Origin: Rhodospirillales bacterium
GTDB taxonomy: Bacteria; Pseudomonadota; Gammaproteobacteria; Burkholderiales; Burkholderiaceae_D
Assembly: GCA_903970305.1 (NCBI GenBank)
Contig: CAJCID010000118.1
Coordinates: forward strand, 1 to 64,000
Direction: 5' to 3'
DNA: 64,000 nt
The position numbers were made by a program, and so were the translations under genes. Under the pieces are notes generated by a model. The model was not told the DNA's origin and did no database searches. It worked only from the letters and a program-made list of their open reading frames with translations. This document shows, one piece after another, positions 1 through 64,000 of this stretch (positions within the stretch are counted from its first letter, which is position 1; each line of letters begins with the position of its first letter).

Positions 1-676
<676 letters not shown>

Positions 677-688
677 GGAGACCACGCC

Positions 689-1387
689 ATGGCCCTGACT
701 TACCTGGAACGACGCGGCCAGATCGAGACTTATTTTGATCGCACCGCTGCCGACACCTGGGCGCGACTGACCTCGGATGCGCCGGTGAGCCGGATCCGCG
801 CGACCGTGCGCGCCGGACGCGACCGGATGCGCGAGACGCTCTTGTCCTGGCTGCCTTTGGATCTCTCGGGGCGACGCCTACTCGATGCAGGCTGCGGCAC
901 GGGGGCCCTCGCCGTCGAGGCGGCGCGCAGAGGTGCCGAGGTCGTGGCGATCGATCTCTCGCCCACCCTTGTGGAACTCGCCAAGGAGCGTACCCCTGCC
1001 AATCTGGGCTCGGGCCGCATTGATTTCCGTTCGGGAGACATGCTCGATGCCGGGCTGGGCGAGTTCGACCACGTCGTCTGTATGGACTCGCTGATTCATT
1101 ACCGCTCGGCCGACGTCGTGGCGGCCGTTGGCACGCTCGCTTTGCGGACGCGCCACTCGATCGTCTTCACCTTCGCACCGCGCACCGTGCCGCTGGCGAC
1201 GATGCATGCGGTCGGCCGCCTCTTCCCCAGGGGTGACCGGGCGCCTGCAATCGAGCCTGTCGCCGAAAAAACCCTGCGCCGCGGCCTGTCCGAGGCGCCC
1301 GCGTTACAAGGCTGGCAGGCCGGACGGACCGCACGCATCCAGAGCGGTTTCTATCAAAGCCAGGCTTTTGAAATCACCGTACGATGA
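689..1387 (+). CDS. bchM: BchM, Mg-protoporphyrin IX O-methyltransferase
   Basis: It methylates the ring C propionate of Mg-protoporphyrin IX using S-adenosylmethionine, giving the monomethyl ester that AcsF (encoded downstream) cyclises. The 232-residue length is normal for BchM. SAM-binding motif I is LLDAGCGTG at about residues 64-72, followed by VVAIDLSP as motif II. The ATG lies 7-8 bases after GGAGA (677-682 region). The stop codon overlaps the lhaA start in an ATGA arrangement, implying translational coupling. The product is expected to be cytoplasmic or loosely membrane-associated. Confidence 0.93.
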   Translation: MALTYLERRGQIETYFDRTAADTWARLTSDAPVSRIRATVRAGRDRMRETLLSWLPLDLSGRRLLDAGCGTGALAVEAARRGAEVVAIDLSPTLVELAKERTPANLGSGRIDFRSGDMLDAGLGEFDHVVCMDSLIHYRSADVVAAVGTLALRTRHSIVFTFAPRTVPLATMHAVGRLFPRGDRAPAIEPVAEKTLRRGLSEAPALQGWQAGRTARIQSGFYQSQAFEITVR

Positions 1388-2817
1388 ATCGCCTGAACCT
1401 GACCCTGTCGCGGAACTGGACTCGTCTGAGTCCCCAGTTCCTGCCCTTCGCCGACGCGGCCACGACCGAGTTGCCGATCAGAAGGCTGCTGCGCCTCGCC
1501 CTCTTCCAGGTGTCCGTCGGCATGGCCACCGTGCTCTTGATCGGCACGTTGAACCGCGTGATGATCGTTGAATTGGGCGTACCGGCTTGGCTGGTCGCCC
1601 TGATGCTGTCGCTGCCGCTCGTCTTCGCGCCCTTTCGGGCTCTGGTGGGCTTTCGGTCTGACCACCATCGCTCGCTTTTGGGCTGGCGTCGCGTGCCCTA
1701 CCTCTGGATGGGTACCCTCTTGCAGTTCGGCGGGTTGGCCATCATGCCCTTCGCGCTCATCGTCCTGTCTGGCGACACCCATGGCCCGGTGCTCTTTGGT
1801 CAGATCGGCGCGGCGCTCGCCTTCCTTTTGATCGGCGCGGGGTTGCACACGACGCAGACCGTGGGTCTGGCTCTTGCGACCGACCTTGCTCCGCCCGAGG
1901 CCCAGCCGCGCGTGGTCGCACTGTTGTGCGTGATGTTGCTCTTGGGCATGGCGGCGAGCGCCTTGCTCTTTGGTGCGCTGCTCGCCCACTTCTCTCAGTT
2001 GCGCCTGATCCAGGTCGTGCAGGGTGCCGCGGTCACGACCATGCTCGTCAATCTCGTGGCGCTTTGGAAGCAGGAGGCCCGTAATCCCGCGGCGACTGCA
2101 GGCAAGCGTGAGCGTCCCGACTTTGGCGCCTCGTGGAGATCCTTCACCGCCACCAGACGGGCGAGGCGCAGCCTCGTCGCCGTCGGACTGGGCACGGCTG
2201 CCTTCAGCATGGAAGATGTGCTTCTTGAACCTTACGGCGGCCAGGTCCTGCACCTCTCGGTGGGCGCGACGACGGCACTGACTGCACTGCTTGCCGTAGG
2301 TGGGCTCGTCGGCTTCACGATCGCAGCCAAACGCCTTGGCAGAGGAGCCGATCCGTATCGGCTTTCGGCCGGCGGCGTGCTCATCGGGGTGATCGCCTTT
2401 TGCGCGGTGATCTTCGCGGCACCTTTCGACTCCCCCGTCCTCTTTGGCCTGGGAACGAGCTTGATCGGCTTGGGCGGCGGCCTGTTCGCCCATTGCACCC
2501 TGACCGCCGCGATGCGCCACGCCCAAGGCGGCCAGATCGGACTTGCGCTGGGCGTCTGGGGAGCAGTCCAGGCCTCGGCCGCCGGGCTCGCCATCGCGTC
2601 CGGCGGGATGATCCGCGATGCGGTGACCGCCGTGGCGATGCAAGGTGCGCTGGGCGAGGCGCTGGCCAATGCAGCCACCGGATACAGTGTCGTCTACCAC
2701 GTTGAAATCGCACTACTGTTTGCCACGCTCGTTGCGGTCGGACCTCTTGTCGCCCGCCGCCGGGCCGAGCCTGCGCAAGGCGCTTCACCCTTCCACCTAG
2801 CCCGCGTCACGGGCTAG
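1384..2817 (+). CDS. lhaA: LhaA/PucC-family light-harvesting complex 1 assembly protein
   Basis: A 477-residue major-facilitator-type membrane protein with about twelve hydrophobic segments. LhaA (PucC family) proteins are needed for LH1 assembly around the reaction centre. The conserved stretches PLVFAPFRALVGFRSD and PYLWMGTLLQFGG early in the protein are characteristic of the family. Its ATG overlaps the bchM stop by 4 bp, and puhA follows after a strong hairpin. The position between bchM and puhA is the usual lhaA location, which favours LhaA over an LH2-specific PucC. Confidence 0.92.
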   Translation: MNRLNLTLSRNWTRLSPQFLPFADAATTELPIRRLLRLALFQVSVGMATVLLIGTLNRVMIVELGVPAWLVALMLSLPLVFAPFRALVGFRSDHHRSLLGWRRVPYLWMGTLLQFGGLAIMPFALIVLSGDTHGPVLFGQIGAALAFLLIGAGLHTTQTVGLALATDLAPPEAQPRVVALLCVMLLLGMAASALLFGALLAHFSQLRLIQVVQGAAVTTMLVNLVALWKQEARNPAATAGKRERPDFGASWRSFTATRRARRSLVAVGLGTAAFSMEDVLLEPYGGQVLHLSVGATTALTALLAVGGLVGFTIAAKRLGRGADPYRLSAGGVLIGVIAFCAVIFAAPFDSPVLFGLGTSLIGLGGGLFAHCTLTAAMRHAQGGQIGLALGVWGAVQASAAGLAIASGGMIRDAVTAVAMQGALGEALANAATGYSVVYHVEIALLFATLVAVGPLVARRRAEPAQGASPFHLARVTG

Positions 2818-2820
2818 GTG
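2794..2820 (+). promoter_or_regulatory. Intercistronic hairpin at the lhaA/puhA junction
   Basis: Perfect 11-bp inverted repeat CACCTAGCCCG (2794-2804) and CGGGCTAGGTG (2810-2820) around a 5-base loop. The lhaA stop codon (2815-2817) lies inside the right arm. No T-run follows, so it does not look like a Rho-independent terminator. Its position is more consistent with an mRNA-processing or stabilising element that lets puhA accumulate separately from the upstream genes. The role is inference. Confidence 0.75.
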
Positions 2821-2834
2821 CCCCCGCTTCATTC

Positions 2835-2847
2835 TGGAGAACCTCCA
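2835..2847 (+). promoter_or_regulatory. Small hairpin covering the puhA ribosome-binding site
   Basis: TGGAG (2835-2839), AAC, CTCCA (2843-2847) can form a 5-bp stem with a 3-base loop. The left arm is the Shine-Dalgarno sequence and the right arm includes the A of the puhA ATG, so pairing would mask initiation. Visible in sequence; any regulatory effect is inference, since such a short stem is marginally stable. Confidence 0.4.
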
Positions 2848-3614
2848 TGTCAACCGGTGCCCTGACCAGCTACTTCGATGTCGCACAAATCACCCTTTAC
2901 GGCTTCTGGCTGTTTTTTGCAGGTCTCATCCTTTACCTGCGCACTGAGGACAAGCGCGAGGGCTATCCGCTGGAATCGGATCTGCCCGATCGCATTCGCG
3001 CGCAGGGATTTCCATCGGTCCCCAAACCCAAGGAGTATCTGCTGCAGCGCGGCGGCATCCGGGTCGTGCCAAGTGACGCCGGGGACTCGCTCCCCGAAGG
3101 AACCGAGAAAGGCCTCCCTGGGCAACCCCTTGAGACCGGCAGCGACCCGCTCACCGAGGGCATTGGTCCGGGCTCCTACACGTTGCGCCGGGACACACCT
3201 GACCTTACGGTCGACGGCCACCCGAAGATCCTGCCGTTACGGATCGCGACCGCCTATTCGGTCGAGCCACGCGACCCGGATCCACGCGGCATGGATGTCG
3301 TGGGCGCCGACGGTCACGTCGGGGGTGTGGTACGCGACCTGTGGGTCGATCAGGCAGACTACCTGTTTCGCTACCTCGAAGTCGAGGTGAGCGGCAGTGC
3401 CGGCAAGCACGTGCTCTTGCCGATCAACTTCACGCGGATCGATGGCCGGCACCGCAAGGTCCGGGTCGCCTCGATCCTGGGCAGCCAGTTCGCCCTGGCA
3501 CCGGTGTTGAAGAATCCCGACCAGGTGACATTCCAGGAAGAGGATCGTATCGTAGGCTTCTACGGCGGCGGAACACTCTACGCATCGCCCGAGCGTGGTG
3601 AGCCACTGATCTGA
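2847..3614 (+). CDS. puhA: PuhA, photosynthetic reaction centre H subunit
   Basis: The H subunit caps the cytoplasmic face of the L/M reaction-centre core and tunes QB protonation. The 255 residues are the usual length. A single N-terminal transmembrane helix at about residues 13-32 (ITLYGFWLFFAGLILYL) is followed by the family hallmark RTEDKREGYPLE. The C-terminal half (about 130-245) is the PRC-barrel-like cytoplasmic domain. The start has GGAG 8 bases upstream. It sits first in the puh block behind the 2794-2820 hairpin, and puhB follows 46 bp downstream. Confidence 0.97.
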   Translation: MSTGALTSYFDVAQITLYGFWLFFAGLILYLRTEDKREGYPLESDLPDRIRAQGFPSVPKPKEYLLQRGGIRVVPSDAGDSLPEGTEKGLPGQPLETGSDPLTEGIGPGSYTLRRDTPDLTVDGHPKILPLRIATAYSVEPRDPDPRGMDVVGADGHVGGVVRDLWVDQADYLFRYLEVEVSGSAGKHVLLPINFTRIDGRHRKVRVASILGSQFALAPVLKNPDQVTFQEEDRIVGFYGGGTLYASPERGEPLI

Positions 3615-3660
3615 GTTCGGCTGCCCGCCGTATTTGCAGAACAAGTTAAGGAGATTGACC

Positions 3661-4365
3661 GTGAACACCCAGCATGAACATGAACTCGAGCCGATCCCCG
3701 GTCTACCGGAAGCTTTGCCTCCCGGCGAAACAATCCTCTGGCAGGGGCGGCCCGACGGCCTTGCCCTGGCGCGCCGGGCGTTCCATGCGCGCGGGCTGGC
3801 CCTCTATTTCGGCGTCATCCTTCTGGTCCGGCTCGCGCTCCTCTACTCCAATCCGCAGGCTGAGTGGACGCGCGCGACATTCACAGGCTTTATCGTGTTG
3901 AGTACGCTAGCGGCGCTGGCCATCGGCATCCTGTGCACGCTTGCCTGGCTCGTCAGCCGCACGACCCTGTACACGATCACCAACCGGCGCGTGGTCCTGC
4001 GCATCGGCGTGGTCTTGTGCATCACCTTCAATCTGCCCTTTAGCGCCATCGAGAGGGCTGGCCTGCGCACCTATTCGGACGGCACGGGCGACATCCCCCT
4101 AACGCTAAAGAGCCCGAACAAGATCGCCTTCTTCCATCTGTGGCCGCATGCCCGGCCCTGGCACCTGACCCATCCCCAACCGATGCTGCGTGCCATCCCC
4201 GAGGCGGCCCGAGTCGGTGAGATCCTCGCCTTGGCCTGCACGGCTGAGCTCCCTGGCATCGCAAGCCGAAGCGAGAACGGTGCGCCTGCCGAATCGAAGT
4301 TGCGCGGCGCGCCGGGCCGCCCTCGCGCAGTGCCAGCAGGCCTGTCCTCGGCGCTGCACTCCTAG
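3661..4365 (+). CDS. puhB: PuhB, reaction-centre assembly protein
   Basis: PuhB helps assemble the reaction centre and RC-LH1 core. The protein is 234 residues from the chosen GTG, which has AAGGAG centred about 10 bases upstream; earlier in-frame codons lack a ribosome-binding site. Three hydrophobic segments lie in the first 125 residues or so, and TLYTITNRRVVLRIG marks the bacterial PH-like (YdbS-type) domain. The C-terminal 30 residues or so are low-complexity and probably variable. puhC starts 10 bp after the stop. Confidence 0.9.
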   Translation: MNTQHEHELEPIPGLPEALPPGETILWQGRPDGLALARRAFHARGLALYFGVILLVRLALLYSNPQAEWTRATFTGFIVLSTLAALAIGILCTLAWLVSRTTLYTITNRRVVLRIGVVLCITFNLPFSAIERAGLRTYSDGTGDIPLTLKSPNKIAFFHLWPHARPWHLTHPQPMLRAIPEAARVGEILALACTAELPGIASRSENGAPAESKLRGAPGRPRAVPAGLSSALHS

Positions 4366-4375
4366 GAGATATTGC

Positions 4376-4840
4376 ATGAGCCAGTCCCAAGCAAACGACG
4401 CCTTTCCGCGCGCGCCTCTGATCGGGGCCGCTCTTCTCGTGCTCTGCTCGCTCGCGGTCGTCTCGGCCGTACGCTGGACCGGGGTCGGATCCTCGCATAA
4501 CCCGGACGCGGCGACCCTTGCGGTACGCGAGCTGCGCTTTGAGGATCGGCCCGACGGCAGCATCGCGGTCACCGACGCGCGTTCGGGCGAACTCGTCGAG
4601 ACCGTCGAGGGTCAGCAGGGCTTCCTGCGCGGCACACTAAGGGGACTCACCCGCGAGCGCCGGCGCGAGGGGTTCGGTCCTGAGCAGCCCTTCCGGCTGG
4701 TGGCACACGCCGACGGCAGACTGACCCTGGAAGACCCGGCGACGCGCCGCAGGATCGATCTGGAATCTTTTGGCCCGACCAACGAGTCCGTCTTCGCCGC
4801 CATGCTCGGTCCTGAGTCGCAGCAGGGCTCCGTGCGATGA
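4376..4840 (+). CDS. puhC: PuhC, photosynthetic complex assembly protein
   Basis: 154 residues with one N-terminal membrane anchor at about residues 15-32 (LIGAALLVLCSLAVVSAV) and a periplasmic domain containing LRFEDRPDGSIAVTDA, typical of PuhC. PuhC supports RC-LH1 assembly and organisation in Rhodobacter. The ATG at 4376 follows AGGAGATATTGC. The open frame extends much further upstream, but that part overlaps puhB and carries no plausible start. acsF begins 49 bp downstream. Confidence 0.9.
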   Translation: MSQSQANDAFPRAPLIGAALLVLCSLAVVSAVRWTGVGSSHNPDAATLAVRELRFEDRPDGSIAVTDARSGELVETVEGQQGFLRGTLRGLTRERRREGFGPEQPFRLVAHADGRLTLEDPATRRRIDLESFGPTNESVFAAMLGPESQQGSVR

Positions 4841-4889
4841 CTAGGTCCCTTCAGGATGTGCTGCACGATCTGCAATCGAGGAGTACGCA

Positions 4890-5954
4890 ATGAATAGCAC
4901 CACGCGAGCTGCCAGTCCCAACCAGGCGACCCAGAAGGCCCTCGAGGACACGGTCCTCACCCCGCGGTTTTACACCACCGACTTCAATGCGATGGACCGG
5001 ATCAACGTCGATTCGATCCGGCCCCAATGGCAGGCCCTGATCGACGAGTTCCGGCGCGACAGCAACAGCGACCACTTCGAGCGTCCCGCCGACATGGTGG
5101 GCGACTATTCCCAGCTGCCACCCGCCCTCCACGAAGAATTTGTCGATTTCATGATCAGCTCAGTCACCGCCGAATTCTCCGGATGCGTACTGTATGCCGA
5201 CATCAAAAAGCATGTGAAAAATCCGGACATACGTGAGTTGTTCGGCTTCATGGCGCGCGACGAGAGTCGCCATGCGGGCTTCATCAATCAGTGGCTGAAG
5301 GACTTCGGCATCGGGGTCGACCTCGGGTTTCTGACACACGCCAAGAAATACACCTTCTTTCGGCCCAAGTTCATTTTCTATGCCACCTATCTGTCCGAGA
5401 AGATCGGTTATGCCCGTTACATCACGATCTACCGCCAGACCGAGCGCCATCCGGAACTGCGCTTTCATCCGATCTTCCGCTGGTTCGAGAGGTGGTGCAA
5501 CGACGAGTTTCGCCATGGCGAGGCGTTTGCCTTGCTGATGCGCGCCAACCCGCATCTGGTCACGGGGCTTAACAAGTTCTGGATCCGCTTTTTCGTGCTC
5601 GCGGTCTTTGCGACCATGTATGTGCGCGATCACGAGCGGCCCGAACTGCACAAGGCGCTCGGCATGGATCCGACCGAGTACGATTTCACGGTGTTTCGGA
5701 TCACGTCCGCGATCTCGCGCCAGATCTTCCCGCTCACTCTTAATCTTGACGATCCGCGCTTTGCCAGCGGGCTGGAACGGCTCAGACGCATTGCGGCGGG
5801 CATTGACGCGGCCAAGGCCCAGGGAGGCCTGGCAGGTCTTTGCAAGCGCGGCGTTCTCGCCGCCCGAGCCGCGCTGGTCTTTGCCAGGCTCTATTGCCTG
5901 CCGGCCCAGCAGCACGCGCTGCCCCAAGAAGTCCGTATGGTTCCCACCTGGTAA
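4890..5954 (+). CDS. acsF: AcsF, aerobic Mg-protoporphyrin IX monomethyl ester cyclase
   Basis: The oxygen-dependent diiron enzyme that forms ring E (protochlorophyllide) from Mg-protoporphyrin monomethyl ester. It is 354 residues long. Diiron ligand motifs are visible: a first Glu at about 95 (VTAEFSGC), E125xxH128 in DESRHAG, and a second DEFRHGEAF near residue 205. A strong GAGG ribosome-binding site precedes ATG 4890. An AcsF gene inside the photosynthesis operon is common in beta- and some alpha- and gammaproteobacteria and shows that bacteriochlorophyll can be made with O2 present, while the neighbouring BchL is oxygen-sensitive but light-independent. Confidence 0.96.
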
Positions 5955-5962
5955 GCGAGCTC

Positions 5963-6799
5963 ATGTCCGAATATGTCTTCCCGGTTCTCTACACGTTGTT
6001 CGTGTGGTGGTTCAGCACGGGCGTGATCCTGTATCTGGACGGTTTGCCCCGCTGGACGCATCGCTGGACGATGCTGCTCACGACCCAGGTCTTGGTCTTT
6101 GCGCTCTATGCGCTGGCCCAGACGCGCTCGGACACGAGCGTACTGGGGGCCTATCTCGCCTTTACCTGCGGCGTACTGGTCTGGGCCTGGCAGGAGGTCG
6201 GCTTCCTCCTGGGCTTTCTGACCGGACCGCGGCGCTCGGCGTGCCCGCAGGGTGCACGCGGATGGCCCCGCTTTCGCTTTGCTCTCGAGACGATCTGGCA
6301 CCACGAACTCGCGCTCGTGGCGATGGCGGCCATCGTGTTTGCGGTCGTGTCAGACGGCCCGAACCAGATCGGGCTCAAAACCTACCTCTTGCTCTGGGTC
6401 ATGCGTCAAAGCGCGAAGCTGAACCTGTTCTTTGGGGTCCGCAATCTGAGCGAGGAGTTCCTGCCGGACCACTTGCAGTATCTGGCGAGCTATTACCGCA
6501 GGCGGCCCATGAACGCCTTCTACCCCCTCTCGGTGGCCTTGGCGACGATCCTCGTCATCTTTCTTGGACGTGCAGCGGGCGCAACCGGCGCCTCGCCGGC
6601 CACGGTGACCGGATTGGTCTTCCTCGTCACCCTCCTCTCGCTTGCGATCCTCGAGCACGGCTTTCTGATGCTGCCTTTGCCGACGCTCGTGCTATGGAAC
6701 TGGAGCCTTAAGTCGCGCGCGCCTGCCTTGGACGAACGACCTGCCGAAGAGAGTCCAAGGCGCGTTGCAGTGGGACTGATTGCGGCCCACGAAGACTAG
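5963..6799 (+). CDS. puhE: PuhE, DUF3623 membrane protein of the photosynthesis cluster
   Basis: 278 residues with about seven hydrophobic segments and the DUF3623 motifs FVWWFSTGVILYLDG near the N-terminus, then KTYLLLWVMRQSAKLNLFFG and PDHLQYLASYY in the middle. PuhE affects bacteriochlorophyll production in Rhodobacter, but its mechanism is unknown. The ATG at 5963 lies 8 bp after the acsF stop. In many purple bacteria hemA follows; here the next gene is a ClC channel, so the operon probably ends with puhE. Confidence 0.92.
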   Translation: MSEYVFPVLYTLFVWWFSTGVILYLDGLPRWTHRWTMLLTTQVLVFALYALAQTRSDTSVLGAYLAFTCGVLVWAWQEVGFLLGFLTGPRRSACPQGARGWPRFRFALETIWHHELALVAMAAIVFAVVSDGPNQIGLKTYLLLWVMRQSAKLNLFFGVRNLSEEFLPDHLQYLASYYRRRPMNAFYPLSVALATILVIFLGRAAGATGASPATVTGLVFLVTLLSLAILEHGFLMLPLPTLVLWNWSLKSRAPALDERPAEESPRRVAVGLIAAHED

Positions 6800-6838
6800 G
6801 GGCGGCTTGCGCGCAGCGCGAAGAATAGCCGCGCGCAT

Positions 6839-6859
6839 TCGCCCGGTACGGCCGGGCGA
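6839..6859 (+). terminator. GC hairpin after puhE, possible operon end
   Basis: Perfect 8-bp inverted repeat TCGCCCGG / CCGGGCGA with a 5-base loop, 40 bp after the puhE stop. There is no T-tract, so it could be a Rho-assisted end or an mRNA 3' stabiliser rather than an intrinsic terminator. Confidence 0.4.
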
Positions 6860-6958
6860 CATGGGTCTTCCGGCCAGGCGGCAAAGCCCGAATCAGACCA
6901 GCGTGAGTTGGACCCTCGACCCAAGGCGATGGTCTAGAATGGTGCGTCTGCTCTCGTC

Positions 6959-8278
6959 ATGCATATCTCCCGCCGCTCCCAGCACCTGCTTCTCTCCCGG
7001 CCACTCTGGAATCGCCGCATCTGGTTCCTTGGCGGGGCGCTCCTCGTCGGTTCTGCATCGGTCGGCTTTGCGCTCTGCGCGAACTGGGCCAACGAGGTCT
7101 TCCGGCGACTTCTGGCCTGGAACGGCTATGCGCCCTTGCTGCTCACGCCTTTGGGCTTTGGCCTCATCTCCTGGATAACCCGGCGCTATTTCCCCGGCGC
7201 CCAGGGCAGCGGTATCCCGCAGACCATTGCCGCACTTTCGGCGAGTTCGGCGACTCGCGCGCGGCTTTTGTCCCCCAAGATCGCCATCGGCAAGGCGCTC
7301 CTGACGATCCTGGGCCTGCTCGCCGGTGCATCGATCGGTCGCGAGGGCCCGACCGTCCAGATCGGCGCAGCCTTGATGTACTCGCTTTCGCGGTCCAAGT
7401 TCTTTCCTTATGAACGCATGCATCGCGGTCTGATCCTGGCCGGCGGCGCAGCAGGCGTGGCCGCCGCCTTCAATGCACCGCTCGCCGGGGTCGTCTTCGC
7501 CATCGAAGAAATGAGCCGATCCTTCGAGCACCGTACCGTGAGCATCGTCATCACAGCGGTCATCGTGGCAGGCGTCATCTCTTTGGCGGTGCTGGGCAAC
7601 TATGCCTACTTCGGTCGGACCTCGGAAGGCGTCGATCTCGTCTCCGGATGGAAGGCCGTGGTTCTGTGCGGGATTCTGGGAGGATTGCTCGGAGGCACGT
7701 TCAGTCGGCTTCTCGTTTGGATCAGTCAGACCCTTCCCACGCGGCTTCTCGCCTCGGGCCGGATCAGTCCGGTCACCTTTGCCGCCGCATGCGGCCTGGT
7801 TCTCGCCCTGATCGGACTCTTCTCGGGCAATGTGATCTATGGGACCGGCTACGACGAGGCCAGCGGACTCCTCGTGGGCAGGAGCTCTGGCTATAGCTTT
7901 GGGATTCTGAAGCTGGCCGCGACCCTCGTATCCTACGCGAGCGGGATTCCGGGGGGCATCTTCGCACCCTCATTGGCCGTTGGGGCGGGATTGGGGCAGG
8001 ATCTGCAGATACTGCTGCCCGCAGCGCCTGCGGCCGTCGTGGTCCTGCTGGGGATGGTCGGCTACTTCTCAGGCGTGGTCCAGGTGCCGCTCACGGCCTT
8101 CATCATCGTTCTCGAAATGACCGAGGATGCCCAGCTCGCCCTGCCCCTCATGGCGTGTGCGCTCATCGCCTATGCGGTCTCGCGCCTGGTCTGTCCGCAT
8201 TCACTCTACAAATCGCTGGCCCGACCCTTTAGGGTCCCGGTGGCGCCGGTGGCGCCGCCGGCCGCACCGCGGCCCTGA
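6959..8278 (+). CDS. ClC-family chloride channel or Cl-/H+ antiporter
   Basis: 439 residues with ten or more membrane segments. The ClC ion-path signatures are clear: GSGIPQ at about residues 82-87 and GREGPTVQIG at about 124-133, with the gating glutamate preserved. The latter favours an antiporter or gated channel, but the two cannot be separated by reading. There are no C-terminal CBS domains. Its stop codon overlaps the start of the next gene (TGATG), so the two are translationally coupled. The 6800-6958 gap holds only the hairpin listed separately. Confidence 0.9.
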   Translation: MHISRRSQHLLLSRPLWNRRIWFLGGALLVGSASVGFALCANWANEVFRRLLAWNGYAPLLLTPLGFGLISWITRRYFPGAQGSGIPQTIAALSASSATRARLLSPKIAIGKALLTILGLLAGASIGREGPTVQIGAALMYSLSRSKFFPYERMHRGLILAGGAAGVAAAFNAPLAGVVFAIEEMSRSFEHRTVSIVITAVIVAGVISLAVLGNYAYFGRTSEGVDLVSGWKAVVLCGILGGLLGGTFSRLLVWISQTLPTRLLASGRISPVTFAAACGLVLALIGLFSGNVIYGTGYDEASGLLVGRSSGYSFGILKLAATLVSYASGIPGGIFAPSLAVGAGLGQDLQILLPAAPAAVVVLLGMVGYFSGVVQVPLTAFIIVLEMTEDAQLALPLMACALIAYAVSRLVCPHSLYKSLARPFRVPVAPVAPPAAPRP

Positions 8279-9411
8279 TGGAGTCGTTGGATTGCGTCGT
8301 GATCGGAGCCGGGGTGGTGGGCCTGGCTGCGGCCCGCGCTCTGGCGCTCGCGGGTCGCGAAGTGGTCGTGCTCGAGGCAGAGAAGTCCATCGGCACGGGC
8401 ATCAGCTCACGCAACAGCGAAGTCATCCACGCCGGCCTGTACTATCCGGAGGGCTCGCACAAGGCCAGACTCTGCCCGAAGGGCAATGCGCTGCTGTACG
8501 CGTACTGCGAGCAGCGCAAGATCGCCCATCGCCGCCTCGGTAAACTCGTCATCGCCACAGAGCGCGAGCAGATCGGCGTGCTCAAGGCGCTTCGCGCCGC
8601 GGCGCAGGCGGCCGGGGTCCCCGAACTCCAATGGCTCGCGCCCGAAGAGGTCGGCGTGCTCGAGCCCGAGTTGTCGTGCGTGGCGGGACTTTTTAGTCCG
8701 ACTTCAGGGATCGTCGATTCCCACGCCCTGATGCTCTCTTTGCAAGCGGATGCCGAGGAGGCCGGCGCGCTCTTCGCCTTCCAGAGTCCGGTCATCTCGG
8801 GCGCAATCTCTGATCCGGGCCCGATCCTGACCGTGGGCACTGAGCCCAGTCTTTCCGTGCGCGCTTTAACCGTCGTCAATTGCGCCGGCCTTGGCGCGCA
8901 GGGACTCGCGCGCAGCATCAGAGGACTTGCGCCAGAGAGCATTCCCGAGGAGAGCTTTGCCAAGGGCTGCTACTTCTCGTTGACGACCCCTTCGCCGTTC
9001 GCGCATCTGGTCTATCCAGTACCCGAACCAGGCGGCCTTGGCGTTCATCTCACGCTCGATCTGGCCGGCCGCGCTCGTTTTGGCCCGGATGTGGAGTGGC
9101 TCGAGACGACCGACGTGTTGGCGCTGGACTACCGGGTCGATCCGTCCCGCGCGGCCTCCTTTACCCAGGCGATCCGCCGCTACTGGCCTGGTCTGCCCGA
9201 GAATGCATTGGTGCCGGACTATGCCGGTGTGCGTCCAAAGCTCAAAAGGGCGCAACGGGGCTTTAGCGACTTCATACTGTCCGGACCACAAAGCCACGGA
9301 GCACGCGGTCTTTACAACCTCTTTGCCATCGAGTCGCCCGGTCTGACATGCTGCCTTGCACTCGGGGACTGGATCCTGGCCCTGGTCTCGCAAGAAAAGC
9401 GCCACGCCTAG
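8278..9411 (+). CDS. FAD-dependent oxidoreductase, L-2-hydroxyglutarate dehydrogenase-like
   Basis: 377 residues of the DAO/GlpD-type flavin oxidoreductase superfamily. The N-terminal FAD-binding motif is VVIGAGVVGLAAARAL, followed by the SSRNSEVIHAGLYYP segment typical of LhgO-like enzymes. YAGVRPKL and a C-terminal GLYNLFAIESPGLT complete the fold. Family members oxidise 2-hydroxy acids and feed electrons to quinone; the actual substrate here is unproven. The start overlaps the ClC gene stop. Confidence 0.85.
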   Translation: MESLDCVVIGAGVVGLAAARALALAGREVVVLEAEKSIGTGISSRNSEVIHAGLYYPEGSHKARLCPKGNALLYAYCEQRKIAHRRLGKLVIATEREQIGVLKALRAAAQAAGVPELQWLAPEEVGVLEPELSCVAGLFSPTSGIVDSHALMLSLQADAEEAGALFAFQSPVISGAISDPGPILTVGTEPSLSVRALTVVNCAGLGAQGLARSIRGLAPESIPEESFAKGCYFSLTTPSPFAHLVYPVPEPGGLGVHLTLDLAGRARFGPDVEWLETTDVLALDYRVDPSRAASFTQAIRRYWPGLPENALVPDYAGVRPKLKRAQRGFSDFILSGPQSHGARGLYNLFAIESPGLTCCLALGDWILALVSQEKRHA

Positions 9412-9465
9412 GTCGAATGCCCGTCGCGAAGGCCGAGCGGCAAGCAGGCTCAATCGGTGGTGGGC

Positions 9466-9861
9466 TTAGGCCATGTGCTCGATATCTTCGGGCAGACTCA
9501 CCCAAGGATGCATGCGCTCTTCGTAGACCGAGAACGTGGGTGGCGGAAAACTCGATTCTGCGAAGGCGCCCACGGGAATGACAATACTGTCTTCGCGACC
9601 TTCCGCGGCGAAGTAGACGGTGGCGCCGCACACCGGGCAGAAGGTGAACCTGGCCCTTCCTCCTTCGTCTCCAACCCGGACATACGCCGTACCTTCTCCG
9701 CTGATCTCGACGGCTTCTCGGGCAAACCTTGCTTGAGCCCCAAAGACACTTCCGGTACGGCGCTGACAGGCATGGCAATGACAGACCGACACCCGGATCG
9801 GTTCTCCAGAGACTTTGGCAGAGAGCTGGCCGCAACTGCAAGACGCGATTCGATAGGTCAT
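9466..9861 (-). CDS. GFA-family zinc protein (glutathione-dependent formaldehyde-activating enzyme-like)
   Basis: 131 residues from ATG 9861, with CCGGAG 6 bases upstream. The open frame extends to 9933 but without a better start. The zinc-binding cysteines of the Gfa/CENP-V fold are present: SCSCGQLS at the N-terminus, CHCHACQRRTGS in the middle, and FCPVCGATVYF later. Most family members are of unknown function and few are proven formaldehyde-activating enzymes, so the substrate is left open. The gene is convergent with the upstream oxidoreductase. Confidence 0.85.
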   Translation of the reverse strand: MTYRIASCSCGQLSAKVSGEPIRVSVCHCHACQRRTGSVFGAQARFAREAVEISGEGTAYVRVGDEGGRARFTFCPVCGATVYFAAEGREDSIVIPVGAFAESSFPPPTFSVYEERMHPWVSLPEDIEHMA

Positions 9862-10033
9862 GGTGCTCCGGAAGTAGGACTTGTCTGACGCCTCTAAGAG
9901 ATCTTCGGCAGCATCAATGCGTAGCTGCCCCAAGGCGGATCTTGCCAGCAGTTGAAGTCAATGAAAAGGCTCGCGAGCGCTTAAGCCGGCCCCCCGAGTG
10001 CCGTCGGCTCCGGGGTATCATGTGCGGGAGCCG

Positions 10034-10103
10034 CAGTGCGACTCGGTGCGACTCAGTGCGACTCAGTGCGACTTAATGCGACTTAGTGCGACTCGCTGCG
10101 AGT
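10034..10103. repeat. Seven-copy 10-bp tandem repeat
   Basis: Degenerate head-to-tail units of the form CAGTGCGACT repeat with a strict 10-bp period (about one helical turn), with variants CGGTGCGACT, TAATGCGACT and TAGTGCGACT. The array lies between the divergently oriented GFA gene (minus) and the MoaD-like gene (plus), about 70 bp upstream of the latter. There are no spacers, so it is not a CRISPR array. It may be a phase-aligned protein-binding or copy-number-variable element. Confidence 0.85.
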
Positions 10104-10174
10104 GCTCATCGGGGCACGACCCAGGTCCGCGCCGCGCGACGACGTGGGATCACTTTTGGTACGGGCGAGGCGCC

Positions 10175-10444
10175 ATGGCGACAGTCATCTTCACCCAACA
10201 TTTGGCCCGCTTCTTGGATTGCCCCAATCAACCGGTCTGCGCGGGAACGCTTGGCGCCGCGCTCGACGAGGCCTGCCGGGTCAACCCTAACCTGAGAGCC
10301 TATGTTCTGGACGAACAGGGACATCTGCGCCGGCACGTCGCGGTCTTCATCGACGGTCGCCGTGTGCGCGATCGGCGCGAGCTTTCTGACCTTGTGGCCC
10401 CGGACAGCACGGTCCACGTGCTCCAGGCGCTCTCTGGAGGTTGA
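10175..10444 (+). CDS. MoaD/ThiS-like ubiquitin-fold sulfur carrier
   Basis: 89 residues with a beta-grasp pattern and a C-terminal VHVLQALSGG. The terminal di-glycine is the residue pair that becomes adenylated and thiocarboxylated in MoaD and ThiS. The protein is longer than typical ThiS. No moaE, thiG or E1-like gene is nearby, so the acceptor pathway is unknown. The ATG at 10175 is the only sensible start. Two bases separate its stop from the next ATG, and the shared GGAGG (10436-10440) lies inside its last codons, so the pair is tightly coupled. Confidence 0.75.
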   Translation: MATVIFTQHLARFLDCPNQPVCAGTLGAALDEACRVNPNLRAYVLDEQGHLRRHVAVFIDGRRVRDRRELSDLVAPDSTVHVLQALSGG

Positions 10445-10446
10445 GC

Positions 10447-11535
10447 ATGGGACAAAGAGCCTGGGTGGGCACGCGCAAGGGTCTGTTTGAGCTCATCGAC
10501 CAGGGCAACGGCTGGTCGCTCCAAACGGTGCATTTTCTTGGCGATCCGGTCAGTGCGGTCGTCGTCGACGGCAACGACGGAACCGTCTATTGCGCGCTCA
10601 ACCTTGGGCATTTTGGCTCGAAACTGCATCGTCTGGATCCCGGTCTTCGGACCTGGCAGGAGGTGACCTGTCCCGCGTTCCCAGAAAAGCCCATTGATTC
10701 GGACGATCCTCTCGAGTGGGCGGTGCAGCAGATCTGGATTCTCGAATCCGACCCGCTGGGCCCGGGCGGCGCCTTGTGGGCCGGCACACCGCCTGGCGGC
10801 CTGTTTCGTTCGATTGACCGCGGTTCAAGCTGGCAGTTGGTCAGTTCATTGTGGGACCGCCCCGAGCGCCGTGAATGGGCCGGTGGCGGCTACGACGTAC
10901 CCGGGATTCACTCGATCTGCATGCACCCGAGCCAGCCCGAGCGCATTCTCGTGGGCGTCTCCTGTGGCGGGGTTTGGGTCAGCGACGACGGTGCAGGGAC
11001 TTGGCGCCTCTCGGCCCAGGGGATGCGTGCTAGCTATCTGCCCCCTCTGGAGGCCCTCAACCAGAACGCTCAGGATCCGCACCGCATCGTGGGCTGCCGG
11101 GCCGACCCCAAAACGTTCTGGTGCCAGCATCACGACGGGATCTGGCGATCGAACGATGGCGGCGCGACCTGGCAGGGCCTGGACGGGATCTCGCCTTCGA
11201 GCTTCGGATTCGCCGTCGCAGTGCATCCAGCCGATCCGGATGTGGCCTGGTTCGTTCCGGCCCAAAGCGACCAGTGTCGAGTGCCGGTGAACGCGGCATT
11301 CGTCGTGAATTGCACGCGCGACGGCGGCCGGACCTTCACGCCCGTGAGCGCTGGGCTGCCCTCTGAGCCCAGCTACGACCTGGTCTATCGACACGCTCTT
11401 GACGTCGATGGGCAGGGACAAAAGCTCCTCGTGGGCGCGACCAGCGGCAGACTCTGGGCGAGTCATGACTCCGGTCACCTCTGGCAGCCTGTGCCCATCC
11501 AGTTTCCACCGATCTATACCGTGCGCATCGCCTAG
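10447..11535 (+). CDS. BNR/WD40-type beta-propeller protein (sialidase-fold, exo-alpha-sialidase-like annotation)
   Basis: 362 residues with repeated Asp-box-like motifs, such as SIDRGSSWQLV, SDDGAGTWRLS, SNDGGATWQGL, TRDGGRTFTPV and SHDSGHLWQPV, spaced along the chain as expected for a propeller. There is no signal peptide, so it is probably cytoplasmic. Catalytic sialidase residues cannot be identified, and enzymatic function should not be assumed. The start is ATG 10447 with GGAGG 7 bases upstream. It is coupled to the MoaD-like gene, which suggests a shared role. Confidence 0.75.
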   Translation: MGQRAWVGTRKGLFELIDQGNGWSLQTVHFLGDPVSAVVVDGNDGTVYCALNLGHFGSKLHRLDPGLRTWQEVTCPAFPEKPIDSDDPLEWAVQQIWILESDPLGPGGALWAGTPPGGLFRSIDRGSSWQLVSSLWDRPERREWAGGGYDVPGIHSICMHPSQPERILVGVSCGGVWVSDDGAGTWRLSAQGMRASYLPPLEALNQNAQDPHRIVGCRADPKTFWCQHHDGIWRSNDGGATWQGLDGISPSSFGFAVAVHPADPDVAWFVPAQSDQCRVPVNAAFVVNCTRDGGRTFTPVSAGLPSEPSYDLVYRHALDVDGQGQKLLVGATSGRLWASHDSGHLWQPVPIQFPPIYTVRIA

Positions 11536-11726
11536 ACCAGCGTGTGATTTGTAACCAAGTTCTGCGCTCGCGTGCGCCGATAGCTTGGGTACTGAGTGGA
11601 TCTACTTGTTACATCGGGTTACCTGCCTCACAGAAACGCACAATTCTTCGATTTACCGCAGTTCTCCAATGGAGGTTAATGGAGGTGTGGAGCAGCACTT
11701 CACCCAAACCGTCAGGGAGACGACTC

Positions 11727-12056
11727 ATGTTGAAGACCAAACTAACCCTAGTTGCCGCTTGCATCCTCGCATCGGCACTTGCGACCAATGCCTTGGCCGA
11801 GAGCCAGTGGGACAAAGATCACCCGCGTCGCGCCGAAGTGAACGGTCGACTCGCGAACCAGAATCAGCGCATCAGGAATGAAGTCAAGGACGGTCAGATT
11901 TCCAAGGGGCAGGCCGCCCAGTTGCACTCCGAAGATCATCAGATCCGCCAGGAAGAACGCGACATGGCAAGCCAGAACGGCGGCCACATCACCAAGCAAG
12001 AACAGCGCACCCTGAACCAGCAGGAAAACGGAGTAAGCCGCCAGATCGGCCAATAG
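11727..12056 (+). CDS. Small secreted Gln-rich helical protein of unknown function
   Basis: 109 residues. The first 24 or so residues (KLTLVAACILASALATNALA) form a signal peptide with AxA cleavage. The mature part is highly charged and glutamine-rich (QWDKDHPRRAEVN, EVKDGQISKGQAAQLHSED, ITKQEQRTLNQQEN) and predicts as almost all helix. It resembles a small periplasmic family seen in Burkholderiales, but I do not know a function. CAGGGAGA precedes the ATG by about 6 bases. The 11536-11726 upstream gap contains a direct ATGGAGGT repeat (11669-11676, 11679-11686) and no other gene. Confidence 0.8.
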   Translation: MLKTKLTLVAACILASALATNALAESQWDKDHPRRAEVNGRLANQNQRIRNEVKDGQISKGQAAQLHSEDHQIRQEERDMASQNGGHITKQEQRTLNQQENGVSRQIGQ

Positions 12057-12325
12057 GCGAGGCGCCCGCCACCCGAGGAGCCCTCACTTTTCGGAAGAGG
12101 CGGCCCCTGAAGATGGGGGCAGCACCGCCTGCTGCGGGGCTCGCACACTCGCCCCTGCAGCTTCGAGCGGCCGCGGAGAATCCCGCTGCGCCCTAATTCG
12201 ACCTTTCCTCGCCCCGCGCCGATAGACCCGGCCCCACTCGAAGTGTCGCAGTGGGTCTTCGGACCAGCCCGAGTGCAACTCGCTCTCCCATACGTTTGCC
12301 TTATGGCTGCAATACTTCCAATCCA

Positions 12326-12354
12326 TTGGGAATATGTTGCAGTACAGCGATAAT
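12326..12354 (+). promoter_or_regulatory. Sigma-70-type promoter for the DUF4148-like gene
   Basis: A -35 box TTGGGA (12326-12331), a 17-bp spacer and a -10 box GATAAT (12349-12354), about 75 bp before the ATG at 12429. A 12-bp tandem duplication CAGAGTGC(G/A)TAA at 12384-12407 lies in the leader. The remainder of 12057-12325 is GC-rich and shows no supportable gene. Confidence 0.6.
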
Positions 12355-12428
12355 GAAATTGAAGGATTCCAGATCCTGTTCCACAGAGTGCGTAACAGAG
12401 TGCATAACAGACCGATTAAGGAAGCACC

Positions 12429-12833
12429 ATGAAAACCTCCACCCTCTTTCTTGCCACTGCCCTCACGATAGGCCTGGTGGGCACATCGGCGTGGGCCGAC
12501 GATCTCACCACTGGCGCTCCGCAAGGCGCGAGCCGAGCCGAGGTCGAGGCCGCAGCGCGCCAGGCTGAGCACCTCGGTCAGATCCCCCGCGGAGAAGCCC
12601 GGATGGCTCATCCGGATTTCGCGCCTCCCACCACATCAAGCCGCGCGCTCGTCAAGGAGCAGACCCGTCTGGCGATGGCCTCGGATCTCATTGCCCGCGG
12701 CGAGGAACAGCAACCTTGGGCTGACGTCACGGCTCGCTCCACCCTCAGTCGGGCTAGTGTCAAAGCCGCGACGCGCGAGGCGGTACGCGAGGGATCCATC
12801 CCACGCGGCCAGTCGAATCTCGAGCGCAACTAG
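12429..12833 (+). CDS. Secreted DUF4148-like repeat protein
   Basis: 134 residues with an N-terminal signal peptide (LFLATALTIGLVGTSAWA). The mature chain contains three related units beginning SRAEVEAAARQAEHLGQIPRGE, SRALVKEQTRLAMASDLIARGE and SRASVKAATREAVREGSIPRGQ (quoted in part), matching the repeat style of DUF4148 proteins that are abundant in Burkholderiales. Function is unknown; it is presumably periplasmic. AAGGAAG lies 6 bases upstream of the ATG. This protein family is one reason for assigning the contig to betaproteobacteria. Confidence 0.8.
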   Translation: MKTSTLFLATALTIGLVGTSAWADDLTTGAPQGASRAEVEAAARQAEHLGQIPRGEARMAHPDFAPPTTSSRALVKEQTRLAMASDLIARGEEQQPWADVTARSTLSRASVKAATREAVREGSIPRGQSNLERN

Positions 12834-12843
12834 TCCGATGCAT

Positions 12844-12871
12844 GAGGGCCAACCAGCCCTGCTTGGTCCTC
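12844..12871 (+). terminator. Hairpin downstream of the DUF4148-like gene
   Basis: GAGGGCCAA (12844-12852) pairs with TTGGTCCTC (12863-12871) with one G-U wobble, starting 10 bp after the stop. There is no T-run. The rest of the 12872-13302 gap holds a second GC hairpin (GCGGGCC/GGCCCGC, 13032-13052) and a palindrome ACCACG-N4-CGTGGT near 13184-13200, but no gene I can support. Confidence 0.35.
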
Positions 12872-13302
12872 AGTCCGGACTGGGCGCGAAAGCCCCCTAA
12901 GAGACAAACAAATCGGGCTATGGTCGCTGTAGAGGCGCTCGATCGGCAATGGTTGCGACATTTCGTAACGCCTCGAGGTCTAGGCCTAGGCGCAGCCTGT
13001 GGCGATTTGTTCTATTCTTCCGTTAGCTCGGGCGGGCCCCAGAGCGGCCCGCTCGGGCAGTCAGCGCAGAACGGCGCGAGAACCCATAGGCCTTGATCGG
13101 CTTTGCGAAGAAGGGCACCGATTCGCAGAGCGCTCTCTGGGCCAGCGAGTCCGGATCCAGGGAGCCAGGTTCCCTAGACCATTGACCACGAGTGCGTGGT
13201 GATCTTGGCCCGTTCTCAAGACGCTCCGGTCCAGCCCCGATGCTGCCCGCTTGATGGGCCAATGACCTCGGCACGGACATGCGGTCGCAAAGGATGGACG
13301 GG

Positions 13303-16047
13303 ATGAAACGCATTGCGCAAGCTGGACTTCGGACCTTGGGTATCGCCGTCACGGTCTTGGTGGTCTTCACCGTCGGCGCAGGCTTGGCTGCAGCGAGCGC
13401 CGCATCCCCGGGCCGCGCATCCGATCCCAACCCAAGCGAAGCCGCATCGGCTCACTTGGGCGACGGTGCCGTGTTGCGCGCCACGCTCGAGAACGGCTTA
13501 CAGGTCGTCATTGTGCGCAATACCCTTGCGCCGGTGGTCGCAACGGCCTTGAATTATCTGGTCGGGGCAGATGAGACGCCACCCGGATTTCCCGGCACAG
13601 CGCATGCCCAGGAGCACATGATGTTCCGCGGCAGTCCGGGCCTGTCGGCGGACCAGTTGGCCGTGCTCGGCAGCCTCATGGGTGGGAGCTTTAACGCCAA
13701 CACGCGCCAGACCGTCACCCAGTATCTCTACACGGTGCCCGCGGCCGACTTCGATGTGGCCTTGCACATCGAGGCCTTGCGCATGCGCGGCGTCCTTGAT
13801 AGCCAGAAGGACTGGGAGAAAGAGCGCGGCGCCATCGAGCAGGAAGTCGCCCAGGACCTCTCGAACCCGCAGTACGTGCTCTATAGCCAGCTGCGCGAGG
13901 TCCTCTTTGCCGACACGCCCTACGCCCACGATGCGCTTGGCACAAGACCCTCCTTCGAGCGTACTACAGCAGCCATGCTCAAGGCCTTCCACGACCGCTG
14001 GTACGCCCCAAACAATGCGATTCTGGTCGTCGTCGGTGATGTCGATCCCAAGGCGGCCTTGGCCAAGATCAAGGAGCTCTTCGGATCGATTCCGCGTAAG
14101 GCTCTGCCAGCCAAACCCGCGATCGAACTCAAGCCCTTTGCGTCTCAAGCGCTGCACCTCGACACGGATCTGTCTTACGCGATGCAAGTCACGGCACTGC
14201 GTCTGCCAGGCCTTGACAGCCCGGATCTGCCCGCCATGGAAGTTCTGGCCGATGCCCTCACCAGCCAGCGCGGCGCGCTCTATCAACTCGTGCCAGAAGG
14301 TAAGGCGATTTCGGCTTCCTTCGGCTACGAGCCCTTGCCCCATGCAGGCATCGGCACGGCTTCAGTGGCCTTTGCCGCCGGCACCGATCCGGTCGCGCTG
14401 GCCGCCGAGGTGCGCGGTATTCTCAGCCGGATCGCGCGCGAAGGCATCGCCCCTGATCTGGTCGAGGCGGCCAAGTTGCAGGAGCGGCGCGCCTTCGAAT
14501 TCCAGAAGAATTCCATCGAAGGCCTAGCGACCGTCTGGTCCGATGCGCTCGCAGTCGATGGTCTTGAATCCCCTGATGAAGATATCGCCCGCATCGAGCG
14601 CGTGACGGTGGAGGACGTGAACCGCGTCGCGCGAAAATATCTCGATCCGCAGGACAGCCTTGTCGCGCTTCTGACTCCGAGGGGCTCGGGTAAACCCGTC
14701 ACCTCGGCCAGCTTCGGCGGCCAGGAAAGCATTGCGCTCGGCGAGGCCACAAGAACCGACCTGCCTTCCTGGGCGAATGCTGCCCTGGGGCGCCTGAGCG
14801 TACCGGACTCGACAGTGCATCCGACGCTAAGCCGGCTGGGCAATGGGCTCACGCTCATCGTCGAGCCTGCACCGGTGAGTGGAACCGTCACGGTCTACGG
14901 GCATATCCGCAACCGTCCGGAACTCGAAGTGCCACCGGGCAAGGAAGGCATCGGACAGATCCTCGAGCAGATGCTCACCTACGGCACCACCGACCTCGAC
15001 CGGATCGCCTTTCAGCGCGAGCTTGACGCGATCGGCGCCGACGAAGGGGCCGGTACCGATTTCCAGGTGAGCATCTTGAAGGAGCATTTCGATCGGGGCG
15101 TCGAGCTGCTCGCCGCCAACGAACTCAGACCGGCGCTACCGGAATCGGCCTTTGCCACCGTCCAAAAGCAGCTCTCGGACACCTTGGCAGGACGCCAGAC
15201 GAGTCCTGACTTTTTGGCAGGGCGCGCGATTCGACTCGCCTTGTTTCCGAAGGATGATCCGACGCTGCGCGATGCCCTGCCCCAGACGGTGGCGAACGTC
15301 TCGCTGGAAGACGTGCGTAGCTACCACGCGCGCACCTTCAGGCCCGATCTGGCCGTCATTCTCGTGATTGGCGACGTCACCCCCGAGGAAGCCCGGTCGG
15401 TCATCGAGAAATACTTCGGAGACTGGCGGGCCCAGGGCCCTCAGCCCAACATCGATCTGCCGGCGGTGCCGCCCAATCATGCCAGCGTCACCGGCGTTCC
15501 CGATTTGAGCCGCGAACAGGATGATGTGACGCTCGCCGAGACCCTCGGCTTGACCCGTTCGTCGGCCGACGTCTACGCCCTGCGCTTGGGGAACAATGTT
15601 CTGGGCGGCGGCTTCTACTCGACTCGTCTGAGCCGCGATTTGCGCAAGGACGCCGGTCTTGTCTATTCGGTCGGTGCGGATCTGGAGTTCGGCAAGACCC
15701 GCAGCCTCTATTTCGTCCAGTACGCCTGCGATCCGGTGAATGTTGAGAAGGTCCATGCGAGCGTCATACGCGAGATCGAGGCGATGCAAAAGGCGCCGGT
15801 CAGCCCCATTGAGCTGCAGCGCTCGAAGGCGATGCTACTGCGCCAGATTCCCCTCGAAGAGGCCAGCGTCGAGGGCATCGCCCAGACGCTCATGCATCTG
15901 TGGGAGCTCGACCTGCCATTTGATGAACCAACCATCGCCGCACGTCACTACATCGAGCTGACTGCACCGGAAATCCAGGCGGCCTTTGCAAAGTGGGTGA
16001 GACCCGCTGACCTGGTGCGAGTGACCCAGGGACCTGCATCCCCCTAG
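13303..16047 (+). CDS. Two-domain M16 zinc peptidase, exported
   Basis: 914 residues from ATG 13303, which has AAAGGA at a better spacing than the in-frame ATGs at 13279 and 13294. An N-terminal signal or anchor (VTVLVVFTVGAGLAAAS) implies export. The inverted zinc motif is H101-A-Q-E-H105, with a third ligand Glu near residue 181 in the EQEVAQD region. The second M16 half (about residue 500 on) retains the HARTFRPDLAVILVIGDV and GGGFYSTRLSRDLRKDAGLVYSV pattern but no HxxEH, as expected for an inactive partner domain. It is comparable in length to the long periplasmic pitrilysin-like insulinases. Confidence 0.9.
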   Translation: MKRIAQAGLRTLGIAVTVLVVFTVGAGLAAASAASPGRASDPNPSEAASAHLGDGAVLRATLENGLQVVIVRNTLAPVVATALNYLVGADETPPGFPGTAHAQEHMMFRGSPGLSADQLAVLGSLMGGSFNANTRQTVTQYLYTVPAADFDVALHIEALRMRGVLDSQKDWEKERGAIEQEVAQDLSNPQYVLYSQLREVLFADTPYAHDALGTRPSFERTTAAMLKAFHDRWYAPNNAILVVVGDVDPKAALAKIKELFGSIPRKALPAKPAIELKPFASQALHLDTDLSYAMQVTALRLPGLDSPDLPAMEVLADALTSQRGALYQLVPEGKAISASFGYEPLPHAGIGTASVAFAAGTDPVALAAEVRGILSRIAREGIAPDLVEAAKLQERRAFEFQKNSIEGLATVWSDALAVDGLESPDEDIARIERVTVEDVNRVARKYLDPQDSLVALLTPRGSGKPVTSASFGGQESIALGEATRTDLPSWANAALGRLSVPDSTVHPTLSRLGNGLTLIVEPAPVSGTVTVYGHIRNRPELEVPPGKEGIGQILEQMLTYGTTDLDRIAFQRELDAIGADEGAGTDFQVSILKEHFDRGVELLAANELRPALPESAFATVQKQLSDTLAGRQTSPDFLAGRAIRLALFPKDDPTLRDALPQTVANVSLEDVRSYHARTFRPDLAVILVIGDVTPEEARSVIEKYFGDWRAQGPQPNIDLPAVPPNHASVTGVPDLSREQDDVTLAETLGLTRSSADVYALRLGNNVLGGGFYSTRLSRDLRKDAGLVYSVGADLEFGKTRSLYFVQYACDPVNVEKVHASVIREIEAMQKAPVSPIELQRSKAMLLRQIPLEEASVEGIAQTLMHLWELDLPFDEPTIAARHYIELTAPEIQAAFAKWVRPADLVRVTQGPASP

Positions 16048-16247
16048 TCAGCATCGGAGTGGTTCCCGCCAAGCCATGCATGAAGATCGTTCTGAATCTT
16101 CGCCTCCGCCGAGCGGCCGGCGCTCACTGTCCGATCCGCGGCTGGGATCGAAGGCTGGTAAAGCCCCGAGTGAGACGGACGGCGCGGCACTTGGCGCGAT
16201 CAAGTCATTTGCGCGTTGCATGCAGGCAACGAACCGCATACAGGATC

Positions 16248-16275
16248 TTGAATAGCAGATCGAGACGCGTATACT
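16248..16275 (+). promoter_or_regulatory. Candidate promoter upstream of the rtcB remnant
   Basis: TTGAAT (16248-16253) and TATACT (16270-16275) with a 16-bp spacer. Transcription would start near 16282. Only 180 bp downstream lies an intrinsic terminator, with no gene of matching size in between. Confidence 0.5.
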
Positions 16276-16281
16276 CCGCCG

Positions 16282-16464
16282 CTCCAACGCTTACGGGCGA
16301 CCTTCAATCGGAATCACAACGCACATGTTCAAGCGACTCAGGACATCCTGATCGCTCGGAGTACGTGGCTCTGAGCGCGTCTTCTCTTTGCTCATCCCAG
16401 CGCTTCTGAACGGTGACTTTCGTCTTCGAGAAAGGCCCTGGTGTAGCCCCGGGCCTTATTTTTT
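16282..16464 (+). ncRNA. Candidate small RNA or attenuated leader upstream of the rtcB remnant
   Basis: The stretch between a plausible promoter (16248-16275) and an intrinsic terminator (16432-16464) would yield an RNA of about 180 nt. It contains an internal hairpin TCAGG-acat-CCTGA that extends through a bulge to CGA/TCG, and no open frame with a ribosome-binding site. It matches no RNA family I recognise. Because RtcB operons in some bacteria accompany Y-RNA-like transcripts, that is one possibility, but this is inference only. The alternative is a leader whose terminator controls read-through into 16484. Confidence 0.35.
16432..16464 (+). terminator. Intrinsic terminator just before the rtcB remnant
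   Basis: AAGGCCC (16432-16438) and GGGCCTT (16451-16457) form a 7-bp perfect stem with a 12-base loop, followed by ATTTTTT. The next ATG is only 20 bases after the T-tract, so either transcription of the following genes depends on read-through (attenuation) or they have lost their own promoter. Confidence 0.75.
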
Positions 16465-16483
16465 GTATCGACGAGAGATCACC

Positions 16484-16690
16484 ATGGGAATTCAATTGGT
16501 ATCGGAAAAGGGACGGGTCCCCGTCAAGGTGTGGACCAGCCAAACTCGTGGGATCGAATGCCGGAAGGACCGTGGGGTACTCGATGAAATTCCTGGAGCG
16601 TACAAGGATATCGATGAAGTAATGGCAAACCAGCAAGACTTGGTTGCAGTGGTGCACACGCTCAAGCAGGTCATTGGTGTGAAGGGGTGA
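16484..16690 (+). pseudogene. rtcB: RtcB RNA ligase collapsed by in-frame internal deletion
   Basis: 68 codons. The first 18 residues (MGIQLVSEKGRVPVKVWT) match the RtcB N-terminus (compare the VPVKMWT of E. coli RtcB). The remaining 50 start at QTRGIECRKD and match the extreme C-terminus (DEIPGAYKDIDEVMANQQ, then VHTLKQV.VKG). About 340 residues of the usual 400 or so, with all Mn2+ ligands and the guanylylated histidine region, are missing, yet the frame is intact and GAGAG precedes the ATG. It cannot be a ligase. The usual penultimate Cys (VCVKG) is Gly here. Recognised from family knowledge, not alignment. Confidence 0.85.
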
Positions 16691-16693
16691 GAC

Positions 16694-17650
16694 ATGCGCG
16701 AAGACATGTACAAGGTAATCGTTGAGCGACCCAGGCTGCGTACCGGCCTTATGGGCGGCGAGAAGAAGGATGGGCGACTGTTCCGGAACCGGGTCGAACC
16801 TGACGAGGATGGCGGTGCTGCGGCCCGTACTCTTGGGATGCGCGCCGGATACCAGCGGCGCAAGTGGCTGAACGAAAACCTGGCGCCGCTGCGGCGCTGG
16901 CTCTCGGCTCAGGCTGGTCGTCAGTGGAATGACGTGTATTCCGAAATCGCCTCTGGGATCGACCGACGCAATCCGGTGCAACAACACATCTTTGAGCACA
17001 TCGGCCAGTATGTCGCACTCCACGGTTTGGTGGTGGACGGGACATTTCTGGTCCGAGATCACTGGCCGAATAAGTATGTGCCTGTCGCCGAAAGCCGCTT
17101 TCTTCTGTATGTCGACCATCGATCAGGAGTGCTCTGTACCAACGTGGAACGCAAGACAAGCCGACAACGCAAGCTTGAACGGCTTGCCAAGGCGCCACGC
17201 GCGAAGCGCCGGATCATCGGGCCACGCGAGCAACTACACTTCGTAGAGGGCATCTGGTATCGCGTGGCGTTGGCCCGGGTTGTAGCGAGCGCACGTGGAG
17301 ACGGTGATGCTTATCTCCCTTGGGATGCACTGATTCACGAGAAGGCTGGCCACCGGAATAGTGAACAGCGAAAGCTGCTCTATGGAGATGGAGAGCTCTA
17401 CGCGAAATCGAAGAAGCAACTCTCGCGAAAAGAGTTAGTGATGTTGAAGTTGGATCAACAGGCCGGGTCAACCCGGCCTGTTTTTTTTGACGTCGACATC
17501 ACCCATGCCCCTGACCGAACTACCGGCACGTACACAGGAGGACCCTGGCTTGGCCCCGAGTCATCAAGTCCAGTTATCCGAAATCACTCAGGTGCTCGTG
17601 CGTCGGACTTGCTCCAATCCTGCGACCGGCCTCGGGGCACTCTCGGGTGA
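16694..17650 (+). CDS. Uncharacterised protein adjacent to the rtcB remnant, frame runs through its terminator
   Basis: The start ATG lies 4 bp after the rtcB remnant stop. The N-terminus MREDMYKVIVERPR is followed by a basic, Arg/Lys-rich protein with GMRAGYQRRKWLNENLAPL, an FEHIGQYVALHGLVVDG segment and a C-terminal SKKQLSRKELVMLKLD. No signal peptide or membrane helix. I recall this type of protein beside RtcB genes elsewhere, but no function. The natural end is probably near 17457 (about 254 residues), because an intrinsic terminator occupies 17458-17488. The frame continues 54 codons beyond it, suggesting a lost stop codon or a frameshift; one base gained in the AAAA run near 17428 would reach a TAG at once. 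Confidence 0.65.
   Translation: MREDMYKVIVERPRLRTGLMGGEKKDGRLFRNRVEPDEDGGAAARTLGMRAGYQRRKWLNENLAPLRRWLSAQAGRQWNDVYSEIASGIDRRNPVQQHIFEHIGQYVALHGLVVDGTFLVRDHWPNKYVPVAESRFLLYVDHRSGVLCTNVERKTSRQRKLERLAKAPRAKRRIIGPREQLHFVEGIWYRVALARVVASARGDGDAYLPWDALIHEKAGHRNSEQRKLLYGDGELYAKSKKQLSRKELVMLKLDQQAGSTRPVFFDVDITHAPDRTTGTYTGGPWLGPESSSPVIRNHSGARASDLLQSCDRPRGTLG
17458..17488 (+). terminator. Strong intrinsic terminator inside the 3' part of the preceding reading frame
   Basis: ACAGGCCGGGT (17458-17468) and ACCCGGCCTGT (17471-17481) form an 11-bp perfect stem, followed by eight T. It ends the rtcB-remnant transcript. 17489-17667 has no gene I can support; an open frame from about 17505 (MPLTELPARTQEDPG) has a start but then becomes antisense to the VOC gene. 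Confidence 0.92.
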
Positions 17651-17667
17651 AGATCTCGATCGTGGAG

Positions 17668-18036
17668 CTACTCCCTACGGGCCTCAAACAGCTCGATCGG
17701 GTTTCCTGAAGGATCCTCTACCAAAACTTGTCTGCCGCCGGGACCGAGAACAGGCTCGCTGCGAAATCGCGCCCCGGTCGCTCTCATGGCGGAAATTGCC
17801 TCGTCAAGGTCATCGACCTGGAGCACAAGGCGGTTCCAACCTCCCGGCGAAGGCAGCGATCCGTCTGCTAAGGGCTTGGCCGCGGATGTTCCCGGACCGC
17901 TCAGCCATAGTTGCAGGTCGTCGCGTTCAAGTATCACAAAGGGCGGTCCCCAGCGCTCCTTTTCTTTGAAACCCAGCGATGTGTAAAACGGCATGGAAGC
18001 GTCGACATCCTTGACCAGGTAACGCACGAGTGCCAT
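17668..18036 (-). CDS. VOC-family (glyoxalase/bleomycin-resistance fold) protein
   Basis: 122 residues from ATG 18036, which has GGAG 6 bases upstream; an alternative ATG at 18048 adds four residues. The two beta-alpha-beta-beta-beta halves are visible: ALVRYLVKDVDASMPFYTSLGF and NRLVLQVDDLDEAISAMRA (quoted in part), ending VLVEDPSGNPIELFEA. The metal-site Glu in the last motif is present, but the N-terminal histidine of classic glyoxalase I is not, so the substrate and activity are unknown. Confidence 0.85.
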   Translation of the reverse strand: MALVRYLVKDVDASMPFYTSLGFKEKERWGPPFVILERDDLQLWLSGPGTSAAKPLADGSLPSPGGWNRLVLQVDDLDEAISAMRATGARFRSEPVLGPGGRQVLVEDPSGNPIELFEARRE

Positions 18037-18070
18037 CCGGTGCTCCATTCACTGTGGTGTTGAATTCAGA

Positions 18071-18589
18071 TCAAGGGCCGATGCGGGTTTCGTGACCTTC
18101 GGACATGATCGTCCAGTGGGTCTGGTCGAGCGAGTACTCGCTGCGAAAGGCGATGTCGTAGGGGCCCTGAAAGTCGTTGATCAGCCGGAAAAAAACCGTA
18201 TTGCCGTTATCGGCCTCCTGCCAGGCAAAGGTCCAACGCGCGCCGTCGATGCCAAGCTTCGGCTCGGCCTTTGGGTCATCCAAAATGGGCAGCGGTTGGC
18301 GCGTGAAGGTCTTCTTTATGACGTCATAGGTGAATGTCGCCACCGGCCCGGGCGCATTCTCACCACCCTGGCGGCAGGTATAGGCCCCACCGGCACGCGA
18401 ACAGGCGTTGTGCAGGGTCACAAGGACGCTTGCCGGCTTGCTGTAGGGCGTCAAGAAACTCTCCGAGGTGACCTTCCAGGTTCCCTCGAAGACGTTCAAC
18501 GGATCCACCCCGGGAGCCGCTTGCGCCCGAAGAGTCAGGGACGACAAGAGGAGCGCAAATAGCCCTGCGCGACGGAGGCACTGGAGCAC
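18071..18589 (-). CDS. Secreted hypothetical protein, lipocalin-like beta fold suspected
   Basis: 172 residues with a signal peptide (LFALLLSSLTLRAQA) and a mature chain starting APGVDPLNVFEGTWKVTSESFLTPY. That GTW...S..F pattern, followed by alternating hydrophobic strands (ATFTYDVIKKTF, ARWTFAWQEADNGNTVFFRLI), resembles DUF1579-like small-molecule-binding beta barrels. Cys at about 62 and 72 may form a disulfide. Not assigned to a named family with confidence. It is followed by the VOC gene 22 bp downstream in the same direction. Confidence 0.7.
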   Translation of the reverse strand: MLQCLRRAGLFALLLSSLTLRAQAAPGVDPLNVFEGTWKVTSESFLTPYSKPASVLVTLHNACSRAGGAYTCRQGGENAPGPVATFTYDVIKKTFTRQPLPILDDPKAEPKLGIDGARWTFAWQEADNGNTVFFRLINDFQGPYDIAFRSEYSLDQTHWTIMSEGHETRIGP

Positions 18590-19091
18590 TGTTTCTCCCG
18601 AAATGAGATTTGGGCAGGGCCCTGGCGGCTTAGGTAGTTCGAGGAGCCGGTTCCCCGATTCTCGCCGAGATGGGCGGGTTCCGGAAAGCCCGAGCCCGAG
18701 CCCGCGCCCAGCAGCCCCAGCTCATCCGCAGTGACAAGACGAGCGCATGCAAAGTCGATGGGGAGCAGGTCCGAGTCCGCCGTAGCGGGATGCGCCCCCT
18801 TCTCGGGTTCTCCCCGGCGCACGGGATTCAGGGGCCCGCCCCCGCTTCCCGCGAGACGCCAGCGTTGCGCGTGCCCCACATAACGTCCCTCGGGGGACCG
18901 ATTTGCACGGCGTCTTAGGCTCTCGGAAGGCAAGACTATTGCCAAGTTCCAGCCCACACCGGTACTCTTCAGAGCTTACTAGAATGAATCGTTGCAACAG
19001 AATATTTCTTAAGGGAAGATTGACCGGCCTGATTCTTCAAAGCCGAGTCGATCTCCAGCCTGCCTCATGAGGCCTGCCCAGGGAGGGCACG
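18590..19091. other. Intergenic region of 502 bp upstream of the surface-protein operon
   Basis: I see no gene here. The GC-rich part (18600-18940) has a run of CCCGAG/CCCGCG repeats near 18689-18712. The last 130 bp are AT-richer (GAATATTTCTTAAGGGAAGATTG around 19000-19022) and probably hold the promoter of the 19092 gene, but I cannot fix -35/-10 boxes. Confidence 0.5.
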
Positions 19092-22000
19092 ATGGAGCGG
19101 ACTTGCAATGGGCTCTGGCGCCACCGCCTGGACAGAAAGAGCCTCTTGGGCATGCTTTTTGTCCTGTGCACGCTGTGCATGGTCTTTGGCATGCGCTCGG
19201 CCCATGCGCTTAATCCAGGCAATCCCACCGCCGGCGCCACCCTTTACAACGGGCCCGCCAGCGCCACCAATCCGGATTGTGCCGGATGTCACGGCGCTCC
19301 GCCGAACGCTGCGAACACGACCGGAATCTCGGCCGCCTCGAACAGTTCAACCCTGATTTACGACGCCGCGAACACGCCCGGGGTCAATGGGCCCGGAGGT
19401 ACCGGCAACAGCTGCACCGGCGGTATGTGTACCGATCCGGGCGTCGAAGCCAGCATTGCGCCGATCGGCATGGCCCAAAACCGCCTGGATGTCGCGGCTT
19501 ATATCGGTCAGTGGGCGACGCCCGTGATCGCCACCTCGCCCGTGAATCTGGGCAACCCAACTCCGGTAGCGTACAACACGCCCCTGGCGATTAACGTGGC
19601 GAACTATGTATCGGGGGGATTCACCGGAGGGACAGTCTCTGAGGCGAATCTGATCGCCGGCGGCACGCCCAGCTACATCACCGTCACGCCCAGCGCGCAT
19701 AGCGCCATCACCTACGGGGGTTCGGGCACGGCGTTCACCTACACACCGGATACAACGCTCTACAACACGACCGATACCGTGACCTATACCGTGACCTCGG
19801 CAAACGGGGGCACGTCCACATCGGGCACCATCAACATCACGATCGGTCCTCCTCCCGCGCCCACCCCGCAGAACCAGACGATCGCGACGGCAGTGGCCTA
19901 TCAGACGACGACGACGCTGACCTTGGACAACACCAAGATCACCGGCATCTCGACGGGAATCTCGCTGCCAACGACGACAACGACGCTTGGGGGCACGATC
20001 GCCGCTGCAGGCGGGTACAACGTCACCTACACGCCGCCTAACGGCACGTATTCGGCGGTCAACGGTAACGACACCTTCACCTACAAGGCCGTCGGGCCGG
20101 GCGGGACGAGCACGACGACGGCAACCGTCACGGTGACCATTGCCAACCCCAACCCCGGGCCGCACGCCTACACCGCGACGGTGGCGTTCAATAGCGGTGC
20201 GCCAATCCAGAGCAGCCCGATCAATATCACCAACGCCTTCACCAATCCCGGCCAGGCCAATTCCTATGTGCTCGACACCACGGGCATCAAGGGCACCGCG
20301 ACCCTGAGCGGCACCACGGTCACCTACACCCCGCCTGCGACCCAGAGCGGCGCGGGCCTTGATCAGTTCAAGGTCGAAGCGGTCTCGGCCGGCCTCACCT
20401 CGGCCGCTGCCACGGTCACCGTCAATGTGGCACCCCCTGGTCCGCCCGTCTTGGGCGGGGTGACGAGCCTGAGCATCAACGGCAGCTACAACACGGGAGC
20501 GATCTCGACGCCACCGGTCAACGTGGCCTCTTATTTCACGGGCTATATCACGGGCTTTACGATCACCCCCGGCGGCGGCAACAAGGGAACGGCGACGATC
20601 GATGCGAGCGGCAATCTGACCTATACGGGCCCGGTGAACGCGACCACGACCGATACCTTCGCGGTGCGGGCCACCAATTCCGGTGGCACCCAAAGTTCGG
20701 TTGCAGCGTTGGCCGTCACGGTGACCGTACCGACTCCGGGCACACCCACTGCCGGTCTGGATACGGTCTCTGTACCCTATAACACGGCCACGCCGATCAA
20801 CCTGGCCAGCGTTATCACGGGCGTTCTCGATCCGACGACTCCGGTGATTCTCGCCCAGGCACCCAAATATGGCACGGCAACAGTTGCCGGCACGACTGTG
20901 ACCTATACGGGTAATGTCGGCTACTACGGCAAGCAGGACAGCTTCACGTACAAGGCGCATGGCCCCGGCGGTACCTCGCCGGCTGCGACCGTGACGCTCA
21001 ATGTCGGACTGCCTCCGGCGCCGGGCGCGGCCGCCAGCACTTTGGCGGCCATCTATCAGGTGCCGGCGACGATCGATCTGACCTCCAGTGTGAGCGGCAT
21101 CGCCACCGGCGTTGCCGTGGACACCCAGCCTGCGCACGGCACCGCGGTGGCGAGCGGCTACCGCATCACCTATACGCCAGCGGCAGGGTTTCTCGGCGCC
21201 GACAGCTTCACCTACAGCTCGGTCGGTCCGGGAGGAAATTCCGCCCCCAGCACGATCACGGTGAAGGTCACCGCCCTGCCCACGACAGCGCCAACGGTGA
21301 ACATGATGGTCGGCTTGAATAGCCCCAGCACCCTGAATCTTGCAAACTTCATCACCGGCTCGGGCATCACAGGCGTAGAGATCCTGACCCAGCCTGCCCA
21401 CGGCAGCGTGACCGTCAACGGCACGCAGGTCACCTATACCCCGGTGCCTAATTTCTTTGGCAAGGACACCTTCACCTATCGCGCCTTCGGGGTCGCAGGC
21501 CAGGCGACCGGCACGGTCGTGGTGACCGTCTTTGGCCGGCCCGACCCAAGCCAGGACGCCGACGTGAACGGGCTGATCGATGCCCAGGACGCCCAGGCGA
21601 GACGCTTCACCCGGGTGCAGATCGACAACTTCCAGGAGCGCATGAACAGTCTGCATCATGCGCCGCCGCCCGTCGATGAGACTCCACCTGCTACGGCGAG
21701 CCGTGCGCCCAGCCAGGCCCAGGCGCTTGGGTCCGTATCTGTCGCGGGAGCGGGCATCACCACGAGTCCCGGCGCCCCGCTGGGTAATGGGCTCGTGCCG
21801 GCCCTGGCCGCCGCAGGCAATCCGCGGCCCCAGCCGGCGGGTCCCGTTGTCGATCCATTTGCCGATTCTCCGAGCGCGGCGATGCCGGACCCTGCCCTGG
21901 ACACGCCCTCGGGCCAGTACCGGCTGATGCTGCCCGCCTCGGGCGCGATTGTCGCAGGGGGTGCAGGGGGTGGCGCGGGCCCGTCCGGTGCAGGCTTGGC

Positions 22001-23771
22001 CGGCGGGATGGCCATGACCAACCTCGCCTCACTCGATCTGGCAAGCGTGGTCAATGGCGTGACAAAGGGCCTGGACGCCGGCAGCGGCATCGGCTTTTGG
22101 GCGACAGGTGCCCTGAACTTCGGGAATCGCGAGCAGCCCAACGCGCTCTCCGACGGGCTGAAGTTCCACACCGATGGCTTAAGCCTTGGCGCGGACCGGC
22201 GCGTCAGTGACAATCTGGTCCTCGGATTGGGAGTGGGCTATGCCTACGATCGAACCTTCGTCGGAACCGACGGCACCCAAAGCCAAGCCAGCGGCACGGT
22301 GCTCGCGGCCTACGCAAGCTACCAACCGACGCCCTCGATCTACATCGACAGCGTCATCGGCGCGGGAAACCTCAGTTTCGATTCAGTGCGCTTTGTCGCC
22401 CCGATCGATGCCGTCGCGAGCGGCCACCGTTCGGGACAGCAGGCCTTCGCATCGGTCACGGCGGGCTACCAGTTCCAGGAAGCCGGGTTCCAGTGGTCTC
22501 CCTACGGCCGGATCGATCTGGCCACGGACCGCCTGCACGCCTACACCGAGACCGGCGCGCAAAACTATGCGCTCACCTATGGAGCGCAAAGCGTGCCCAC
22601 CGAGGAGCTGGCTCTCGGTGTGCGGGCCGATCTCGTGCACGAGACCAGTTTTGGATCGGTCTCGCCCCATGCGCGCATCGAATACGAGCATGACTTCGAA
22701 GGTCAGACGACAGCGACGGTCGCCTATGCTGACCTCCTCAACAGTACGAGCTATGGCATCACAACCAACGCAATCGATCGCAATGCCTGGGTGGGCGGTG
22801 TCGGGGTCGACTTCAACTTCGCGCACGGACTGCGCCTGGGCATCGACTACGAGGCGCTGCGCGCAGTGGGTGCCGAGAACAGCCAGATGATCCGCTTTAA
22901 GCTCTCGGAGGATCTCGATGGGGGCCTTCTGCCCGACTTCTCCCTGGCGCCTTGGTCAGGCCGGGGCTTGGGCCTTAGGGCCGATGCCTCCTACACCTTC
23001 GATGACAACGTCACGCGCAATGACGGGGCCGACAAACTCTCCGACCAGTCCTACAGCCTCAGATTGGTCAGACCCTTCCTCGTGCCCTTGGGGGACAACC
23101 TCCGGGCGATCGTGACTCCCTTTGTCGGAGGGGAGAAGTTTGTCGACTATGGCGGACTGAACCACTCGGTCTACGGCGCGAACGGCGAACTCCAGTATCG
23201 CGGCGCGGGCGACTTCGACAGTCCGATCTACGCCCTCTTCCTGCACGCCAATGGCGAGGATTACAACTCCTACGAGCGCACGGGCTACCGCTACTCGGTG
23301 GGACTGTCGGTGAACAAGCCCCTGACAGACCGGATCTCGCTCTTTGGAGCCTTGGCCTATGACGATCGCCACGCCAACAGCAGCGTTTTCGACGATCAGG
23401 ACGGCTCGGCGCGCCTGAACCTGGATTACGCCCTCGGTTCGCGCGCCACCGTCTATCTGTCTGGAGAATACCGGCGCGGTGACGTGGTCTCGGTCGGACA
23501 GGGCGACCTCGGAGACTTCAATATCGCAAGCGTCATTGTGCGCGACGACGCCTTTAGCGATTCCTCCATCACGCGCTTTGCCTATCGCTTCCGGGCGGAC
23601 ACGTACCTGCTCGGGCTGGGCTACAACTATGCCCTGGGTGAACGCGACTCGCTCGATCTGTCGTGGCGCTGGGCGCAGTCGACGCCGCTGCACCAGCCCA
23701 ACTATGCCAACGCGGCTTTCATCCGCTATTTCGACAATCAACTGACCGTGGTTTACCTGGTCCGGTTCTAG
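19092..23771 (+). CDS. Giant outer-membrane protein: heme-c motif, Ig-like repeats, autotransporter barrel and a second beta-barrel
   Basis: 1559 residues. A signal peptide ends at SAHA (about 39). Residues 40-141 hold one c-type heme motif, C63-A-G-C66-H67, in a small cytochrome-like segment. Residues about 142-812 comprise about seven cadherin/Ig-like repeats of roughly 95 residues, each ending in variants of DTFTYKAVGPGGTS plus a TVTVTV strand. A Gly/Pro/Ala-rich linker (813-995, with DPSQDADVNGLIDAQDAQ) leads to an autotransporter-type barrel (about 997-1275). A further barrel (about 1278-1559) begins near RADASYTFDDNVTR and ends in VVYLVRF with the C-terminal Phe used for BAM insertion. 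The start has GGAGG 7 bases upstream. The function is unknown: adhesin, electron conduit or both. Confidence 0.8.
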   Translation: MERTCNGLWRHRLDRKSLLGMLFVLCTLCMVFGMRSAHALNPGNPTAGATLYNGPASATNPDCAGCHGAPPNAANTTGISAASNSSTLIYDAANTPGVNGPGGTGNSCTGGMCTDPGVEASIAPIGMAQNRLDVAAYIGQWATPVIATSPVNLGNPTPVAYNTPLAINVANYVSGGFTGGTVSEANLIAGGTPSYITVTPSAHSAITYGGSGTAFTYTPDTTLYNTTDTVTYTVTSANGGTSTSGTINITIGPPPAPTPQNQTIATAVAYQTTTTLTLDNTKITGISTGISLPTTTTTLGGTIAAAGGYNVTYTPPNGTYSAVNGNDTFTYKAVGPGGTSTTTATVTVTIANPNPGPHAYTATVAFNSGAPIQSSPINITNAFTNPGQANSYVLDTTGIKGTATLSGTTVTYTPPATQSGAGLDQFKVEAVSAGLTSAAATVTVNVAPPGPPVLGGVTSLSINGSYNTGAISTPPVNVASYFTGYITGFTITPGGGNKGTATIDASGNLTYTGPVNATTTDTFAVRATNSGGTQSSVAALAVTVTVPTPGTPTAGLDTVSVPYNTATPINLASVITGVLDPTTPVILAQAPKYGTATVAGTTVTYTGNVGYYGKQDSFTYKAHGPGGTSPAATVTLNVGLPPAPGAAASTLAAIYQVPATIDLTSSVSGIATGVAVDTQPAHGTAVASGYRITYTPAAGFLGADSFTYSSVGPGGNSAPSTITVKVTALPTTAPTVNMMVGLNSPSTLNLANFITGSGITGVEILTQPAHGSVTVNGTQVTYTPVPNFFGKDTFTYRAFGVAGQATGTVVVTVFGRPDPSQDADVNGLIDAQDAQARRFTRVQIDNFQERMNSLHHAPPPVDETPPATASRAPSQAQALGSVSVAGAGITTSPGAPLGNGLVPALAAAGNPRPQPAGPVVDPFADSPSAAMPDPALDTPSGQYRLMLPASGAIVAGGAGGGAGPSGAGLAGGMAMTNLASLDLASVVNGVTKGLDAGSGIGFWATGALNFGNREQPNALSDGLKFHTDGLSLGADRRVSDNLVLGLGVGYAYDRTFVGTDGTQSQASGTVLAAYASYQPTPSIYIDSVIGAGNLSFDSVRFVAPIDAVASGHRSGQQAFASVTAGYQFQEAGFQWSPYGRIDLATDRLHAYTETGAQNYALTYGAQSVPTEELALGVRADLVHETSFGSVSPHARIEYEHDFEGQTTATVAYADLLNSTSYGITTNAIDRNAWVGGVGVDFNFAHGLRLGIDYEALRAVGAENSQMIRFKLSEDLDGGLLPDFSLAPWSGRGLGLRADASYTFDDNVTRNDGADKLSDQSYSLRLVRPFLVPLGDNLRAIVTPFVGGEKFVDYGGLNHSVYGANGELQYRGAGDFDSPIYALFLHANGEDYNSYERTGYRYSVGLSVNKPLTDRISLFGALAYDDRHANSSVFDDQDGSARLNLDYALGSRATVYLSGEYRRGDVVSVGQGDLGDFNIASVIVRDDAFSDSSITRFAYRFRADTYLLGLGYNYALGERDSLDLSWRWAQSTPLHQPNYANAAFIRYFDNQLTVVYLVRF

Positions 23772-23782
23772 AGGATTTGATC

Positions 23783-25789
23783 GTGAACACTCGGCACTAC
23801 CTGCGTCTTCTTGCCATGCTCTGCGTGGCGCACCTGACCCTCGTCGTGGCCGGCTGCGGTGGCGGCGGAGGGGGCTCCAGCGCCGACGCGACCACCACCC
23901 CGCCCCCCTCGACCGCGGGCAGCACCCCGCCACCGGTTCCGGCAGGGCCGAACAGCTTCTTGATGTTCCCCAATCCCCAGCTCCAATCCGACGGAGTGGA
24001 CCAGACCAACAGCACCGACTACACCAACGCCTATTATCAGGCGATCGATCCGAGCAACCAGCGCGCCAGTCTGGCGCAGTTTGAATCCGTCAACGGGTTC
24101 GGCAGCGGCACCGGTACCGAGTTCACCGTCATCTTCAGCGATACCACCGATCTGGGCTACGGGCGCAGGCTCACCGCGCGACGCAATCCCGACGGAACAC
24201 TCGCCTTCGTGGTGGAGAACTATCTGGTGGGCGGTTTTGGCAGTTATGGATCAGGGGCAGGCCAGGCGGCGCTCAATCTCCAAGCGGCGATCAGTCGGGA
24301 CACGCGCTGGCGCGTCGAGATCAACGGCATCGAATTTAGCCCCGCCCCGGCGGGCACGGTCAGTTTTGCGAAGTTCTACGCCTTCGACACCACCACCGAA
24401 GCGCGCCTTCTGCAAGGCACGCTGGACAACCGGGGACCCAAGGCGATGCCTTCGGTGTGCATCAGTTGCCATGGCGGACGCGGCGATGCGCTCACGCCCC
24501 CGGCGGCAAACGGCTTGCCGCTTTTCCCCTTGGTCTATAACTCGGTCTCGCAGGCCCGTGGCGACACCCAGGCGCGTCTCCAACCCCTGGCGGTGAACCT
24601 GCAGACGTTTGCCACCGACGGCGCCTACACGCGCGCCAACCAGGAAGCCAATCTCAAGCTCTTGAACGAGTGGATCTTGTGCAGCTACCCCCTATCAGCC
24701 CCCTCCAGCGCTCCTGAAGACGCCTGCCGCCGGGCTGCGAGCGGCAACGAGTGGCAGGGTGACACGGCGGCCACGCTCATCAAGGATGCCTATGGCGGTC
24801 CGGGTCTGCCCAACGCGACCTATGTCGACACCTACGAGCCTTCTGACTGGATCTCCTTTGGTCAACAGACGCTCTATAAGACGAGCGTCGCCACCTCCTG
24901 TCGCGTCTGCCACCAGCTGCGCGGCACAGGCAACCAGTCGGATCTGGATCTGTCCACTTACACGAAGTTTTCGGGGTACACCGACAGGGTCTTCGCGCAT
25001 GTTTTCGACCGCGGCAACATGCCCCTTGCCGAAATCATCTACGCGGCCTTCTGGACCACCGAGCCCGCCAATCCCGCCGCCTATATGGCGACCTACCTCG
25101 AAGGTCAGGGGTATTCGACCTTCTCTGCTTCAGGAGCGGTGCTCAAGCCCGGGCGACCGATAGCGGATCCGGGGCCCGACCGCGTCGTCACCCCGGGCGC
25201 GACGACCCTCACGGCGGCCATGAGTCTGTATGCGACAACCTATAACTGGACGCTCGTCTCAGGTCCCGCCGGAGGCGCAACCCTAACCGGGGTCACGGGA
25301 GTCCAGCCGGTCTTTACCGCGAGCCTTGCGGGCACCTATGTCGTCCAGCTCGTGGTCGGCAATGGCACCCAACAGAGTCCGCCGGCCCAACAGACGATCG
25401 TGGTCAGTAGCAGTCTCTCCCCCGCGCCCAGCGCGATCCGCTGGGTCGATGTCAAGGGAGTGCTCCAGGGGGCCACGGGAGATTGTGCGAGTTGCCACTA
25501 TCCCAATACCGCCTCAACTGGCGTGCCCCCCATCTTCTATACCGACTTCGACCGCAATGGCGATGGCGTCGTCGATGCGACCGACGACCTGTGGTTCTAT
25601 ACGGAGGTGCGCGGCCGGATCAACTTCACCGACTACATTGCCAGTCCGCTGTTACGCAAACCCTCGGGAAATCATCACTTCGGAGGACTTCGGCCCGGGT
25701 TTGACACCACGGCCGTCCCAGGCGATCCGGCACGCCAGAGCTACGATCTCATCGTGAACTGGATCTTAAACGGTGCGCCCTACCAGTAG
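23783..25789 (+). CDS. Triheme c-type cytochrome lipoprotein with an Ig/PKD-like domain
   Basis: 668 residues from GTG 23783, which has GAGGA 7 bases upstream. A lipobox LVVAGC with Cys25 is followed by a Gly run and a Thr/Pro-rich tether, so the protein should be lipid-anchored. Three CxxCH heme motifs are present: CISCH (about 226), CRVCH (about 373) and CASCH (about 568). A PKD/Ig-like segment (about 455-555) lies between the second and third, and a DRNGDGVVDATDD calcium-like loop follows the third. It starts 11 bp after the giant barrel protein, so they are very likely one operon and partners. It may donate to or accept electrons from the surface protein; this is inference. Confidence 0.85.
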   Translation: MNTRHYLRLLAMLCVAHLTLVVAGCGGGGGGSSADATTTPPPSTAGSTPPPVPAGPNSFLMFPNPQLQSDGVDQTNSTDYTNAYYQAIDPSNQRASLAQFESVNGFGSGTGTEFTVIFSDTTDLGYGRRLTARRNPDGTLAFVVENYLVGGFGSYGSGAGQAALNLQAAISRDTRWRVEINGIEFSPAPAGTVSFAKFYAFDTTTEARLLQGTLDNRGPKAMPSVCISCHGGRGDALTPPAANGLPLFPLVYNSVSQARGDTQARLQPLAVNLQTFATDGAYTRANQEANLKLLNEWILCSYPLSAPSSAPEDACRRAASGNEWQGDTAATLIKDAYGGPGLPNATYVDTYEPSDWISFGQQTLYKTSVATSCRVCHQLRGTGNQSDLDLSTYTKFSGYTDRVFAHVFDRGNMPLAEIIYAAFWTTEPANPAAYMATYLEGQGYSTFSASGAVLKPGRPIADPGPDRVVTPGATTLTAAMSLYATTYNWTLVSGPAGGATLTGVTGVQPVFTASLAGTYVVQLVVGNGTQQSPPAQQTIVVSSSLSPAPSAIRWVDVKGVLQGATGDCASCHYPNTASTGVPPIFYTDFDRNGDGVVDATDDLWFYTEVRGRINFTDYIASPLLRKPSGNHHFGGLRPGFDTTAVPGDPARQSYDLIVNWILNGAPYQ

Positions 25790-25804
25790 CGCAGGAACTC
25801 TGGC

Positions 25805-26542
25805 TCAGTAGTCACGGCGTGGCGCGCTGTAGAGCGACCCGGGGAAAACCCAGGGCGGCGTACGCCCGACAAGCGTCTCGATGAGCGCCAGTTCCTGATC
25901 GGTGTGGTTGATGAAGGGCGCATTGCGGATGGAGGCACCCGCCGGCGCATTCTTGAGGATGTAAAGCGGATTGTCGTGGTGCGTTGCGACCACTGTTTTC
26001 TGGCTTTCGGGATCATCGATCGCGGTGGTGTCCGAGATCCCATAGCAGGTGCAAAAGTAGGTCCGCTCCGGATCGGATTCCATATAGACGCCGGTGCCGC
26101 GGATTCCGATCGTGGCCGAGGGCGTGCGCAACGCCAGGCCGCTACTGCGCGAAACCGACAGGATCGCTCCCTGTATCAAGCGTAAGCCACTGATCAGAAA
26201 CGAGTCCGTCGAGTCCTTCTTCGAGGCGAGCTCGAGATGACTGTTGGCGCGCAGGATCATCGAGTTGCCGCCGACGACAAAGATGATCTCGCTATCGGGA
26301 CCAGTCTCGACGGTGTCTTGTGCGGTCACGCGGGTCTCGAGGGTGGCCGGTTTGCCATTCACGCTGGCCGTACCGGAGATTTTGTAGATGGATTGACCCT
26401 CGGGCAACTTCGAGGGGGCCCGCCCGAACAACTCGTCGCCGAGGGCCTGTCTTGCCGGCAGCGCCGCGGAAAAAAGCCCCATCGCCAAGGCCTGGACCAG
26501 GATACGACGACGCGGGTCATCGGCTTCGCCAGAACGACTCAT
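25805..26542 (-). CDS. FecR-domain protein, exported by a Tat-like signal
   Basis: 245 residues. A twin-arginine leader (RRRILVQALAMGLF) precedes the FecR beta domain (about 50-160; LETRVTAQDTVETGPDSEI and TPSATIGIRGTGVY). It then carries the unusual C164-T-C166-Y-G motif and a C-terminal tail with a HHDNP segment. Unlike FecR proper there is no anti-sigma region or membrane helix before the domain, so it is probably a periplasmic or surface accessory protein. AAGGGGAAGGGG precedes the ATG. It converges on the triheme lipoprotein gene with a 15-bp gap, suggesting association with that module. Confidence 0.75.
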   Translation of the reverse strand: MSRSGEADDPRRRILVQALAMGLFSAALPARQALGDELFGRAPSKLPEGQSIYKISGTASVNGKPATLETRVTAQDTVETGPDSEIIFVVGGNSMILRANSHLELASKKDSTDSFLISGLRLIQGAILSVSRSSGLALRTPSATIGIRGTGVYMESDPERTYFCTCYGISDTTAIDDPESQKTVVATHHDNPLYILKNAPAGASIRNAPFINHTDQELALIETLVGRTPPWVFPGSLYSAPRRDY

Positions 26543-26766
26543 CCCCTTCCCCTTCCTTTGCCAAAAAAAAATGTTCCCCTATGACCTCGGGTCACGACCG
26601 TGCGGCCCCATCGGTCCGGATGCGTTGCTCAGTCAGCGGCCAACCCCCTCCAAGCCGCCTCCAGCATACTTTGGTGGCCCGATGCTAGCACAGCACCTTC
26701 CCCGCTGCGACCGTCGCATCGCCCGTTCTGTTCGCGGGAAAATCGGAGCGCCGCCCGAGCAGAGCG

Positions 26767-27177
26767 TCAGAGGCTCGAATCGGTGAGGGTACGGTGCGTG
26801 GCCGTCTTGAGCCAAGAGCGTCCCGGTTCGCGCCAATGGCTCGCCAAAATGGCGAAGGCGACATAATGCATGAGTCCGATCTGGATGAGGACAACGGCGG
26901 CCAGTAGCGGGATGGCCGAGATGAAGTAGATGAGGGTGCCATAGATGAGTGCGGCTGCGACGCTCGCCGACCAGCAGGCCAGACGGGACAGCGCGACCGG
27001 TAAGAGGCCGATGCAGGTCGCCAATGCTGCAAGAATCCCCAACACCAGGCTCTGTTCGCGTGCGGACACGGCCAACCCGGCGAAGATGCCATCGGCAACG
27101 AGTACCCAGATCGAGCCGTAGTAGAGCACGACCGGAGGCACGTCGGCGAGCACACCCTGATTGCGGTCGGGCATCAT
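26767..27177 (-). CDS. Small four-helix membrane protein, unknown
   Basis: 136 residues from ATG 27177 (ATG 27174 is equally possible) with four hydrophobic segments: YYGSIWVLVADGIFAGLAV, LVLGILAALATCIGLLPVAL, ACWSASVAAALIYGTLIYFI and LLAAVVLIQIGLMHYVAFAI. No ribosome-binding site is obvious. The frame is open far upstream, but that portion is antisense to the M20 peptidase gene and not credible. It is divergent from the M20 leader. The 26543-26766 gap downstream has no gene I can see. Confidence 0.65.
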   Translation of the reverse strand: MMPDRNQGVLADVPPVVLYYGSIWVLVADGIFAGLAVSAREQSLVLGILAALATCIGLLPVALSRLACWSASVAAALIYGTLIYFISAIPLLAAVVLIQIGLMHYVAFAILASHWREPGRSWLKTATHRTLTDSSL

Positions 27178-27196
27178 CAAAGGATAAGGAGTTGTT

Positions 27197-27259
27197 ATGA
27201 TCCAGACTATACGCTGGCTCTTCGGCCACCGTTGCGATGCAGAAGGAGTGTGTTCATGA
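27197..27259 (+). CDS. Putative 20-codon leader peptide upstream of the M20 peptidase
   Basis: A short frame, MIQTIRWLFGHRCDAEGVCS, has its own strong AAGGAG 6-7 bases upstream of ATG 27197, and its TGA overlaps the M20 ATG (ATGA). The second ribosome-binding site (AAGGAG, 27241-27246) lies within it. The arrangement is typical of translational coupling or a regulatory leader; whether it is translated is unproven. Confidence 0.4.
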   Translation: MIQTIRWLFGHRCDAEGVCS

Positions 27260-28719
27260 GTAGTTCTCCCGACACGGTGCAAGATCCCCCGCTCGATACG
27301 AAGGCCCTCGGGGCGTTTGTCGCGGGTCACTGGGATGAAGAGATCATTCCGGCCCTGTCCGACTATATCGCCATCCCGGCAAAGAGCCCCGCCTACGACG
27401 CGAATTGGAGCGAGCACGGCTATCTTGAGCAGGTGATGCGCGATGCCGCCACCTGGGTCGAACGCCAGAATGTGACGGGACTCAAGCTCGAACTGATCCG
27501 CCTGCCCGGACGTACCCCTATCCTGTTCTTCGAAATCCCGGCCCGCGCGACGCGCCAGACCGAAACCGTCCTGATGTATGGGCATCTGGACAAGCAGCCC
27601 GAGTTTTCCGGGTGGCGCAATGACTTGGGGCCATGGACGCCGAAGATCGAGGACAACAAGCTCTACGGCCGAGGCGGGGCAGACGACGGCTATGCTGTCT
27701 ATGCGGCGCTGACTGCCGTGGTGGCTCTGGAAAAGCAGCATGCAGCCCATCCCAGGCTCGTCGGCTTGATCGAAACCTGCGAGGAATCGGGCAGCTACGA
27801 CCTCTTGCCCTATGTCGATGCCTTGGGTCCAAGGCTCGGCCAGGTCGGGCTCGTCATCTGTCTGGACTCCGGTGCCGGCAACTACGATCAGCTATGGATG
27901 ACCACCTCGTTACGGGGCGTCATCAGCGGCACGCTCGAAGTCCGCGTGCTCGACGAGGGCGTGCACTCGGGCGATGCAAGCGGCGTCGTACCCTCGTCGT
28001 TTCGGATCATGCGTCAAGTGCTCGACCGGCTCGAAGACAGCAAGACCGGCCGCCTGCTACCCGAGAGCTTTCACTGCGCCGTTCCAGCCGAGCGACTCGC
28101 GCAGGCGCGGGCCACGGCGCAGATCCTGGGTGATGAGGTCTGGAAGCGCTTTCCGTGGGCGTGTGGAGGCGACGGTGGGTTCACCCTGCCCACGAGCGAT
28201 GATCCCGTCGAAGTCTTGTTGAACCGGACCTGGCGCCCAACGCTCTCGGTGACCGGGGCCCAGGGCCTGCCGGCCTTGTCCGATGCCGGCAACGTGCTGC
28301 GGCCGCGCACCGAATTCAAGCTCTCGGTGCGTCTGCCACCGCTGGTCGAGGCGACCCGGGCCATCGCAGAACTGCAATCGCTACTCGAATTCGATCCGCC
28401 TTATAACGCGCAGGTCCTCTTCAAGCCCGACCATGGCGGGGCCACCGGCTGGAACGCCCCGCCGACGGCGGCCTGGCTTGCCCGCGCGCTCGATCAGGTA
28501 TCGCACGATGCCTTCAATGCCCCGTGCGGCTATATCGGCCAGGGCGGAACGATCCCGCTCATGAACAATCTCGAAAAGGGCTTCCCAAAAGCCCAGTTCG
28601 TCGTCTGCGGTGTCTTGGGCCCCAAGTCGAATGCGCATGGACCGAACGAATTCATCCACATCCCCTATGCAAAAAAGCTCACCAGCGCCATCGCCCAGCT
28701 GATCGCCCTGGCGCCGTAG
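27256..28719 (+). CDS. M20-family metallopeptidase (dipeptidase-like)
   Basis: 487 residues. Metal-binding signatures of the M20/ArgE/DapE family are present in order: MYGHLDKQPEF (first His-Asp), GGADDGYAVYAAL (bridging Asp), ETCEESGS (catalytic Glu-Glu), CLDSGAG and a C-terminal GPKSNAHGPNEF histidine. The HLDKQP motif places it with carnosinase-like dipeptidases. No signal peptide, so cytoplasmic. The ATG at 27256 has AAGGAG 9 bases upstream. The adjacent small membrane-protein genes do not define its substrate. Confidence 0.9.
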   Translation: MSSSPDTVQDPPLDTKALGAFVAGHWDEEIIPALSDYIAIPAKSPAYDANWSEHGYLEQVMRDAATWVERQNVTGLKLELIRLPGRTPILFFEIPARATRQTETVLMYGHLDKQPEFSGWRNDLGPWTPKIEDNKLYGRGGADDGYAVYAALTAVVALEKQHAAHPRLVGLIETCEESGSYDLLPYVDALGPRLGQVGLVICLDSGAGNYDQLWMTTSLRGVISGTLEVRVLDEGVHSGDASGVVPSSFRIMRQVLDRLEDSKTGRLLPESFHCAVPAERLAQARATAQILGDEVWKRFPWACGGDGGFTLPTSDDPVEVLLNRTWRPTLSVTGAQGLPALSDAGNVLRPRTEFKLSVRLPPLVEATRAIAELQSLLEFDPPYNAQVLFKPDHGGATGWNAPPTAAWLARALDQVSHDAFNAPCGYIGQGGTIPLMNNLEKGFPKAQFVVCGVLGPKSNAHGPNEFIHIPYAKKLTSAIAQLIALAP

Positions 28720-28738
28720 CGGGACTGGCGCTTACACC

Positions 28739-29038
28739 CTAGTCGCGATAATCCGGCGGGGACACCCGGTCCAGGAAATGCTCGACGAGACTATGCTCGC
28801 AGATCTTAAAGAGCAGGTAGCCCGAAAGGGCGAGATAGCCGTAGCCGATGAGTTCCAAGAGTTGCTGTCCGGCCCCCTCGCCGATGACCATCGTGCCGTA
28901 GTCGAGAAAGAGCGTCAGGTTGGCCTTAAAGAGATAGGCGAGGTTAAAAGACGCCAGCCCGAATACGCCGCAGGCGATGCCCATCAAGACGAAGGTCGAG
29001 GCGGTGTGATGCGTAAGGAAGGTTTTCAGGCGATTCAT
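28739..29038 (-). CDS. Two-helix membrane protein, unknown
   Basis: 99 residues with hydrophobic segments STFVLMGIACGVFGLASFNLAYLF (quoted for position 14-37) and a second around LLELIGYGYLALSGYLLF (60-78), followed by a charged tail ending SPPDYRD. It is convergent with the M20 gene. The codon pattern and length support a real gene, but I recognise no family. Confidence 0.65.
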   Translation of the reverse strand: MNRLKTFLTHHTASTFVLMGIACGVFGLASFNLAYLFKANLTLFLDYGTMVIGEGAGQQLLELIGYGYLALSGYLLFKICEHSLVEHFLDRVSPPDYRD

Positions 29039-29198
29039 GGCTACCCGGTGGGGCCCCTCTTGGAGTGGACTGACGATTGGTCGGGCGCAAAGTCAGGGCA
29101 TTACAGGGCGCGCCCAAAAAGATCGTCACGACCTGGTGGAGCGACTACGGGCCACCTGGGAGATTGCCCTCCAAGGGGGCGTTGCAATAGGAGCCGTA

Positions 29199-29609
29199 AT
29201 GTCCAATATCACCAAGCCCGGCGCGGTGCTTTTTGCGCGGGACGTCGCTGCGATCGCGAACTTCTATGGCGCTCTTTGCGCCCTGTCGAGGACGCACGCC
29301 CAAGCCGACCTCGTCGTTTTGGAGTCCGAGGCGACGCAACTCGTCATCCATGGCGTGCCGCAGCATATCGCACGAAAGATCAAGCTGACCCAGCCCCCAA
29401 CGCCACGTGAATCCGTGCCGGTCAAGCTCGTGTTTCCGGTCGCGAGCATCGCCGCCGCGCGGGCCCTCGCTCCGACTCTGGGCGGAAAGATCTATCCCGC
29501 GGCCAAGGAGTTTCAGGCGCGCGGCTTTCGGGCTTGCGACGGCTATGATCCCGAGGGCAATGTCCTCCAGATTCGGGAACCCGCGACCGATCTGCCGGAC
29601 GCTCCCTAG
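29199..29609 (+). CDS. VOC-family protein
   Basis: 136 residues from ATG 29199, with AGGAG 6 bases upstream. The fold is indicated by GAVLFARDVAAIANFYGAL at the N-terminus and CDGYDPEGNVLQIRE at the C-terminus, where the last Glu would be a metal ligand. The middle (KLVFPVASIAAARALAPT) corresponds to the second half-repeat. Activity cannot be inferred; the protein is distinct from the VOC gene at 17668. Confidence 0.8.
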   Translation: MSNITKPGAVLFARDVAAIANFYGALCALSRTHAQADLVVLESEATQLVIHGVPQHIARKIKLTQPPTPRESVPVKLVFPVASIAAARALAPTLGGKIYPAAKEFQARGFRACDGYDPEGNVLQIREPATDLPDAP

Positions 29610-29792
29610 ACGACCGTGCAGCCTCCTGGCTGACCAGCTGGCGCTGCCAAGAGATCAAGAGCCAGGCGCGCTCGCGTACCGCTGCGCGCCTTGCGACTCC
29701 AAAAAGAGCGCCCAGGAGCCTGCCGCCCTCTTCCCGACCTTCAGAACGAGGGCGAGCTCGGCCCCAAGGGCGCGCGCCGCAGTGCATCATCT

Positions 29793-29921
29793 TCAGACCG
29801 CCCCGCCATCGAGGTACGAAGCCACGGCTAACCACAACGGAAGGACCGTGTAGGAGGCAATGAGGATTCCCCCTAAGAGGGAATCGAGCGGGGTACGGGA
29901 ACTGCTGTAGCGGGTATTCAT
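29793..29921 (-). CDS. 42-residue single-pass membrane peptide divergent from lysR
   Basis: The peptide MNTRYSSSRTPLDSLLGGIL continues into a helix (IASYTVLPLWLAVASYL) and ends DGGAV. GGAG lies 8 bases upstream of ATG 29921. Divergent from the LysR gene with the LysR-type operator in between, so it may be its target. Too short for a family assignment. The 29610-29792 region has no other gene. Confidence 0.45.
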   Translation of the reverse strand: MNTRYSSSRTPLDSLLGGILIASYTVLPLWLAVASYLDGGAV

Positions 29922-30061
29922 GATGCGCTCCATGGTCGGGACTACGTTGTGATGGGGCCGGGCTGGGCCCGGTACCGGGGGAGATGTTCGGCTGGTGCAT
30001 CGTCCTTGCTTGTAAGCATAGACGACCAATAATAGACTGTGTAGCGACATATTCCTTCCTT

Positions 30062-30084
30062 ATTGGTAAGTTATGATGACCAAT
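30062..30084. promoter_or_regulatory. LysR-type operator overlapping the lysR start codon
   Basis: ATTGGT (30062-30067) and ACCAAT (30079-30084) are perfect inverted 6-bp arms around 11 bases, exactly the T-N11-A layout of LysR-family sites. The right arm includes the first two bases of the lysR ATG. An extra ACCAAT half-site occurs at 30025-30030. Binding here would directly block lysR expression (negative autoregulation) and could activate the divergent small gene. Confidence 0.75.
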
Positions 30085-31009
30085 GAATAAAATTCCGCTC
30101 CAATTTCTTCCGACGTTCCGGCTCGCAGCCGAGACCCAGAACCTACGTGCCACGGCGCAGGCGCTGCATCTGACGCATAGCGCTGTCAGCCAACAGATCC
30201 GCCTCCTGGAAGAGCAACTGGGTTTCGAGGTATTCGATCGCTCTGGCCGGAAGATCCGGCTCAATTCCGCTGGGGAGATCTTTTTACGCAGTGTGAGCGC
30301 GGGCTTGAAGGAGATTCACGCCGGAGCACAGGCCGCCCAGGTGTCGGCCTCCGGTCAGGATCAACTCTTTCGGCTCACCGTCTTGCCCTCATTTGCGCAG
30401 CGCTGGCTCTTGCCGCGCCTGGGGCGATGGCACCGGCAGCATCCGCGCCTGCGACTGGACATCGAGGCATCGGTGCAGCTCGTCGATCTCGAGGAGGAGG
30501 GCTTTCATGCAGGCATCCGCACGGGAGGGGGGCCATGGCCGGGGTTGGTGAAAGAACCCCTGTTCGACTGGCCCATGGAGTTGATCGTCGTGGGCTCTCC
30601 GGCCGCGGCCAAACGGCTCGCGGGCAAGTCAGTCGACGCCTTTGCAGCCGAGGCGCTCCTCGGCGAGGCCAGTGGTTGGAAGCGTTGGTTTGCGGCCTCG
30701 GGAATCGTCGCTGGAAGTTTTCGTCCCGTGGCGACGTTCAACGACTATGGCTTGATGCTGCAGGCGGCCGAACAGAATCTGGGCCTCGCGCTTGGACGGG
30801 AGCTCCTCGCGGCCGACGCACTCGCCGAGGGTCGACTTGTGCAGCTGTCAGCCGTATCGATTGTCCAGGAAGACAGCCAGCCCTATTTCTTCGTCTTTCC
30901 CGAACAGCTGCGCGACTGGGAACCGCTGCGACTCGTGCGCAACTGGCTCACCGAGGAGGCCCGCCTGTCCCATGAGATGCTGCAGGCGCACCGGACCCAG
31001 AGCGTCTAA
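30083..31009 (+). CDS. LysR-family transcriptional regulator, GcvA-like
   Basis: 308 residues. The helix-turn-helix is at about residues 18-60 (TFRLAAETQNLRATAQALHL, SAVSQQIRLLEEQLG, FDRSGRKIRLNSAGE), followed by a substrate-binding domain with QRWLLPRLGRWHRQHPRL. The GcvA/AmpR subgroup style is suggested by that last motif. The effector is unknown. The start overlaps its own predicted operator, and no clear ribosome-binding site precedes it, so translation may be weak. Confidence 0.9.
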   Translation: MNKIPLQFLPTFRLAAETQNLRATAQALHLTHSAVSQQIRLLEEQLGFEVFDRSGRKIRLNSAGEIFLRSVSAGLKEIHAGAQAAQVSASGQDQLFRLTVLPSFAQRWLLPRLGRWHRQHPRLRLDIEASVQLVDLEEEGFHAGIRTGGGPWPGLVKEPLFDWPMELIVVGSPAAAKRLAGKSVDAFAAEALLGEASGWKRWFAASGIVAGSFRPVATFNDYGLMLQAAEQNLGLALGRELLAADALAEGRLVQLSAVSIVQEDSQPYFFVFPEQLRDWEPLRLVRNWLTEEARLSHEMLQAHRTQSV

Positions 31010-31054
31010 GGGCGGCGGCCGATCGGATCTGGCGGCTCGCCCCCGACGCGAGCG

Positions 31055-31519
31055 CTAATCAAGGTTCAAGCATTTGCGTAGTCGCACACCTTGACAGATA
31101 CCGTGGTACATCCCGTTGACGACGCGCAACTCCTCGTAGCCATGGCGCCCGTAGAAGGCGCGCGCGGCCGGATTGTCACTGCGCGCCTCCACCCGGGCTT
31201 CACTGATCCCCGCCACGCGCGCGACCTCTTCCAACCAGAGATGCAAGGCGCTGCCGATCCCCGCCCGGCGGCGATTTGCGCGAATGGCCATGAGCTGCAG
31301 GTGGGCGAGCGTGTCGGCGTAGTACATGATCGCAAAGCCGATCACAAGACCCTCCTCGCGCACGACGACCACATTGGTCGCCCGATTTGCAATCGAGCGC
31401 GCCACGCGCGCTGGCGTCCACGACCAAGGCAGGCCTTGCTCAATGTAAGCCCGGGACATGCGCGCGATCTCACCCGCATCCTGGGGCAAGGCCAGTTCGA
31501 CGCGGCATTGAGCAATCAA
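31055..31519 (-). CDS. GNAT-family N-acetyltransferase
   Basis: 154 residues from a TTG with AAGGA 6 bases upstream. Acetyl-CoA motif A is AIRANRRRAGIGSALHLWLEE (R-x-x-G-I/G-x pattern) at about 78-97, with the motif B region NPAARAFYGRHGYEE near 116-131. The acceptor substrate is unknown. It converges on lysR with a 45-bp gap. Confidence 0.88.
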   Translation of the reverse strand: MIAQCRVELALPQDAGEIARMSRAYIEQGLPWSWTPARVARSIANRATNVVVVREEGLVIGFAIMYYADTLAHLQLMAIRANRRRAGIGSALHLWLEEVARVAGISEARVEARSDNPAARAFYGRHGYEELRVVNGMYHGICQGVRLRKCLNLD

Positions 31520-31579
31520 TCTCGATCCTTATGCGATGCGCTCGGCCGCGCTCAAAGCCGCGCCAGATCCAAGCGCCGT

Positions 31580-31957
31580 TCAACGCTGGGCGGTGGCGCG
31601 CAGTTGATCGAGCCGCGCCTTCAAGAAAACCGCCGCTTCGTGAATCTGGCCGTGCCCATCGCGAACCCGGTAGGGGATGCCGCTCATCTCCGAGCGGGTC
31701 GCGCAGAGGCGGATGAAGTCATCTGCCGTATGAATGTCATCCTTGAAGTAGTCCATCTTGTCGCGCAGATGCGACTCGGCCTCAAGCGCCGAGTACTCGG
31801 TACCGTTCCGGATGAAGACCATATCGCGCATTTGTCCGACGTCATGGAGCAATTGGTCGATGAGCTTTTGTTCACTCGCGGGGGGCGCCGCCACGGCGCG
31901 TTGCATTGCGGCAGCGCACAAGAGCGCGGTGACGAACTGGCGTCGGGTCCATTGCAT
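31580..31957 (-). CDS. Secreted DUF5329-family protein
   Basis: 125 residues from ATG 31957 with a Tat-like or Sec signal (RRQFVTALLCAAAMQRAVA). The mature part carries the DUF5329 pattern: KLIDQLLHDVGQMRDMVFIRNGTEY, then EAESHLRDKMDYF and TADDFIRLCATRSEMSGIPY (quoted in part). No function is known for the family. The start choice is uncertain because GGGAG lies 15 bases upstream; GTG 31969 is an alternative. Confidence 0.75.
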   Translation of the reverse strand: MQWTRRQFVTALLCAAAMQRAVAAPPASEQKLIDQLLHDVGQMRDMVFIRNGTEYSALEAESHLRDKMDYFKDDIHTADDFIRLCATRSEMSGIPYRVRDGHGQIHEAAVFLKARLDQLRATAQR

Positions 31958-32111
31958 AGAACGGCTCACGATCTCCCGCTGGTCATGGTGGTCTCGTCTG
32001 GCATCCGTTTGTCCGGACGTCCTCGTAGAAGGGTCCAGCGTAGCGCATTGGACGCCCAAGGACAAATGAATGACGCCGATTCGAGAGCACGTGTACCAGT
32101 CTTGCCGTATC

Positions 32112-32172
32112 GAGTCTCCTCAGCGGTCTCCTTAGCGGTCTCCTCTGCGCGTCTCCTCTGCGCGCCTCCCCC
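32112..32172. repeat. Short 12-bp tandem repeat between divergent genes
   Basis: Four or five degenerate units of CGGTCTCCT(C/T)(A/T)G type (GAGTCTCCTCAG, CGGTCTCCTTAG, CGGTCTCCTCTG, CGCGTCTCCTCTG) occupy most of the promoter region between the DUF5329 gene (minus) and the PF10118 gene (plus). Confidence 0.75.
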
Positions 32173-32210
32173 GTCCTGCATCGGACGACCTCGGCGTGTA
32201 AACTAGCTCA

Positions 32211-33086
32211 ATGGATATGCATGCACCCCTCACCCGAGAGCGATCCGCCCAGACCGAGCAGAACTCGATCGCGGCACGACCGGAGCGCTTCGAATGGTCA
32301 GACGAGCTGCCGCGCTATTGGTTCGGAGGAGATCCTTTCCGTTCGCACTACATGAATGCGCTCTCCATCCTTTTTCCAAAGGGGGAAGAGTTTTTCATCG
32401 ACGCTGTGCGCGCATTGCGCCATGCCAACGAGGACGCCCGCCTCGATGCGGCCATTCGCGGCTTCATCGGCCAAGAGGGGTGGCATCGCCAGGCGCATCT
32501 GGGCTACAACAACTACCTTGCAAGACAGGGCATGCCCGTCGCGGCGCTGGAGGGCCGCATCGGCGCGCGGATCGAGTTCGTGAAGGATCATCTGCGGCCG
32601 ATCCGCTGGCTTGCCGCGACGGTCTGCCTGGAGCATTTCACGGCAATCATGGCCCATGAGCTCTTGCAAAGGCCTGATCATCTCGCACAGATGCCGCCGC
32701 ACTTTCGCCGACTCTGGGTCTGGCATGCTCTGGAAGAGTTGGAGCACAAGTCGGTCGCCTTTGACCTGTACGTGAAGGCGCAAGGCAGTTACGGCATGCG
32801 CGTGCGCACGATGCTGATCGTGACATTCAATTTCACCTTGGATATTCTCTGCAACCTGCTGGCGCTGCTGAAGACCGATGGCCTGCTCGGCAAGCCCGGA
32901 GTCTGGGGATCCGGTGTGGCCTTTCTATTCGGACCGCGTCGCGGACTGATCTGGCGTCTCTTGCCGAACTACCTGAGGTTTTTCCGACCGAGTTTCCATC
33001 CCTGGGATGCAGACGACCTCGATCTGATCGAATCGGCCAATCGGGATCTGAACGCAGGGCTTCTCTGCGTTCATCCTTCCTCTTGA
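32211..33086 (+). CDS. Metal-dependent hydrolase-like protein (PF10118 family)
   Basis: 291 residues with a helical diiron-like core: IGQEGWHRQAH, LEHFTAIMAHELL and HALEELEHKSVAFDLY supply Glu/His pairs consistent with a metal site. The N-terminal WFGGDPFRSHYMNALSILFP and C-terminal RFFRPSFHPWDADD motifs are typical of this family, annotated as predicted metal-dependent hydrolase (COG3687). Biochemical activity is unknown. There is a possible internal amphipathic or membrane segment around 200-225. ATG 32217 is an alternative start, and no good ribosome-binding site is visible. Confidence 0.8.
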   Translation: MDMHAPLTRERSAQTEQNSIAARPERFEWSDELPRYWFGGDPFRSHYMNALSILFPKGEEFFIDAVRALRHANEDARLDAAIRGFIGQEGWHRQAHLGYNNYLARQGMPVAALEGRIGARIEFVKDHLRPIRWLAATVCLEHFTAIMAHELLQRPDHLAQMPPHFRRLWVWHALEELEHKSVAFDLYVKAQGSYGMRVRTMLIVTFNFTLDILCNLLALLKTDGLLGKPGVWGSGVAFLFGPRRGLIWRLLPNYLRFFRPSFHPWDADDLDLIESANRDLNAGLLCVHPSS

Positions 33087-33194
33087 CGCACGACCCCATC
33101 CTTTCCGCCCGAGTTGATCGCACCTGCGGCACACGCCCTAGCTGCCCTTGGAGCGCGGCCTTACTGGATCATCCACAAGGACTCTAGCCTTCCC

Positions 33195-33764
33195 ATGAAG
33201 ACCGATTCGTTTTCGACCGACGACTGGCGCCGCCTCTTGCAAAGCTTTGGCGAGAATCCCGACCGGGCGGGCCTCATCGAGACACCCGAGCGGGTCGCTC
33301 GCGCCTGGCAACACTGGACCTCGGGCTACTCCCAGGATCCGGCAGAAATCCTCAAGGTCTTCGAAGACGGCGCAGAACAATACAACGAGCTGATCGTCGT
33401 ACGCGGCATCCCCGTCTACAGTCACTGCGAACATCACCTCGCGCCCTTCTTCGGCTCGGCCACGGTGGGCTATACCCCCAAGGGTCGGATCGTGGGCCTG
33501 TCGAAGCTGACTCGACTCGTCGACTGCTTCTCCAAGCGACTGCAGGTCCAGGAGCGACTGACCATCCAGATCGCGTCGGCCCTCATGACTCATCTCCAGC
33601 CGCGCGCGGTGGGCGTGGTGATCCGCTGCCGGCATATGTGCATGGAAAGCCGCGGCATCCGAACGCCCGGTGAAGTGACCGTCACGTCCGCGCTTGAGGG
33701 CGAGTTGCAGACAAACCTCGCGCTAAGGACCGAATTCCTGGCCTTGGCGCGCGAGCGCGACTAG
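33195..33764 (+). CDS. folE: GTP cyclohydrolase I
   Basis: 189 residues. It converts GTP to 7,8-dihydroneopterin triphosphate for folate synthesis. The zinc and active-site residues are visible: HCEHHLAPFFG and RCRHMCMESRG (two Cys plus His), and the GLSKLTRLVDCFSKRLQ stretch is the family signature. ATG 33195 is chosen because the frame upstream (open from 33114) adds non-homologous residues. AAGGA lies 13 bases upstream, slightly far. No other folate genes are nearby. Confidence 0.95.
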   Translation: MKTDSFSTDDWRRLLQSFGENPDRAGLIETPERVARAWQHWTSGYSQDPAEILKVFEDGAEQYNELIVVRGIPVYSHCEHHLAPFFGSATVGYTPKGRIVGLSKLTRLVDCFSKRLQVQERLTIQIASALMTHLQPRAVGVVIRCRHMCMESRGIRTPGEVTVTSALEGELQTNLALRTEFLALARERD

Positions 33765-33897
33765 GCCGCCTAGCCGCCGGCCGAACTCGGTCGCGGCGCG
33801 CTTTTCGAGGGCTCTTGATGCGAACACCGCTTGGATGGGGGCGAGCGATGGGCATGAATCGACCGAGCATGCGTGATGCGTTGGCATCGACGCGCCT

Positions 33898-34902
33898 ATG
33901 ATCGGCCTCGGCCTCCTGCTCCTTGCGATGCTCGGAGTGATCCTCGTCGCCTCGGAGCTCTTCACCAACGCGCTCGAACATCTTGGCGAAAAGCTCGGCA
34001 TCTCGGAAGGCGTCACGGGTTCGATCTTTGCAGCCGTCGGCACGGCGATGCCCGAGACCTTCGTACCCTTGCTCGCACTGGTCGCAGGAACCTCCGACGC
34101 CGCCGTCAACGAGGAGATCGGGGTCGGTGCAATCCTGGGTGCGCCCCTCATGCTCTCGACGCTCAGTACCTGGCTCGTGGCGCTGGGTGCCCTGCGTTCG
34201 CGCGGTCTGCGCGGCCGGATCACTCCCGAACCCGGCGGCTTGACGCGCGATCTGAACTTCTTCCTCATCGCCTTTGGCTTGGCCGCGCTGGCAATGTGGG
34301 TGCCCCACGGCAAGCTTTGGGCCCGCGCGGTCTTGGCCGCCCTGTTGGTTCTGCTCTACATTCTCTATGTGCGGGCTACGCTCAGAGCCTCAGGCGATCT
34401 GGTGCTCCAGGGTCATGGCACCGAAGCTCACCGGCCGATGCTGCTCGCACGCCTCGGACTGCCCACGAATTCAGCGAGCATCGCAGCCCAGCTCATACTC
34501 GGACTGGTACTCTTGATCGTGGGTGCGAAAGGATTCATCGGAGGCGTCCAGAGCGCAGCCAAGCTGCTTGGCATCTCCGCGTTACTCCTTTCGCTGTTGA
34601 TCATCCCGATTGCGACCGAACTTCCTGAAAAGATCAACAGCATCCTCTGGGTCGGCCGCGGCAAGGACACCCTCGCCCTGGGCAACATCACCGGCGCGAT
34701 GGTGTTCCAGGGCACGCTCCTGCCGGCGATCGGGATCATGCTGACCCCTTGGGTACCCCGTCCGGAGGTCTTGGGAGGTGTTGTCATCACGCTTCTTGGG
34801 GCAGGCTTGCTGCGCCTTCTCGCGCGGGGTTCGGGCCTGCCGATCTGGGCCCTGTTCGGCAACGGGATGCTCTATCTCGCCTATCTCGCCTATACGCTCT
34901 AG
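33898..34902 (+). CDS. CaCA-family Na+/Ca2+ or H+/Ca2+ antiporter-like protein
   Basis: 334 residues with about ten hydrophobic helices in two homologous halves. The alpha-repeats are GISEGVTGSIFAAVGTAMPE near the N-terminus and GISALLLSLLIIPIATELPE in the second half, each with the catalytic acidic residue. Ion specificity is not readable. The start directly follows a GC-rich gap after folE with no evident operon link. Confidence 0.85.
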   Translation: MIGLGLLLLAMLGVILVASELFTNALEHLGEKLGISEGVTGSIFAAVGTAMPETFVPLLALVAGTSDAAVNEEIGVGAILGAPLMLSTLSTWLVALGALRSRGLRGRITPEPGGLTRDLNFFLIAFGLAALAMWVPHGKLWARAVLAALLVLLYILYVRATLRASGDLVLQGHGTEAHRPMLLARLGLPTNSASIAAQLILGLVLLIVGAKGFIGGVQSAAKLLGISALLLSLLIIPIATELPEKINSILWVGRGKDTLALGNITGAMVFQGTLLPAIGIMLTPWVPRPEVLGGVVITLLGAGLLRLLARGSGLPIWALFGNGMLYLAYLAYTL

Positions 34903-34974
34903 GGAACCGAAAACGTCCCGTATTATTGGCGTCACGATGCTTGCAATGCTTGAACGTAAGTCAACAGACCAGTC

Positions 34975-35028
34975 CGGGATGAGCCGCCGACTCCATGCCC
35001 TCAGTTCCCGATAGACTCAGTCATCCCG
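34975..35028. promoter_or_regulatory. Inverted repeat in the leader of the 35044 gene
   Basis: CGGGATGA (34975-34982) and TCATCCCG (35021-35028) are perfect 8-bp arms separated by 38 bases, ending directly before AAAAAGGAG, the ribosome-binding site of the next gene. It could be a protein site or an RNA stem affecting initiation. Confidence 0.4.
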
Positions 35029-35043
35029 AAAAAGGAGTTCTGG

Positions 35044-36087
35044 ATGGTGCGTATTGTCCTATTTTCTATCCTCTGCCTCCACGCGGTCGCCGTCTTTGCT
35101 GAGATCGAGGATCCGATCGTCACCCTGCTGCGCCAAGAGACGGACCGATTCTCTGCTGCGGGCCAGCAAGGCGATGACAAGACCGTCGACCAGTTGACCG
35201 ACGACTACGTACTTTTTTCAGCCGGCGACGGAAGCGTGCAACGCGACCTGCATTTCGATGCGAAGGATACCCTCGCAGACGAGCTACGTGCGGCTACCGA
35301 GGCATTGCATGGGCCCGATCGCGTGCGAGCGCGTTTCAAGGCCGCACCGTCCGCTCTTTTCGTCGATGACACGGGCGCCTTGAATCACGAAAGCGATTTT
35401 CGCCATGGTCCTGCCACGGTGAGCGACTGGGTCTTGCACCACGACGGAAACGTGGCCGTGGCAAGCTTTAGCCTGCACTTTAATGAATCTCGATTCCTTG
35501 CCGTGGAGACCTGGGAGCATCGCGACGCGCAATGGCAGCTCATCGGCGGGCAAACCATTCCGCTGTATACCGACCCTCCTGTCATCGATCTGCCTGAAAC
35601 AGAACTCGATTCTTACGCCGCGATCTATTCAGCCGGCACGGGTTCTCGCGTAGCGATCACGCGAGACGGCCAAGGATTGTCGATGACGGTCCATGGAGCC
35701 AAGCAGCCGATTGAATTGAAGCCCTCGGCTCATGACCGATTTTTCACCCCGAATCAGCCGAGCGGATATCTTCGCGCAAGCACTGACTTTCAGAGGAATG
35801 CCGCCGGCAGTGTCACCGGGTTCACGAGGAACGGCATTCACTACGCGCGCATTGACCCGTCCGTTGCCGCGGCTCCAACTCCCCCGCCAACGCCCGGAGA
35901 ACTGAGACTTCGCGATTTTGTCGTGATCCATTCCGATGATGTGGCCATCGCGGCTTTCTATCATGACCGCGACACGCCCTACTATGGCCAGACGCTGCAC
36001 CAGACCTTTCGGTCGACGGAAACCTGGGTCAAACGGGGTGACACTTGGAAATTGATCTCCAGTCAAGGGCGACAAATTCCCAACTGA
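35044..36087 (+). CDS. Secreted protein with NTF2/SnoaL-like (DUF4440-type) features
   Basis: 347 residues with a signal peptide (IVLFSILCLHAVAVFA). Residues about 25-165 resemble a DUF4440/NTF2-like cone fold (VTLLRQETDRFSAAGQQGD ... TDDYVLFSAGDG ... VETWEHRDAQWQLIGGQ). A second similar pattern occurs at the C-terminus (VVIHSDDVAIAAFYH ... ETWVKRGDTWKLISSQ), so the gene may encode two such domains around a linker. AAAAGGAG precedes the ATG. Function unknown. It converges with the enamidase-like gene. Confidence 0.7.
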   Translation: MVRIVLFSILCLHAVAVFAEIEDPIVTLLRQETDRFSAAGQQGDDKTVDQLTDDYVLFSAGDGSVQRDLHFDAKDTLADELRAATEALHGPDRVRARFKAAPSALFVDDTGALNHESDFRHGPATVSDWVLHHDGNVAVASFSLHFNESRFLAVETWEHRDAQWQLIGGQTIPLYTDPPVIDLPETELDSYAAIYSAGTGSRVAITRDGQGLSMTVHGAKQPIELKPSAHDRFFTPNQPSGYLRASTDFQRNAAGSVTGFTRNGIHYARIDPSVAAAPTPPPTPGELRLRDFVVIHSDDVAIAAFYHDRDTPYYGQTLHQTFRSTETWVKRGDTWKLISSQGRQIPN

Positions 36088-36123
36088 GGCCGATGACGCG
36101 TCGGCTTTCAGACGGAGCCGCGC

Positions 36124-37329
36124 TCAGGGTGTCGAAACACTGGGCACCTGATGCGCCGGAGGTGTGTTGCGGCTGCGTTGACACTTGATGATGCCGTCGA
36201 TCATCACCATCCCCACCCCCGGCAGGTCCCCCAACCGGACACTCTCCAGCAGATCGCGCCCGGCCGAATGCTGTGCGCGATCCAGAAAGACGAGATCGGC
36301 CGGACGTCCGATTTCGATCAAGCCCTGTGCCAGGTTACGCATCCGGGCGGTGTTGCCCGTCGCGAAGCCGAACGCGATCTCGGCGGGCACGTCGGCTAAG
36401 CTGGACAGGAGCGCAATCATGCGCAGGATCCCAAGCGGCTGCACCCCCGATCCTGCCGGGCCGTCAGTCCCCAAGATGATCCGATGTGCACACTTGAGCT
36501 CGATCGCATGCCGCGCGGTCAAGAGCGCGATGCGCTCGTTGCCGTTGTGCACGAGTTCGAGTGCACGGGAGCTTCCTTCGCACAACGCGCAGACCTGCTC
36601 ATACGGAAGCGCGGTATGGCCCCCATTGACATGGCCGATGATGTCAGCATCAGCCTCGAGCACCACGTCTTTGTCGATCATTCCGGACCCGGGGATCGAT
36701 GGTCCTCCGGTGTGGATCGTGCTTTGAATACCGTATTGACGCGCCCAGCGCACCATCTGTGCCGCTTCGGCCCCCGCCTTGACGCTGCCCAACCCGATCT
36801 CGCCTAAGAGCTTCACGCCGGCTTCGGCCAGATCGCGGAAGTCCGACTCGACCATGCCCTGCTCGACGACGGGAGCACCTGCGTGGACCTTCACGCCTCC
36901 TCCCACACCGAGCGGGCGCATGTTCTCGAAGGCGCGCTGCGCCGTGATCGCCAAGGCCTTTAAGCCCACGATATCGCGTGGCCGTCCGGGCAGGTGCACC
37001 TCACCGGCGGAGATCATCGTGGTGACCCCTCCGTGCAGGCTCGACTCGATCCATCCGAGCTGACCCTGGCGTGGTGTCCAGTCGCCAAACACCGGGTGCA
37101 CATGCGAATCGATGAGGCCAGGCGCAAGCGCACTGCCATGACAGTCGATGATGCGTTGCGCACCGTCTGGATCGCAGTCCGCTGCGCGGCCGACTCGGGT
37201 GATGAGGCCCTCATCGATCAAGACCGTATCGGCATCGAGGATCGGATGATCGATGTCACCCGAGAGCAGCAGTCCGATGTTCTTGATCAACACCTTGCCC
37301 GAACGCTCGGGTCTCACTTCTACGGCCAT
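36124..37329 (-). CDS. Enamidase-like amidohydrolase
   Basis: 401 residues from ATG 37329, with GGAGAAG 6 bases upstream. It shares with Eubacterium barkeri enamidase (6-oxotetrahydronicotinate to 2-formylglutarate) the N-terminal IKNIG...SGDI, SSLHGGVTTMISAGE, PGRPRDIVGLKALAIT, HTGGPSIPGSG, HVNGGHTALP, GTDGPAGSGVQPLGILRM and the C-terminal DLPGVGMVMIDG and RNTPPA motifs. The zinc motif SHVHP and the catalytic Asp in GTDGP are intact. It is the last gene of the 13.5-kb minus-strand operon, 45 bp after livF, and gives the ring-opening step. Confidence 0.85.
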   Translation of the reverse strand: MAVEVRPERSGKVLIKNIGLLLSGDIDHPILDADTVLIDEGLITRVGRAADCDPDGAQRIIDCHGSALAPGLIDSHVHPVFGDWTPRQGQLGWIESSLHGGVTTMISAGEVHLPGRPRDIVGLKALAITAQRAFENMRPLGVGGGVKVHAGAPVVEQGMVESDFRDLAEAGVKLLGEIGLGSVKAGAEAAQMVRWARQYGIQSTIHTGGPSIPGSGMIDKDVVLEADADIIGHVNGGHTALPYEQVCALCEGSSRALELVHNGNERIALLTARHAIELKCAHRIILGTDGPAGSGVQPLGILRMIALLSSLADVPAEIAFGFATGNTARMRNLAQGLIEIGRPADLVFLDRAQHSAGRDLLESVRLGDLPGVGMVMIDGIIKCQRSRNTPPAHQVPSVSTP

Positions 37330-37374
37330 GCCACTTCTCCTCAAGGTGACGAACTCGACTCCGTGAGCGCGCCC

Positions 37375-38112
37375 TCAGACGCTCAGATAGGCCCGCCGCA
37401 CGGCCTCGTTTTCCGACAACTCCTGCATCGTGCCACTATAGCGAATCTGACCCTTCTCCAGAACATAGGCCCGATCCGAGACCCACTCGGCAAAATGGAG
37501 ATTCTGTTCCGAGAGCACGATGCTCACCCCGCGCTCGCGCAGTGCCTCGATCATCCGCGCCATCTGCTCGACGATCACCGGTGCAACGCCTTCGGAGGGC
37601 TCGTCAAGCAGGATCAGGTAGGGATTGCCCATCAAGGTTCGCGACACCGTCAGCATCTGCTGCTCACCGCCGCTCATCCGTTCGGCCTGGCGCGTCGTCA
37701 TCTCCCCCAGGTTGGGAAACAGCCGGTAGAGATCGGCCGGGGCCCAGACCGGAGCCTGGCTGCCGTCAGGCCAGTAGCGCGGCGCCTGCCGCCCCACTTC
37801 AAGATTCTCTGCGACAGAGAGGTCGGTAAAGATCCGCCTGTCCTCCGGCACATAGCCCAGGCCACCGCGCGCAATCCGAAAGGGCTCCACTGCGGTGATC
37901 GATCGACCCATGAAGACCACCTCGCCGCGGGTGTTTTCCAAAAGGCCCATGATGGCCTTGAATATCGTTGACTTGCCGGCCCCGTTACGCCCCATGAGCG
38001 CCACCACCTCGCCTCGGCGGACTTCGAAGTCGACACCGAATAGGATCTGCGCTGCGCCGTAGAAAGCCTCGAGCCCGGTAACCTTAAGGAGTGGATCACC
38101 GAGACGACTCAT
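37375..38112 (-). CDS. livF: LivF-like ABC transporter ATPase
   Basis: 245 residues. Walker A GRNGAGKST at about 42-50, the ABC signature RMSGGEQQM at about 144-152, and Walker B LILLDEPSEG at about 166-175. The length and the GLGYVPEDRRIF segment identify the LivF class of HAAT importers. It overlaps livG by 4 bp. With livG, livHM and the binding protein it should import the operon's substrate, presumably an N-heterocyclic carboxylate rather than an amino acid. Confidence 0.93.
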   Translation of the reverse strand: MSRLGDPLLKVTGLEAFYGAAQILFGVDFEVRRGEVVALMGRNGAGKSTIFKAIMGLLENTRGEVVFMGRSITAVEPFRIARGGLGYVPEDRRIFTDLSVAENLEVGRQAPRYWPDGSQAPVWAPADLYRLFPNLGEMTTRQAERMSGGEQQMLTVSRTLMGNPYLILLDEPSEGVAPVIVEQMARMIEALRERGVSIVLSEQNLHFAEWVSDRAYVLEKGQIRYSGTMQELSENEAVRRAYLSV

Positions 38113-38894
38113 AGCTGACCGGGCTCTGGACGGGCGGGCGCAACACGAAAGGTGCGACCCGTACCGAAGTAGACCTCCTGGACCTTGGGATGAGCGCGGA
38201 TCATCGCGCCATCCCCCTCGGCGATCAACTCGCCCCGGGCGAGGACAATCATCCGATCGGCATAGGCAAACACCGCGTCCATGTTGTGCTCGGTGAAGAG
38301 CACGGCCAAGCCGCGCGAGGCGACGAGGCTCTTGGTCAAATCCATGAGGGCGATGCGCTCGGCCGGAGCCATGCCAGCGGTCGGTTCATCCATCAGGAGC
38401 AGACGCGGATCGTTCCCCAGGGCGATGGCCAACTCCAGGCGCTTCACGTCGCCATAGGCGAGAATGCCCGCCGCTCGCTCGGATTGGTCGGCCATGCCCA
38501 CGAGATCCAGGAGAGCCAAGGCGCGCGCACGCTCGAAACTGGCCAGCGGCCGGACCATGCGATAGAGCTGATGGGCATGGGAGAGCAGCGCCATCTGCAC
38601 GTTCTCGAGGACCGTCAAGGAAGCGAACGTGGCGCTGATCTGAAAGGTCCTCGAGACACCCATGCGCCAGATGCGGCGTGGGTGCAATCCCGTGAGATCA
38701 CGCCCTTCGAAGAGAATCGAGCCCCGATCGGGGGTGATCTGTCCGTTCAACAGATTAAAGCAGGTCGACTTGCCTGCCCCATTGGGTCCCAAGAGAGCGA
38801 GGATCTCCCCGGCGGCGAGATCGAATGAGACATCCTCGAGGGCCATGACACCACCGAAGGACTTTGAGAGGTGTCGCACGCAAAGCAGGCTCAT
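38109..38894 (-). CDS. livG: LivG-like ABC transporter ATPase
   Basis: 261 residues from ATG 38894, which overlaps the livHM stop (ATGA). The frame is open further upstream but is antisense-like inside livHM. Walker A is GPNGAGKST, the LivG-specific FNLLNGQITPDRGSILF and GVSRTFQISATFASLTV follow, then Walker B LLLMDEPTAGMAP. The ABC signature LSGG is degenerate here (ILAYGDVKRLE in place of LSYGDQRRLE), normal for LivG. Confidence 0.93.
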   Translation of the reverse strand: MSLLCVRHLSKSFGGVMALEDVSFDLAAGEILALLGPNGAGKSTCFNLLNGQITPDRGSILFEGRDLTGLHPRRIWRMGVSRTFQISATFASLTVLENVQMALLSHAHQLYRMVRPLASFERARALALLDLVGMADQSERAAGILAYGDVKRLELAIALGNDPRLLLMDEPTAGMAPAERIALMDLTKSLVASRGLAVLFTEHNMDAVFAYADRMIVLARGELIAEGDGAMIRAHPKVQEVYFGTGRTFRVAPARPEPGQL

Positions 38895-40828
38895 CGCACC
38901 ACCGGCGGCACGACCGGGCTCCCCTTGGCGCCCGCTCGGGCCGGGTGTCGCGCTCGCCAGAGCTGCCATTGCTGCCAGATACCTGCGATGCCGTTGGGAA
39001 ACGCCAGAACCAGCACCAGTATCGTGATGCCCAGCCAAAAGCGCCAATAGTCCGTCACCCGCGTCGCGGTGTCGGCAAGCCAGGTGAAGAGCGCCGCGCC
39101 GACCCACGGTCCGGCCAGGGTCTGAACACCTCCTAAGAGCACCATGACCAGGCCGTCGATCGACCGGTTCACATACAGGACATCCGGTGAGATGCTGCCC
39201 TTGGAGAAGGCATAGAGGGCGCCTGCCATGCCACAAAACAGGCTCGCAGCCACAAAGGCGGCCCACTGTACGGCGCGGACATCAATGCCGATCGCCTCAG
39301 CGCGCAGCGGCGAGTCCCGGCAGGCGCGCACTGCCGTGCCAAAGGGCGCAAAGAGAATGCGTCGCAAGAGCAAGATGCCCGCCAGGACAAGGCTTAGGGT
39401 CAGATAGTAATAATGGGCCGCTGAGGCGAGCCAGGCCGCCGGCCAGATGCCCACAAGACCGTTGCTGCCACCGGTGACACTGTCCCACTGGTACACCACC
39501 GACCAGGCGATCTGGGCAAAAGCCAGAGTGAGCATGGCCAGATAGATACCGGAGAGCCGCACCGAGAACCAGCCAAAGAGGATCGCACCGAGCCCCGCGA
39601 TGAGAGGACCGGCGCAAAGCGCGAGTTCCATCGGCACCGAGCCGAGTTTGAAGAAGAGCGCAGCGCCGTAGGCGCCGAGCCCGAAATAGGCGGCGTGGCC
39701 AAACGAATGCATCCCGCCTGGCCCGACCAGAAAATAAAGGCTCGCCGCAAAAAGAGCAGCGATCAACATCTCGATGACGAGCACGGTCAGGTAGGGATAC
39801 CAATGGGCCAAAGGCGGCACCAAGGCCAGTAGCATCATGAGACCGATCCCAAGGTGCCGTGCGGTCCGGGTGGACGGCAGAAGCGGTGGTTCGATATGGG
39901 CTAGAGCGCGCACCGGGGCGAGCGCCCGACCCATGAGTCCGAAGGGCTTTGCGATCAGGATCACGGCCATGACGAGAAACTCCGCGACCAGCGTGAGCTT
40001 CGCAAATGAGAAGACATGCCCCCAGAGGGTCACATCACCCAAGGCCACGCAGACCGCCTTCAATTCACCGATCAAAAGTGCGGCCAGAAACGCCCCGGGA
40101 ATCGAGCCCATACCTCCCACGACGACAACGACGAAGGCGCTGCTGATGCTCTCCAGATCGAGTCCGAGGCTGGCGGGCATGCGCGGGCCCTGCAACGCGC
40201 CGGCAAGCCCCGCAAGAAAGGAGCCGAGCGCGAAGACGCCCGTGAAGAGCCACGCCTGGTTGATACCCAACGCCGCAGCCATATCCCGGTCCTGGGTCGC
40301 CGCGCGGATCAGTGTTCCCCAGCGGGTGCGATGCAGTACCAGCCAGAGGGCCGCGAGGACAATGGGTCCGCAAGCGATCAAGACCAGGTCATATTCGGGA
40401 AAGCGCCGGCCGAGGATCTCGATGGCCGCGCCCAGATGGGGAGCACGCGCGCCAAAAAGGTCGTCCGGGCCCCACAGATAGAGCGTCGTATCCTTGATGA
40501 CCAGCACCAGTGCAAAGGTCGCCAGCAATTGCAGCAGCTCAGGAGCGCCATAGATACGCCGCAAGACCACGACCTCAAGAACCGTGCCGACGAGCGCCAC
40601 GCAGAGGGCCGCGGCCATGATGCCTCCCCAGAAACCGGCTGCGCTCGGACCCAAGGCACGCACGATCGAATAGGCGAGATAGATCCCCAGCATGAACATC
40701 GAGCCGTGGGCGAAGTTCACCACCCGGGTCACGCCGAAGATCAAGGACAGTCCGGCGGCGACGAGGAACAGCCCAGACGCGTCCGCAAGGCCATTGAGCA
40801 ACTGAACGGCCCATGCTGAGAGGCTCAT
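38891..40828 (-). CDS. LivH-LivM fused ABC permease
   Basis: 645 residues. The N-terminal half (about 1-290) is LivH-like (LFLVAAGLSLIFGVTRVVNF, GLDLESISSAFVVVVVGGMG), and the C-terminal half (about 310-630) is LivM-like (GGMHSFGHAAYFGLGAYGAA, LGAILFGWFSVRLSGIYLAM). In the classical Liv system these are two genes. Fused forms exist but are less common. About 15-17 membrane helices. The start follows the binding-protein gene by 42 bp. Confidence 0.9.
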   Translation of the reverse strand: MSLSAWAVQLLNGLADASGLFLVAAGLSLIFGVTRVVNFAHGSMFMLGIYLAYSIVRALGPSAAGFWGGIMAAALCVALVGTVLEVVVLRRIYGAPELLQLLATFALVLVIKDTTLYLWGPDDLFGARAPHLGAAIEILGRRFPEYDLVLIACGPIVLAALWLVLHRTRWGTLIRAATQDRDMAAALGINQAWLFTGVFALGSFLAGLAGALQGPRMPASLGLDLESISSAFVVVVVGGMGSIPGAFLAALLIGELKAVCVALGDVTLWGHVFSFAKLTLVAEFLVMAVILIAKPFGLMGRALAPVRALAHIEPPLLPSTRTARHLGIGLMMLLALVPPLAHWYPYLTVLVIEMLIAALFAASLYFLVGPGGMHSFGHAAYFGLGAYGAALFFKLGSVPMELALCAGPLIAGLGAILFGWFSVRLSGIYLAMLTLAFAQIAWSVVYQWDSVTGGSNGLVGIWPAAWLASAAHYYYLTLSLVLAGILLLRRILFAPFGTAVRACRDSPLRAEAIGIDVRAVQWAAFVAASLFCGMAGALYAFSKGSISPDVLYVNRSIDGLVMVLLGGVQTLAGPWVGAALFTWLADTATRVTDYWRFWLGITILVLVLAFPNGIAGIWQQWQLWRARHPARAGAKGSPVVPPVVR

Positions 40829-40870
40829 CGCTGGCCCCTGCCTTGTTGCGCGGCGTGTCTTGTCACCGCC

Positions 40871-42076
40871 TCATTCTGCCGGACGCAGTTTCTTGACCTC
40901 GGCATCGGATGGCTGCACGCTCGCGCCATCGATGAAAGTGAAATTCACCATCACGCCCTTGCCGTCGCGCACAGCGGTTCGACCGACATAGGTGCCCATG
41001 GTCGACTGGTTGTCCTGGGGACGATAGACGATGTGGCCCAGGGGCGTATTGACTTCGAGGCCGCGAAAGGCGGTGATCAGCTTTTCCGTGTCCACGCTGC
41101 CAGCCTTTTTCAGCGCCGCGGCGATCGACATCACCGAGGCATAGCCCACCACCGAGCCCAGCCGCGGGTAGTCGTTGTACTTTTTCCGATAGGCCTCGAG
41201 AAACCGCGTGTTTTCGGGGGTGTTGATCGCATACCAGGGATAACCGGTCACGATCCAGCCGACTGGCGCTTCGGCGCCCAAGGGATCGAGGTACTCGGGC
41301 TCGCCGGTCAGAAGCGAGACGACATCACGCCCTTCGAAGAGCCCGCGGGTATTGCCCTCGCGCACCAATTTGCCCAGGTCCGCGCCGAAGAGAACATTGA
41401 AGAGGGCGTCGGGCTTGGCGTCCGAGAGGGCCTGGACGACCGGGCCGGCCTCGAGTTTGCCCAGCGGCGTGGCCTGTTCGCTGACAAACTCGATGTCCGG
41501 CTGGGCCTCCTTCATCAGCTTCTTGAAGGTCGCCACCGCCGACTGGCCGTATTCGTAGTTCGGATAGACGAGCGCCCAGCGCTTCTTCTTGAGCTTCACC
41601 GCCTCGGGAACGAGCATGGCCACCTGCATGTAGGTCGAAGGTCTCAGGCGATAGGTGTAGTGATTACCTTCCTGCCAGACAATCTTGTCCGTCAGCGGTT
41701 CGGCAGCCAGATAAAGCACGTGATGCTGCTTGGCGTAGTCGGACAGCGCAAGCCCGGTATTCGACAGAAATCCGCCAAACAGAAGGACCACGTTCTCGCC
41801 GGTCACGAGTTCCTCGGCCACGCGCACCGAGTCGCCAGGCGTGCCATTGTCGTCGCGCGAGACGACCTCCAGCTTCTTGCCGAGGAGTCCACCTTGCGCG
41901 TTGATCTCATCAACAGCCATCTCCCAGCCGCGCTTATACGGTTCAAGAAACGCTGGCTGCGCCTTGTAGCTATTGATCTCACCGATCTTGATGACCTCCT
42001 GTGCGGGGGCCGACACCGTCAGACCCAGGGTCAGGCCGGCCAGGATCATTCGCGTTAGCGTCAGAGTCGCTCTCAT
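40871..42076 (-). CDS. Periplasmic substrate-binding protein (HAAT/branched-chain amino-acid type)
   Basis: 401 residues with a signal peptide (RMILAGLTLGLTVSAPA). The mature part has the leucine-binding-protein fold (IKIGEINSYKAQPAF, AVDEINAQGGLLGKKLEVVS, YPNYEYGQSAVATFKKL). Such proteins in catabolic operons commonly bind aromatic or heterocyclic acids. It lies between the AA_synth gene (67 bp upstream in transcription) and livHM. Confidence 0.9.
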   Translation of the reverse strand: MRATLTLTRMILAGLTLGLTVSAPAQEVIKIGEINSYKAQPAFLEPYKRGWEMAVDEINAQGGLLGKKLEVVSRDDNGTPGDSVRVAEELVTGENVVLLFGGFLSNTGLALSDYAKQHHVLYLAAEPLTDKIVWQEGNHYTYRLRPSTYMQVAMLVPEAVKLKKKRWALVYPNYEYGQSAVATFKKLMKEAQPDIEFVSEQATPLGKLEAGPVVQALSDAKPDALFNVLFGADLGKLVREGNTRGLFEGRDVVSLLTGEPEYLDPLGAEAPVGWIVTGYPWYAINTPENTRFLEAYRKKYNDYPRLGSVVGYASVMSIAAALKKAGSVDTEKLITAFRGLEVNTPLGHIVYRPQDNQSTMGTYVGRTAVRDGKGVMVNFTFIDGASVQPSDAEVKKLRPAE

Positions 42077-42143
42077 TGTTTTCCTTCAAGTCACAGCCCA
42101 AGAATCGCCCGCGCCAGCGCGGGTTTTCGCCCAAAGAGAACCG

Positions 42144-42728
42144 CTATCGTAGCCCGTCCTCGCCTTTGATCTCATGTGGTTGCAGCCCCCCCACGCGCGC
42201 CAGCGGCCGACCGCTGTCGGTCACCGCCACGGCCACGACGATCTCGTTGGCGCGCGGCGCGTCAGCGATGCGCACCTCGATCGCATCGAAGTGGCTGCGC
42301 ACATAGGCGGCGTCCTTGTGGCCCAGGGGTACGTCGATCGCCGTGCCAAGGCCGCCGATTTTCTTGGCCGAGGGAACCAGCGCAGCGCCCTTTTCGAGCA
42401 CCCGGCGCAGCGGCTGACCCAGCTTGGGGTGCAAGATCGCGGCGGCATGTTCGATCTCGCCCGCCTCTCCAACGATGGCGGCCTTGCCATAACTTTGGGC
42501 ATCGCCTGGCCTGATGCCCAAGGCGTCGACGCACTTCTGGCCGAGCAACTCACCCAACTCGGCACCGATCTCCGAGAGCAGATCCAGATCGGTCACAAAG
42601 CGGCTGGCAAACGGATTCTCGATGGCCGCAAGCGCGACGGCACGGCGTGTGGGTGGATCGATCTTCTGCCCCATCTCCATGCGGACCTCATCAACGATCA
42701 CGACGAGTTTTCGTATCTTCGCAGCCAT
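42144..42728 (-). CDS. AA_synth-family protein (PF06684-type), copy 1
   Basis: 194 residues. It resembles copy 2 next to it in overall pattern: N-terminal KIRKLVVIVDEVRMEMG, middle AAAILHPKLGQPLRRVLEKGAALVPSAKKIGG (quoted in part), and C-terminal YVRSHFDAIEVRIADAPRANE plus VGGLQPHEIKGEDGLR. The family name reflects early guesswork; no enzymatic activity is established to my knowledge. The operon context suggests a hydrolase or isomerase in heterocycle breakdown. The start ATG 42728 lies 51 bp after copy 2. Confidence 0.8.
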   Translation of the reverse strand: MAAKIRKLVVIVDEVRMEMGQKIDPPTRRAVALAAIENPFASRFVTDLDLLSEIGAELGELLGQKCVDALGIRPGDAQSYGKAAIVGEAGEIEHAAAILHPKLGQPLRRVLEKGAALVPSAKKIGGLGTAIDVPLGHKDAAYVRSHFDAIEVRIADAPRANEIVVAVAVTDSGRPLARVGGLQPHEIKGEDGLR

Positions 42729-42752
42729 TAGTCGCCCCTTGCCTCCAGCCGT

Positions 42753-42780
42753 TTGCCCCGAGCCCCTTGCCCCGAGCCCC
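42753..42780. repeat. Perfect 14-bp tandem duplication between the two AA_synth genes
   Basis: TTGCCCCGAGCCCC occurs twice head to tail (42753-42766 and 42767-42780), in the 51-bp intergenic spacer and touching the stop codon of the upstream copy. Probably a recent slippage event. Confidence 0.85.
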
Positions 42781-43370
42781 TAACGGAGCCCGTCCTGTCC
42801 CTGGATCGCGTTCTTGCTCAATCCACCCACCCGGGCGTGGATCCGTGCGCCGGTCGTCATGACGAGTATATAGATGAGCTCATCGGCTCTGGGCGCACCG
42901 GGCACACCGACTTCCATCGCATCGAAATGGCTGCGCACATAGCTCGCGTTGACATGGGTGATGGGCACGTCCAGGCGCGCCCCAGGGGCACCGACCTTCT
43001 TGGCCGAAGGCACGATGGCGTTGCTCGGCACGCCCTCGGAACTGAGCACTTCGCGCATCGCATAGCCTCCCGGGACATGCCAGAGTGCGCCATGTTCGAG
43101 CTCACCCCCTGCGCCTACGATCGCGCCTTTGCCATACCCCTCGATCGCCTTGGCCCCGGTCCCGAGGCCCGCGATCAGCGCACGCGCGAGTTCCATGCCC
43201 AGCGGCTTTAGAGCATCCATCATCGGTACGATATCCGGCTCGTAGCGGCCGGCATAGGGATTGGTGAGGACGACAGCGATCGCGCCGCGCATCGCGGGGT
43301 GGCCAGAAGGCGGCCCGAACTCGTGGTGGATGGTCTCGATCTGCATCCAGCGTCTGCGCTCCTCGATCAT
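42780..43370 (-). CDS. AA_synth-family protein (PF06684-type), copy 2
   Basis: 196 residues with EERRRWMQIETIHHEFGPPSG at the N-terminus, AIVGAGGELEHGALWHVPGG and SNAIVPSAKKVGAPGARLDVP in the middle, and YVRSHFDAMEVGVPGAPRADE plus ARVGGLSKNAIQGQDGLR at the C-terminus (the last two nearly shared with copy 1). The paralogues probably form a heteromer or act on successive intermediates. The start overlaps the UPF0280 stop by 4 bp. Confidence 0.8.
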   Translation of the reverse strand: MIEERRRWMQIETIHHEFGPPSGHPAMRGAIAVVLTNPYAGRYEPDIVPMMDALKPLGMELARALIAGLGTGAKAIEGYGKGAIVGAGGELEHGALWHVPGGYAMREVLSSEGVPSNAIVPSAKKVGAPGARLDVPITHVNASYVRSHFDAMEVGVPGAPRADELIYILVMTTGARIHARVGGLSKNAIQGQDGLR

Positions 43371-44305
43371 GCATGCTCCCCGAAAAACTGCTCCACTTGG
43401 GCCGGCGATGGCACGCGCTCGCCCGGGATCGGAATCGGGTCCAAAGGGGAACCGGGCGCGCTGCGTGGCCCGCTCACGAGACGCTGACCCTGCAGCTGCA
43501 AAACGGCCGCCCAGATGAGCCCCTGCCCGCGCAGCTGTTCCGCTAACCTTCGTCCTCGCGAGAGGGCAAGGTCCCGCGCCTTGGGTTCGAGGGCAGGCAC
43601 CGCGCGGGTCACAAGAAGGTTGCCCAGATCGCTGTCATCCTGGATCGAGTTCGCAGGCGCCCTCACGATCCGGGGGTCATTCAGAAGGACGGCATTACCG
43701 ATCATGGTCGCCGCCGCATCGGCCATCGCGGCATCTTCTGCCAGAACCGTGACACTGTCGGCGATGCCCAGGCTAAAGCTGCGTCCACGCCAGCCGCTCG
43801 TGGCCACGCCACGGACCGGATCGGCCGCCGTGATGAAGACCTCGCCATCGGACGCCGTCTCGCCTCGCGCGATATCGGCGCACAGGCCAAAGCGGTAGGC
43901 CCTGCCCGCCTCCAGGTGAAAGGCGATGTCACCACCGTTATTCACGAGCGCACGCACGATCCCTTCTCGCCTGTAGAAGCCGAGGATGGCGTCGGCAACG
44001 CTGCCCGCCACCGCCGCCATCGGAGTGATGAAATTGTTCGAGAAGGGGGCGCACGCGCGCCACATGCATTGCGCCACCGGCCCGGCGAGAGGGGCGCGCG
44101 CGCGATCCGATCCTCTGGCGATCGGGCGGCGCAGGAGGGCGAGTTCGGCCACGAGCTCGTCAAGCAGTCCGGCAAAGCGCTGCCAGCTCTCCTGGTGCGC
44201 GGCGCCAATGGCCTTCGGGTCCCCTTCGGCATCAATCAGGAGTTCGATCGGACCATGGCAGAAACGCCAGCGTCCGTCGGAAAGAAGATGACGGGTCGCG
44301 GGCAT
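43367..44305 (-). CDS. UPF0280-family protein (ApbE superfamily)
   Basis: 312 residues from ATG 44305; upstream residues in the open frame are antisense to the reductase gene. It has SNNFITPMAAVAGSVADAIL, VNNGGDIAFHLEAG and VATSGWRGRSFSLGIADSVT with the GGD motif that ApbE-like folds use for flavin/metal binding. UPF0280 (COG2122) has no assigned function. Four bases separate it from the reductase stop, so it may flavinylate or assist that enzyme. This is inference. Confidence 0.8.
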   Translation of the reverse strand: MPATRHLLSDGRWRFCHGPIELLIDAEGDPKAIGAAHQESWQRFAGLLDELVAELALLRRPIARGSDRARAPLAGPVAQCMWRACAPFSNNFITPMAAVAGSVADAILGFYRREGIVRALVNNGGDIAFHLEAGRAYRFGLCADIARGETASDGEVFITAADPVRGVATSGWRGRSFSLGIADSVTVLAEDAAMADAAATMIGNAVLLNDPRIVRAPANSIQDDSDLGNLLVTRAVPALEPKARDLALSRGRRLAEQLRGQGLIWAAVLQLQGQRLVSGPRSAPGSPLDPIPIPGERVPSPAQVEQFFGEHA

Positions 44306-44309
44306 TGGC

Positions 44310-45905
44310 CTACCTGGGCCCCTTCGGGCCATCAAATGGCCACGGACTGTTGGGCTCTGCGGGCTTGATCGCCGCCGCGCCGGGCGCGCCCTCGACGTGG
44401 TAGGAGCCCTGGGCGAGGACCTCCGAGAGGGAGCGCACGTAGGCCATATGGCCGCCGAGCGCCTGGTAGTCGGAATGGGCCATCGTGAACTCGAGCGGCG
44501 CGACCAGTGCCGGAGTGGGCACGAGGCCAAAGGCCCTGTGCGGCAGGCGAGCGATGTCGACCATGAACGTGATGCCCCCTCCGGGCCAGATGTAGGTCGG
44601 CGCGCCGCCACAGGTGACGATGACCCGCCCCTCCTTGATCGCGCGCGTGAGCAGGACCGGATTGTCGGTCGAGCCGGCACGCAGGCTCCCTCCGGCGCCG
44701 CCGACAAAGAGGATCGAGGTCATTGCCGGTTCGCAGTTCTCCCGAATCCTCTCTACGATCTGCCCGACCGGTTCAGGCATCGGCGCAGGCACCGGACGCA
44801 GGCTCTCATCGAGTACGAACCAGGCCGAGTGTTCACCCGTGGTCGAGACCATCAAAAGGCGCATGCCCGCTCGGGCCCGCTTGGGATCGACTGCTTCGAT
44901 GATGGCCAGGGGATCCAGAAGATCGGTGCCGCCCCAACCCGTGCCGGGCTCGGCCACCTGGAAGTAGCGTCCGGGCGTCGATCTGCGGCCGCGCACCCGG
45001 ATGCCCGCACGCTCCATGCCCAGGAACTGTCCGGCCTGGTGCTCGCTCAAGACCCCGGTGATGTGGTCATCCACGACGATGACCTCGTCGGCCAGACCCA
45101 GCCACTGTTTGGCAAACATGCCGATCGTAGCCGAGCCGCAACCGACCCGCATGCGCTCCTCGAGAACGCCATCGACGATCGGGGGCTTGGCGGCCTCGAG
45201 GACGATCTTGGATCCCGCCTCGATCTCGACTTCCACGGCTTCGCGGTTACCCAGCGCGAGCATCATCTCGGCCGCGACGCGTCCTTCCCTCTTGCTACCA
45301 CCCGTCAGATGGTGCACGCCTCCCAGACTGAGCATCTGCGAGCCATACTCGGCGGTGGTGACGTGCCCAACCACTTCTCCTTGACAGCGGACCGGGGCCT
45401 GTTCGGCTCCGAGAAAGCGATCCGTGTCGATTTTCACGCGCAGGCTGCAGTAGCTGAAGATACCTTCGGTGACGACCGTGACCGTGTCGACGCCGGCACG
45501 TTTGGATAGGACAATGAAGGGTGCTGGCTTGTAGTCGGGATAGGTGGTCGATGCGCCCACGCCCGTCACGAAGACATCCTCTTCGCGTTCTGCGAGATCG
45601 GCCCAGTCGTCTTCGGGGGAGCCAAAGGCGATCGTCCTCACCGGCACGGCGCTCTGCTCAAGACCGCGCTTGAGCATCACGAGCGGATCGACCCGCACCA
45701 GTGCCCCGCCCACATTGGCATAGCGATCACAAGCGCCCGTGCGTCCGGTAGAGATCTGGCAGAGCACCGGACACGCCTGACACTCGATCTTGATCGAGGG
45801 TTCCAGAGCGCCTTTGGGAGCGGGAAGGACCGTTGGGCCAGGCGTTTCTGCCATCGCCTCGTCCACGGCGTCTGCGGCGAAGTCGACACGGGTGTGCTCA
45901 GGCAT
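44310..45905 (-). CDS. 6-hydroxynicotinate reductase homologue
   Basis: 531 residues from ATG 45905. Cysteines C42-x2-C45-x3-C49-x9-C59 (ECQACPVLCQ...GACDRYAN) look like an Fe-S cluster near the N-terminus. I recognise the remainder as the 6-hydroxynicotinate reductase family: VRVDPLVMLKRG, STTYPDYKPAPFIVL, VGCGSATIGMFAKQWL and FVGGAGGSLRAGSTDNPVLL. In E. barkeri this enzyme uses reduced ferredoxin to form 6-oxo-1,4,5,6-tetrahydronicotinate. It overlaps the Mo-subunit stop by 8 bp. The electron donor here is unknown; the Fpr at 50922 is one candidate supply. Confidence 0.8.
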   Translation of the reverse strand: MPEHTRVDFAADAVDEAMAETPGPTVLPAPKGALEPSIKIECQACPVLCQISTGRTGACDRYANVGGALVRVDPLVMLKRGLEQSAVPVRTIAFGSPEDDWADLAEREEDVFVTGVGASTTYPDYKPAPFIVLSKRAGVDTVTVVTEGIFSYCSLRVKIDTDRFLGAEQAPVRCQGEVVGHVTTAEYGSQMLSLGGVHHLTGGSKREGRVAAEMMLALGNREAVEVEIEAGSKIVLEAAKPPIVDGVLEERMRVGCGSATIGMFAKQWLGLADEVIVVDDHITGVLSEHQAGQFLGMERAGIRVRGRRSTPGRYFQVAEPGTGWGGTDLLDPLAIIEAVDPKRARAGMRLLMVSTTGEHSAWFVLDESLRPVPAPMPEPVGQIVERIRENCEPAMTSILFVGGAGGSLRAGSTDNPVLLTRAIKEGRVIVTCGGAPTYIWPGGGITFMVDIARLPHRAFGLVPTPALVAPLEFTMAHSDYQALGGHMAYVRSLSEVLAQGSYHVEGAPGAAAIKPAEPNSPWPFDGPKGPR

Positions 45906-48747
45906 GGGCAAGCTCGAGAAGGGCCCGGCGCAGCCTGTCGGGGGTCACCGGGAGCTCGCGCACCCAGGCGCCCGAGGCATGATGAATGGCGTTCAGGATG
46001 GCAGGAGCCGTGGCGATGAGAGCGGGCTCACCCACCCCCTTCGCCCCATAGGGGCCAAGCGGTTCCGGATCTTCGATCAGGTAGGTGGTGATCGGCGGAA
46101 TATCCCCGATGGTCGGAATCAGGTAGTCGTGAAGATTATCGGTCTGGCCACTCAGATACTCCTCCATCAAGGCCATGCCCAAGCCTTGCGCAATGCCCCC
46201 GTGGATCTGTCCTTCAACCTGGGTCGGATTGACCGCGCGGCCCACGTCGTGCGCCGCGTGCAGGTCCAGCACCTTGACGGTCCCCAGATCCAGATCCACC
46301 TCGACCAAGGCGAACTGCGCCGCAAATCCATAGGTTGCATAGGGCACACCCTGACCGTTGGCATCGAGTGGAACCGTGGGAGGGTTGAAGCTGCCGGATC
46401 CGGTGACCAGATCGCCGCGCTCATTGGCGGGGAGTCCGGCTAGGCAAAGGCGCGTGGAGCGCAAATCCTCGTCTGCACACAGCCAAGCCCCTGGCGATCC
46501 ACGCTCGATGCGCAGTCGCGCCGTGGGCCCGGCGCCCAGCCGCTCAAGCAGCTGGCGCCTTAGGTCCAGGCCGGCGAGCCGGGCCGCATTACCCGAGACG
46601 AAGGTCTGCCGCGAGGCGGAGCTCTTGCCCGCATCAAGGGTCAGGTCGGTGTCGCCTACGACCTGGTCGACGAGCTCGATGGGCAGCCCGACAGCGTCGG
46701 CGAAGATCTGCGGAATGACCGTCGCACTCCCCTGGCCGATCTCCTGGGCTCCGTTGTAGAGGTAAAGGCGTCCGTTCTGCCTGAGCGCGCCGTGCATCGT
46801 GGAGGGATTGGCGATGACGGTGTTGCCGATCCCGTACCACATGCTGGCGATCCCCACGCCCTGCCGCTGACGCAGACCGGCCGCCTTGGCCTTCTCATTC
46901 CAACTCTTCGCCTGGGCCAGCGCGTCTCGCCACGGCGCGCGCAGCGCCGTCAGACAGGCGCCGATACCTACGCTTGCCAGGAGCACCTGACCGGTGGCGG
47001 TCGCATCTCCCGCGCGTAGCGCATTGCGCAGGCGAAATTCAAGCCGATCCAATCCGAGCGCATCGGCCAAGTCGTCCAACAGGGCCTCGGTTGCAATATG
47101 CGCCTGGGGGACTCCGAAGCCCCGGAAGGCCCCGGCCACGGTGTTGTGCGTATAGACGGCCCGCGTATGCGCCCGCACATGGGGCACCCGGTAGGGTCCC
47201 GTGGCGTGTACCGGCACGCGGTTGGCGACCGTGCTGCCCCAACTGGCGTAGGCGCCCGTGTTGAAGTCCGCCTGAAAATCAAGCCCGACGAGAAATCCCT
47301 CCTGGTCACAGCCATAACGGGCGGTGATCTCGGCCGGATGGCGCTTGGTCGTCGAGAGCATCGACTCCTCTCTGGAGTAGACGATGCGCACGGCCCGGCG
47401 CAGCTTCAAGGCGGCCACGGCGAGGAGAGGTTGGATGGCTAGATCGAGCTTGCCGCCAAAGCCGCCGCCGACCGCCGAGGGGACGATGTGGACGGATGAT
47501 GGCGGGCGCATCAGAACGCGCGCGACCTCATCGCGATCCATATAGGGTGTCTGGGTCGAAGCAAAGATACGCACGCGCTCAGTCGCCTGGCCGAGCGCGT
47601 CAGAACCCATCACGAGTTCGGCATAGCCTGCCTCCGGCTCGATGTACGCATGCTCGACATAAGCGGTCCGAAAATGGCCCTGGGCAACGCAGGCGGCCCC
47701 GGCGAGCGCCTCGTCCACCTGACCTTTGGCGAGGTGGCCTTGGCACAGGATGTTGTCTGGTGCGAAATCGTGCAGTGCGACCGCGCCCTCGGCAAGCGCC
47801 GCTGCCGGGGTCTCGAGTGCGGGCTCGGGGTACCAGGTGACCGGCCATTCGCCCGGCTCAATCGCGCAAAGGCTCGCCTCGTCGCCCACCACGGCCGCAA
47901 TCGCCTCACCGCGCATGCGCACCAGCCCTTCGGCGAGTACCGGCTGATCCTTGGGATGCTCGAAGATCGCGAAACGGTTGTTCGGGATATCTGAGGCAGT
48001 GATGACGTCGATTACACCGGGATGACTGGCCTTAAAGGCGTGCCAGTCACCGAACCTAAAGCGCGCGTGAGGATGGGGTGAGCGGATGATGCGCAACGCA
48101 AGGCAGCCAGCCGGAGCGTGGTCGGCACCGAAGACCTCGGCGCCGGTGAGCTTCGCGTGGGCATCCAGGCGGGGCAGGCGCGCACCCACTGCAGCACCCG
48201 CTGCGGGCTGGGTATTCTGCACGTGGGGCGAAGCCGGCGCCGCACTTCGAGAGCCGATTTGCCCGGAGGCGATTTGAACCGCCTCAATGATCTTGCGATA
48301 ACCCGTACAGCGGCACAGCACACCGGCGAGCGCCGTGGAGATTTCCTCTTCGCTCGGACAAGCGGTCCTTCTGAGCAGATCGGTCGCTGCCATCAGCATG
48401 CCCGGGGTGCAGATCCCGCATTGTGTGGCCCCCTGCTCCAAGAAGGCCTGCTGCAAGGCGTTCAGCCGCCCCTCTTCGGCGAGGCCCTCGACGGTCGTGA
48501 CGGCGCGTCCGGCGCAGCGACCCAATGCGGTGATGCACGAACAGACTTGACGGCCCTCGAGGAGCACGGTGCAGGCCCCGCAGTCGCCTGCGCTGCAGCC
48601 TATCTTCGTGCCCTTCAACTGCCACTCGTCGCGCAGCACCGTCACCAGCGGCGTGGCCGGATGGCGGCTCGAGGTGCACAAGCGGCCATTGACCATGACC
48701 TCCACGAGCCCGGGCCCGATCGATGCGATCGCCGGGCGCGCGGTCAT
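45898..48747 (-). CDS. Molybdenum hydroxylase: fused [2Fe-2S] and molybdopterin subunits
   Basis: 949 residues from ATG 48747, which overlaps the FAD subunit stop (ATGA). Residues about 15-165 are the small Fe-S subunit: C51SAGDC56GAC59 plus a QVCSC, then CGICTPGML and CRCTGYR for the second cluster. Residues about 190-949 are the Mo-cofactor subunit with GGGFGGKLDL, QEIGQGSATVIPQIFADAV and the catalytic Glu in GVGEPALIATAPA. In xanthine dehydrogenase-type enzymes these are often separate, as in E. barkeri nicotinate dehydrogenase. Likely hydroxylates an N-heterocycle such as nicotinate at C6. Confidence 0.9.
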   Translation of the reverse strand: MTARPAIASIGPGLVEVMVNGRLCTSSRHPATPLVTVLRDEWQLKGTKIGCSAGDCGACTVLLEGRQVCSCITALGRCAGRAVTTVEGLAEEGRLNALQQAFLEQGATQCGICTPGMLMAATDLLRRTACPSEEEISTALAGVLCRCTGYRKIIEAVQIASGQIGSRSAAPASPHVQNTQPAAGAAVGARLPRLDAHAKLTGAEVFGADHAPAGCLALRIIRSPHPHARFRFGDWHAFKASHPGVIDVITASDIPNNRFAIFEHPKDQPVLAEGLVRMRGEAIAAVVGDEASLCAIEPGEWPVTWYPEPALETPAAALAEGAVALHDFAPDNILCQGHLAKGQVDEALAGAACVAQGHFRTAYVEHAYIEPEAGYAELVMGSDALGQATERVRIFASTQTPYMDRDEVARVLMRPPSSVHIVPSAVGGGFGGKLDLAIQPLLAVAALKLRRAVRIVYSREESMLSTTKRHPAEITARYGCDQEGFLVGLDFQADFNTGAYASWGSTVANRVPVHATGPYRVPHVRAHTRAVYTHNTVAGAFRGFGVPQAHIATEALLDDLADALGLDRLEFRLRNALRAGDATATGQVLLASVGIGACLTALRAPWRDALAQAKSWNEKAKAAGLRQRQGVGIASMWYGIGNTVIANPSTMHGALRQNGRLYLYNGAQEIGQGSATVIPQIFADAVGLPIELVDQVVGDTDLTLDAGKSSASRQTFVSGNAARLAGLDLRRQLLERLGAGPTARLRIERGSPGAWLCADEDLRSTRLCLAGLPANERGDLVTGSGSFNPPTVPLDANGQGVPYATYGFAAQFALVEVDLDLGTVKVLDLHAAHDVGRAVNPTQVEGQIHGGIAQGLGMALMEEYLSGQTDNLHDYLIPTIGDIPPITTYLIEDPEPLGPYGAKGVGEPALIATAPAILNAIHHASGAWVRELPVTPDRLRRALLELAHA

Positions 48748-49619
48748 CGGAGAAGCTCCAAGAGCGAGCGCCGCACCAGCGAGGCCACTGCATCGAGGCG
48801 GAAGACCGCGGTACCGCGGACATCGTCCTGGGGCGTCAAACCGGCCAGGTCTGCCTCGTCCAAGAGACTCGGAAGAGAGCTTTGCAAAGGCTGGCCGAGC
48901 AGTTTCGATTCGAGCAGGGGCAGCCTTTGGGCGCGGGCCGAGCATGCGCCCACGGCAATCGCGGCATGGCTGATACGCCCCATCTCGTCGAGCTCGACGA
49001 AGGCCCCGACCATGGCCACCGAGATCACGAGATAACGCCGGTGACCGAGCTTTTTGAAGGTGGCGCGCGCACCCGTCCCAAAGCGGGGTATCTCGATGGC
49101 CGTCAGCAGTTCCTCGCGCAGGCGAGCGGTGCGTCGGCTGCCCAACAGGAATTCGGAGAGCGGCAGTGTCCGACTCCCAGCGAGTGACTCGAGCCGCACG
49201 CTCGCGTTCAAGGTCAGCAACGCGACGATGCCATCGGCCGCAGGCGAGGCGTTGCAGACATTGCCTCCGATCGAACCCGTGTTCTGGATCTGCACGCCAC
49301 CGATCTCACGCGCCGCGGCCTTCAGGCCATCGAATCCCCGAGGCAGAGGGTGTTCCAGGATCTCGGCCCAGGTGACTGCCGCACCAATGCGCCAGCCAGT
49401 GGGAAGTTCCTCGATGCGCCGGAGTGCCGCGACTTCTGAGACGTCCAGGACAAGAGGGGGCAGTGGCCGGTCGATATGGCCGGGATAGAAATCGGTTCCG
49501 CCGCACAGTACCTCGAACGAGCCCTCAGCCAGGCAGGCGAGAGCCTCTTCAGTGCAGCTCGCACGGACATACAGAGGGGCCGCAGCTGCTTCCACAATGG
49601 CCTTCCCAGTGAACTGCAT
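48744..49619 (-). CDS. FAD-binding subunit of the molybdenum hydroxylase
   Basis: 291 residues of the CO-dehydrogenase/xanthine-dehydrogenase FAD domain: EVLCGGTDFYPG near 36-47, IGAAVTWAEILEHP, IQNTGSIGGNVCNASPAADG near 111-130, and FKKLGHRRYLVISVAMVGA. It is the first gene of the operon, and the upstream 105-142 bp hold the TetR-type operators. It couples to the fused subunit by ATGA overlap. Confidence 0.92.
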   Translation of the reverse strand: MQFTGKAIVEAAAAPLYVRASCTEEALACLAEGSFEVLCGGTDFYPGHIDRPLPPLVLDVSEVAALRRIEELPTGWRIGAAVTWAEILEHPLPRGFDGLKAAAREIGGVQIQNTGSIGGNVCNASPAADGIVALLTLNASVRLESLAGSRTLPLSEFLLGSRRTARLREELLTAIEIPRFGTGARATFKKLGHRRYLVISVAMVGAFVELDEMGRISHAAIAVGACSARAQRLPLLESKLLGQPLQSSLPSLLDEADLAGLTPQDDVRGTAVFRLDAVASLVRRSLLELLR

Positions 49620-49723
49620 CGCTCAGGGCACGATTCAAGGCCCGCTCTGGGTCAAAGGGCGCACCCACGATGGCCGAGCGCCCTGGCTGACACAGCGCAC
49701 GGGGCTCGCCGAGCCCGTTTCGA

Positions 49724-49761
49724 TGTAGTAAGCTCTACACTTTCATGTAGTGAACACTACA
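49724..49761. promoter_or_regulatory. Two tandem TGTAG-N6-CTACA operators for the divergent TetR regulator
   Basis: TGTAG-TAAGCT-CTACA (49724-49739) and TGTAG-TGAACA-CTACA (49746-49761) have identical 5-bp arms and 6-bp spacers; the second extends to 7-bp arms ATGTAGT/ACTACAT. Their centres are 22 bp apart, about two helical turns, as for cooperative TetR dimers. They lie between the FAD-subunit gene and tetR, in the only AT-rich stretch of the intergenic region, and would control both directions. The rest of 49620-49852 has no gene. Confidence 0.85.
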
Positions 49762-49852
49762 TTTTCGCTAATTCAATCTAACCCGGCGAAGCCAAGCTTG
49801 TAAAGCGTCTTGGGCCTCATGGCTTAAAAAAAATTGTACAGGGTCACCCAGC

Positions 49853-50539
49853 TTGGTCACCTCTCGTAGCCCACGCCAGGTCCTGGCGGAAAAGCCGGCC
49901 GTACGCGGGCGGCGCCTGCGCCAGGCCCAGGACACGCGCAGGGCGCTTCTTCGAGCCGCCATCCAGGTGTTCGCGCGCGACGGCTTCGCCGGCGGGCGCA
50001 TCGAGCGCATCTCAAAGCTCGCACGCTCCCACGACCGGATGATCTATTACTATTTCGGCAGCAAGGAAAAGCTCTTCATCGCCGTGCTCGAGACCATCTA
50101 CGCCGAACTCTACGAGGCCGAGCGGGCGCTCTGTCTTGACCCCTCAGAGCCGCGTGCAGCGCTCGCCGGACTGGTGCGCTTCACCTGGCGCTACTATGTC
50201 GAACACCCCGAGTTCGTGACGATCCTCATCAGCGAAAACCTGCACCGCGGCCGCCATGCGCGCCAATCACCGAATCTCGCGCCCATTTCGGCCAATGCGC
50301 TTGGAGTGCTCGAAGAGATTCTGCAAGAAGGCAAGAAGCAGGCTCTGTTTCGCGCCACGCTTAACGCCCGCGATGTGTATCTTTTGATCGCCTCGCTCGG
50401 CTACTTCTACAACTCGAACCGCTATACCTTGAGCGCCTTCCTGGGCGAGGACCTGATGCAGCCGGCGCTTCAGATCGCTTGGGAGGAGTTCATCACCGAC
50501 GCGGTGCTGCGCACCACTCTAGTCCAGGACAATTCCTGA
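49853..50539 (+). CDS. TetR/AcrR-family regulator of the heterocycle operon
   Basis: 228 residues. The N-terminal HTH is at about residues 28-75: RRALLRAAIQVFARDGFAGG, ISKLARSHDRMIYYYFGSKE. The C-terminal domain has FTWRYYVEHPEFVTILISEN, characteristic of the RutR/UidR-like TetR C-terminal class. The start codon is uncertain: TTG 49853 is the first in frame and no ATG or strong ribosome-binding site is near. Divergent from the operon with twin operators between, so most likely its repressor, relieved by a pathway metabolite. Confidence 0.85.
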   Translation: MVTSRSPRQVLAEKPAVRGRRLRQAQDTRRALLRAAIQVFARDGFAGGRIERISKLARSHDRMIYYYFGSKEKLFIAVLETIYAELYEAERALCLDPSEPRAALAGLVRFTWRYYVEHPEFVTILISENLHRGRHARQSPNLAPISANALGVLEEILQEGKKQALFRATLNARDVYLLIASLGYFYNSNRYTLSAFLGEDLMQPALQIAWEEFITDAVLRTTLVQDNS

Positions 50540-50564
50540 AGAACCTGGGGAACTGTCGTATAAT
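50536..50564 (+). promoter_or_regulatory. Candidate promoter for fpr with a long leader
   Basis: A perfect -10 TATAAT (50559-50564) with a weak -35 CTGAAG (50536-50541) at 17 bp, overlapping the tetR stop. The next gene begins 358 bases later. The leader has a GC hairpin GGCGCC-ctcg-GGCGCC at 50888-50903 just before the fpr ribosome-binding site; the rest of 50571-50887 shows no gene or RNA family I recognise. Confidence 0.45.
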
Positions 50565-50921
50565 CAGGGAGTTAGAAATGCGGTGCGGGTCTGTTGCGGT
50601 GCAGGAGATGAGCCTCTGCAAGAGACCAGGGAGCCTCTTTGAGCAAATCGGCTCGCGGACTTCTCGGACTTCGTATCGCTCGGGCCGTGCGCGATTCGAG
50701 AATAACGCTGGGGCCAAGAGGGCCGCGAAGCGCCGGTGCGTTCGCCCTTTTCGCTGCAGCTGCGAAGCCCCGAAAAGCCTTAGCCGCTTTACGGGCTGCC
50801 CGGCAGGGCTCGCCCATGAAAGGGCCCCTTTGCCGGCGCGGTTCAAGCGCTCGAGGGCGGCTGGTTCACAGGTTCTCTCCACCTTGGGGCGCCCTCGGGC
50901 GCCAACTCACACAGGAAAGCG

Positions 50922-51698
50922 ATGTCCGCATTCAATACCGAGACCGTGCTTAGCGTGCACCACTGGAACGACACGCTCTTTAGCTTCACGACCACGCGCG
51001 ATTCAGCGCTGCGTTTCCATAACGGCCATTTCGTCATGATCGGCCTAAACGTCGAGGGCAAGCCGCTGATGCGCGCTTACAGCATCGCGAGCGCCAACTA
51101 CGAGGAGGAGCTTGAGTTCCTCAGCATCAAGGTGCCCAACGGCCCCCTCACCTCGCGTCTACAGCATCTGAAGGTGGGCGACGCCATCTTGGTCGGGCGC
51201 AAACCGGTCGGCACACTCGTCATCGACGATCTGCTGCCCGGCGAGAACCTGTACCTGTTCGCCACCGGAACGGGGCTTGCGCCTTTCATGAGCATCATCA
51301 AGGACCCGGCGACCTACGAGCGCTTCCAAAAGATCGTCCTGGTGCATGGGGTGCGCCTCGTGAGCGAACTGGCCTATGCCGACTTCATCGAGACGGTCTT
51401 GCCGCAGAATGAATATTTCGGCTCCGAGATCCAGGAGAAGCTGATTTATTACCCGACGGTCACGCGCGAACCATTTCGCCATCAGGGCCGTCTGACCGAG
51501 CTCATTGAATGCGGCAAGCTCTGCGCAGACATCGGCCTGCCGCCGCTCGACCCGGCACGCGATAGGGCGATGCTCTGCGGGAGCCCTGCCATGCTCTCGG
51601 ACATGTGCGCGCTACTGGATGCACGTGGCTTTGTGGTCTCCCCGCGCACGGGAGAACCCGGGCAGTACGTGATCGAGCGCGCCTTCGTCGAGAAATAG
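50922..51698 (+). CDS. fpr: Ferredoxin/flavodoxin-NADP+ reductase (Fpr)
   Basis: 258 residues, the normal length for bacterial Fpr. The FAD-binding motif RAYSIASANY is at about 47-56, and NADP-binding is shown by FATGTGLAPFMSII near 111-124 and MLCGSPAM further on. The C-terminal VIERAFVEK is typical of the subclass-I (AvFPR-like) enzymes. AGGAAAG precedes the ATG by 6 bases. It could reduce ferredoxin for reductive steps such as the 6-hydroxynicotinate reductase, but is a housekeeping enzyme in most bacteria. Confidence 0.93.
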   Translation: MSAFNTETVLSVHHWNDTLFSFTTTRDSALRFHNGHFVMIGLNVEGKPLMRAYSIASANYEEELEFLSIKVPNGPLTSRLQHLKVGDAILVGRKPVGTLVIDDLLPGENLYLFATGTGLAPFMSIIKDPATYERFQKIVLVHGVRLVSELAYADFIETVLPQNEYFGSEIQEKLIYYPTVTREPFRHQGRLTELIECGKLCADIGLPPLDPARDRAMLCGSPAMLSDMCALLDARGFVVSPRTGEPGQYVIERAFVEK

Positions 51699-51715
51699 GC
51701 ACGAACAGGGCTCTG

Positions 51716-53818
51716 CTAAGCCCCTTTGCGCCCGATGCTCTCGGCGATCGCCTTGGGGGCTTCGGCGTAGTGCTTGAACTCCATCGTGTAAGTGGCCCGA
51801 CCCTGGGTCAGCGAGCGCAGCGTCGTCGAATAGCCAAACATCTCGGCGAGCGGCACCTCGGCCCGGATGGTCTTGCCGCCGCCACCGGCGATGTCGTCCA
51901 TCCCCTGGATCATGCCGCGCCGCGAGGACAAGTCGCCCATCACGTCACCCATCTTCTCCTCGGGCATCTCGACCTCGACGGCCATCATCGGCTCGAGCAG
52001 CACCGGGTTGGCGCGTCGGCAACCATCCTTGAACGCCATCGACGCGGCCATCTTGAAGGCGTTCTCGTTCGAGTCGACGTCGTGGTAGGAGCCAAAGGTG
52101 AGCGTCGTCTTCACGTCCACGACCGGGTAGCCCGCGAGCACGCCCGCCGAGAGGGTGTCGATGATGCCCTTCTCCACCGCCGGGATGTACTCACGCGGCA
52201 CCACGCCGCCCTTGATCGCATCGACGAACTCGAATCCCTTGCCAGCCGGCTGCGGCTCGATCTTCAGCACCACGTGACCATACTGTCCGCGGCCACCGGA
52301 CTGCTTGATGAATTTGCCCTCGACGTTCTCGACGGTCTTACGGATCGTCTCGCGATAGGCAACCTGGGGCTTGCCAACCGTGGCTTCGACACCGAACTCG
52401 CGCTTCATCCGGTCGACCAGGATCTCAAGATGCAATTCGCCCATCCCGGAGATGATGGTCTGACCCGACTCCTCGTCGGTCTTGACGCGAAACGAGGGAT
52501 CCTCCTGCGCGAGGCGGTTCAAGGCCAGTCCCATCTTCTCCTGATCGGCCTTGGTCTTGGGCTCGACGGCCTGCGAGATGACGGGCTCGGGGAAGACCAT
52601 GCGCTCAAGCGTGATGACGGCGTCCGGATCGCACAGGGTGTCGCCGGTGGTGGCTTCTCTTAAGCCGACCGCAGCGGCGATGTCGCCCGCGCGCACCTCC
52701 TTGATCTCGTCGCGCTGGTTTGCGTGCATCTGCAACAGCCGGCCAACGCGCTCCTTCTTGCCCTTGATCGCGTTATAGACGCTGTCCCCCGAATTCACGA
52801 CTCCCGAGTAGACCCGAAAGAAGATCAGCTGACCGACGAACGGGTCGGTCATGATCTTAAAGGCGAGTGCCGAGAACTTCTCGTTGTCGTCGGCGCGCCG
52901 CGTCACGGCATGGTCGTGTTCGTCCATCCCCTTGACCGGCGGGATGTCCGTCGGCGCCGGCAGATAGTCGATGACCGCATCGAGCATGGCTTGCACGCCC
53001 TTGTTCTTAAAGGCCGAGCCGCACAACATCGGTACGATCTCACCGGCGATGGTCCGCTGCCGGATCGCAGCCTTGATCTCGAGATCGGTGAGCGCCTCGC
53101 CCTCGAGGTACTTGTTCATCAGGTCCTCGTTGGCCTCGGCAGCCGCCTCGATCAACTTGTCGCGCCACTGGTTGGCGAGTTCCACGAGATCCTCGGGGAT
53201 CGGGATCATCTCGAACTTCACGCCAAGGGACGCCTCGTCCCAGACGATGGCCTGCATCCTCACGAGGTCGATGACCCCCTGGAAGTGATCTTCGCTTCCC
53301 AAGGGGATCTGAATAGGCACGGGATTGCCCTTCAGTCGGTCGCGCATTTGTTGGACCACCCGAAAGAAATCCGCGCCGACGCGGTCCATCTTGTTGACGA
53401 AGGCGAGCCGGGGCACGTGATACTTGTTGGCCTGACGCCAGACCGTCTCCGACTGGGGCTGTACCCCGCCCACCGAGTCGTACACCATCACCGCACCGTC
53501 AAGCACGCGCATCGAGCGCTCGACTTCGATCGTGAAATCGACGTGTCCGGGCGTATCGATGATGTTGATGCGGTGTTCGGGGTAGTTCTTGGCCATGCCG
53601 CTCCACACGCAGTGGGTGGCAGCCGAGGTGATCGTGATCCCCCGCTCTTGCTCCTGCTCCATCCAATCCATGGTCGCGGCGCCCTCGTGCACCTCGCCCA
53701 TCTTGTGGTTCACCCCGGTGTAGAAGAGGATGCGCTCAGTGGTCGTGGTCTTGCCCGCATCGATGTGGGCACTGATGCCGATGTTGCGATAGCGTTCGAT
53801 CGGGGTGCTTCGGGCCAT
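51716..53818 (-). CDS. fusA: Elongation factor G
   Basis: 700 residues from ATG 53818, which has GGAGG 5 bases upstream; four extra residues from 53830 are unlikely. G motifs are intact: [16 protein letters not shown] (G1), [12 protein letters not shown] (G2), DTPGHVDFT (G3) and NKMDR (G4). Domains II-V are full length, ending [14 protein letters not shown]. It moves tRNAs and mRNA through the ribosome. It stands alone rather than in the usual str operon (rpsL-rpsG-fusA-tuf), so it may be a second EF-G gene (fusA2) or a relocated single copy. Convergent with fpr (17-bp gap). Confidence 0.96.
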
Positions 53819-53967
53819 GATCGCCTCCAAGGTTCAGCCAGACGCTGCGCCGCGCAGTGCGCAGATGCCCCGATTCTAGCGGAGTCGCCGCGCTTTCGAG
53901 CCGCAAGGCTAACCCACCAGATGGGGGACCTTACTCTGGATTTCAAGCGCGCGGGACTCTCTTTGCG

Positions 53968-54744
53968 CTACATCTGCTTGAAGCGGCCCGCATACTGGCG
54001 GCTCACGGGCAGCTCGGTCGTGCGCCCTTTGATCTGGATATAGGTCTTGCCCAGGACGTCGCGGCGCGTGCCCAGCACGTGTGCGAGGTTCACGATCGTG
54101 CTGCGGTGGATCTGCCAGAAGACCTCGGGATCGAGCTCTTCGAGAAGTTCCGAGAGTGACGACCTGATCAGAAGCTCCCCTTGGGAGGAGGCCTCGCGCA
54201 GCTCGACGATCGTGTACTTATCGGCAGCCCGGAAGTACAGCACGTCTTCCACGGGGATCTGGCGCACGGTGTCGTGGACCTGAGCCCGGATCCAGCGCAG
54301 GGGCTGGCGCGCGCCGCCCCGGTTTCCCAAAAGACCCGAGACCTGGCTCAAAAGACGCGCAAGTTCCGCCGGATCCTGGTGCTGCGTGTTCTCGCGGCGC
54401 AAGCGCTCGATGGTCTTGGCAAGGCGCTCGTCGCTCACGGGCTTGAGAAGGTAGTCGAGCGCATGGTGCTCGAATGCCTCCAGGGCGAACTGGTCGTAGG
54501 CCGTGACGAATACGATCCTACACTCTGAGGCGGACAGGCGTGCGGCGACCTCGAGCCCCGAGAGGCCCGGCATCTTGATGTCCAGGAACGCAAGATCGGG
54601 CTTTGCGCCCTCGATCATCTCGAGCGCCTCCTCGCCATTGCGTGCCACACCCACGATCTCAAGTTCCGGCCAAAGCGCTTCGAGGCGCACCTTCAGGAAC
54701 GCGGCGAGGTGTTCCTCGTCATCGGCGATGAGCGCCCGGGTCAT
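53968..54744 (-). CDS. LytTR-family response regulator
   Basis: 258 residues. The receiver domain (about 1-120) has the acidic pair D9/D10, phospho-acceptor D55 (LAFLDIKMPG), a Thr in FVTAYDQFALEAFEHHALDY and Lys in LLKPVS. The LytTR DNA-binding domain (about 150-258) has DVLYFRAADKYTIV and WQIHRSTIVNLAHV. The start overlaps the sensor kinase stop by 4 bp. In Burkholderiales and pseudomonads this pair type includes AlgZ/AlgR; the target genes here are unknown. Confidence 0.93.
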   Translation of the reverse strand: MTRALIADDEEHLAAFLKVRLEALWPELEIVGVARNGEEALEMIEGAKPDLAFLDIKMPGLSGLEVAARLSASECRIVFVTAYDQFALEAFEHHALDYLLKPVSDERLAKTIERLRRENTQHQDPAELARLLSQVSGLLGNRGGARQPLRWIRAQVHDTVRQIPVEDVLYFRAADKYTIVELREASSQGELLIRSSLSELLEELDPEVFWQIHRSTIVNLAHVLGTRRDVLGKTYIQIKGRTTELPVSRQYAGRFKQM

Positions 54745-56030
54745 GGCCGGCCCAGGCCCTTGGAGAACATCGTCGCTTGCACGTGCCCTTCGATCGCGTG
54801 GGCAGGCTCGGGTTGCGCCGTTGCCGCGCGCGCGAGACCGGGCTCCGCGGCGACGCCGCCGGCAGGCGCGTCGGGAAGCCCGATGGCGATCGTAGCGAGG
54901 GTCCCCGAGGGCTTGCCTTCCTCGATTGACAGGTGCGCGCGCTCGCCATAGAGAAGGTATAAGCGCTCACGGACATTGGCCAGGCCCACGCCGGGCGTGC
55001 CGATGGGATGAAATCCGAGCCCGGTATCGCTGATGACGATGCGCAGCTCTGCACCTTCGCGGGTCACTCGAACCGAGATCGTGCCCCCCTCGACCTTGGG
55101 CTCAAGTCCGTGTTGGATCGAGTTCTCGACCAAGGGTTGCAAGAGCATCGGTGCCAAGGGGATCGAGCGCAGCTCGTCTGGACACTCGATGAAATAGGCC
55201 AGACGGCTGCCCATCCTGAAGCGAAAGATCGACAGATAGCGCCTCAGCAGGTCGAGTTCGGCGCCCAGATTGCTTTCCGAATTGCGCGTCACGTTCAACG
55301 AGGCCCGCAGATAGAAAATGAAGTCTTCCAGCATCTGTTTGGCGTCCACCGGCCGCTGGTCGATCAAGCCCAGCACATTCGCAAGAGTATTGAACAGGAA
55401 ATGCGGCTCAATCTGGGCCTGCAGGAGCTGCAGGCGGGCCGCGGCCTCACGCGCCTCCGCGGCCACGGAGCGCGTGCGCTCGCGCTCGGCCTCGGCCTGC
55501 GCTCGAGCCGTGTTTAACTTTGACGAAAGGATCTGGTAGAAGGCGAAGGAGGCGACGAGCGCGATACCGATCGAGGCAATGAACCCGTCATCGCGGAACG
55601 CGTCGAAGCTGACCCGCACGGTGCCCAAGCGCCAGTCCAGGCCAAGCGTGTAGCCGATGAAGACCCCCAAGACCGCAATGGCGACGCGGTAGCCAATGTG
55701 CAAGGCGAGGGGCCAGCTGCGAATGCGCTCCTCGCCGATGAACGCCTGGCCGACGGTGTGCAGCAGGATGATCGATCCACCGATGAGCTGGCTAAATGGA
55801 AAGATCTTCCAGAAGATCTCGCGTGCCACCACCCACGAGCCGGGCAGGGCGGCGAGCGTGATCAACAGTGCGATGAGGGTATTGCTGCCGATCATGACGA
55901 GCAGATGGGCCCATATCGGACCCTCCTTCTCGCCCGGCGGGCTGAGGTAGGACGCCATGGCCGCGCGGAACGAGCCCCTCCAGAGGGAGAGGCGCACGGG
56001 CTTAGGCACCAATTGCGCGTCATTGCTCAA
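54741..56030 (-). CDS. LytS-like sensor histidine kinase
   Basis: 429 residues from a TTG with AAAGGA 10 bases upstream; the first internal ATG at 55967 is an alternative. About four membrane helices lie in the N-terminal 180 residues, followed by a coiled stretch (ARAQAEAERERTRSVAAEARE), the His_kinase motif QIEPHFLFNTLANVLGLID with phospho-acceptor His, and a HATPase domain (LVENSIQHGLEP, VISDTGLGFHP, GVGLANVRERL). It forms a two-component pair with the adjacent LytTR regulator. Confidence 0.92.
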   Translation of the reverse strand: MSNDAQLVPKPVRLSLWRGSFRAAMASYLSPPGEKEGPIWAHLLVMIGSNTLIALLITLAALPGSWVVAREIFWKIFPFSQLIGGSIILLHTVGQAFIGEERIRSWPLALHIGYRVAIAVLGVFIGYTLGLDWRLGTVRVSFDAFRDDGFIASIGIALVASFAFYQILSSKLNTARAQAEAERERTRSVAAEAREAAARLQLLQAQIEPHFLFNTLANVLGLIDQRPVDAKQMLEDFIFYLRASLNVTRNSESNLGAELDLLRRYLSIFRFRMGSRLAYFIECPDELRSIPLAPMLLQPLVENSIQHGLEPKVEGGTISVRVTREGAELRIVISDTGLGFHPIGTPGVGLANVRERLYLLYGERAHLSIEEGKPSGTLATIAIGLPDAPAGGVAAEPGLARAATAQPEPAHAIEGHVQATMFSKGLGRP

Positions 56031-56220
56031 GGCGACTGGATCCTTTAGTAAGAGACGGGAAAGCGTGGAGCACGAAATGCGCGCGCGCCCCGGTTGCCAG
56101 ACGAAACCCGAGTGTAACGCGCCGACCGCCCGGGGCCCTCCGTTTGCGATGAACGGGCACTAAGAGGCGGCAAGTGCGGATTTCGGGGGATCGGCGCAGG
56201 GGTGTGGAAGCTCCTCCAAA

Positions 56221-56289
56221 GGGATTGGCACGGGGATCGACACGGGGATCGGCGCGGTGTTGGGCGCAGCGATCGGCGCGGCGATTGGA
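56221..56289. repeat. Degenerate 12-bp tandem repeat upstream of the AI-2E gene
   Basis: Six units of about 12 bp (GGGATTGGCAC, GGGGATCGACAC, GGGGATCGGCGC, GGTGTTGGGCGC, AGCGATCGGCGC, GGCGATTGG) stand in the intergenic region between the divergent histidine kinase and transporter genes, probably including the promoter. Confidence 0.7.
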
Positions 56290-56317
56290 TTTCCTAGGCT
56301 GCCCCAAGCCCGTTATC

Positions 56318-57508
56318 ATGGCAGCTGGCCTGATGGCAGACGTCCCCACGGGGACCCCGTATCTGAACAAGTCTATGCAGTACGACAAGCTCTTGGGCAA
56401 ACAGATCGTCAGTATCCTATTCACCTGCATTATCTTGGCGGGCGCTTTCCTCGTGCTCTCGCCATTCCTTCTGGCGATCATCTGGGCGGCGATTATCGCG
56501 ACCGCGTCATGGCCCCTGCACCAGTGGTCGTTTCAACGCTGCGGCCAGCGCCCCAGTCTCGCGGCAACGCTGACCACCGGCATCATCTCGGTGCTGCTGG
56601 TTGGCCCGACGGTCCTGCTCGTATTCTTCATCACCCAGGATGTGATCTCGGTCACCCACTTTCTGATCCACGCCAACGCCGTCGGGGAGACCGCTCCAGT
56701 CTGGCTCAACCGCCTGCCCTGGGGCGGAGACCAGATCCAGGGGCTCTGGGATCGCTACCTGGCACGGCCCGCCCAGCTCTCGGGCGTGCTCGATGAGACG
56801 CTGGCCGCCAAGCTCTCGGTCATCCAGGACACCGCTCAGGTGCTGCTGCTCAATCTGTCGGGTCGCTTGGCGACCTTGTTTTTCGCGCTCTGGGTCCTGT
56901 TCTTCTTTTATCGCGACGGACGTTATCTCATCTCCCAGTTCAACCTGATCGGCTACAAGTGGCTCGACCGGCGCTGGCCTGCCTACGTCCACCAGGTACC
57001 GGACGCACTGCGCGCGGCAGTCAATGGTCTGGTCATCGTCGGGTTTGGCGAAGCGGTCCTATTAAGCGTACTATTTTGGCTGTGCGGCGTACCCTCGGCT
57101 GTGCTCTTCGGAGTGGCGACGGCGGTTCTGGCCTTCGTGCCGATGGCCGCACCCCTTCTCCTGGCGCTGGTCGGCCTGGTGATGTTCGCCAGCGGAGCGT
57201 CGGTAGCCGGAATCGCCCTGGTCGCCGTGGGCCTCATCATCATCATGGGTGCAGACTACACAATCCGGCCCATGCTGATCCAGGGCGGCACGCAGCTGCC
57301 ATTCTTAGGCATTCTTTTTGGCATCTTTGGCGGTGTGGTCACGATGGGCATTGTCGGACTCATCATTGGCCCTGTCATTCTGGTTCTCTTGATGGTGTTC
57401 TTCCGCGAGGCCGCCATCGACGAACAGTCGATCAATCTGGATTTTGGAGCGCATGGCGAGCCGCCCGGTAGCCGCTCGCGCATCCCTTCAGAACACCACG
57501 AGTCATGA
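56318..57508 (+). CDS. AI-2E-family (PerM-like) transporter
   Basis: 396 residues from ATG 56318; ATG 56333 or 56375 are possible and no ribosome-binding site decides. About eight hydrophobic segments, with the PF01594 pattern [35 protein letters not shown] and [20 protein letters not shown]. Members include the AI-2 exporter TqsA and Na+/H+ antiporters; the ligand here is unknown. Its stop overlaps the purT start (ATGA). Confidence 0.85.
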
Positions 57509-58725
57509 ATCTCCCCTTGGATGACGACCGCATCGGCACGGCGCTCTCCCCCTCGGCCACCAAGGTCATGTTGCTTGGCGCAGGCGAACTCGGCAAGGAG
57601 GTCGCAATCGAGTTGCAGCGCCTCGGTGTCGAGGTGATTGCGGCGGATCGCTATGCCCATGCACCAGCCATGCAGGTGGCGCACCGCTCGCACGTGCTCG
57701 CGATGACCGATGCGGGTGCGCTCGCGCAGTTGATCGCCTCCGAGAAGCCGCGTCTGGTCGTGCCCGAGATCGAGGCAATCGCGACCGACGTCCTCATCGC
57801 ACTCGAGCGCGACCAAGGTGTCGAGGTCATACCGACGGCACGCGCGACAGCGCTGACCATGAACCGCGAGGGCATCCGGCGACTTGCAGCCGAGGAGCTT
57901 GGACTGGCCACCTCGCCCTACCGATTCGCGGCAAGCCCGACCGAGCTCCGCGCGGCGATCGATTCAGGGATCGGGTTCCCTTGCATCGTCAAGCCGGTCA
58001 TGTCGTCCTCGGGCAAGGGCCAGTCAAAACTCATGGGACCCGAGGACGTCAGTCGCGCCTGGGAGGTCGCGACCGCCAAAGGTCGAGTCCAGTCGATGCG
58101 CGTGATCGTCGAGGGCTTCATTGATTTCGACTACGAGATCACGCTCTTGACCGTGCGGTCCCGAACTGCAGGCGGCCAGGACGCGACGCATTTTTGCGAG
58201 CCCATCGGACACCTTCAGATCGGTGGTGACTATGTGGAGAGCTGGCAGCCGCACCCGATGTCCCCCGTCGCACTGCAAAAGGCTCAGGCGATCGCCAAGA
58301 CCGTCACGGACAACCTCGGAGGCAGGGGTGTCTTCGGCGTGGAGCTCTTCGTCAAGGGCGACGATGTCTGGTTCTCCGAAGTCAGTCCGAGGCCCCACGA
58401 CACCGGCATGGTGACGATGGCCAGCCAGCTGCAAAGCGAATTCGAACTGCACGCACGGGCCATATTGGGTCTGCCGGTTGACACGCGCTTAAGGGATAGC
58501 GCGGCCAGCGCAGTGATCTACGGGGGCCTGGACGCGAAGGGCATCGCCTTCGAGGGCGTCGCTCACGCGCTCGAGATCCCAGGAAGCCTCGTGCGCCTGT
58601 TCGGCAAGCCAGAATCGTTCGTCAAGCGCCGCATGGGTGTGGCCTTGGTGCGGGCCGAGTCGATCGCCAAGGCGCGCGAACGGGCAAGACTGGCCGCAAG
58701 CCGGGTTCACCCGGTCCTGGCTTAG
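57505..58725 (+). CDS. purT: Formate-dependent phosphoribosylglycinamide formyltransferase
   Basis: 406 residues. PurT makes formyl-GAR from GAR, formate and ATP, an alternative to PurN. The ATP-grasp domains are clear: [20 protein letters not shown] at the N-terminus, [16 protein letters not shown] in the middle, and [26 protein letters not shown] (quoted in part) carrying metal and ATP ligands. Coupled to the AI-2E gene by ATGA. Only 3 bp before the next coding sequence, so these may share a transcript. Confidence 0.95.
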
Positions 58726-58728
58726 ACG

Positions 58729-61422
58729 ATGCAGGCCCCTGCCGAAGGACTCGACGAACCATTCCAGGGACCTGCGCTGGCGGCCGACGAGGCAGTCTCG
58801 TCCCGATCGCGCGCGCGGCCCGTCCTGGCCGCCCATGCGGCAAGGGGTGGCGCCTTGCTGGTCCGGCGCGCCGAGCCGTTTCTGTTCGCGCTCGCACTGG
58901 CCTCGATGCTTTCGCTCTTGGTCACGCAACTCGTGCCGGCCAAGGTGCCCCAACTGCTGGCTGTGGTCTTCGTCGCGATCGCGCTGGCGAGTTCAGTCAT
59001 CGTATGGCGCACCGGTGTGCACCCGTTCGAGAGACTCGCGCGCGTATTGCGCGCCCTGACGCTTGTCGTCGTTGCTCCCCTGTTCAGTTTCGCCCAGCCG
59101 CGTCCTGACTGGGCCTGGCTTTGGTTGTTGGGGATGGTCGCGGTCTACCCCTGCGGACTGTCGCGCTGGAAGGCGCTCGGGGTCGTTTTGGGCATCATCG
59201 CCTATGAAGAGGCGATCTCGGTGGGCGTGTTCGCTTTGGGTGGGGCATCTGAAGTGCTCGCCCGTACCGCGGCATTCATCTTCATTGGTCTGCTCTCCCA
59301 TGCCTTCGGCCAGGCGCTCGACGCCTCCGTGCGGGCCCAGCGTGGCATTCGGGTGCGCGAGCAGCGGGCCCAGATCGTGGCCGCCTACAGCGACGTGGTG
59401 ATGGTTTTTGCCGACCGGCTGTATCGGCTCGCCCACATCAGCCGAGCGGTCGAGCGGACGCTTGGCTATTCCGGAGGGGACCTCAGGCGCGCCTGGACCC
59501 TCGAACTGGTTCATCCGGAAGAGCGCATCCGCTTCTTGCAGGAGCGGCGCCACCTGCTCACCCACCCGGGAGGTTCGATCGTCTCACGCTACCGAATCCG
59601 CCATGCTCAGGGACATTGGGTGTGCTTCGAGGTGCGCATCACCAATCTTCTTGAGCATCCTGCGGTACGCGGTTTTTTTGCGAGCGCGACTGACGTGAGC
59701 GCCCGTGTCGCGGCCGAACAGCAGGTGCGCAACGAACGCTCGCTCTTGCGCACGGTCGTCGACTATCTGCCATTGAGCGTCTATACGAAAAACCGCGATG
59801 GCCGCTATCTGATGAGCAACCGCGCCAATGTCGAGAGGCTGGGTAAGGCGGGTGAACTCGACATCATCGGGCGCCGCGATGCGGACGTCGATGACTCGAT
59901 CGAGATGCAGATGTTCGACGCGAGCGACGAGAGCGTCCTCGAGACGGGCGAGCCGATCGTCGAACAGGAGCTGCAAACCGTACGACCCGATGGCAAGCTC
60001 GTCTGGTACCAGACGACGAAGCTCCCATTGACCGACCCGACGGGCGCCGTCACGGGCCTGGTCGGCATTGCACGCGACATCACTGAGAGCAAGACGATGC
60101 AGTCCTTCCTGCTGCATCAGGCCACTCACGACCCGCTTACGGGCCTGGCGAATCGCCGCTATTTCACCGAGCGCCTTGCGAGCATGCTCGCAGGGCCGCC
60201 GCGTGAAGGCACGATCGTGCTGATCTTTTGTGACCTCGACTTGTTCAAGGCGATCAATGATCGCTACGGTCATGAGACGGGCGACCAGTTCCTGAAGGTT
60301 CTGGGTAACCGTCTGGGACGCTTTGGCAAGGAGCCCGGCCGTGTACTGGCCCGCTTCGGCGGCGACGAATTCGTCCTGCTCGCTTCGGTTTCATCCCTGG
60401 AGATGGCTCTGCCGCTCGCGCGGCGGGTGCTCGATACGGTGCGTGAACCGATCGTGCTGGGCGAACTCATCCTGCAGGCCGCTGCCAGTGTGGGGGTGGC
60501 GAGCCTGCGCGCGGACCACCACCGCCCGGAGGATCTGATCCGCGACGCGGACACGGCCATGTATCAGGCCAAGGCGCAGGGGCGCAACCGGGTCGCCTTC
60601 TTTGATGGCGCCCTGCGCGAACGCGCGATCCGCCATGCCGGCCTCGTCCAGGCGCTGCGCGGCGCGCTCGAGCGGCACGAACTGACACTCATCTATCAGC
60701 CCAAGGTCAGCCTGCGTGACGGCCGGGTCTCGGGCTTTGAAGCACTGATGCGCTGGGACAGCCCCGAATACGGCTCGGTGCCACCGCACGAATTCATTCC
60801 GCTGGCCGAGGAATCGGGCCTGATCGTGCCCTTTGGCACCTGGGCCCTGAAACGCGCCTGCGAGCAGTTGCACCAGTGGCAAAAGGACTTCCCTGCGTTA
60901 GACCACCTGAACATCGCGGTGAACGTGTCGATGCGCCAGTTGCGCGAGGAACGCTTCGTCGCCGATGTGGTACGGATTCTGGAGCATTCGCAGATCGTCC
61001 CGACAGCCTTGGAACTCGAACTGACCGAGAGTGCGGCGATGCAGGACCCGGACCAATCGGTGGAACTGTTACGCCAGCTCAAGGACCGAGGCATCCGCGT
61101 GGCCCTCGATGATTTCGGCACCGGCTACTCGTCGCTGTCGTACCTGCAGCGCCTGCCGGTAGACGTGCTGAAGATCGACCGCGCATTCGTCAGCGGACTC
61201 GCCTCGACGACCGATGATGCCGAGATCGTGCGCCTCGTGATCGCTCTGGCGCGCACCCTGGGCATCGAGTCGGTGGCCGAGGGGATCGAGTCCCAGGCCA
61301 ATGCCGCCGAGATCAAGCGCCTGGGCTGCGATGTCGGCCAGGGATTCTACTTTTCCAAGGCGCTACGGGCCATCGATGCAGCGGGACTCCTCGACGAGAA
61401 TCCCGAGTACCTCGTTGCCTAG
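58729..61422 (+). CDS. Membrane GGDEF-EAL c-di-GMP regulator with PAS domains
   Basis: 897 residues. Four or five membrane helices in about residues 45-200, then two PAS-like domains (about 215-325 and 335-465, the second with VDYLPLSVYTKNRDGRYLMSN). The diguanylate cyclase domain (about 470-625) has an intact RFGGDEF. The EAL domain (about 640-890) has GFEALMRW, ELELTES, DDFGTGYSSLSYL and AEGIE, all motifs needed for phosphodiesterase activity. Both activities may therefore be possible and the net direction cannot be read. Confidence 0.93.
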   Translation: MQAPAEGLDEPFQGPALAADEAVSSRSRARPVLAAHAARGGALLVRRAEPFLFALALASMLSLLVTQLVPAKVPQLLAVVFVAIALASSVIVWRTGVHPFERLARVLRALTLVVVAPLFSFAQPRPDWAWLWLLGMVAVYPCGLSRWKALGVVLGIIAYEEAISVGVFALGGASEVLARTAAFIFIGLLSHAFGQALDASVRAQRGIRVREQRAQIVAAYSDVVMVFADRLYRLAHISRAVERTLGYSGGDLRRAWTLELVHPEERIRFLQERRHLLTHPGGSIVSRYRIRHAQGHWVCFEVRITNLLEHPAVRGFFASATDVSARVAAEQQVRNERSLLRTVVDYLPLSVYTKNRDGRYLMSNRANVERLGKAGELDIIGRRDADVDDSIEMQMFDASDESVLETGEPIVEQELQTVRPDGKLVWYQTTKLPLTDPTGAVTGLVGIARDITESKTMQSFLLHQATHDPLTGLANRRYFTERLASMLAGPPREGTIVLIFCDLDLFKAINDRYGHETGDQFLKVLGNRLGRFGKEPGRVLARFGGDEFVLLASVSSLEMALPLARRVLDTVREPIVLGELILQAAASVGVASLRADHHRPEDLIRDADTAMYQAKAQGRNRVAFFDGALRERAIRHAGLVQALRGALERHELTLIYQPKVSLRDGRVSGFEALMRWDSPEYGSVPPHEFIPLAEESGLIVPFGTWALKRACEQLHQWQKDFPALDHLNIAVNVSMRQLREERFVADVVRILEHSQIVPTALELELTESAAMQDPDQSVELLRQLKDRGIRVALDDFGTGYSSLSYLQRLPVDVLKIDRAFVSGLASTTDDAEIVRLVIALARTLGIESVAEGIESQANAAEIKRLGCDVGQGFYFSKALRAIDAAGLLDENPEYLVA

Positions 61423-61451
61423 TGACCCACTCGGGTCAGGTGCCAAGGGGC

Positions 61452-63044
61452 TTAGAGCTCGATGCCCTGCGAATGCAGATACTCGTCGTAGCCCCCCCGG
61501 AAGTCGACGATGCCCTCGGGCTTGATCTCCAGGACGCGGTTTGCGAGCGAGTTGACGAACTCCCGGTCGTGCGAGACAAACAACAGCGTGCCCGCATACT
61601 TCTCGAGAGCGATGTTCAAAGATTCGATCGATTCCATGTCCATGTGATTGGTCGGCTCGTCCATCAGGAGCACGTTGTGCCGCCCGAGCATGAGCTTTCC
61701 GAACATCATGCGCCCCTTCTCGCCCCCGGAGAGGACGCCAACCGGTTTCTTCACGTCATCTCCAGAGAAGAGCAGGCGACCGAGGATGCCCCGGATCGCC
61801 TGATCGTCGTCCCCCGGCTGAGCGAAGCGGTTCATCCAGTCGGTCAGATTCAGATCCACCGCGAACTCCTCGCTCGGATCCTGCGGCATGACGCCCGGGT
61901 TGGCATTCTCGGCCCACTTCACCTCGCCCGCGTCGGGCTGGACGCGCCCGGCGAGGCAGGAGAGCAGTGTGGTCTTGCCCACGCCGTTGGCGCCCACGAT
62001 CGCAATGCGCTCGCCGGCCTCCACGGCCAGATTGAACCCTGAAAAGAGCGTGTGCTCGTAGCCTTTGCACAGGTTCTTGGCTTCAAGCGCCAGGCGATGG
62101 AGCTTCTTTTCCCCTTCGAAGCGGATATAGGGGTTCTGCCGCGAGGACGGCTTGAGGTCCTCGATCTTGATCTTGTCGATCTGCTTGAGGCGTGAGGTGG
62201 CCTGGCGCGCCTTGGATTTGTTGGCCGAGAACCGGCGTACGAAGTCCTGCAGTTCCGCCACGCGCTCCTTGGCCTTGGCATTGGCGCTCGTCTGACGGGC
62301 ACGGGCCTGGGTTGAGGCCAGCATATAATCATCGTAATTTCCTGGATAGACCTTCAATGTCCCGTAATCCATGTCCGCCATATGCGTGCAGACAGAATTG
62401 AGAAAATGCCGGTCGTGACTGATGATGATCATGGTGCTCTCGCGCGCGTTCAGCACGTCTTCGAGCCAGCGGATGGTATTGATGTCCAGGTTATTGGTCG
62501 GCTCGTCGAGCAGCAGAATGTCCGGATTGGAGAAAAGGGCCTGGGCCAGCAGCACCCGCAGCTTCCAGCCCGGCGCGATCGCACTCATCGGTCCGGTATG
62601 TTCGGGCACGTCGATGCCCGCACCGAGCAGGAGTTCGCCGGCGCGCGCCTCGGCAGTGTAGCCGCCGAACTCGGCGAAGCGCGCCTCGAGGTCGGCAGCG
62701 CGCATGTAGTCGTCATCGGTTGCATCCGGGTCGGCGTAGATCGCATCGCGCTCGAGGAGCGCCGACCACATGGCCGTGTGACCCATCATGACCACGTCGA
62801 TCACGCGCAGGTCCTCGAAGGCGAACTGATCCTGGCGCAGCTTGCCCAGCCGCTCGTGGGCATCAAGCATGACCGTGCCCGAGGTGGGTTCAAGGTCTCC
62901 GCCCAGGATTTTCATGAAGGTCGATTTGCCACAGCCGTTCGCGCCGATCAGACCATAGCGGTGGCCCTCCCCGAACTTGACGGAAATGTTCTCGAAGAGG
63001 GGCTTCGGCCCGAATTGCATCGTAATGTTGGCAGTCGAGAGCAC
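61452..63044 (-). CDS. ABC-F family ATPase, YbiT-like
   Basis: 530 residues with two ATP-binding cassettes and no membrane domain. The first Walker A is GANGCGKST and Walker [13 protein letters not shown]; the first signature is [11 protein letters not shown] instead of LSGG, a known feature of YbiT. The second has [18 protein letters not shown] and [12 protein letters not shown]. The linker has a long basic coiled stretch. ABC-F proteins act at the ribosome; YbiT is one of the four in E. coli. Convergent with the GGDEF-EAL gene. Confidence 0.93.
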
Positions 63045-63165
63045 AGGTGGCCTTCAGCAGACGGAGACGGGGATCGACCCCAATCGCTGATTTTAACATT
63101 TGCGTCTTGTGAGCCCAGCACAATGTCGCCACAGTCGTGATTCGGTCACGGCAGGAAAGGAACTG

Positions 63166-63789
63166 ATGCACAGAACATTCAAACGGCTCTGCGTTTACTG
63201 CGGATCTTCGGCGGGAAACCGTCCCGAATACACCGATGCGGCCTATGCGATGGGCGTTGCGCTCGGCGCGGGGGGCATCGAACTCGTCTATGGAGGTGGC
63301 CGGGCCGGACTGATGGGAGCCGTTGCCACCGGCGCACTGAAGGCGGGCGCCCGGGTGACGGGCGTCATTCCCGAGGCCTTGATGGCCCGGGAACTGGGGA
63401 ACGAAGAGATCTCCGAACTGATCGTCGTGCCCAATATGCACGTGCGCAAGAATCGGATGGCTGAGCTGGCCGACGGATTCATCGCGCTTCCTGGGGGTTG
63501 GGGCACGATGGAAGAGTTGACTGAGATGCTGACCTGGCTGCAACTGGACTTCCACCAAAAGCCGATCGGCGTTCTGAATGTGGCCGGATATTACGACCAC
63601 CTGTTCGCTTTCGCCCAGACCATGAGCGAGTCGGGGTTCGTGCGGCCCGAGCATAAGAGGCTCTACTGCGTCGACACCGATCCGACCGCCCTACTCGAGA
63701 AGCTTGCGCTCTACGATCTCCCGGCGACACCGCGCTGGGAGGAGCGCCAGGCGCTCACGCCCCATCAGCGCGCATTAGGCGCGACATAG
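63166..63789 (+). CDS. LOG-family protein (cytokinin-nucleotide phosphoribohydrolase-like)
   Basis: 207 residues from ATG 63166 with AAAGGAA 6 bases upstream. The LOG signatures GGGRAGLMGAVA (at about 43-54) and PGGWGTMEEL (near 110-119) are intact, as is the N-terminal RLCVYCGSSAG. LOG-type enzymes remove ribose-5-phosphate from cytokinin nucleotides; in many bacteria they act as general nucleotide phosphoribohydrolases. Its last 25 bp overlap the convergent hydrolase gene. Confidence 0.93.
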   Translation: MHRTFKRLCVYCGSSAGNRPEYTDAAYAMGVALGAGGIELVYGGGRAGLMGAVATGALKAGARVTGVIPEALMARELGNEEISELIVVPNMHVRKNRMAELADGFIALPGGWGTMEELTEMLTWLQLDFHQKPIGVLNVAGYYDHLFAFAQTMSESGFVRPEHKRLYCVDTDPTALLEKLALYDLPATPRWEERQALTPHQRALGAT

Positions 63790-64000
63790 TCGCGTAGCGC
63801 TGCACAGAGAATGGGAACCAGATCGGGGGCCAGATCGTGTCCCATGCCAGGGACGAGAAGGAGTTTGCTGCCGGCGATCTTGCGCGAGGTGTCGCGTCCT
63901 GCCTCAAGGGGCAGGAGCGGGTCGGAGGTTCCATGGATGACGAGAGCCGGGCAACGGATTTGCTGCAGATAGGCGGTCCTGTCTCCCGAGGCCACGATAG
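63765..64000 (-). CDS. Alpha/beta hydrolase, C-terminal part (start beyond the window)
   Basis: About 78 residues are visible up to the window edge and the frame is still open. RCPALVIHGTSDPLLPLEAG contains the catalytic Asp region and VPGMGHDLAPDLVPIL holds the catalytic His, so this is the usual C-terminal end of an alpha/beta-hydrolase-fold esterase or lactonase. Its stop lies inside the 3' end of the LOG gene (25-bp convergent overlap). Confidence 0.85.
   Translation of the reverse strand, partial: IVASGDRTAYLQQIRCPALVIHGTSDPLLPLEAGRDTSRKIAGSKLLLVPGMGHDLAPDLVPILCAALRDYVAPNAR

Follow-up and report, generated by a model that had tools for sequence, protein, structure and literature searches.

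A fused monoheme, Ig-repeat, and double-barrel protein with split relatives in other gammaproteobacterial orders: a candidate surface electron-relay module

The fused open reading frame and its N-terminal heme domain

The window, that is, the whole 64,000-nucleotide stretch of DNA that was analyzed, comes from a bog-derived photosynthetic bacterium. An intact open reading frame (19092..23771, + strand) encodes a protein of 1559 amino acids in which a monoheme domain, an Ig-like stalk, and two barrels are fused in one chain. The initial annotation had called this architecture unfamiliar, and our literature searches, which covered open-access texts only, likewise yielded no paper describing it. 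The signal peptide (aa 1 to 39; 19092..19208, +), read from the sequence, has a long N-region and a cleavage site ...SAHA/L without a lipobox. As had been noticed from the letters alone, a single CxxCH follows at the exported N-terminus: the heme c attachment motif CAGCH (C63 to H67; 19278..19292, +), which is supported by the alignment. When the mature chain was shuffled 20,000 times, a CxxCH arose once. The chain itself contains only four Cys (63, 66, 108, and 113).

The surrounding region (aa ~44 to 143; 19221..19520, +) is assigned to the class I cytochrome c domains by sequence comparison, because a profile of ten orthologous domains matches the cytochromes c6, c4, and CcoP of the PDB (CcoP, 1.2e-7; c6, 1.9e-6, over nearly the full domain), a profile built without the rows of the window protein and of L027 still recovers window residues 46 to 143 (iE 1.6e-8), and PF00034 is matched in orthologs. 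Seven of the ten heme domains match PF00034 at E ≤ 1, and the ortholog at locus L080 exceeds the cut-off (22.6 versus 21.3 bits); the window domain is not among the seven and on its own stays below Pfam reporting for this family. The leave-out profile misses the four most divergent heme domains (L031, L082, L094, and L096). An AlphaFold model of the heme domain with the first Ig repeat (6 rows) reached a pLDDT of 44, too low for use. A candidate axial ligand, M112, lies in CTGGMC (aa 108 to 113; 19413..19430, +) between C108 and C113, the sole Cys of the mature chain outside the heme motif. It aligns with the Met of xGMG in several orthologs, within a variable loop; Met112 is a reasonable guess for the axial ligand of the heme.

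The heme domain is followed by a stalk of about seven Ig-like repeats (aa ~150 to 815; 19539..21536, +), which had earlier been read as Ig/cadherin-like and are matched by Pfam Big_9 in 7 stretches (E 2e-34). Their number and type differ among orthologs. Ahead of the barrels, the alignment reveals a conserved junction, RPDPSxD...ARRFxRxQIxNFQxRMxSLH (21537..21671, +), common also to relatives that end after the first barrel. An antisense open frame of 770 aa crosses the repeats (19347-21659, −) and is probably a reading-frame artifact of high GC content.

Two consecutive barrels

Barrel 1 (aa ~1000 to 1275; 22089..22916, +) is an autotransporter β-domain of 12 strands. The initial annotation had likewise named an autotransporter barrel. 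PF03797 is complete (model positions 1 to 255 of 255, residues 1002 to 1254, E 5e-43), and the structural matches are to EstA, NalP, and EspP. Barrel 2 (aa ~1295 to 1559; 22974..23768, +), modeled as a 12-strand outer-membrane barrel and supported by stand-alone homologs, ends the chain with ...YLVRF and hence with the C-terminal Phe that had been noted. No Pfam family scored above cut-off on these last ~265 residues, and a PDB sequence search with barrel 2 gave no convincing relative. PF11854 (MtrB/PioB) did not match the window protein; one barrel-2 relative reached 15.7 bits against a cut-off of 23.

In the AlphaFold2 model of the two barrels (24 sequences; mean pLDDT 80, pTM 0.55), 12 strands (residues 1000 to 1275) and another 12 (1295 to 1556) are joined by a low-confidence linker of ~20 residues, and Foldseek returned the autotransporter EstA as the best match. 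The VIA-align matches, which barely cover model residues past ~345 and say nothing on known folds for barrel 2, extend to residue ~345 and are best for 14-strand barrels (CymA, Z 27.5; OmpG). Such matches would suit a C-terminal 560-residue region built of 14 + 10 strands, or of one large barrel, rather than of two 12-strand barrels, and the model may assign two strands from the start of barrel 2 to barrel 1. The strand partition is thus left open by the model, while homology argues for 12 + 12: about 15 relatives stop at barrel 1, after strand 12, and barrel 2 is also encoded on its own, preceded by a signal peptide, which makes the two barrels separable. Any other partition therefore appears very unlikely. 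For a single merged barrel, nothing speaks beyond the ambiguity of the model, which did not superpose on 22-strand barrels (rmsd ~20 Å).

Secreted proteins of ~300 aa consisting of barrel 2 only are found in the host genome and many others. The host paralog (G000:C232, 2723-3715; L050), a 331-aa frame with its own signal peptide, is 35% identical to the window barrel 2 and adjoins ribonuclease G-like and housekeeping genes. Barrel 2 also occurs in another fusion, behind an N-terminal FimV/HubP-type domain (TIGR03505, 73 bits; L122 8055-9482), and in the phototrophic genus g54 a lone barrel 2 lies beside a gene with a TIR-domain-like start (MAPRRVFLSYSREDKAVL) and no cytochrome (L090 7926-10422).

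Neighboring genes, fused homologs, and split relatives

The gene that starts 11 nt past the stop codon of the fused frame (23783..25789, +) encodes a putative triheme lipoprotein of 668 aa with a lipidation site at Cys25 and a PKD-like domain (Pfam, sequence, and alignment). Sequence and alignment place its CxxCH motifs at aa 226 (CISCH; 24458..24472, +), 373 (CRVCH; 24899..24913, +, with an invariant MP downstream), and 568 (CASCH; 25484..25498, +, with an invariant HH downstream). All three motifs are kept in most of eight aligned relatives, the third varying to Cx3CH or Cx4CH, and many residues around the first (CHGG) are invariant. A PDB sequence search with this protein gave no convincing relative. 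The next gene is convergent (25805..26542, −) and encodes an exported FecR-domain protein of 245 aa, present by the module in most loci (PF04773, 23.0 bits, just below the cut-off of 24).

Wide spacing of the three motifs, the invariant surroundings of the first, and the lack of a dense heme wire would also fit an extracellular enzyme or redox sensor, in which the triheme protein serves as a catalytic partner (one resembling, for instance, a peroxidase or an oxygenase) fed or sensed by the tethered monoheme, with no respiratory electron transfer; the FecR-domain neighbor could hint at envelope sensing. Against this, neither profile nor sequence searches matched a catalytic family, and we regard this explanation as rather unlikely.

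The search for the same architecture that had been proposed led to ten heme-bearing fused homologs, including the window protein, in several genera. Orthologs of the same layout come from one more species of the genus (55% identity) and from three further genera within the family. The genus relative L027 is a Burkholderiales bog metagenome-assembled genome (MAG). Other orthologs found in a scan of genome contigs carry the labels Herminiimonas, Rhodoferax, and Burkholderiales; L028 and L033 are MAGs with doubtful labels. A search of the order added L080, L082, L094, L095, L096, and the heme-less L099, and a search of the class added the heme-less L121. All ten heme-bearing proteins (window, L027, L028, L029, L031, L032, L080, L082, L094, and L096) have a single CxxCH shortly past the signal peptide; L030 and L095 lost their N-termini at contig ends. 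The triheme gene follows the fused gene at every one of the nine heme-bearing loci with enough flank (window, L027, L028, L029, L032, L080, L082, L094, and L096).

Three fused two-barrel proteins, L033, L099, and L121, are without a heme domain; therefore, the double barrel can work without the cytochrome, and its architecture is broader than the heme version. The triheme gene is retained by L033 and absent from L099 and L121, whose genes (4151-6562 and 7956-10367, respectively) encode two-barrel autotransporters with neither a cytochrome domain nor a triheme neighbor.

Barrel 2 is encoded as a protein of its own in other gammaproteobacterial orders, where the genes follow on the same strand in the order Ig/cadherin-repeat protein with an N-terminal heme motif, barrel 2, triheme lipoprotein. 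CxxCH near the N-terminus of the Ig protein directly upstream of barrel 2 was found at L122, L124, L148, L149, and L154; the triheme gene is complete in four of these five loci, and only its start is present in L154, at a contig end. Two split Ig proteins have variant N-terminal motifs (Cx4CH in L150 and CxxxCH in L151), and that of L123 is cut. The chain with the CxxxCH (L151 6621-9566) carries, inside its Ig/TSP3 part, a cytochrome CBB3-type domain above cut-off. In most split forms the N-terminal domain is choice-of-anchor V (choice_anch_V; L122, L124, L149, and L154) and not class I cytochrome c; that of L148 is weakly cytochrome c–like. Near the C-terminus, choice_anch_U scores above cut-off in L122, L148, L149, and L154. 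By eye, the tails of the split Ig proteins resemble sorting signals, of which none exceeds the NCBIfam cut-off (GlyGly-CTERM). The autotransporter barrel 1 stands where the split form has this C-terminal sorting-type tail. At L122, L124, L149, L150, and L154, the module has a FecR-domain gene as a neighbor.

Among 369 genomes of the class, long, strong matches to the triheme protein were found in 11, of which two are partial (G503 and G733), and the barrel-2 gene is directly upstream on the same strand in 9 of the 11; barrel 2 occurs in only 21 of the 369 genomes overall. Not every stand-alone barrel-2 gene has a triheme gene next to it. Since the split relatives encode the heme-Ig protein and barrel 2 as adjoining genes, gene order identifies the window frame as a Rosetta-stone fusion of two normally separate partners.

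These comparisons also bear on whether the protein is simply a giant Ig-repeat autotransporter whose function is adhesion and whose heme is dispensable. The relatives with barrel 1 only are Ig-rich autotransporters without CxxCH, and L033 keeps the triheme gene without a heme domain, as such an adhesin might. However, CxxCH is retained in ten fused proteins although their repeats diverge in number and type, the split forms have the heme motif too, and the triheme neighbor is conserved; we consider an adhesin of this kind quite improbable.

Proposed function and comparison with known systems

The explanation that we find most likely is a surface electron-relay module. That the frame represents the first and second genes of a conserved surface-cytochrome module, fused, and that electron relay is its function is, as judged from sequence comparison, about an even bet. 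Heme would be attached in the periplasm by the Ccm system, and export of the stalk by barrel 1 would expose the cytochrome at the far, N-terminal tip. Barrel 2, beside barrel 1, may act in the outer membrane as a second anchor or as a channel and could be the docking site of the triheme lipoprotein. Together, these parts would then relay electrons between the outer membrane and a donor or acceptor outside the cell (humics, minerals, or other cells).

The host genome contains CcmF of the Ccm maturation system and two MtrB/PioB porin matches; together with the conserved triheme partner, we infer that these genes make electron transfer more likely. Speaking against a relay, the stalk of ~7 Ig domains, tens of nanometers if extended, holds the heme at a distance from the membrane that is too great for electrons to pass directly. 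The variable number of repeats is a weak point, and so are the fused relatives that lack a heme domain.

Export is a further difficulty. Autotransporter pores are narrow, heme attachment precedes export, and a folded, heme-loaded domain may fail to cross; our searches found no precedent for autotransporter export of such a domain. The domain could instead fold in the periplasm and remain on that side, lodged in the mouth of one barrel or next to it, and hand electrons through the outer membrane while the Ig chain loops outside, much as in Cyc2, whose heme is thought to plug the mouth of its barrel (PMC8406198). Contrary to this arrangement, the Cyc2 motif is absent, hundreds of Ig residues separate heme and barrel, unlike in Cyc2, and the heme protein of the split relatives is a separate chain without a barrel. 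A periplasmic plug is thus improbable.

The phototrophic host that had been suspected is confirmed, for the genome, by two reaction-centre (PF00124) genes of PufL/M type, which profile matching found elsewhere in the genome. In the window itself, positions 1-6000 hold genes that by eye resemble those for bacteriochlorophyll and reaction-centre assembly, such as a PuhA-like start at 2847. A tie of the protein to phototrophy does not hold, as most carriers have no reaction centre. In a set of 25 further genomes, carriers or comparisons, reaction-centre genes were found in only six and MtrB/PioB in seven, from which it follows that the module is independent of both. Phototrophy as an explanation was rejected, since reaction-centre genes occur only in the genus of the host and in one further genus.

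More tentatively, with odds somewhat short of even, the N-terminal heme Ig stalk, barrel 2, triheme lipoprotein, and FecR protein may together form an outer-membrane electron-transfer system of a previously undescribed class, which differs from both MtrCAB and Cyc2, is spread over several gammaproteobacterial orders, and is condensed in Burkholderiales into a double-barrel autotransporter exporting a heme-loaded cytochrome. If true, Cyc2 and the porin-cytochrome complexes would be joined by a third type of barrel-linked cytochrome system, one with clear marker genes. This would also exemplify a two-barrel autotransporter in one chain and raise the question of whether a covalently heme-loaded domain can be exported by the type V pathway, for which the natural fused and split versions offer ready-made comparisons.

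The initial annotation had compared the protein with Cyc2-type Fe(II) oxidases and suggested that it might be a larger electron-transfer or redox-sensing adhesin of the cell surface. Of this reading, the class I cytochrome c domain, the two barrels, and the surface-type Ig stalk are borne out, but the protein is not a larger Cyc2. That the frame joins two genes of a wider operon, and that a triheme lipoprotein gene comes next, had escaped the initial annotation. Cyc2 does share with the window protein a single N-terminal heme c domain and an outer-membrane barrel in one chain. It is defined by the motif AxPxFAR[QK][TY] (PMC8406198), and PxFAR[QK][TY] upstream of CxxCH is absent from all ten orthologous heme-domain N-termini; PxL shortly past CxxCH is absent from the window protein and present in one of ten orthologs. 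The barrels differ as well: In Cyc2, a 16-strand porin comes right after the cytochrome, whereas the window protein, with no single 16-strand porin joined directly to the cytochrome, has ~7 Ig repeats, an autotransporter barrel, and a second, unrelated barrel. The triheme partner gene belongs to the window module and not to Cyc2.

Type Va autotransporters, like the window protein, have a complete 12-strand PF03797 translocator behind an exported passenger. Their translocator is C-terminal, whereas here ~285 further residues follow, which form barrel 2 with its terminal Phe, and the passenger carries a heme c motif. In MtrCAB, MtoAB, and PioAB, as in the window module, a barrel is encoded with an outer-membrane multiheme lipoprotein. 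Compared with MtrB, barrel 2 is far smaller, with about 12 strands; no MtrA-like gene was seen in the window cluster, and in place of the dense multiheme wire of an MtrCAB-type conduit, the triheme motifs lie ~150 to 200 aa apart. Last, the surface proteins with Ig/tandem-95 repeats and choice-of-anchor V/U domains have the same repeat type as the split relatives; in the window protein, the place of such domains is taken by a class I cytochrome domain and by two barrels.

Follow-up and report, generated by a model that had tools for sequence, protein, structure and literature searches.

In the known outer-membrane conduits, electrons cross wide barrels filled by multiheme proteins, and in Cyc2 one 16-strand barrel carries a directly fused heme. 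The outer-membrane component of Slam/type XI secretion is the SlipAM barrel; this secretion system delivers both lipoproteins and soluble proteins, either to the surface or through it (portions of PMC9090332, PMC8406197 and PMC12282271); the cargo is kept unfolded ahead of crossing (PMC9090332, in the portion used) and known cargo bears a TbpB-type eight-strand barrel (PMC12282271, likewise in part). Chains with two barrels, as in the locus studied here, have been described among multi-barrel outer-membrane proteins (Solan et al. 2021, via a portion of PMC8592465). The locus is a new combination of known parts, widely conserved. It lies in a window of 64,000 nucleotides, the whole stretch of DNA analysed, on contig C118 of a 4.3-Mb draft assembly.

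The first gene (19092..23771, + strand) encodes a 1559-aa protein with a Sec-like signal, a one-heme head, Ig repeats, an autotransporter barrel and a second barrel, here called B2. The CxxCH scan places the CAGCH heme-c site of the head domain at 19278..19292 (+), around residue 63, and about six Big_9 Ig repeats follow in Pfam (E 2e-34). The autotransporter beta-domain (22095..22853, +; aa 1002-1254) is full-length, covering 255/255 positions of PF03797 at E 5e-43, and B2 occupies 22974..23771 (+; about aa 1295-1559). Eleven nucleotides separate the stop of this gene (23771) from the GTG (23783) of a lipoprotein ORF on the same strand whose stop codon ends at 25789; the product has a lipobox ahead of a Gly run, cytochrome-c and PKD signals in Pfam and three heme motifs, CISCH, CRVCH and CASCH, so that the four CxxCH sites of the module start at 19278, 24458, 24899 and 25484. 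Convergent to this pair is the gene of a Tat-type FecR-domain protein (25805..26542, − strand) with FCTCYG, HH and NHTDxEL motifs; the CTCYG codons, computed from the ORF, fall at 26039..26053 (−), FecR residues 164-168. ORF and CxxCH scans of the locus and of relatives' loci found no periplasmic multiheme protein encoded in the operon. The three ORFs, the 11-bp spacing, the four CxxCH sites and the convergent Tat-type FecR gene are thus as the earlier note on this DNA had them, and the parts are envelope proteins, as it also said. Upstream in the window, between an M16 peptidase and a VOC protein, positions 16001-18000 have a lower GC content (0.58) and hold overlapping ORFs without obvious identity.

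The three genes form one real, conserved module. Strong lipoprotein matches (E below 1e-150) were found in 7/60 relatives, own genome included, and in all six others B2 lies upstream of the lipoprotein gene with FecR within ~3 kb. Scanning the species-genome collection for the FecR family turned up 111 relatives. The analysis went on with the best 80 loci, almost all titled as Betaproteobacteria; many of these 80 are contig-cut, and 66 have B2, 49 the lipoprotein and eight neither. Thirty-eight of the 80 have at least 4.5 kb on either side, and counting neighbours within 6 kb in this set gives B2 in 35, the lipoprotein in 24, the autotransporter barrel in 22 and none of them in three. Wherever both are present (43/43 loci), the lipoprotein gene immediately follows B2 in the same orientation, with 28-97 nt between the profile ends. 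At 49 of 66 loci FecR lies within 500 bp in convergent orientation, at seven it is within 500 bp on the same strand, and at ten it is placed otherwise. With B2 beside the lipoprotein in 43/43 loci and beside FecR in 35/38, the genes do co-occur in other genomes, and the objection foreseen in the earlier note, that they might not, fails. A count not seeded from FecR points the same way: of 229 class genomes, B2 is present in 13, a full-length FecR of this family in 13 and both in 11 (hypergeometric 3e-15, the related genomes not being independent; a weak fourteenth B2, in G131, was set aside). The exceptions are G150 and G255, with B2 and no FecR, and G214 and G273, with FecR and no B2. All six of the 229 that carry a full-length lipoprotein also have B2. 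The constant core is B2 with FecR, often without heme proteins, the lipoprotein being absent beside FecR and B2 in 11 of the 38 long-flank loci. For a wider FecR group (L146-L153), the stretches fetched contain no B2.

The window's own B2 has no Pfam match of its own and no heme site. Its structure model (pLDDT 92.7) is a barrel of 12 strands, counted by hand from the listed elements, and Phe is the last residue in this B2 and in at least 90% of B2 members, in keeping with outer-membrane proteins, which end likewise. SlipAM heads the weak Pfam matches of the family (6/63 members, best 2.5e-5). Profile-profile comparison with SlipAM barrels, 5 divergent and 30 further ones, gave 94.7-96.7% probability at E 6e-8 to 4e-10, and in control comparisons the autotransporter barrel reached 0.3-0.5% against B2 and 1.1-19.9% against SlipAM. 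The MtrB/PioB profile matched 1/63 B2 members, at E 0.04. On this profile evidence B2 appears to be related to the Slam/type XI secretion barrel and not to MtrB/PioB. The module resembles Slam systems in having a lipoprotein gene adjoining the barrel at every locus with both, other module loci being without lipoprotein. It differs from them in that B2 has 12 strands in the model and no TPR domain (none was found in stand-alone B2 proteins of 306-323 aa), in that the window's B2 is fused to an autotransporter, and in that the module's candidate cargo bears hemes, with no Pfam match to a TbpB-type barrel in 42 lipoproteins. Type Va autotransporters (PF03797) share with the window protein a full-length beta-domain and an N-terminal passenger; here, however, B2 comes after PF03797, so the 12-strand translocator is not C-terminal, and the passenger bears a heme-c site.

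The structural neighbours of B2 are broader. They include autotransporter translocators (VIA Z 20.4, rmsd 2.9-3.1 over 232 residues) and, by Foldseek and VIA, COG4313, FapF and small channels including CymA, KdgM and OmpG; there is no Slam entry among the Foldseek matches listed for B2, which carries no weight either way. Since autotransporter barrels and other channels are nearest, fold alone singles out no translocon, and the presence of the substrate channels COG4313, CymA, KdgM and OmpG is what one would expect were B2 a small-molecule channel, FecR a structural protein of the envelope and the lipoprotein either kept on the periplasmic side or an envelope enzyme of the peroxidase or oxidase type. 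As a general consideration, a narrow barrel is a difficult passage for c-type cytochromes that are already folded, and this too speaks for a lipoprotein that stays inside. Against such an arrangement stand the profile relation of B2 to SlipAM and the lipoprotein itself, which belongs to no known enzyme family by Pfam, NCBIfam or PDB sequence search: NCBIfam returned nothing useful, and the PDB sequence search yielded only PKD domains and a cytochrome c6 match at chance level. We regard this arrangement as doubtful. Judging from the profile relation and the gene neighbourhoods, B2 most likely acts, in partnership with FecR, as a translocon or an anchor in the outer membrane.

FecR-domain genes also neighbour some SlipAM genes themselves. 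In a sample of 114 genomes of the class such a gene adjoins SlipAM at 5/5 loci found. A sample of 398 genomes of the phylum has SlipAM matches in 50 genomes, and a FecR-domain gene lies within the fetched flank at 9 of the 50 SlipAM loci examined, which do not cover all matches. Split by strength of the SlipAM match, FecR is beside 2/30 of the strongest (1.5-kb flanks) and 7/20 of the weaker (~3-4 kb flanks). The pairing thus recurs in divergent SlipAM and is rare in the strongest matches. Divergent TPR-SlipAM genes with a directly adjoining FecR-domain gene were seen at L139-L143 and at L188, L190, L198, L201, L202, L205 and L208. The module in this way ties FecR-domain proteins to Slam-like barrels; the word "FecR" is absent from the main text of two type XI secretion surveys (PMC12282271, PMC8406197) and likewise of PMC10734462, PMC12442390 and PMC5566968. 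In the open PMC literature we found no paper joining FecR with surface lipoprotein assembly modifier or DUF560, none joining FecR, autotransporter, cytochrome c, beta-barrel and operon, and, among the matches listed, no title describing the module.

The FecR protein of the window has a twin-arginine start, a FecR domain (23.0 bits in Pfam, marginally below the cut-off of 24) and then C-terminal motifs of its own. Its structure model (pLDDT 85.5) matched only the anti-sigma/FecR fold, that of the PupR signalling domain, in Foldseek. It thus shares the domain fold of FecR/PupR anti-sigma regulators and differs from them in carrying a Tat signal instead of the anti-sigma part and in its C-terminal Cys/His motifs; a role as an anti-sigma factor was rejected on the Tat-type N-terminus and the lack of an anti-sigma domain by Pfam. 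C164, C166, H189, H213, D215 and E217 are invariant in 67/67 aligned members, a conservation that for this set is partly by construction, since one of the two search patterns included the CTCY motif. All 21 members obtained in other ways retain the C-x-C; L151 departs at the first His site and L123b, a tandem paralogue, at the last. The FecR proteins of L118 and L145 carry CTCYG and NHTD, L145 with a single His at the first site. CTCYG does not occur in the own genome's six other FecR-domain matches (five genes), one of which has an unrelated C-x-C. What the earlier note had called a rare motif is, on these alignments, a signature of its own FecR family, C164 and C166 being present in 67/67. 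Tat export combined with a pair of Cys and a pair of His residues points to a possible metal cofactor, and from the near-invariant Cys-x-Cys and two His residues we infer that FecR may bind metal. At L123 (3378-4770) the FecR gene is in tandem duplicate, one diverged copy being without the last His motif.

The lipoprotein keeps three CxxCH in 46/50 near-complete homologues and a lipobox, by pattern match, in 45/48, where L025 (LNAC) and L056 (LMSC) fall outside the pattern and L010 is a broken reading frame; together these counts make a triheme lipoprotein more than chance. Met414-Pro415 and a His pair at 632/633 are invariant in the family and could be axial heme ligands. The heme head appears to go together with the lipoprotein. 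Among 25 non-redundant autotransporter-B2 fusions with complete N-termini, CxxCH is found in 13/14 with the lipoprotein and in 0/11 without it (Fisher p 5.6e-6, computed on 13/14 versus 0/10); fusions whose N-terminus is broken or at a contig end, such as L025, were left out, and L017 and L014, L023 and L012, L091 and L013, and L094 and L011 are the same contigs. The exception, L063, is a true one, with a complete N-terminus, the lipoprotein and no heme in the head. On the B2 tree there are two independent contrasts only, in the same direction and too few for significance, so the association is suggestive. The tree was made by a quick method and some contig-cut rows are labelled "solo", so that the ten changes of the autotransporter label on it are an upper figure. 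The non-heme fusions L021, L058, L062, L087 and L116 have another head in common, in which an Ig-like stretch comes after paired Cys (AECGG...QCI or NCI).

These non-heme fusions bear on the suggestion that the module is a surface adhesin or sensing unit, in which FecR would sense or gate, the Ig autotransporter would stick and the hemes would be incidental or structural. The lack of CxxCH in every fusion without lipoprotein fits it, as do the PupR signalling-domain fold of FecR and weak matches of FecR to the leptospiral adhesin Lsa33 (51/67 members, best 5e-10, all far below cut-off). We nevertheless hold it to be quite unlikely: by Pfam FecR has no anti-sigma domain, and where there is a lipoprotein, its three hemes, kept in 46/50, point to a redox or heme function. 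The extracellular redox module of the earlier note fares accordingly. Heme parts do tend to come as a set, which supports it; redox as the essence of the module is not supported, given FecR and B2 without lipoprotein at 11 of the 38 loci and heme-free heads in all fusions without lipoprotein.

In Gammaproteobacteria the parts of the window's fusion occur as separate genes. One-heme proteins are encoded directly upstream of a separate B2 gene in L117, L118, L121 and L125. In L121 and L125 the order is a one-heme large protein, B2 and the lipoprotein, with FecR near; L117 has the same three-gene order with FecR not in the stretch, and the L118 stretch ends before the lipoprotein position. The large protein of L123 is without CxxCH. 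Scans of the large proteins of L118, L121 and L123 showed Ig/cadherin repeats in all three and no autotransporter domain. That the window chain is a fusion of genes neighbouring elsewhere argues that the heme/Ig protein and B2 act together. FecR and B2 without heme proteins are present here too (L119, L122, L124, L126, L128, L130); a single-CxxCH ORF close to L124 probably represents a spurious frame.

An electron conduit, in which a barrel would sheathe a cytochrome and electrons would pass the outer membrane as in Mtr, Mto, Pio or Cyc2, was the function raised in the earlier note, and heme proteins, a lipid anchor and barrels in one operon are what makes it attractive. The module has an outer-membrane barrel and cytochromes in common with MtrAB, MtoAB, PioAB and PCC3/PCC4, yet its operon encodes neither an MtrB/PioB barrel nor a multiheme periplasmic protein. 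Heme and barrel share one chain, as in Cyc2, but the head heme is ~900 residues away from the barrels, which begin at aa 1002 and are of two other types. An Mto/Pio-like set does exist elsewhere in the own genome (contig C299, L211:5132-9665), comprising a decaheme protein (391 aa, 10 CxxCH), an MtrB/PioB barrel (881 aa) and a diheme protein (257 aa). MtrB/PioB is commoner where the lipoprotein is present, in 4/7 relatives versus 6/53 without it (Fisher p 0.011) and in 2/6 genomes of the class versus 14/223 (p 0.058), the own genome being counted in both comparisons. This favours some link to conduits, though it indicates a partner conduit rather than the module itself as one, and since MtrB/PioB is not required, an accessory surface role is possible. 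Paucimonas lemoignei is an aerobic heterotroph. The full set in its cultured strain DSM 7445 (locus L039) argues against a role in Fe(II) oxidation only. A porin-cytochrome or Cyc2-like conduit was rejected as the main reading: B2, modelled with 12 strands, is narrow, heme-free and apparently secretion-related, its companion barrel is of the autotransporter type, neither of the two matches MtrB/PioB, and the occurrence of B2 and FecR without hemes elsewhere counts against it as well. We rate it very unlikely.

The reading that we favour, tentatively and at a little under an even chance, is that the module is a surface-display device adapted to heme proteins. Its old core would be a barrel of the Slam/type XI kind without TPR, B2, together with the Tat-exported, probably metal-binding FecR. 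B2 would pass the triheme PKD lipoprotein to the outer face or hold it there, the Ig stalk of the fused autotransporter would bear the one-heme head, and the outcome would be a four-heme cytochrome assembly on the cell surface that may trade electrons with something outside or feed a separate conduit, for example the Mto/Pio-like one on contig C299. This display reading is weakest at export: a cytochrome with its hemes in place is hard to reconcile with Slam cargo being kept unfolded until it crosses. The missing TPR domain of B2 and the missing TbpB-type barrel of the lipoprotein weaken the reading further, as do the occurrence of B2 and FecR without lipoprotein and the fact that FecR neighbours are a minority of SlipAM loci outside the first sample.

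We also speculate, as an improbable extension of surface display, that delivery and electron exchange could be one machine, in which the Slam-like barrel and the FecR metalloprotein export and hold both the triheme lipoprotein and a heme-tipped fibre. The Cys2His2 site of FecR would then be filled in the cytoplasm before Tat export and FecR would be a redox or gating partner. If so, Slam-like barrels would in general have FecR-domain proteins as a class of partners. Two open questions could be tested on this compact conserved three-gene unit in the cultured P. lemoignei strain: by which routes, other than the known ones, heme proteins may arrive at the surface, and what function the many unnamed envelope cytochromes found in environmental Betaproteobacteria serve.

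B2 barrels were also seen in other surroundings. The own genome has a second, stand-alone B2 on contig C232 (L115:2777-3718), which adjoins a prolyl-oligopeptidase-like gene and has no FecR or heme genes nearby. At L127:8022-11287 and L129:5787-9025, B2-like barrels without FecR lie beside GGDEF/EAL proteins that carry a dCache sensor, which gives this barrel family a third context.
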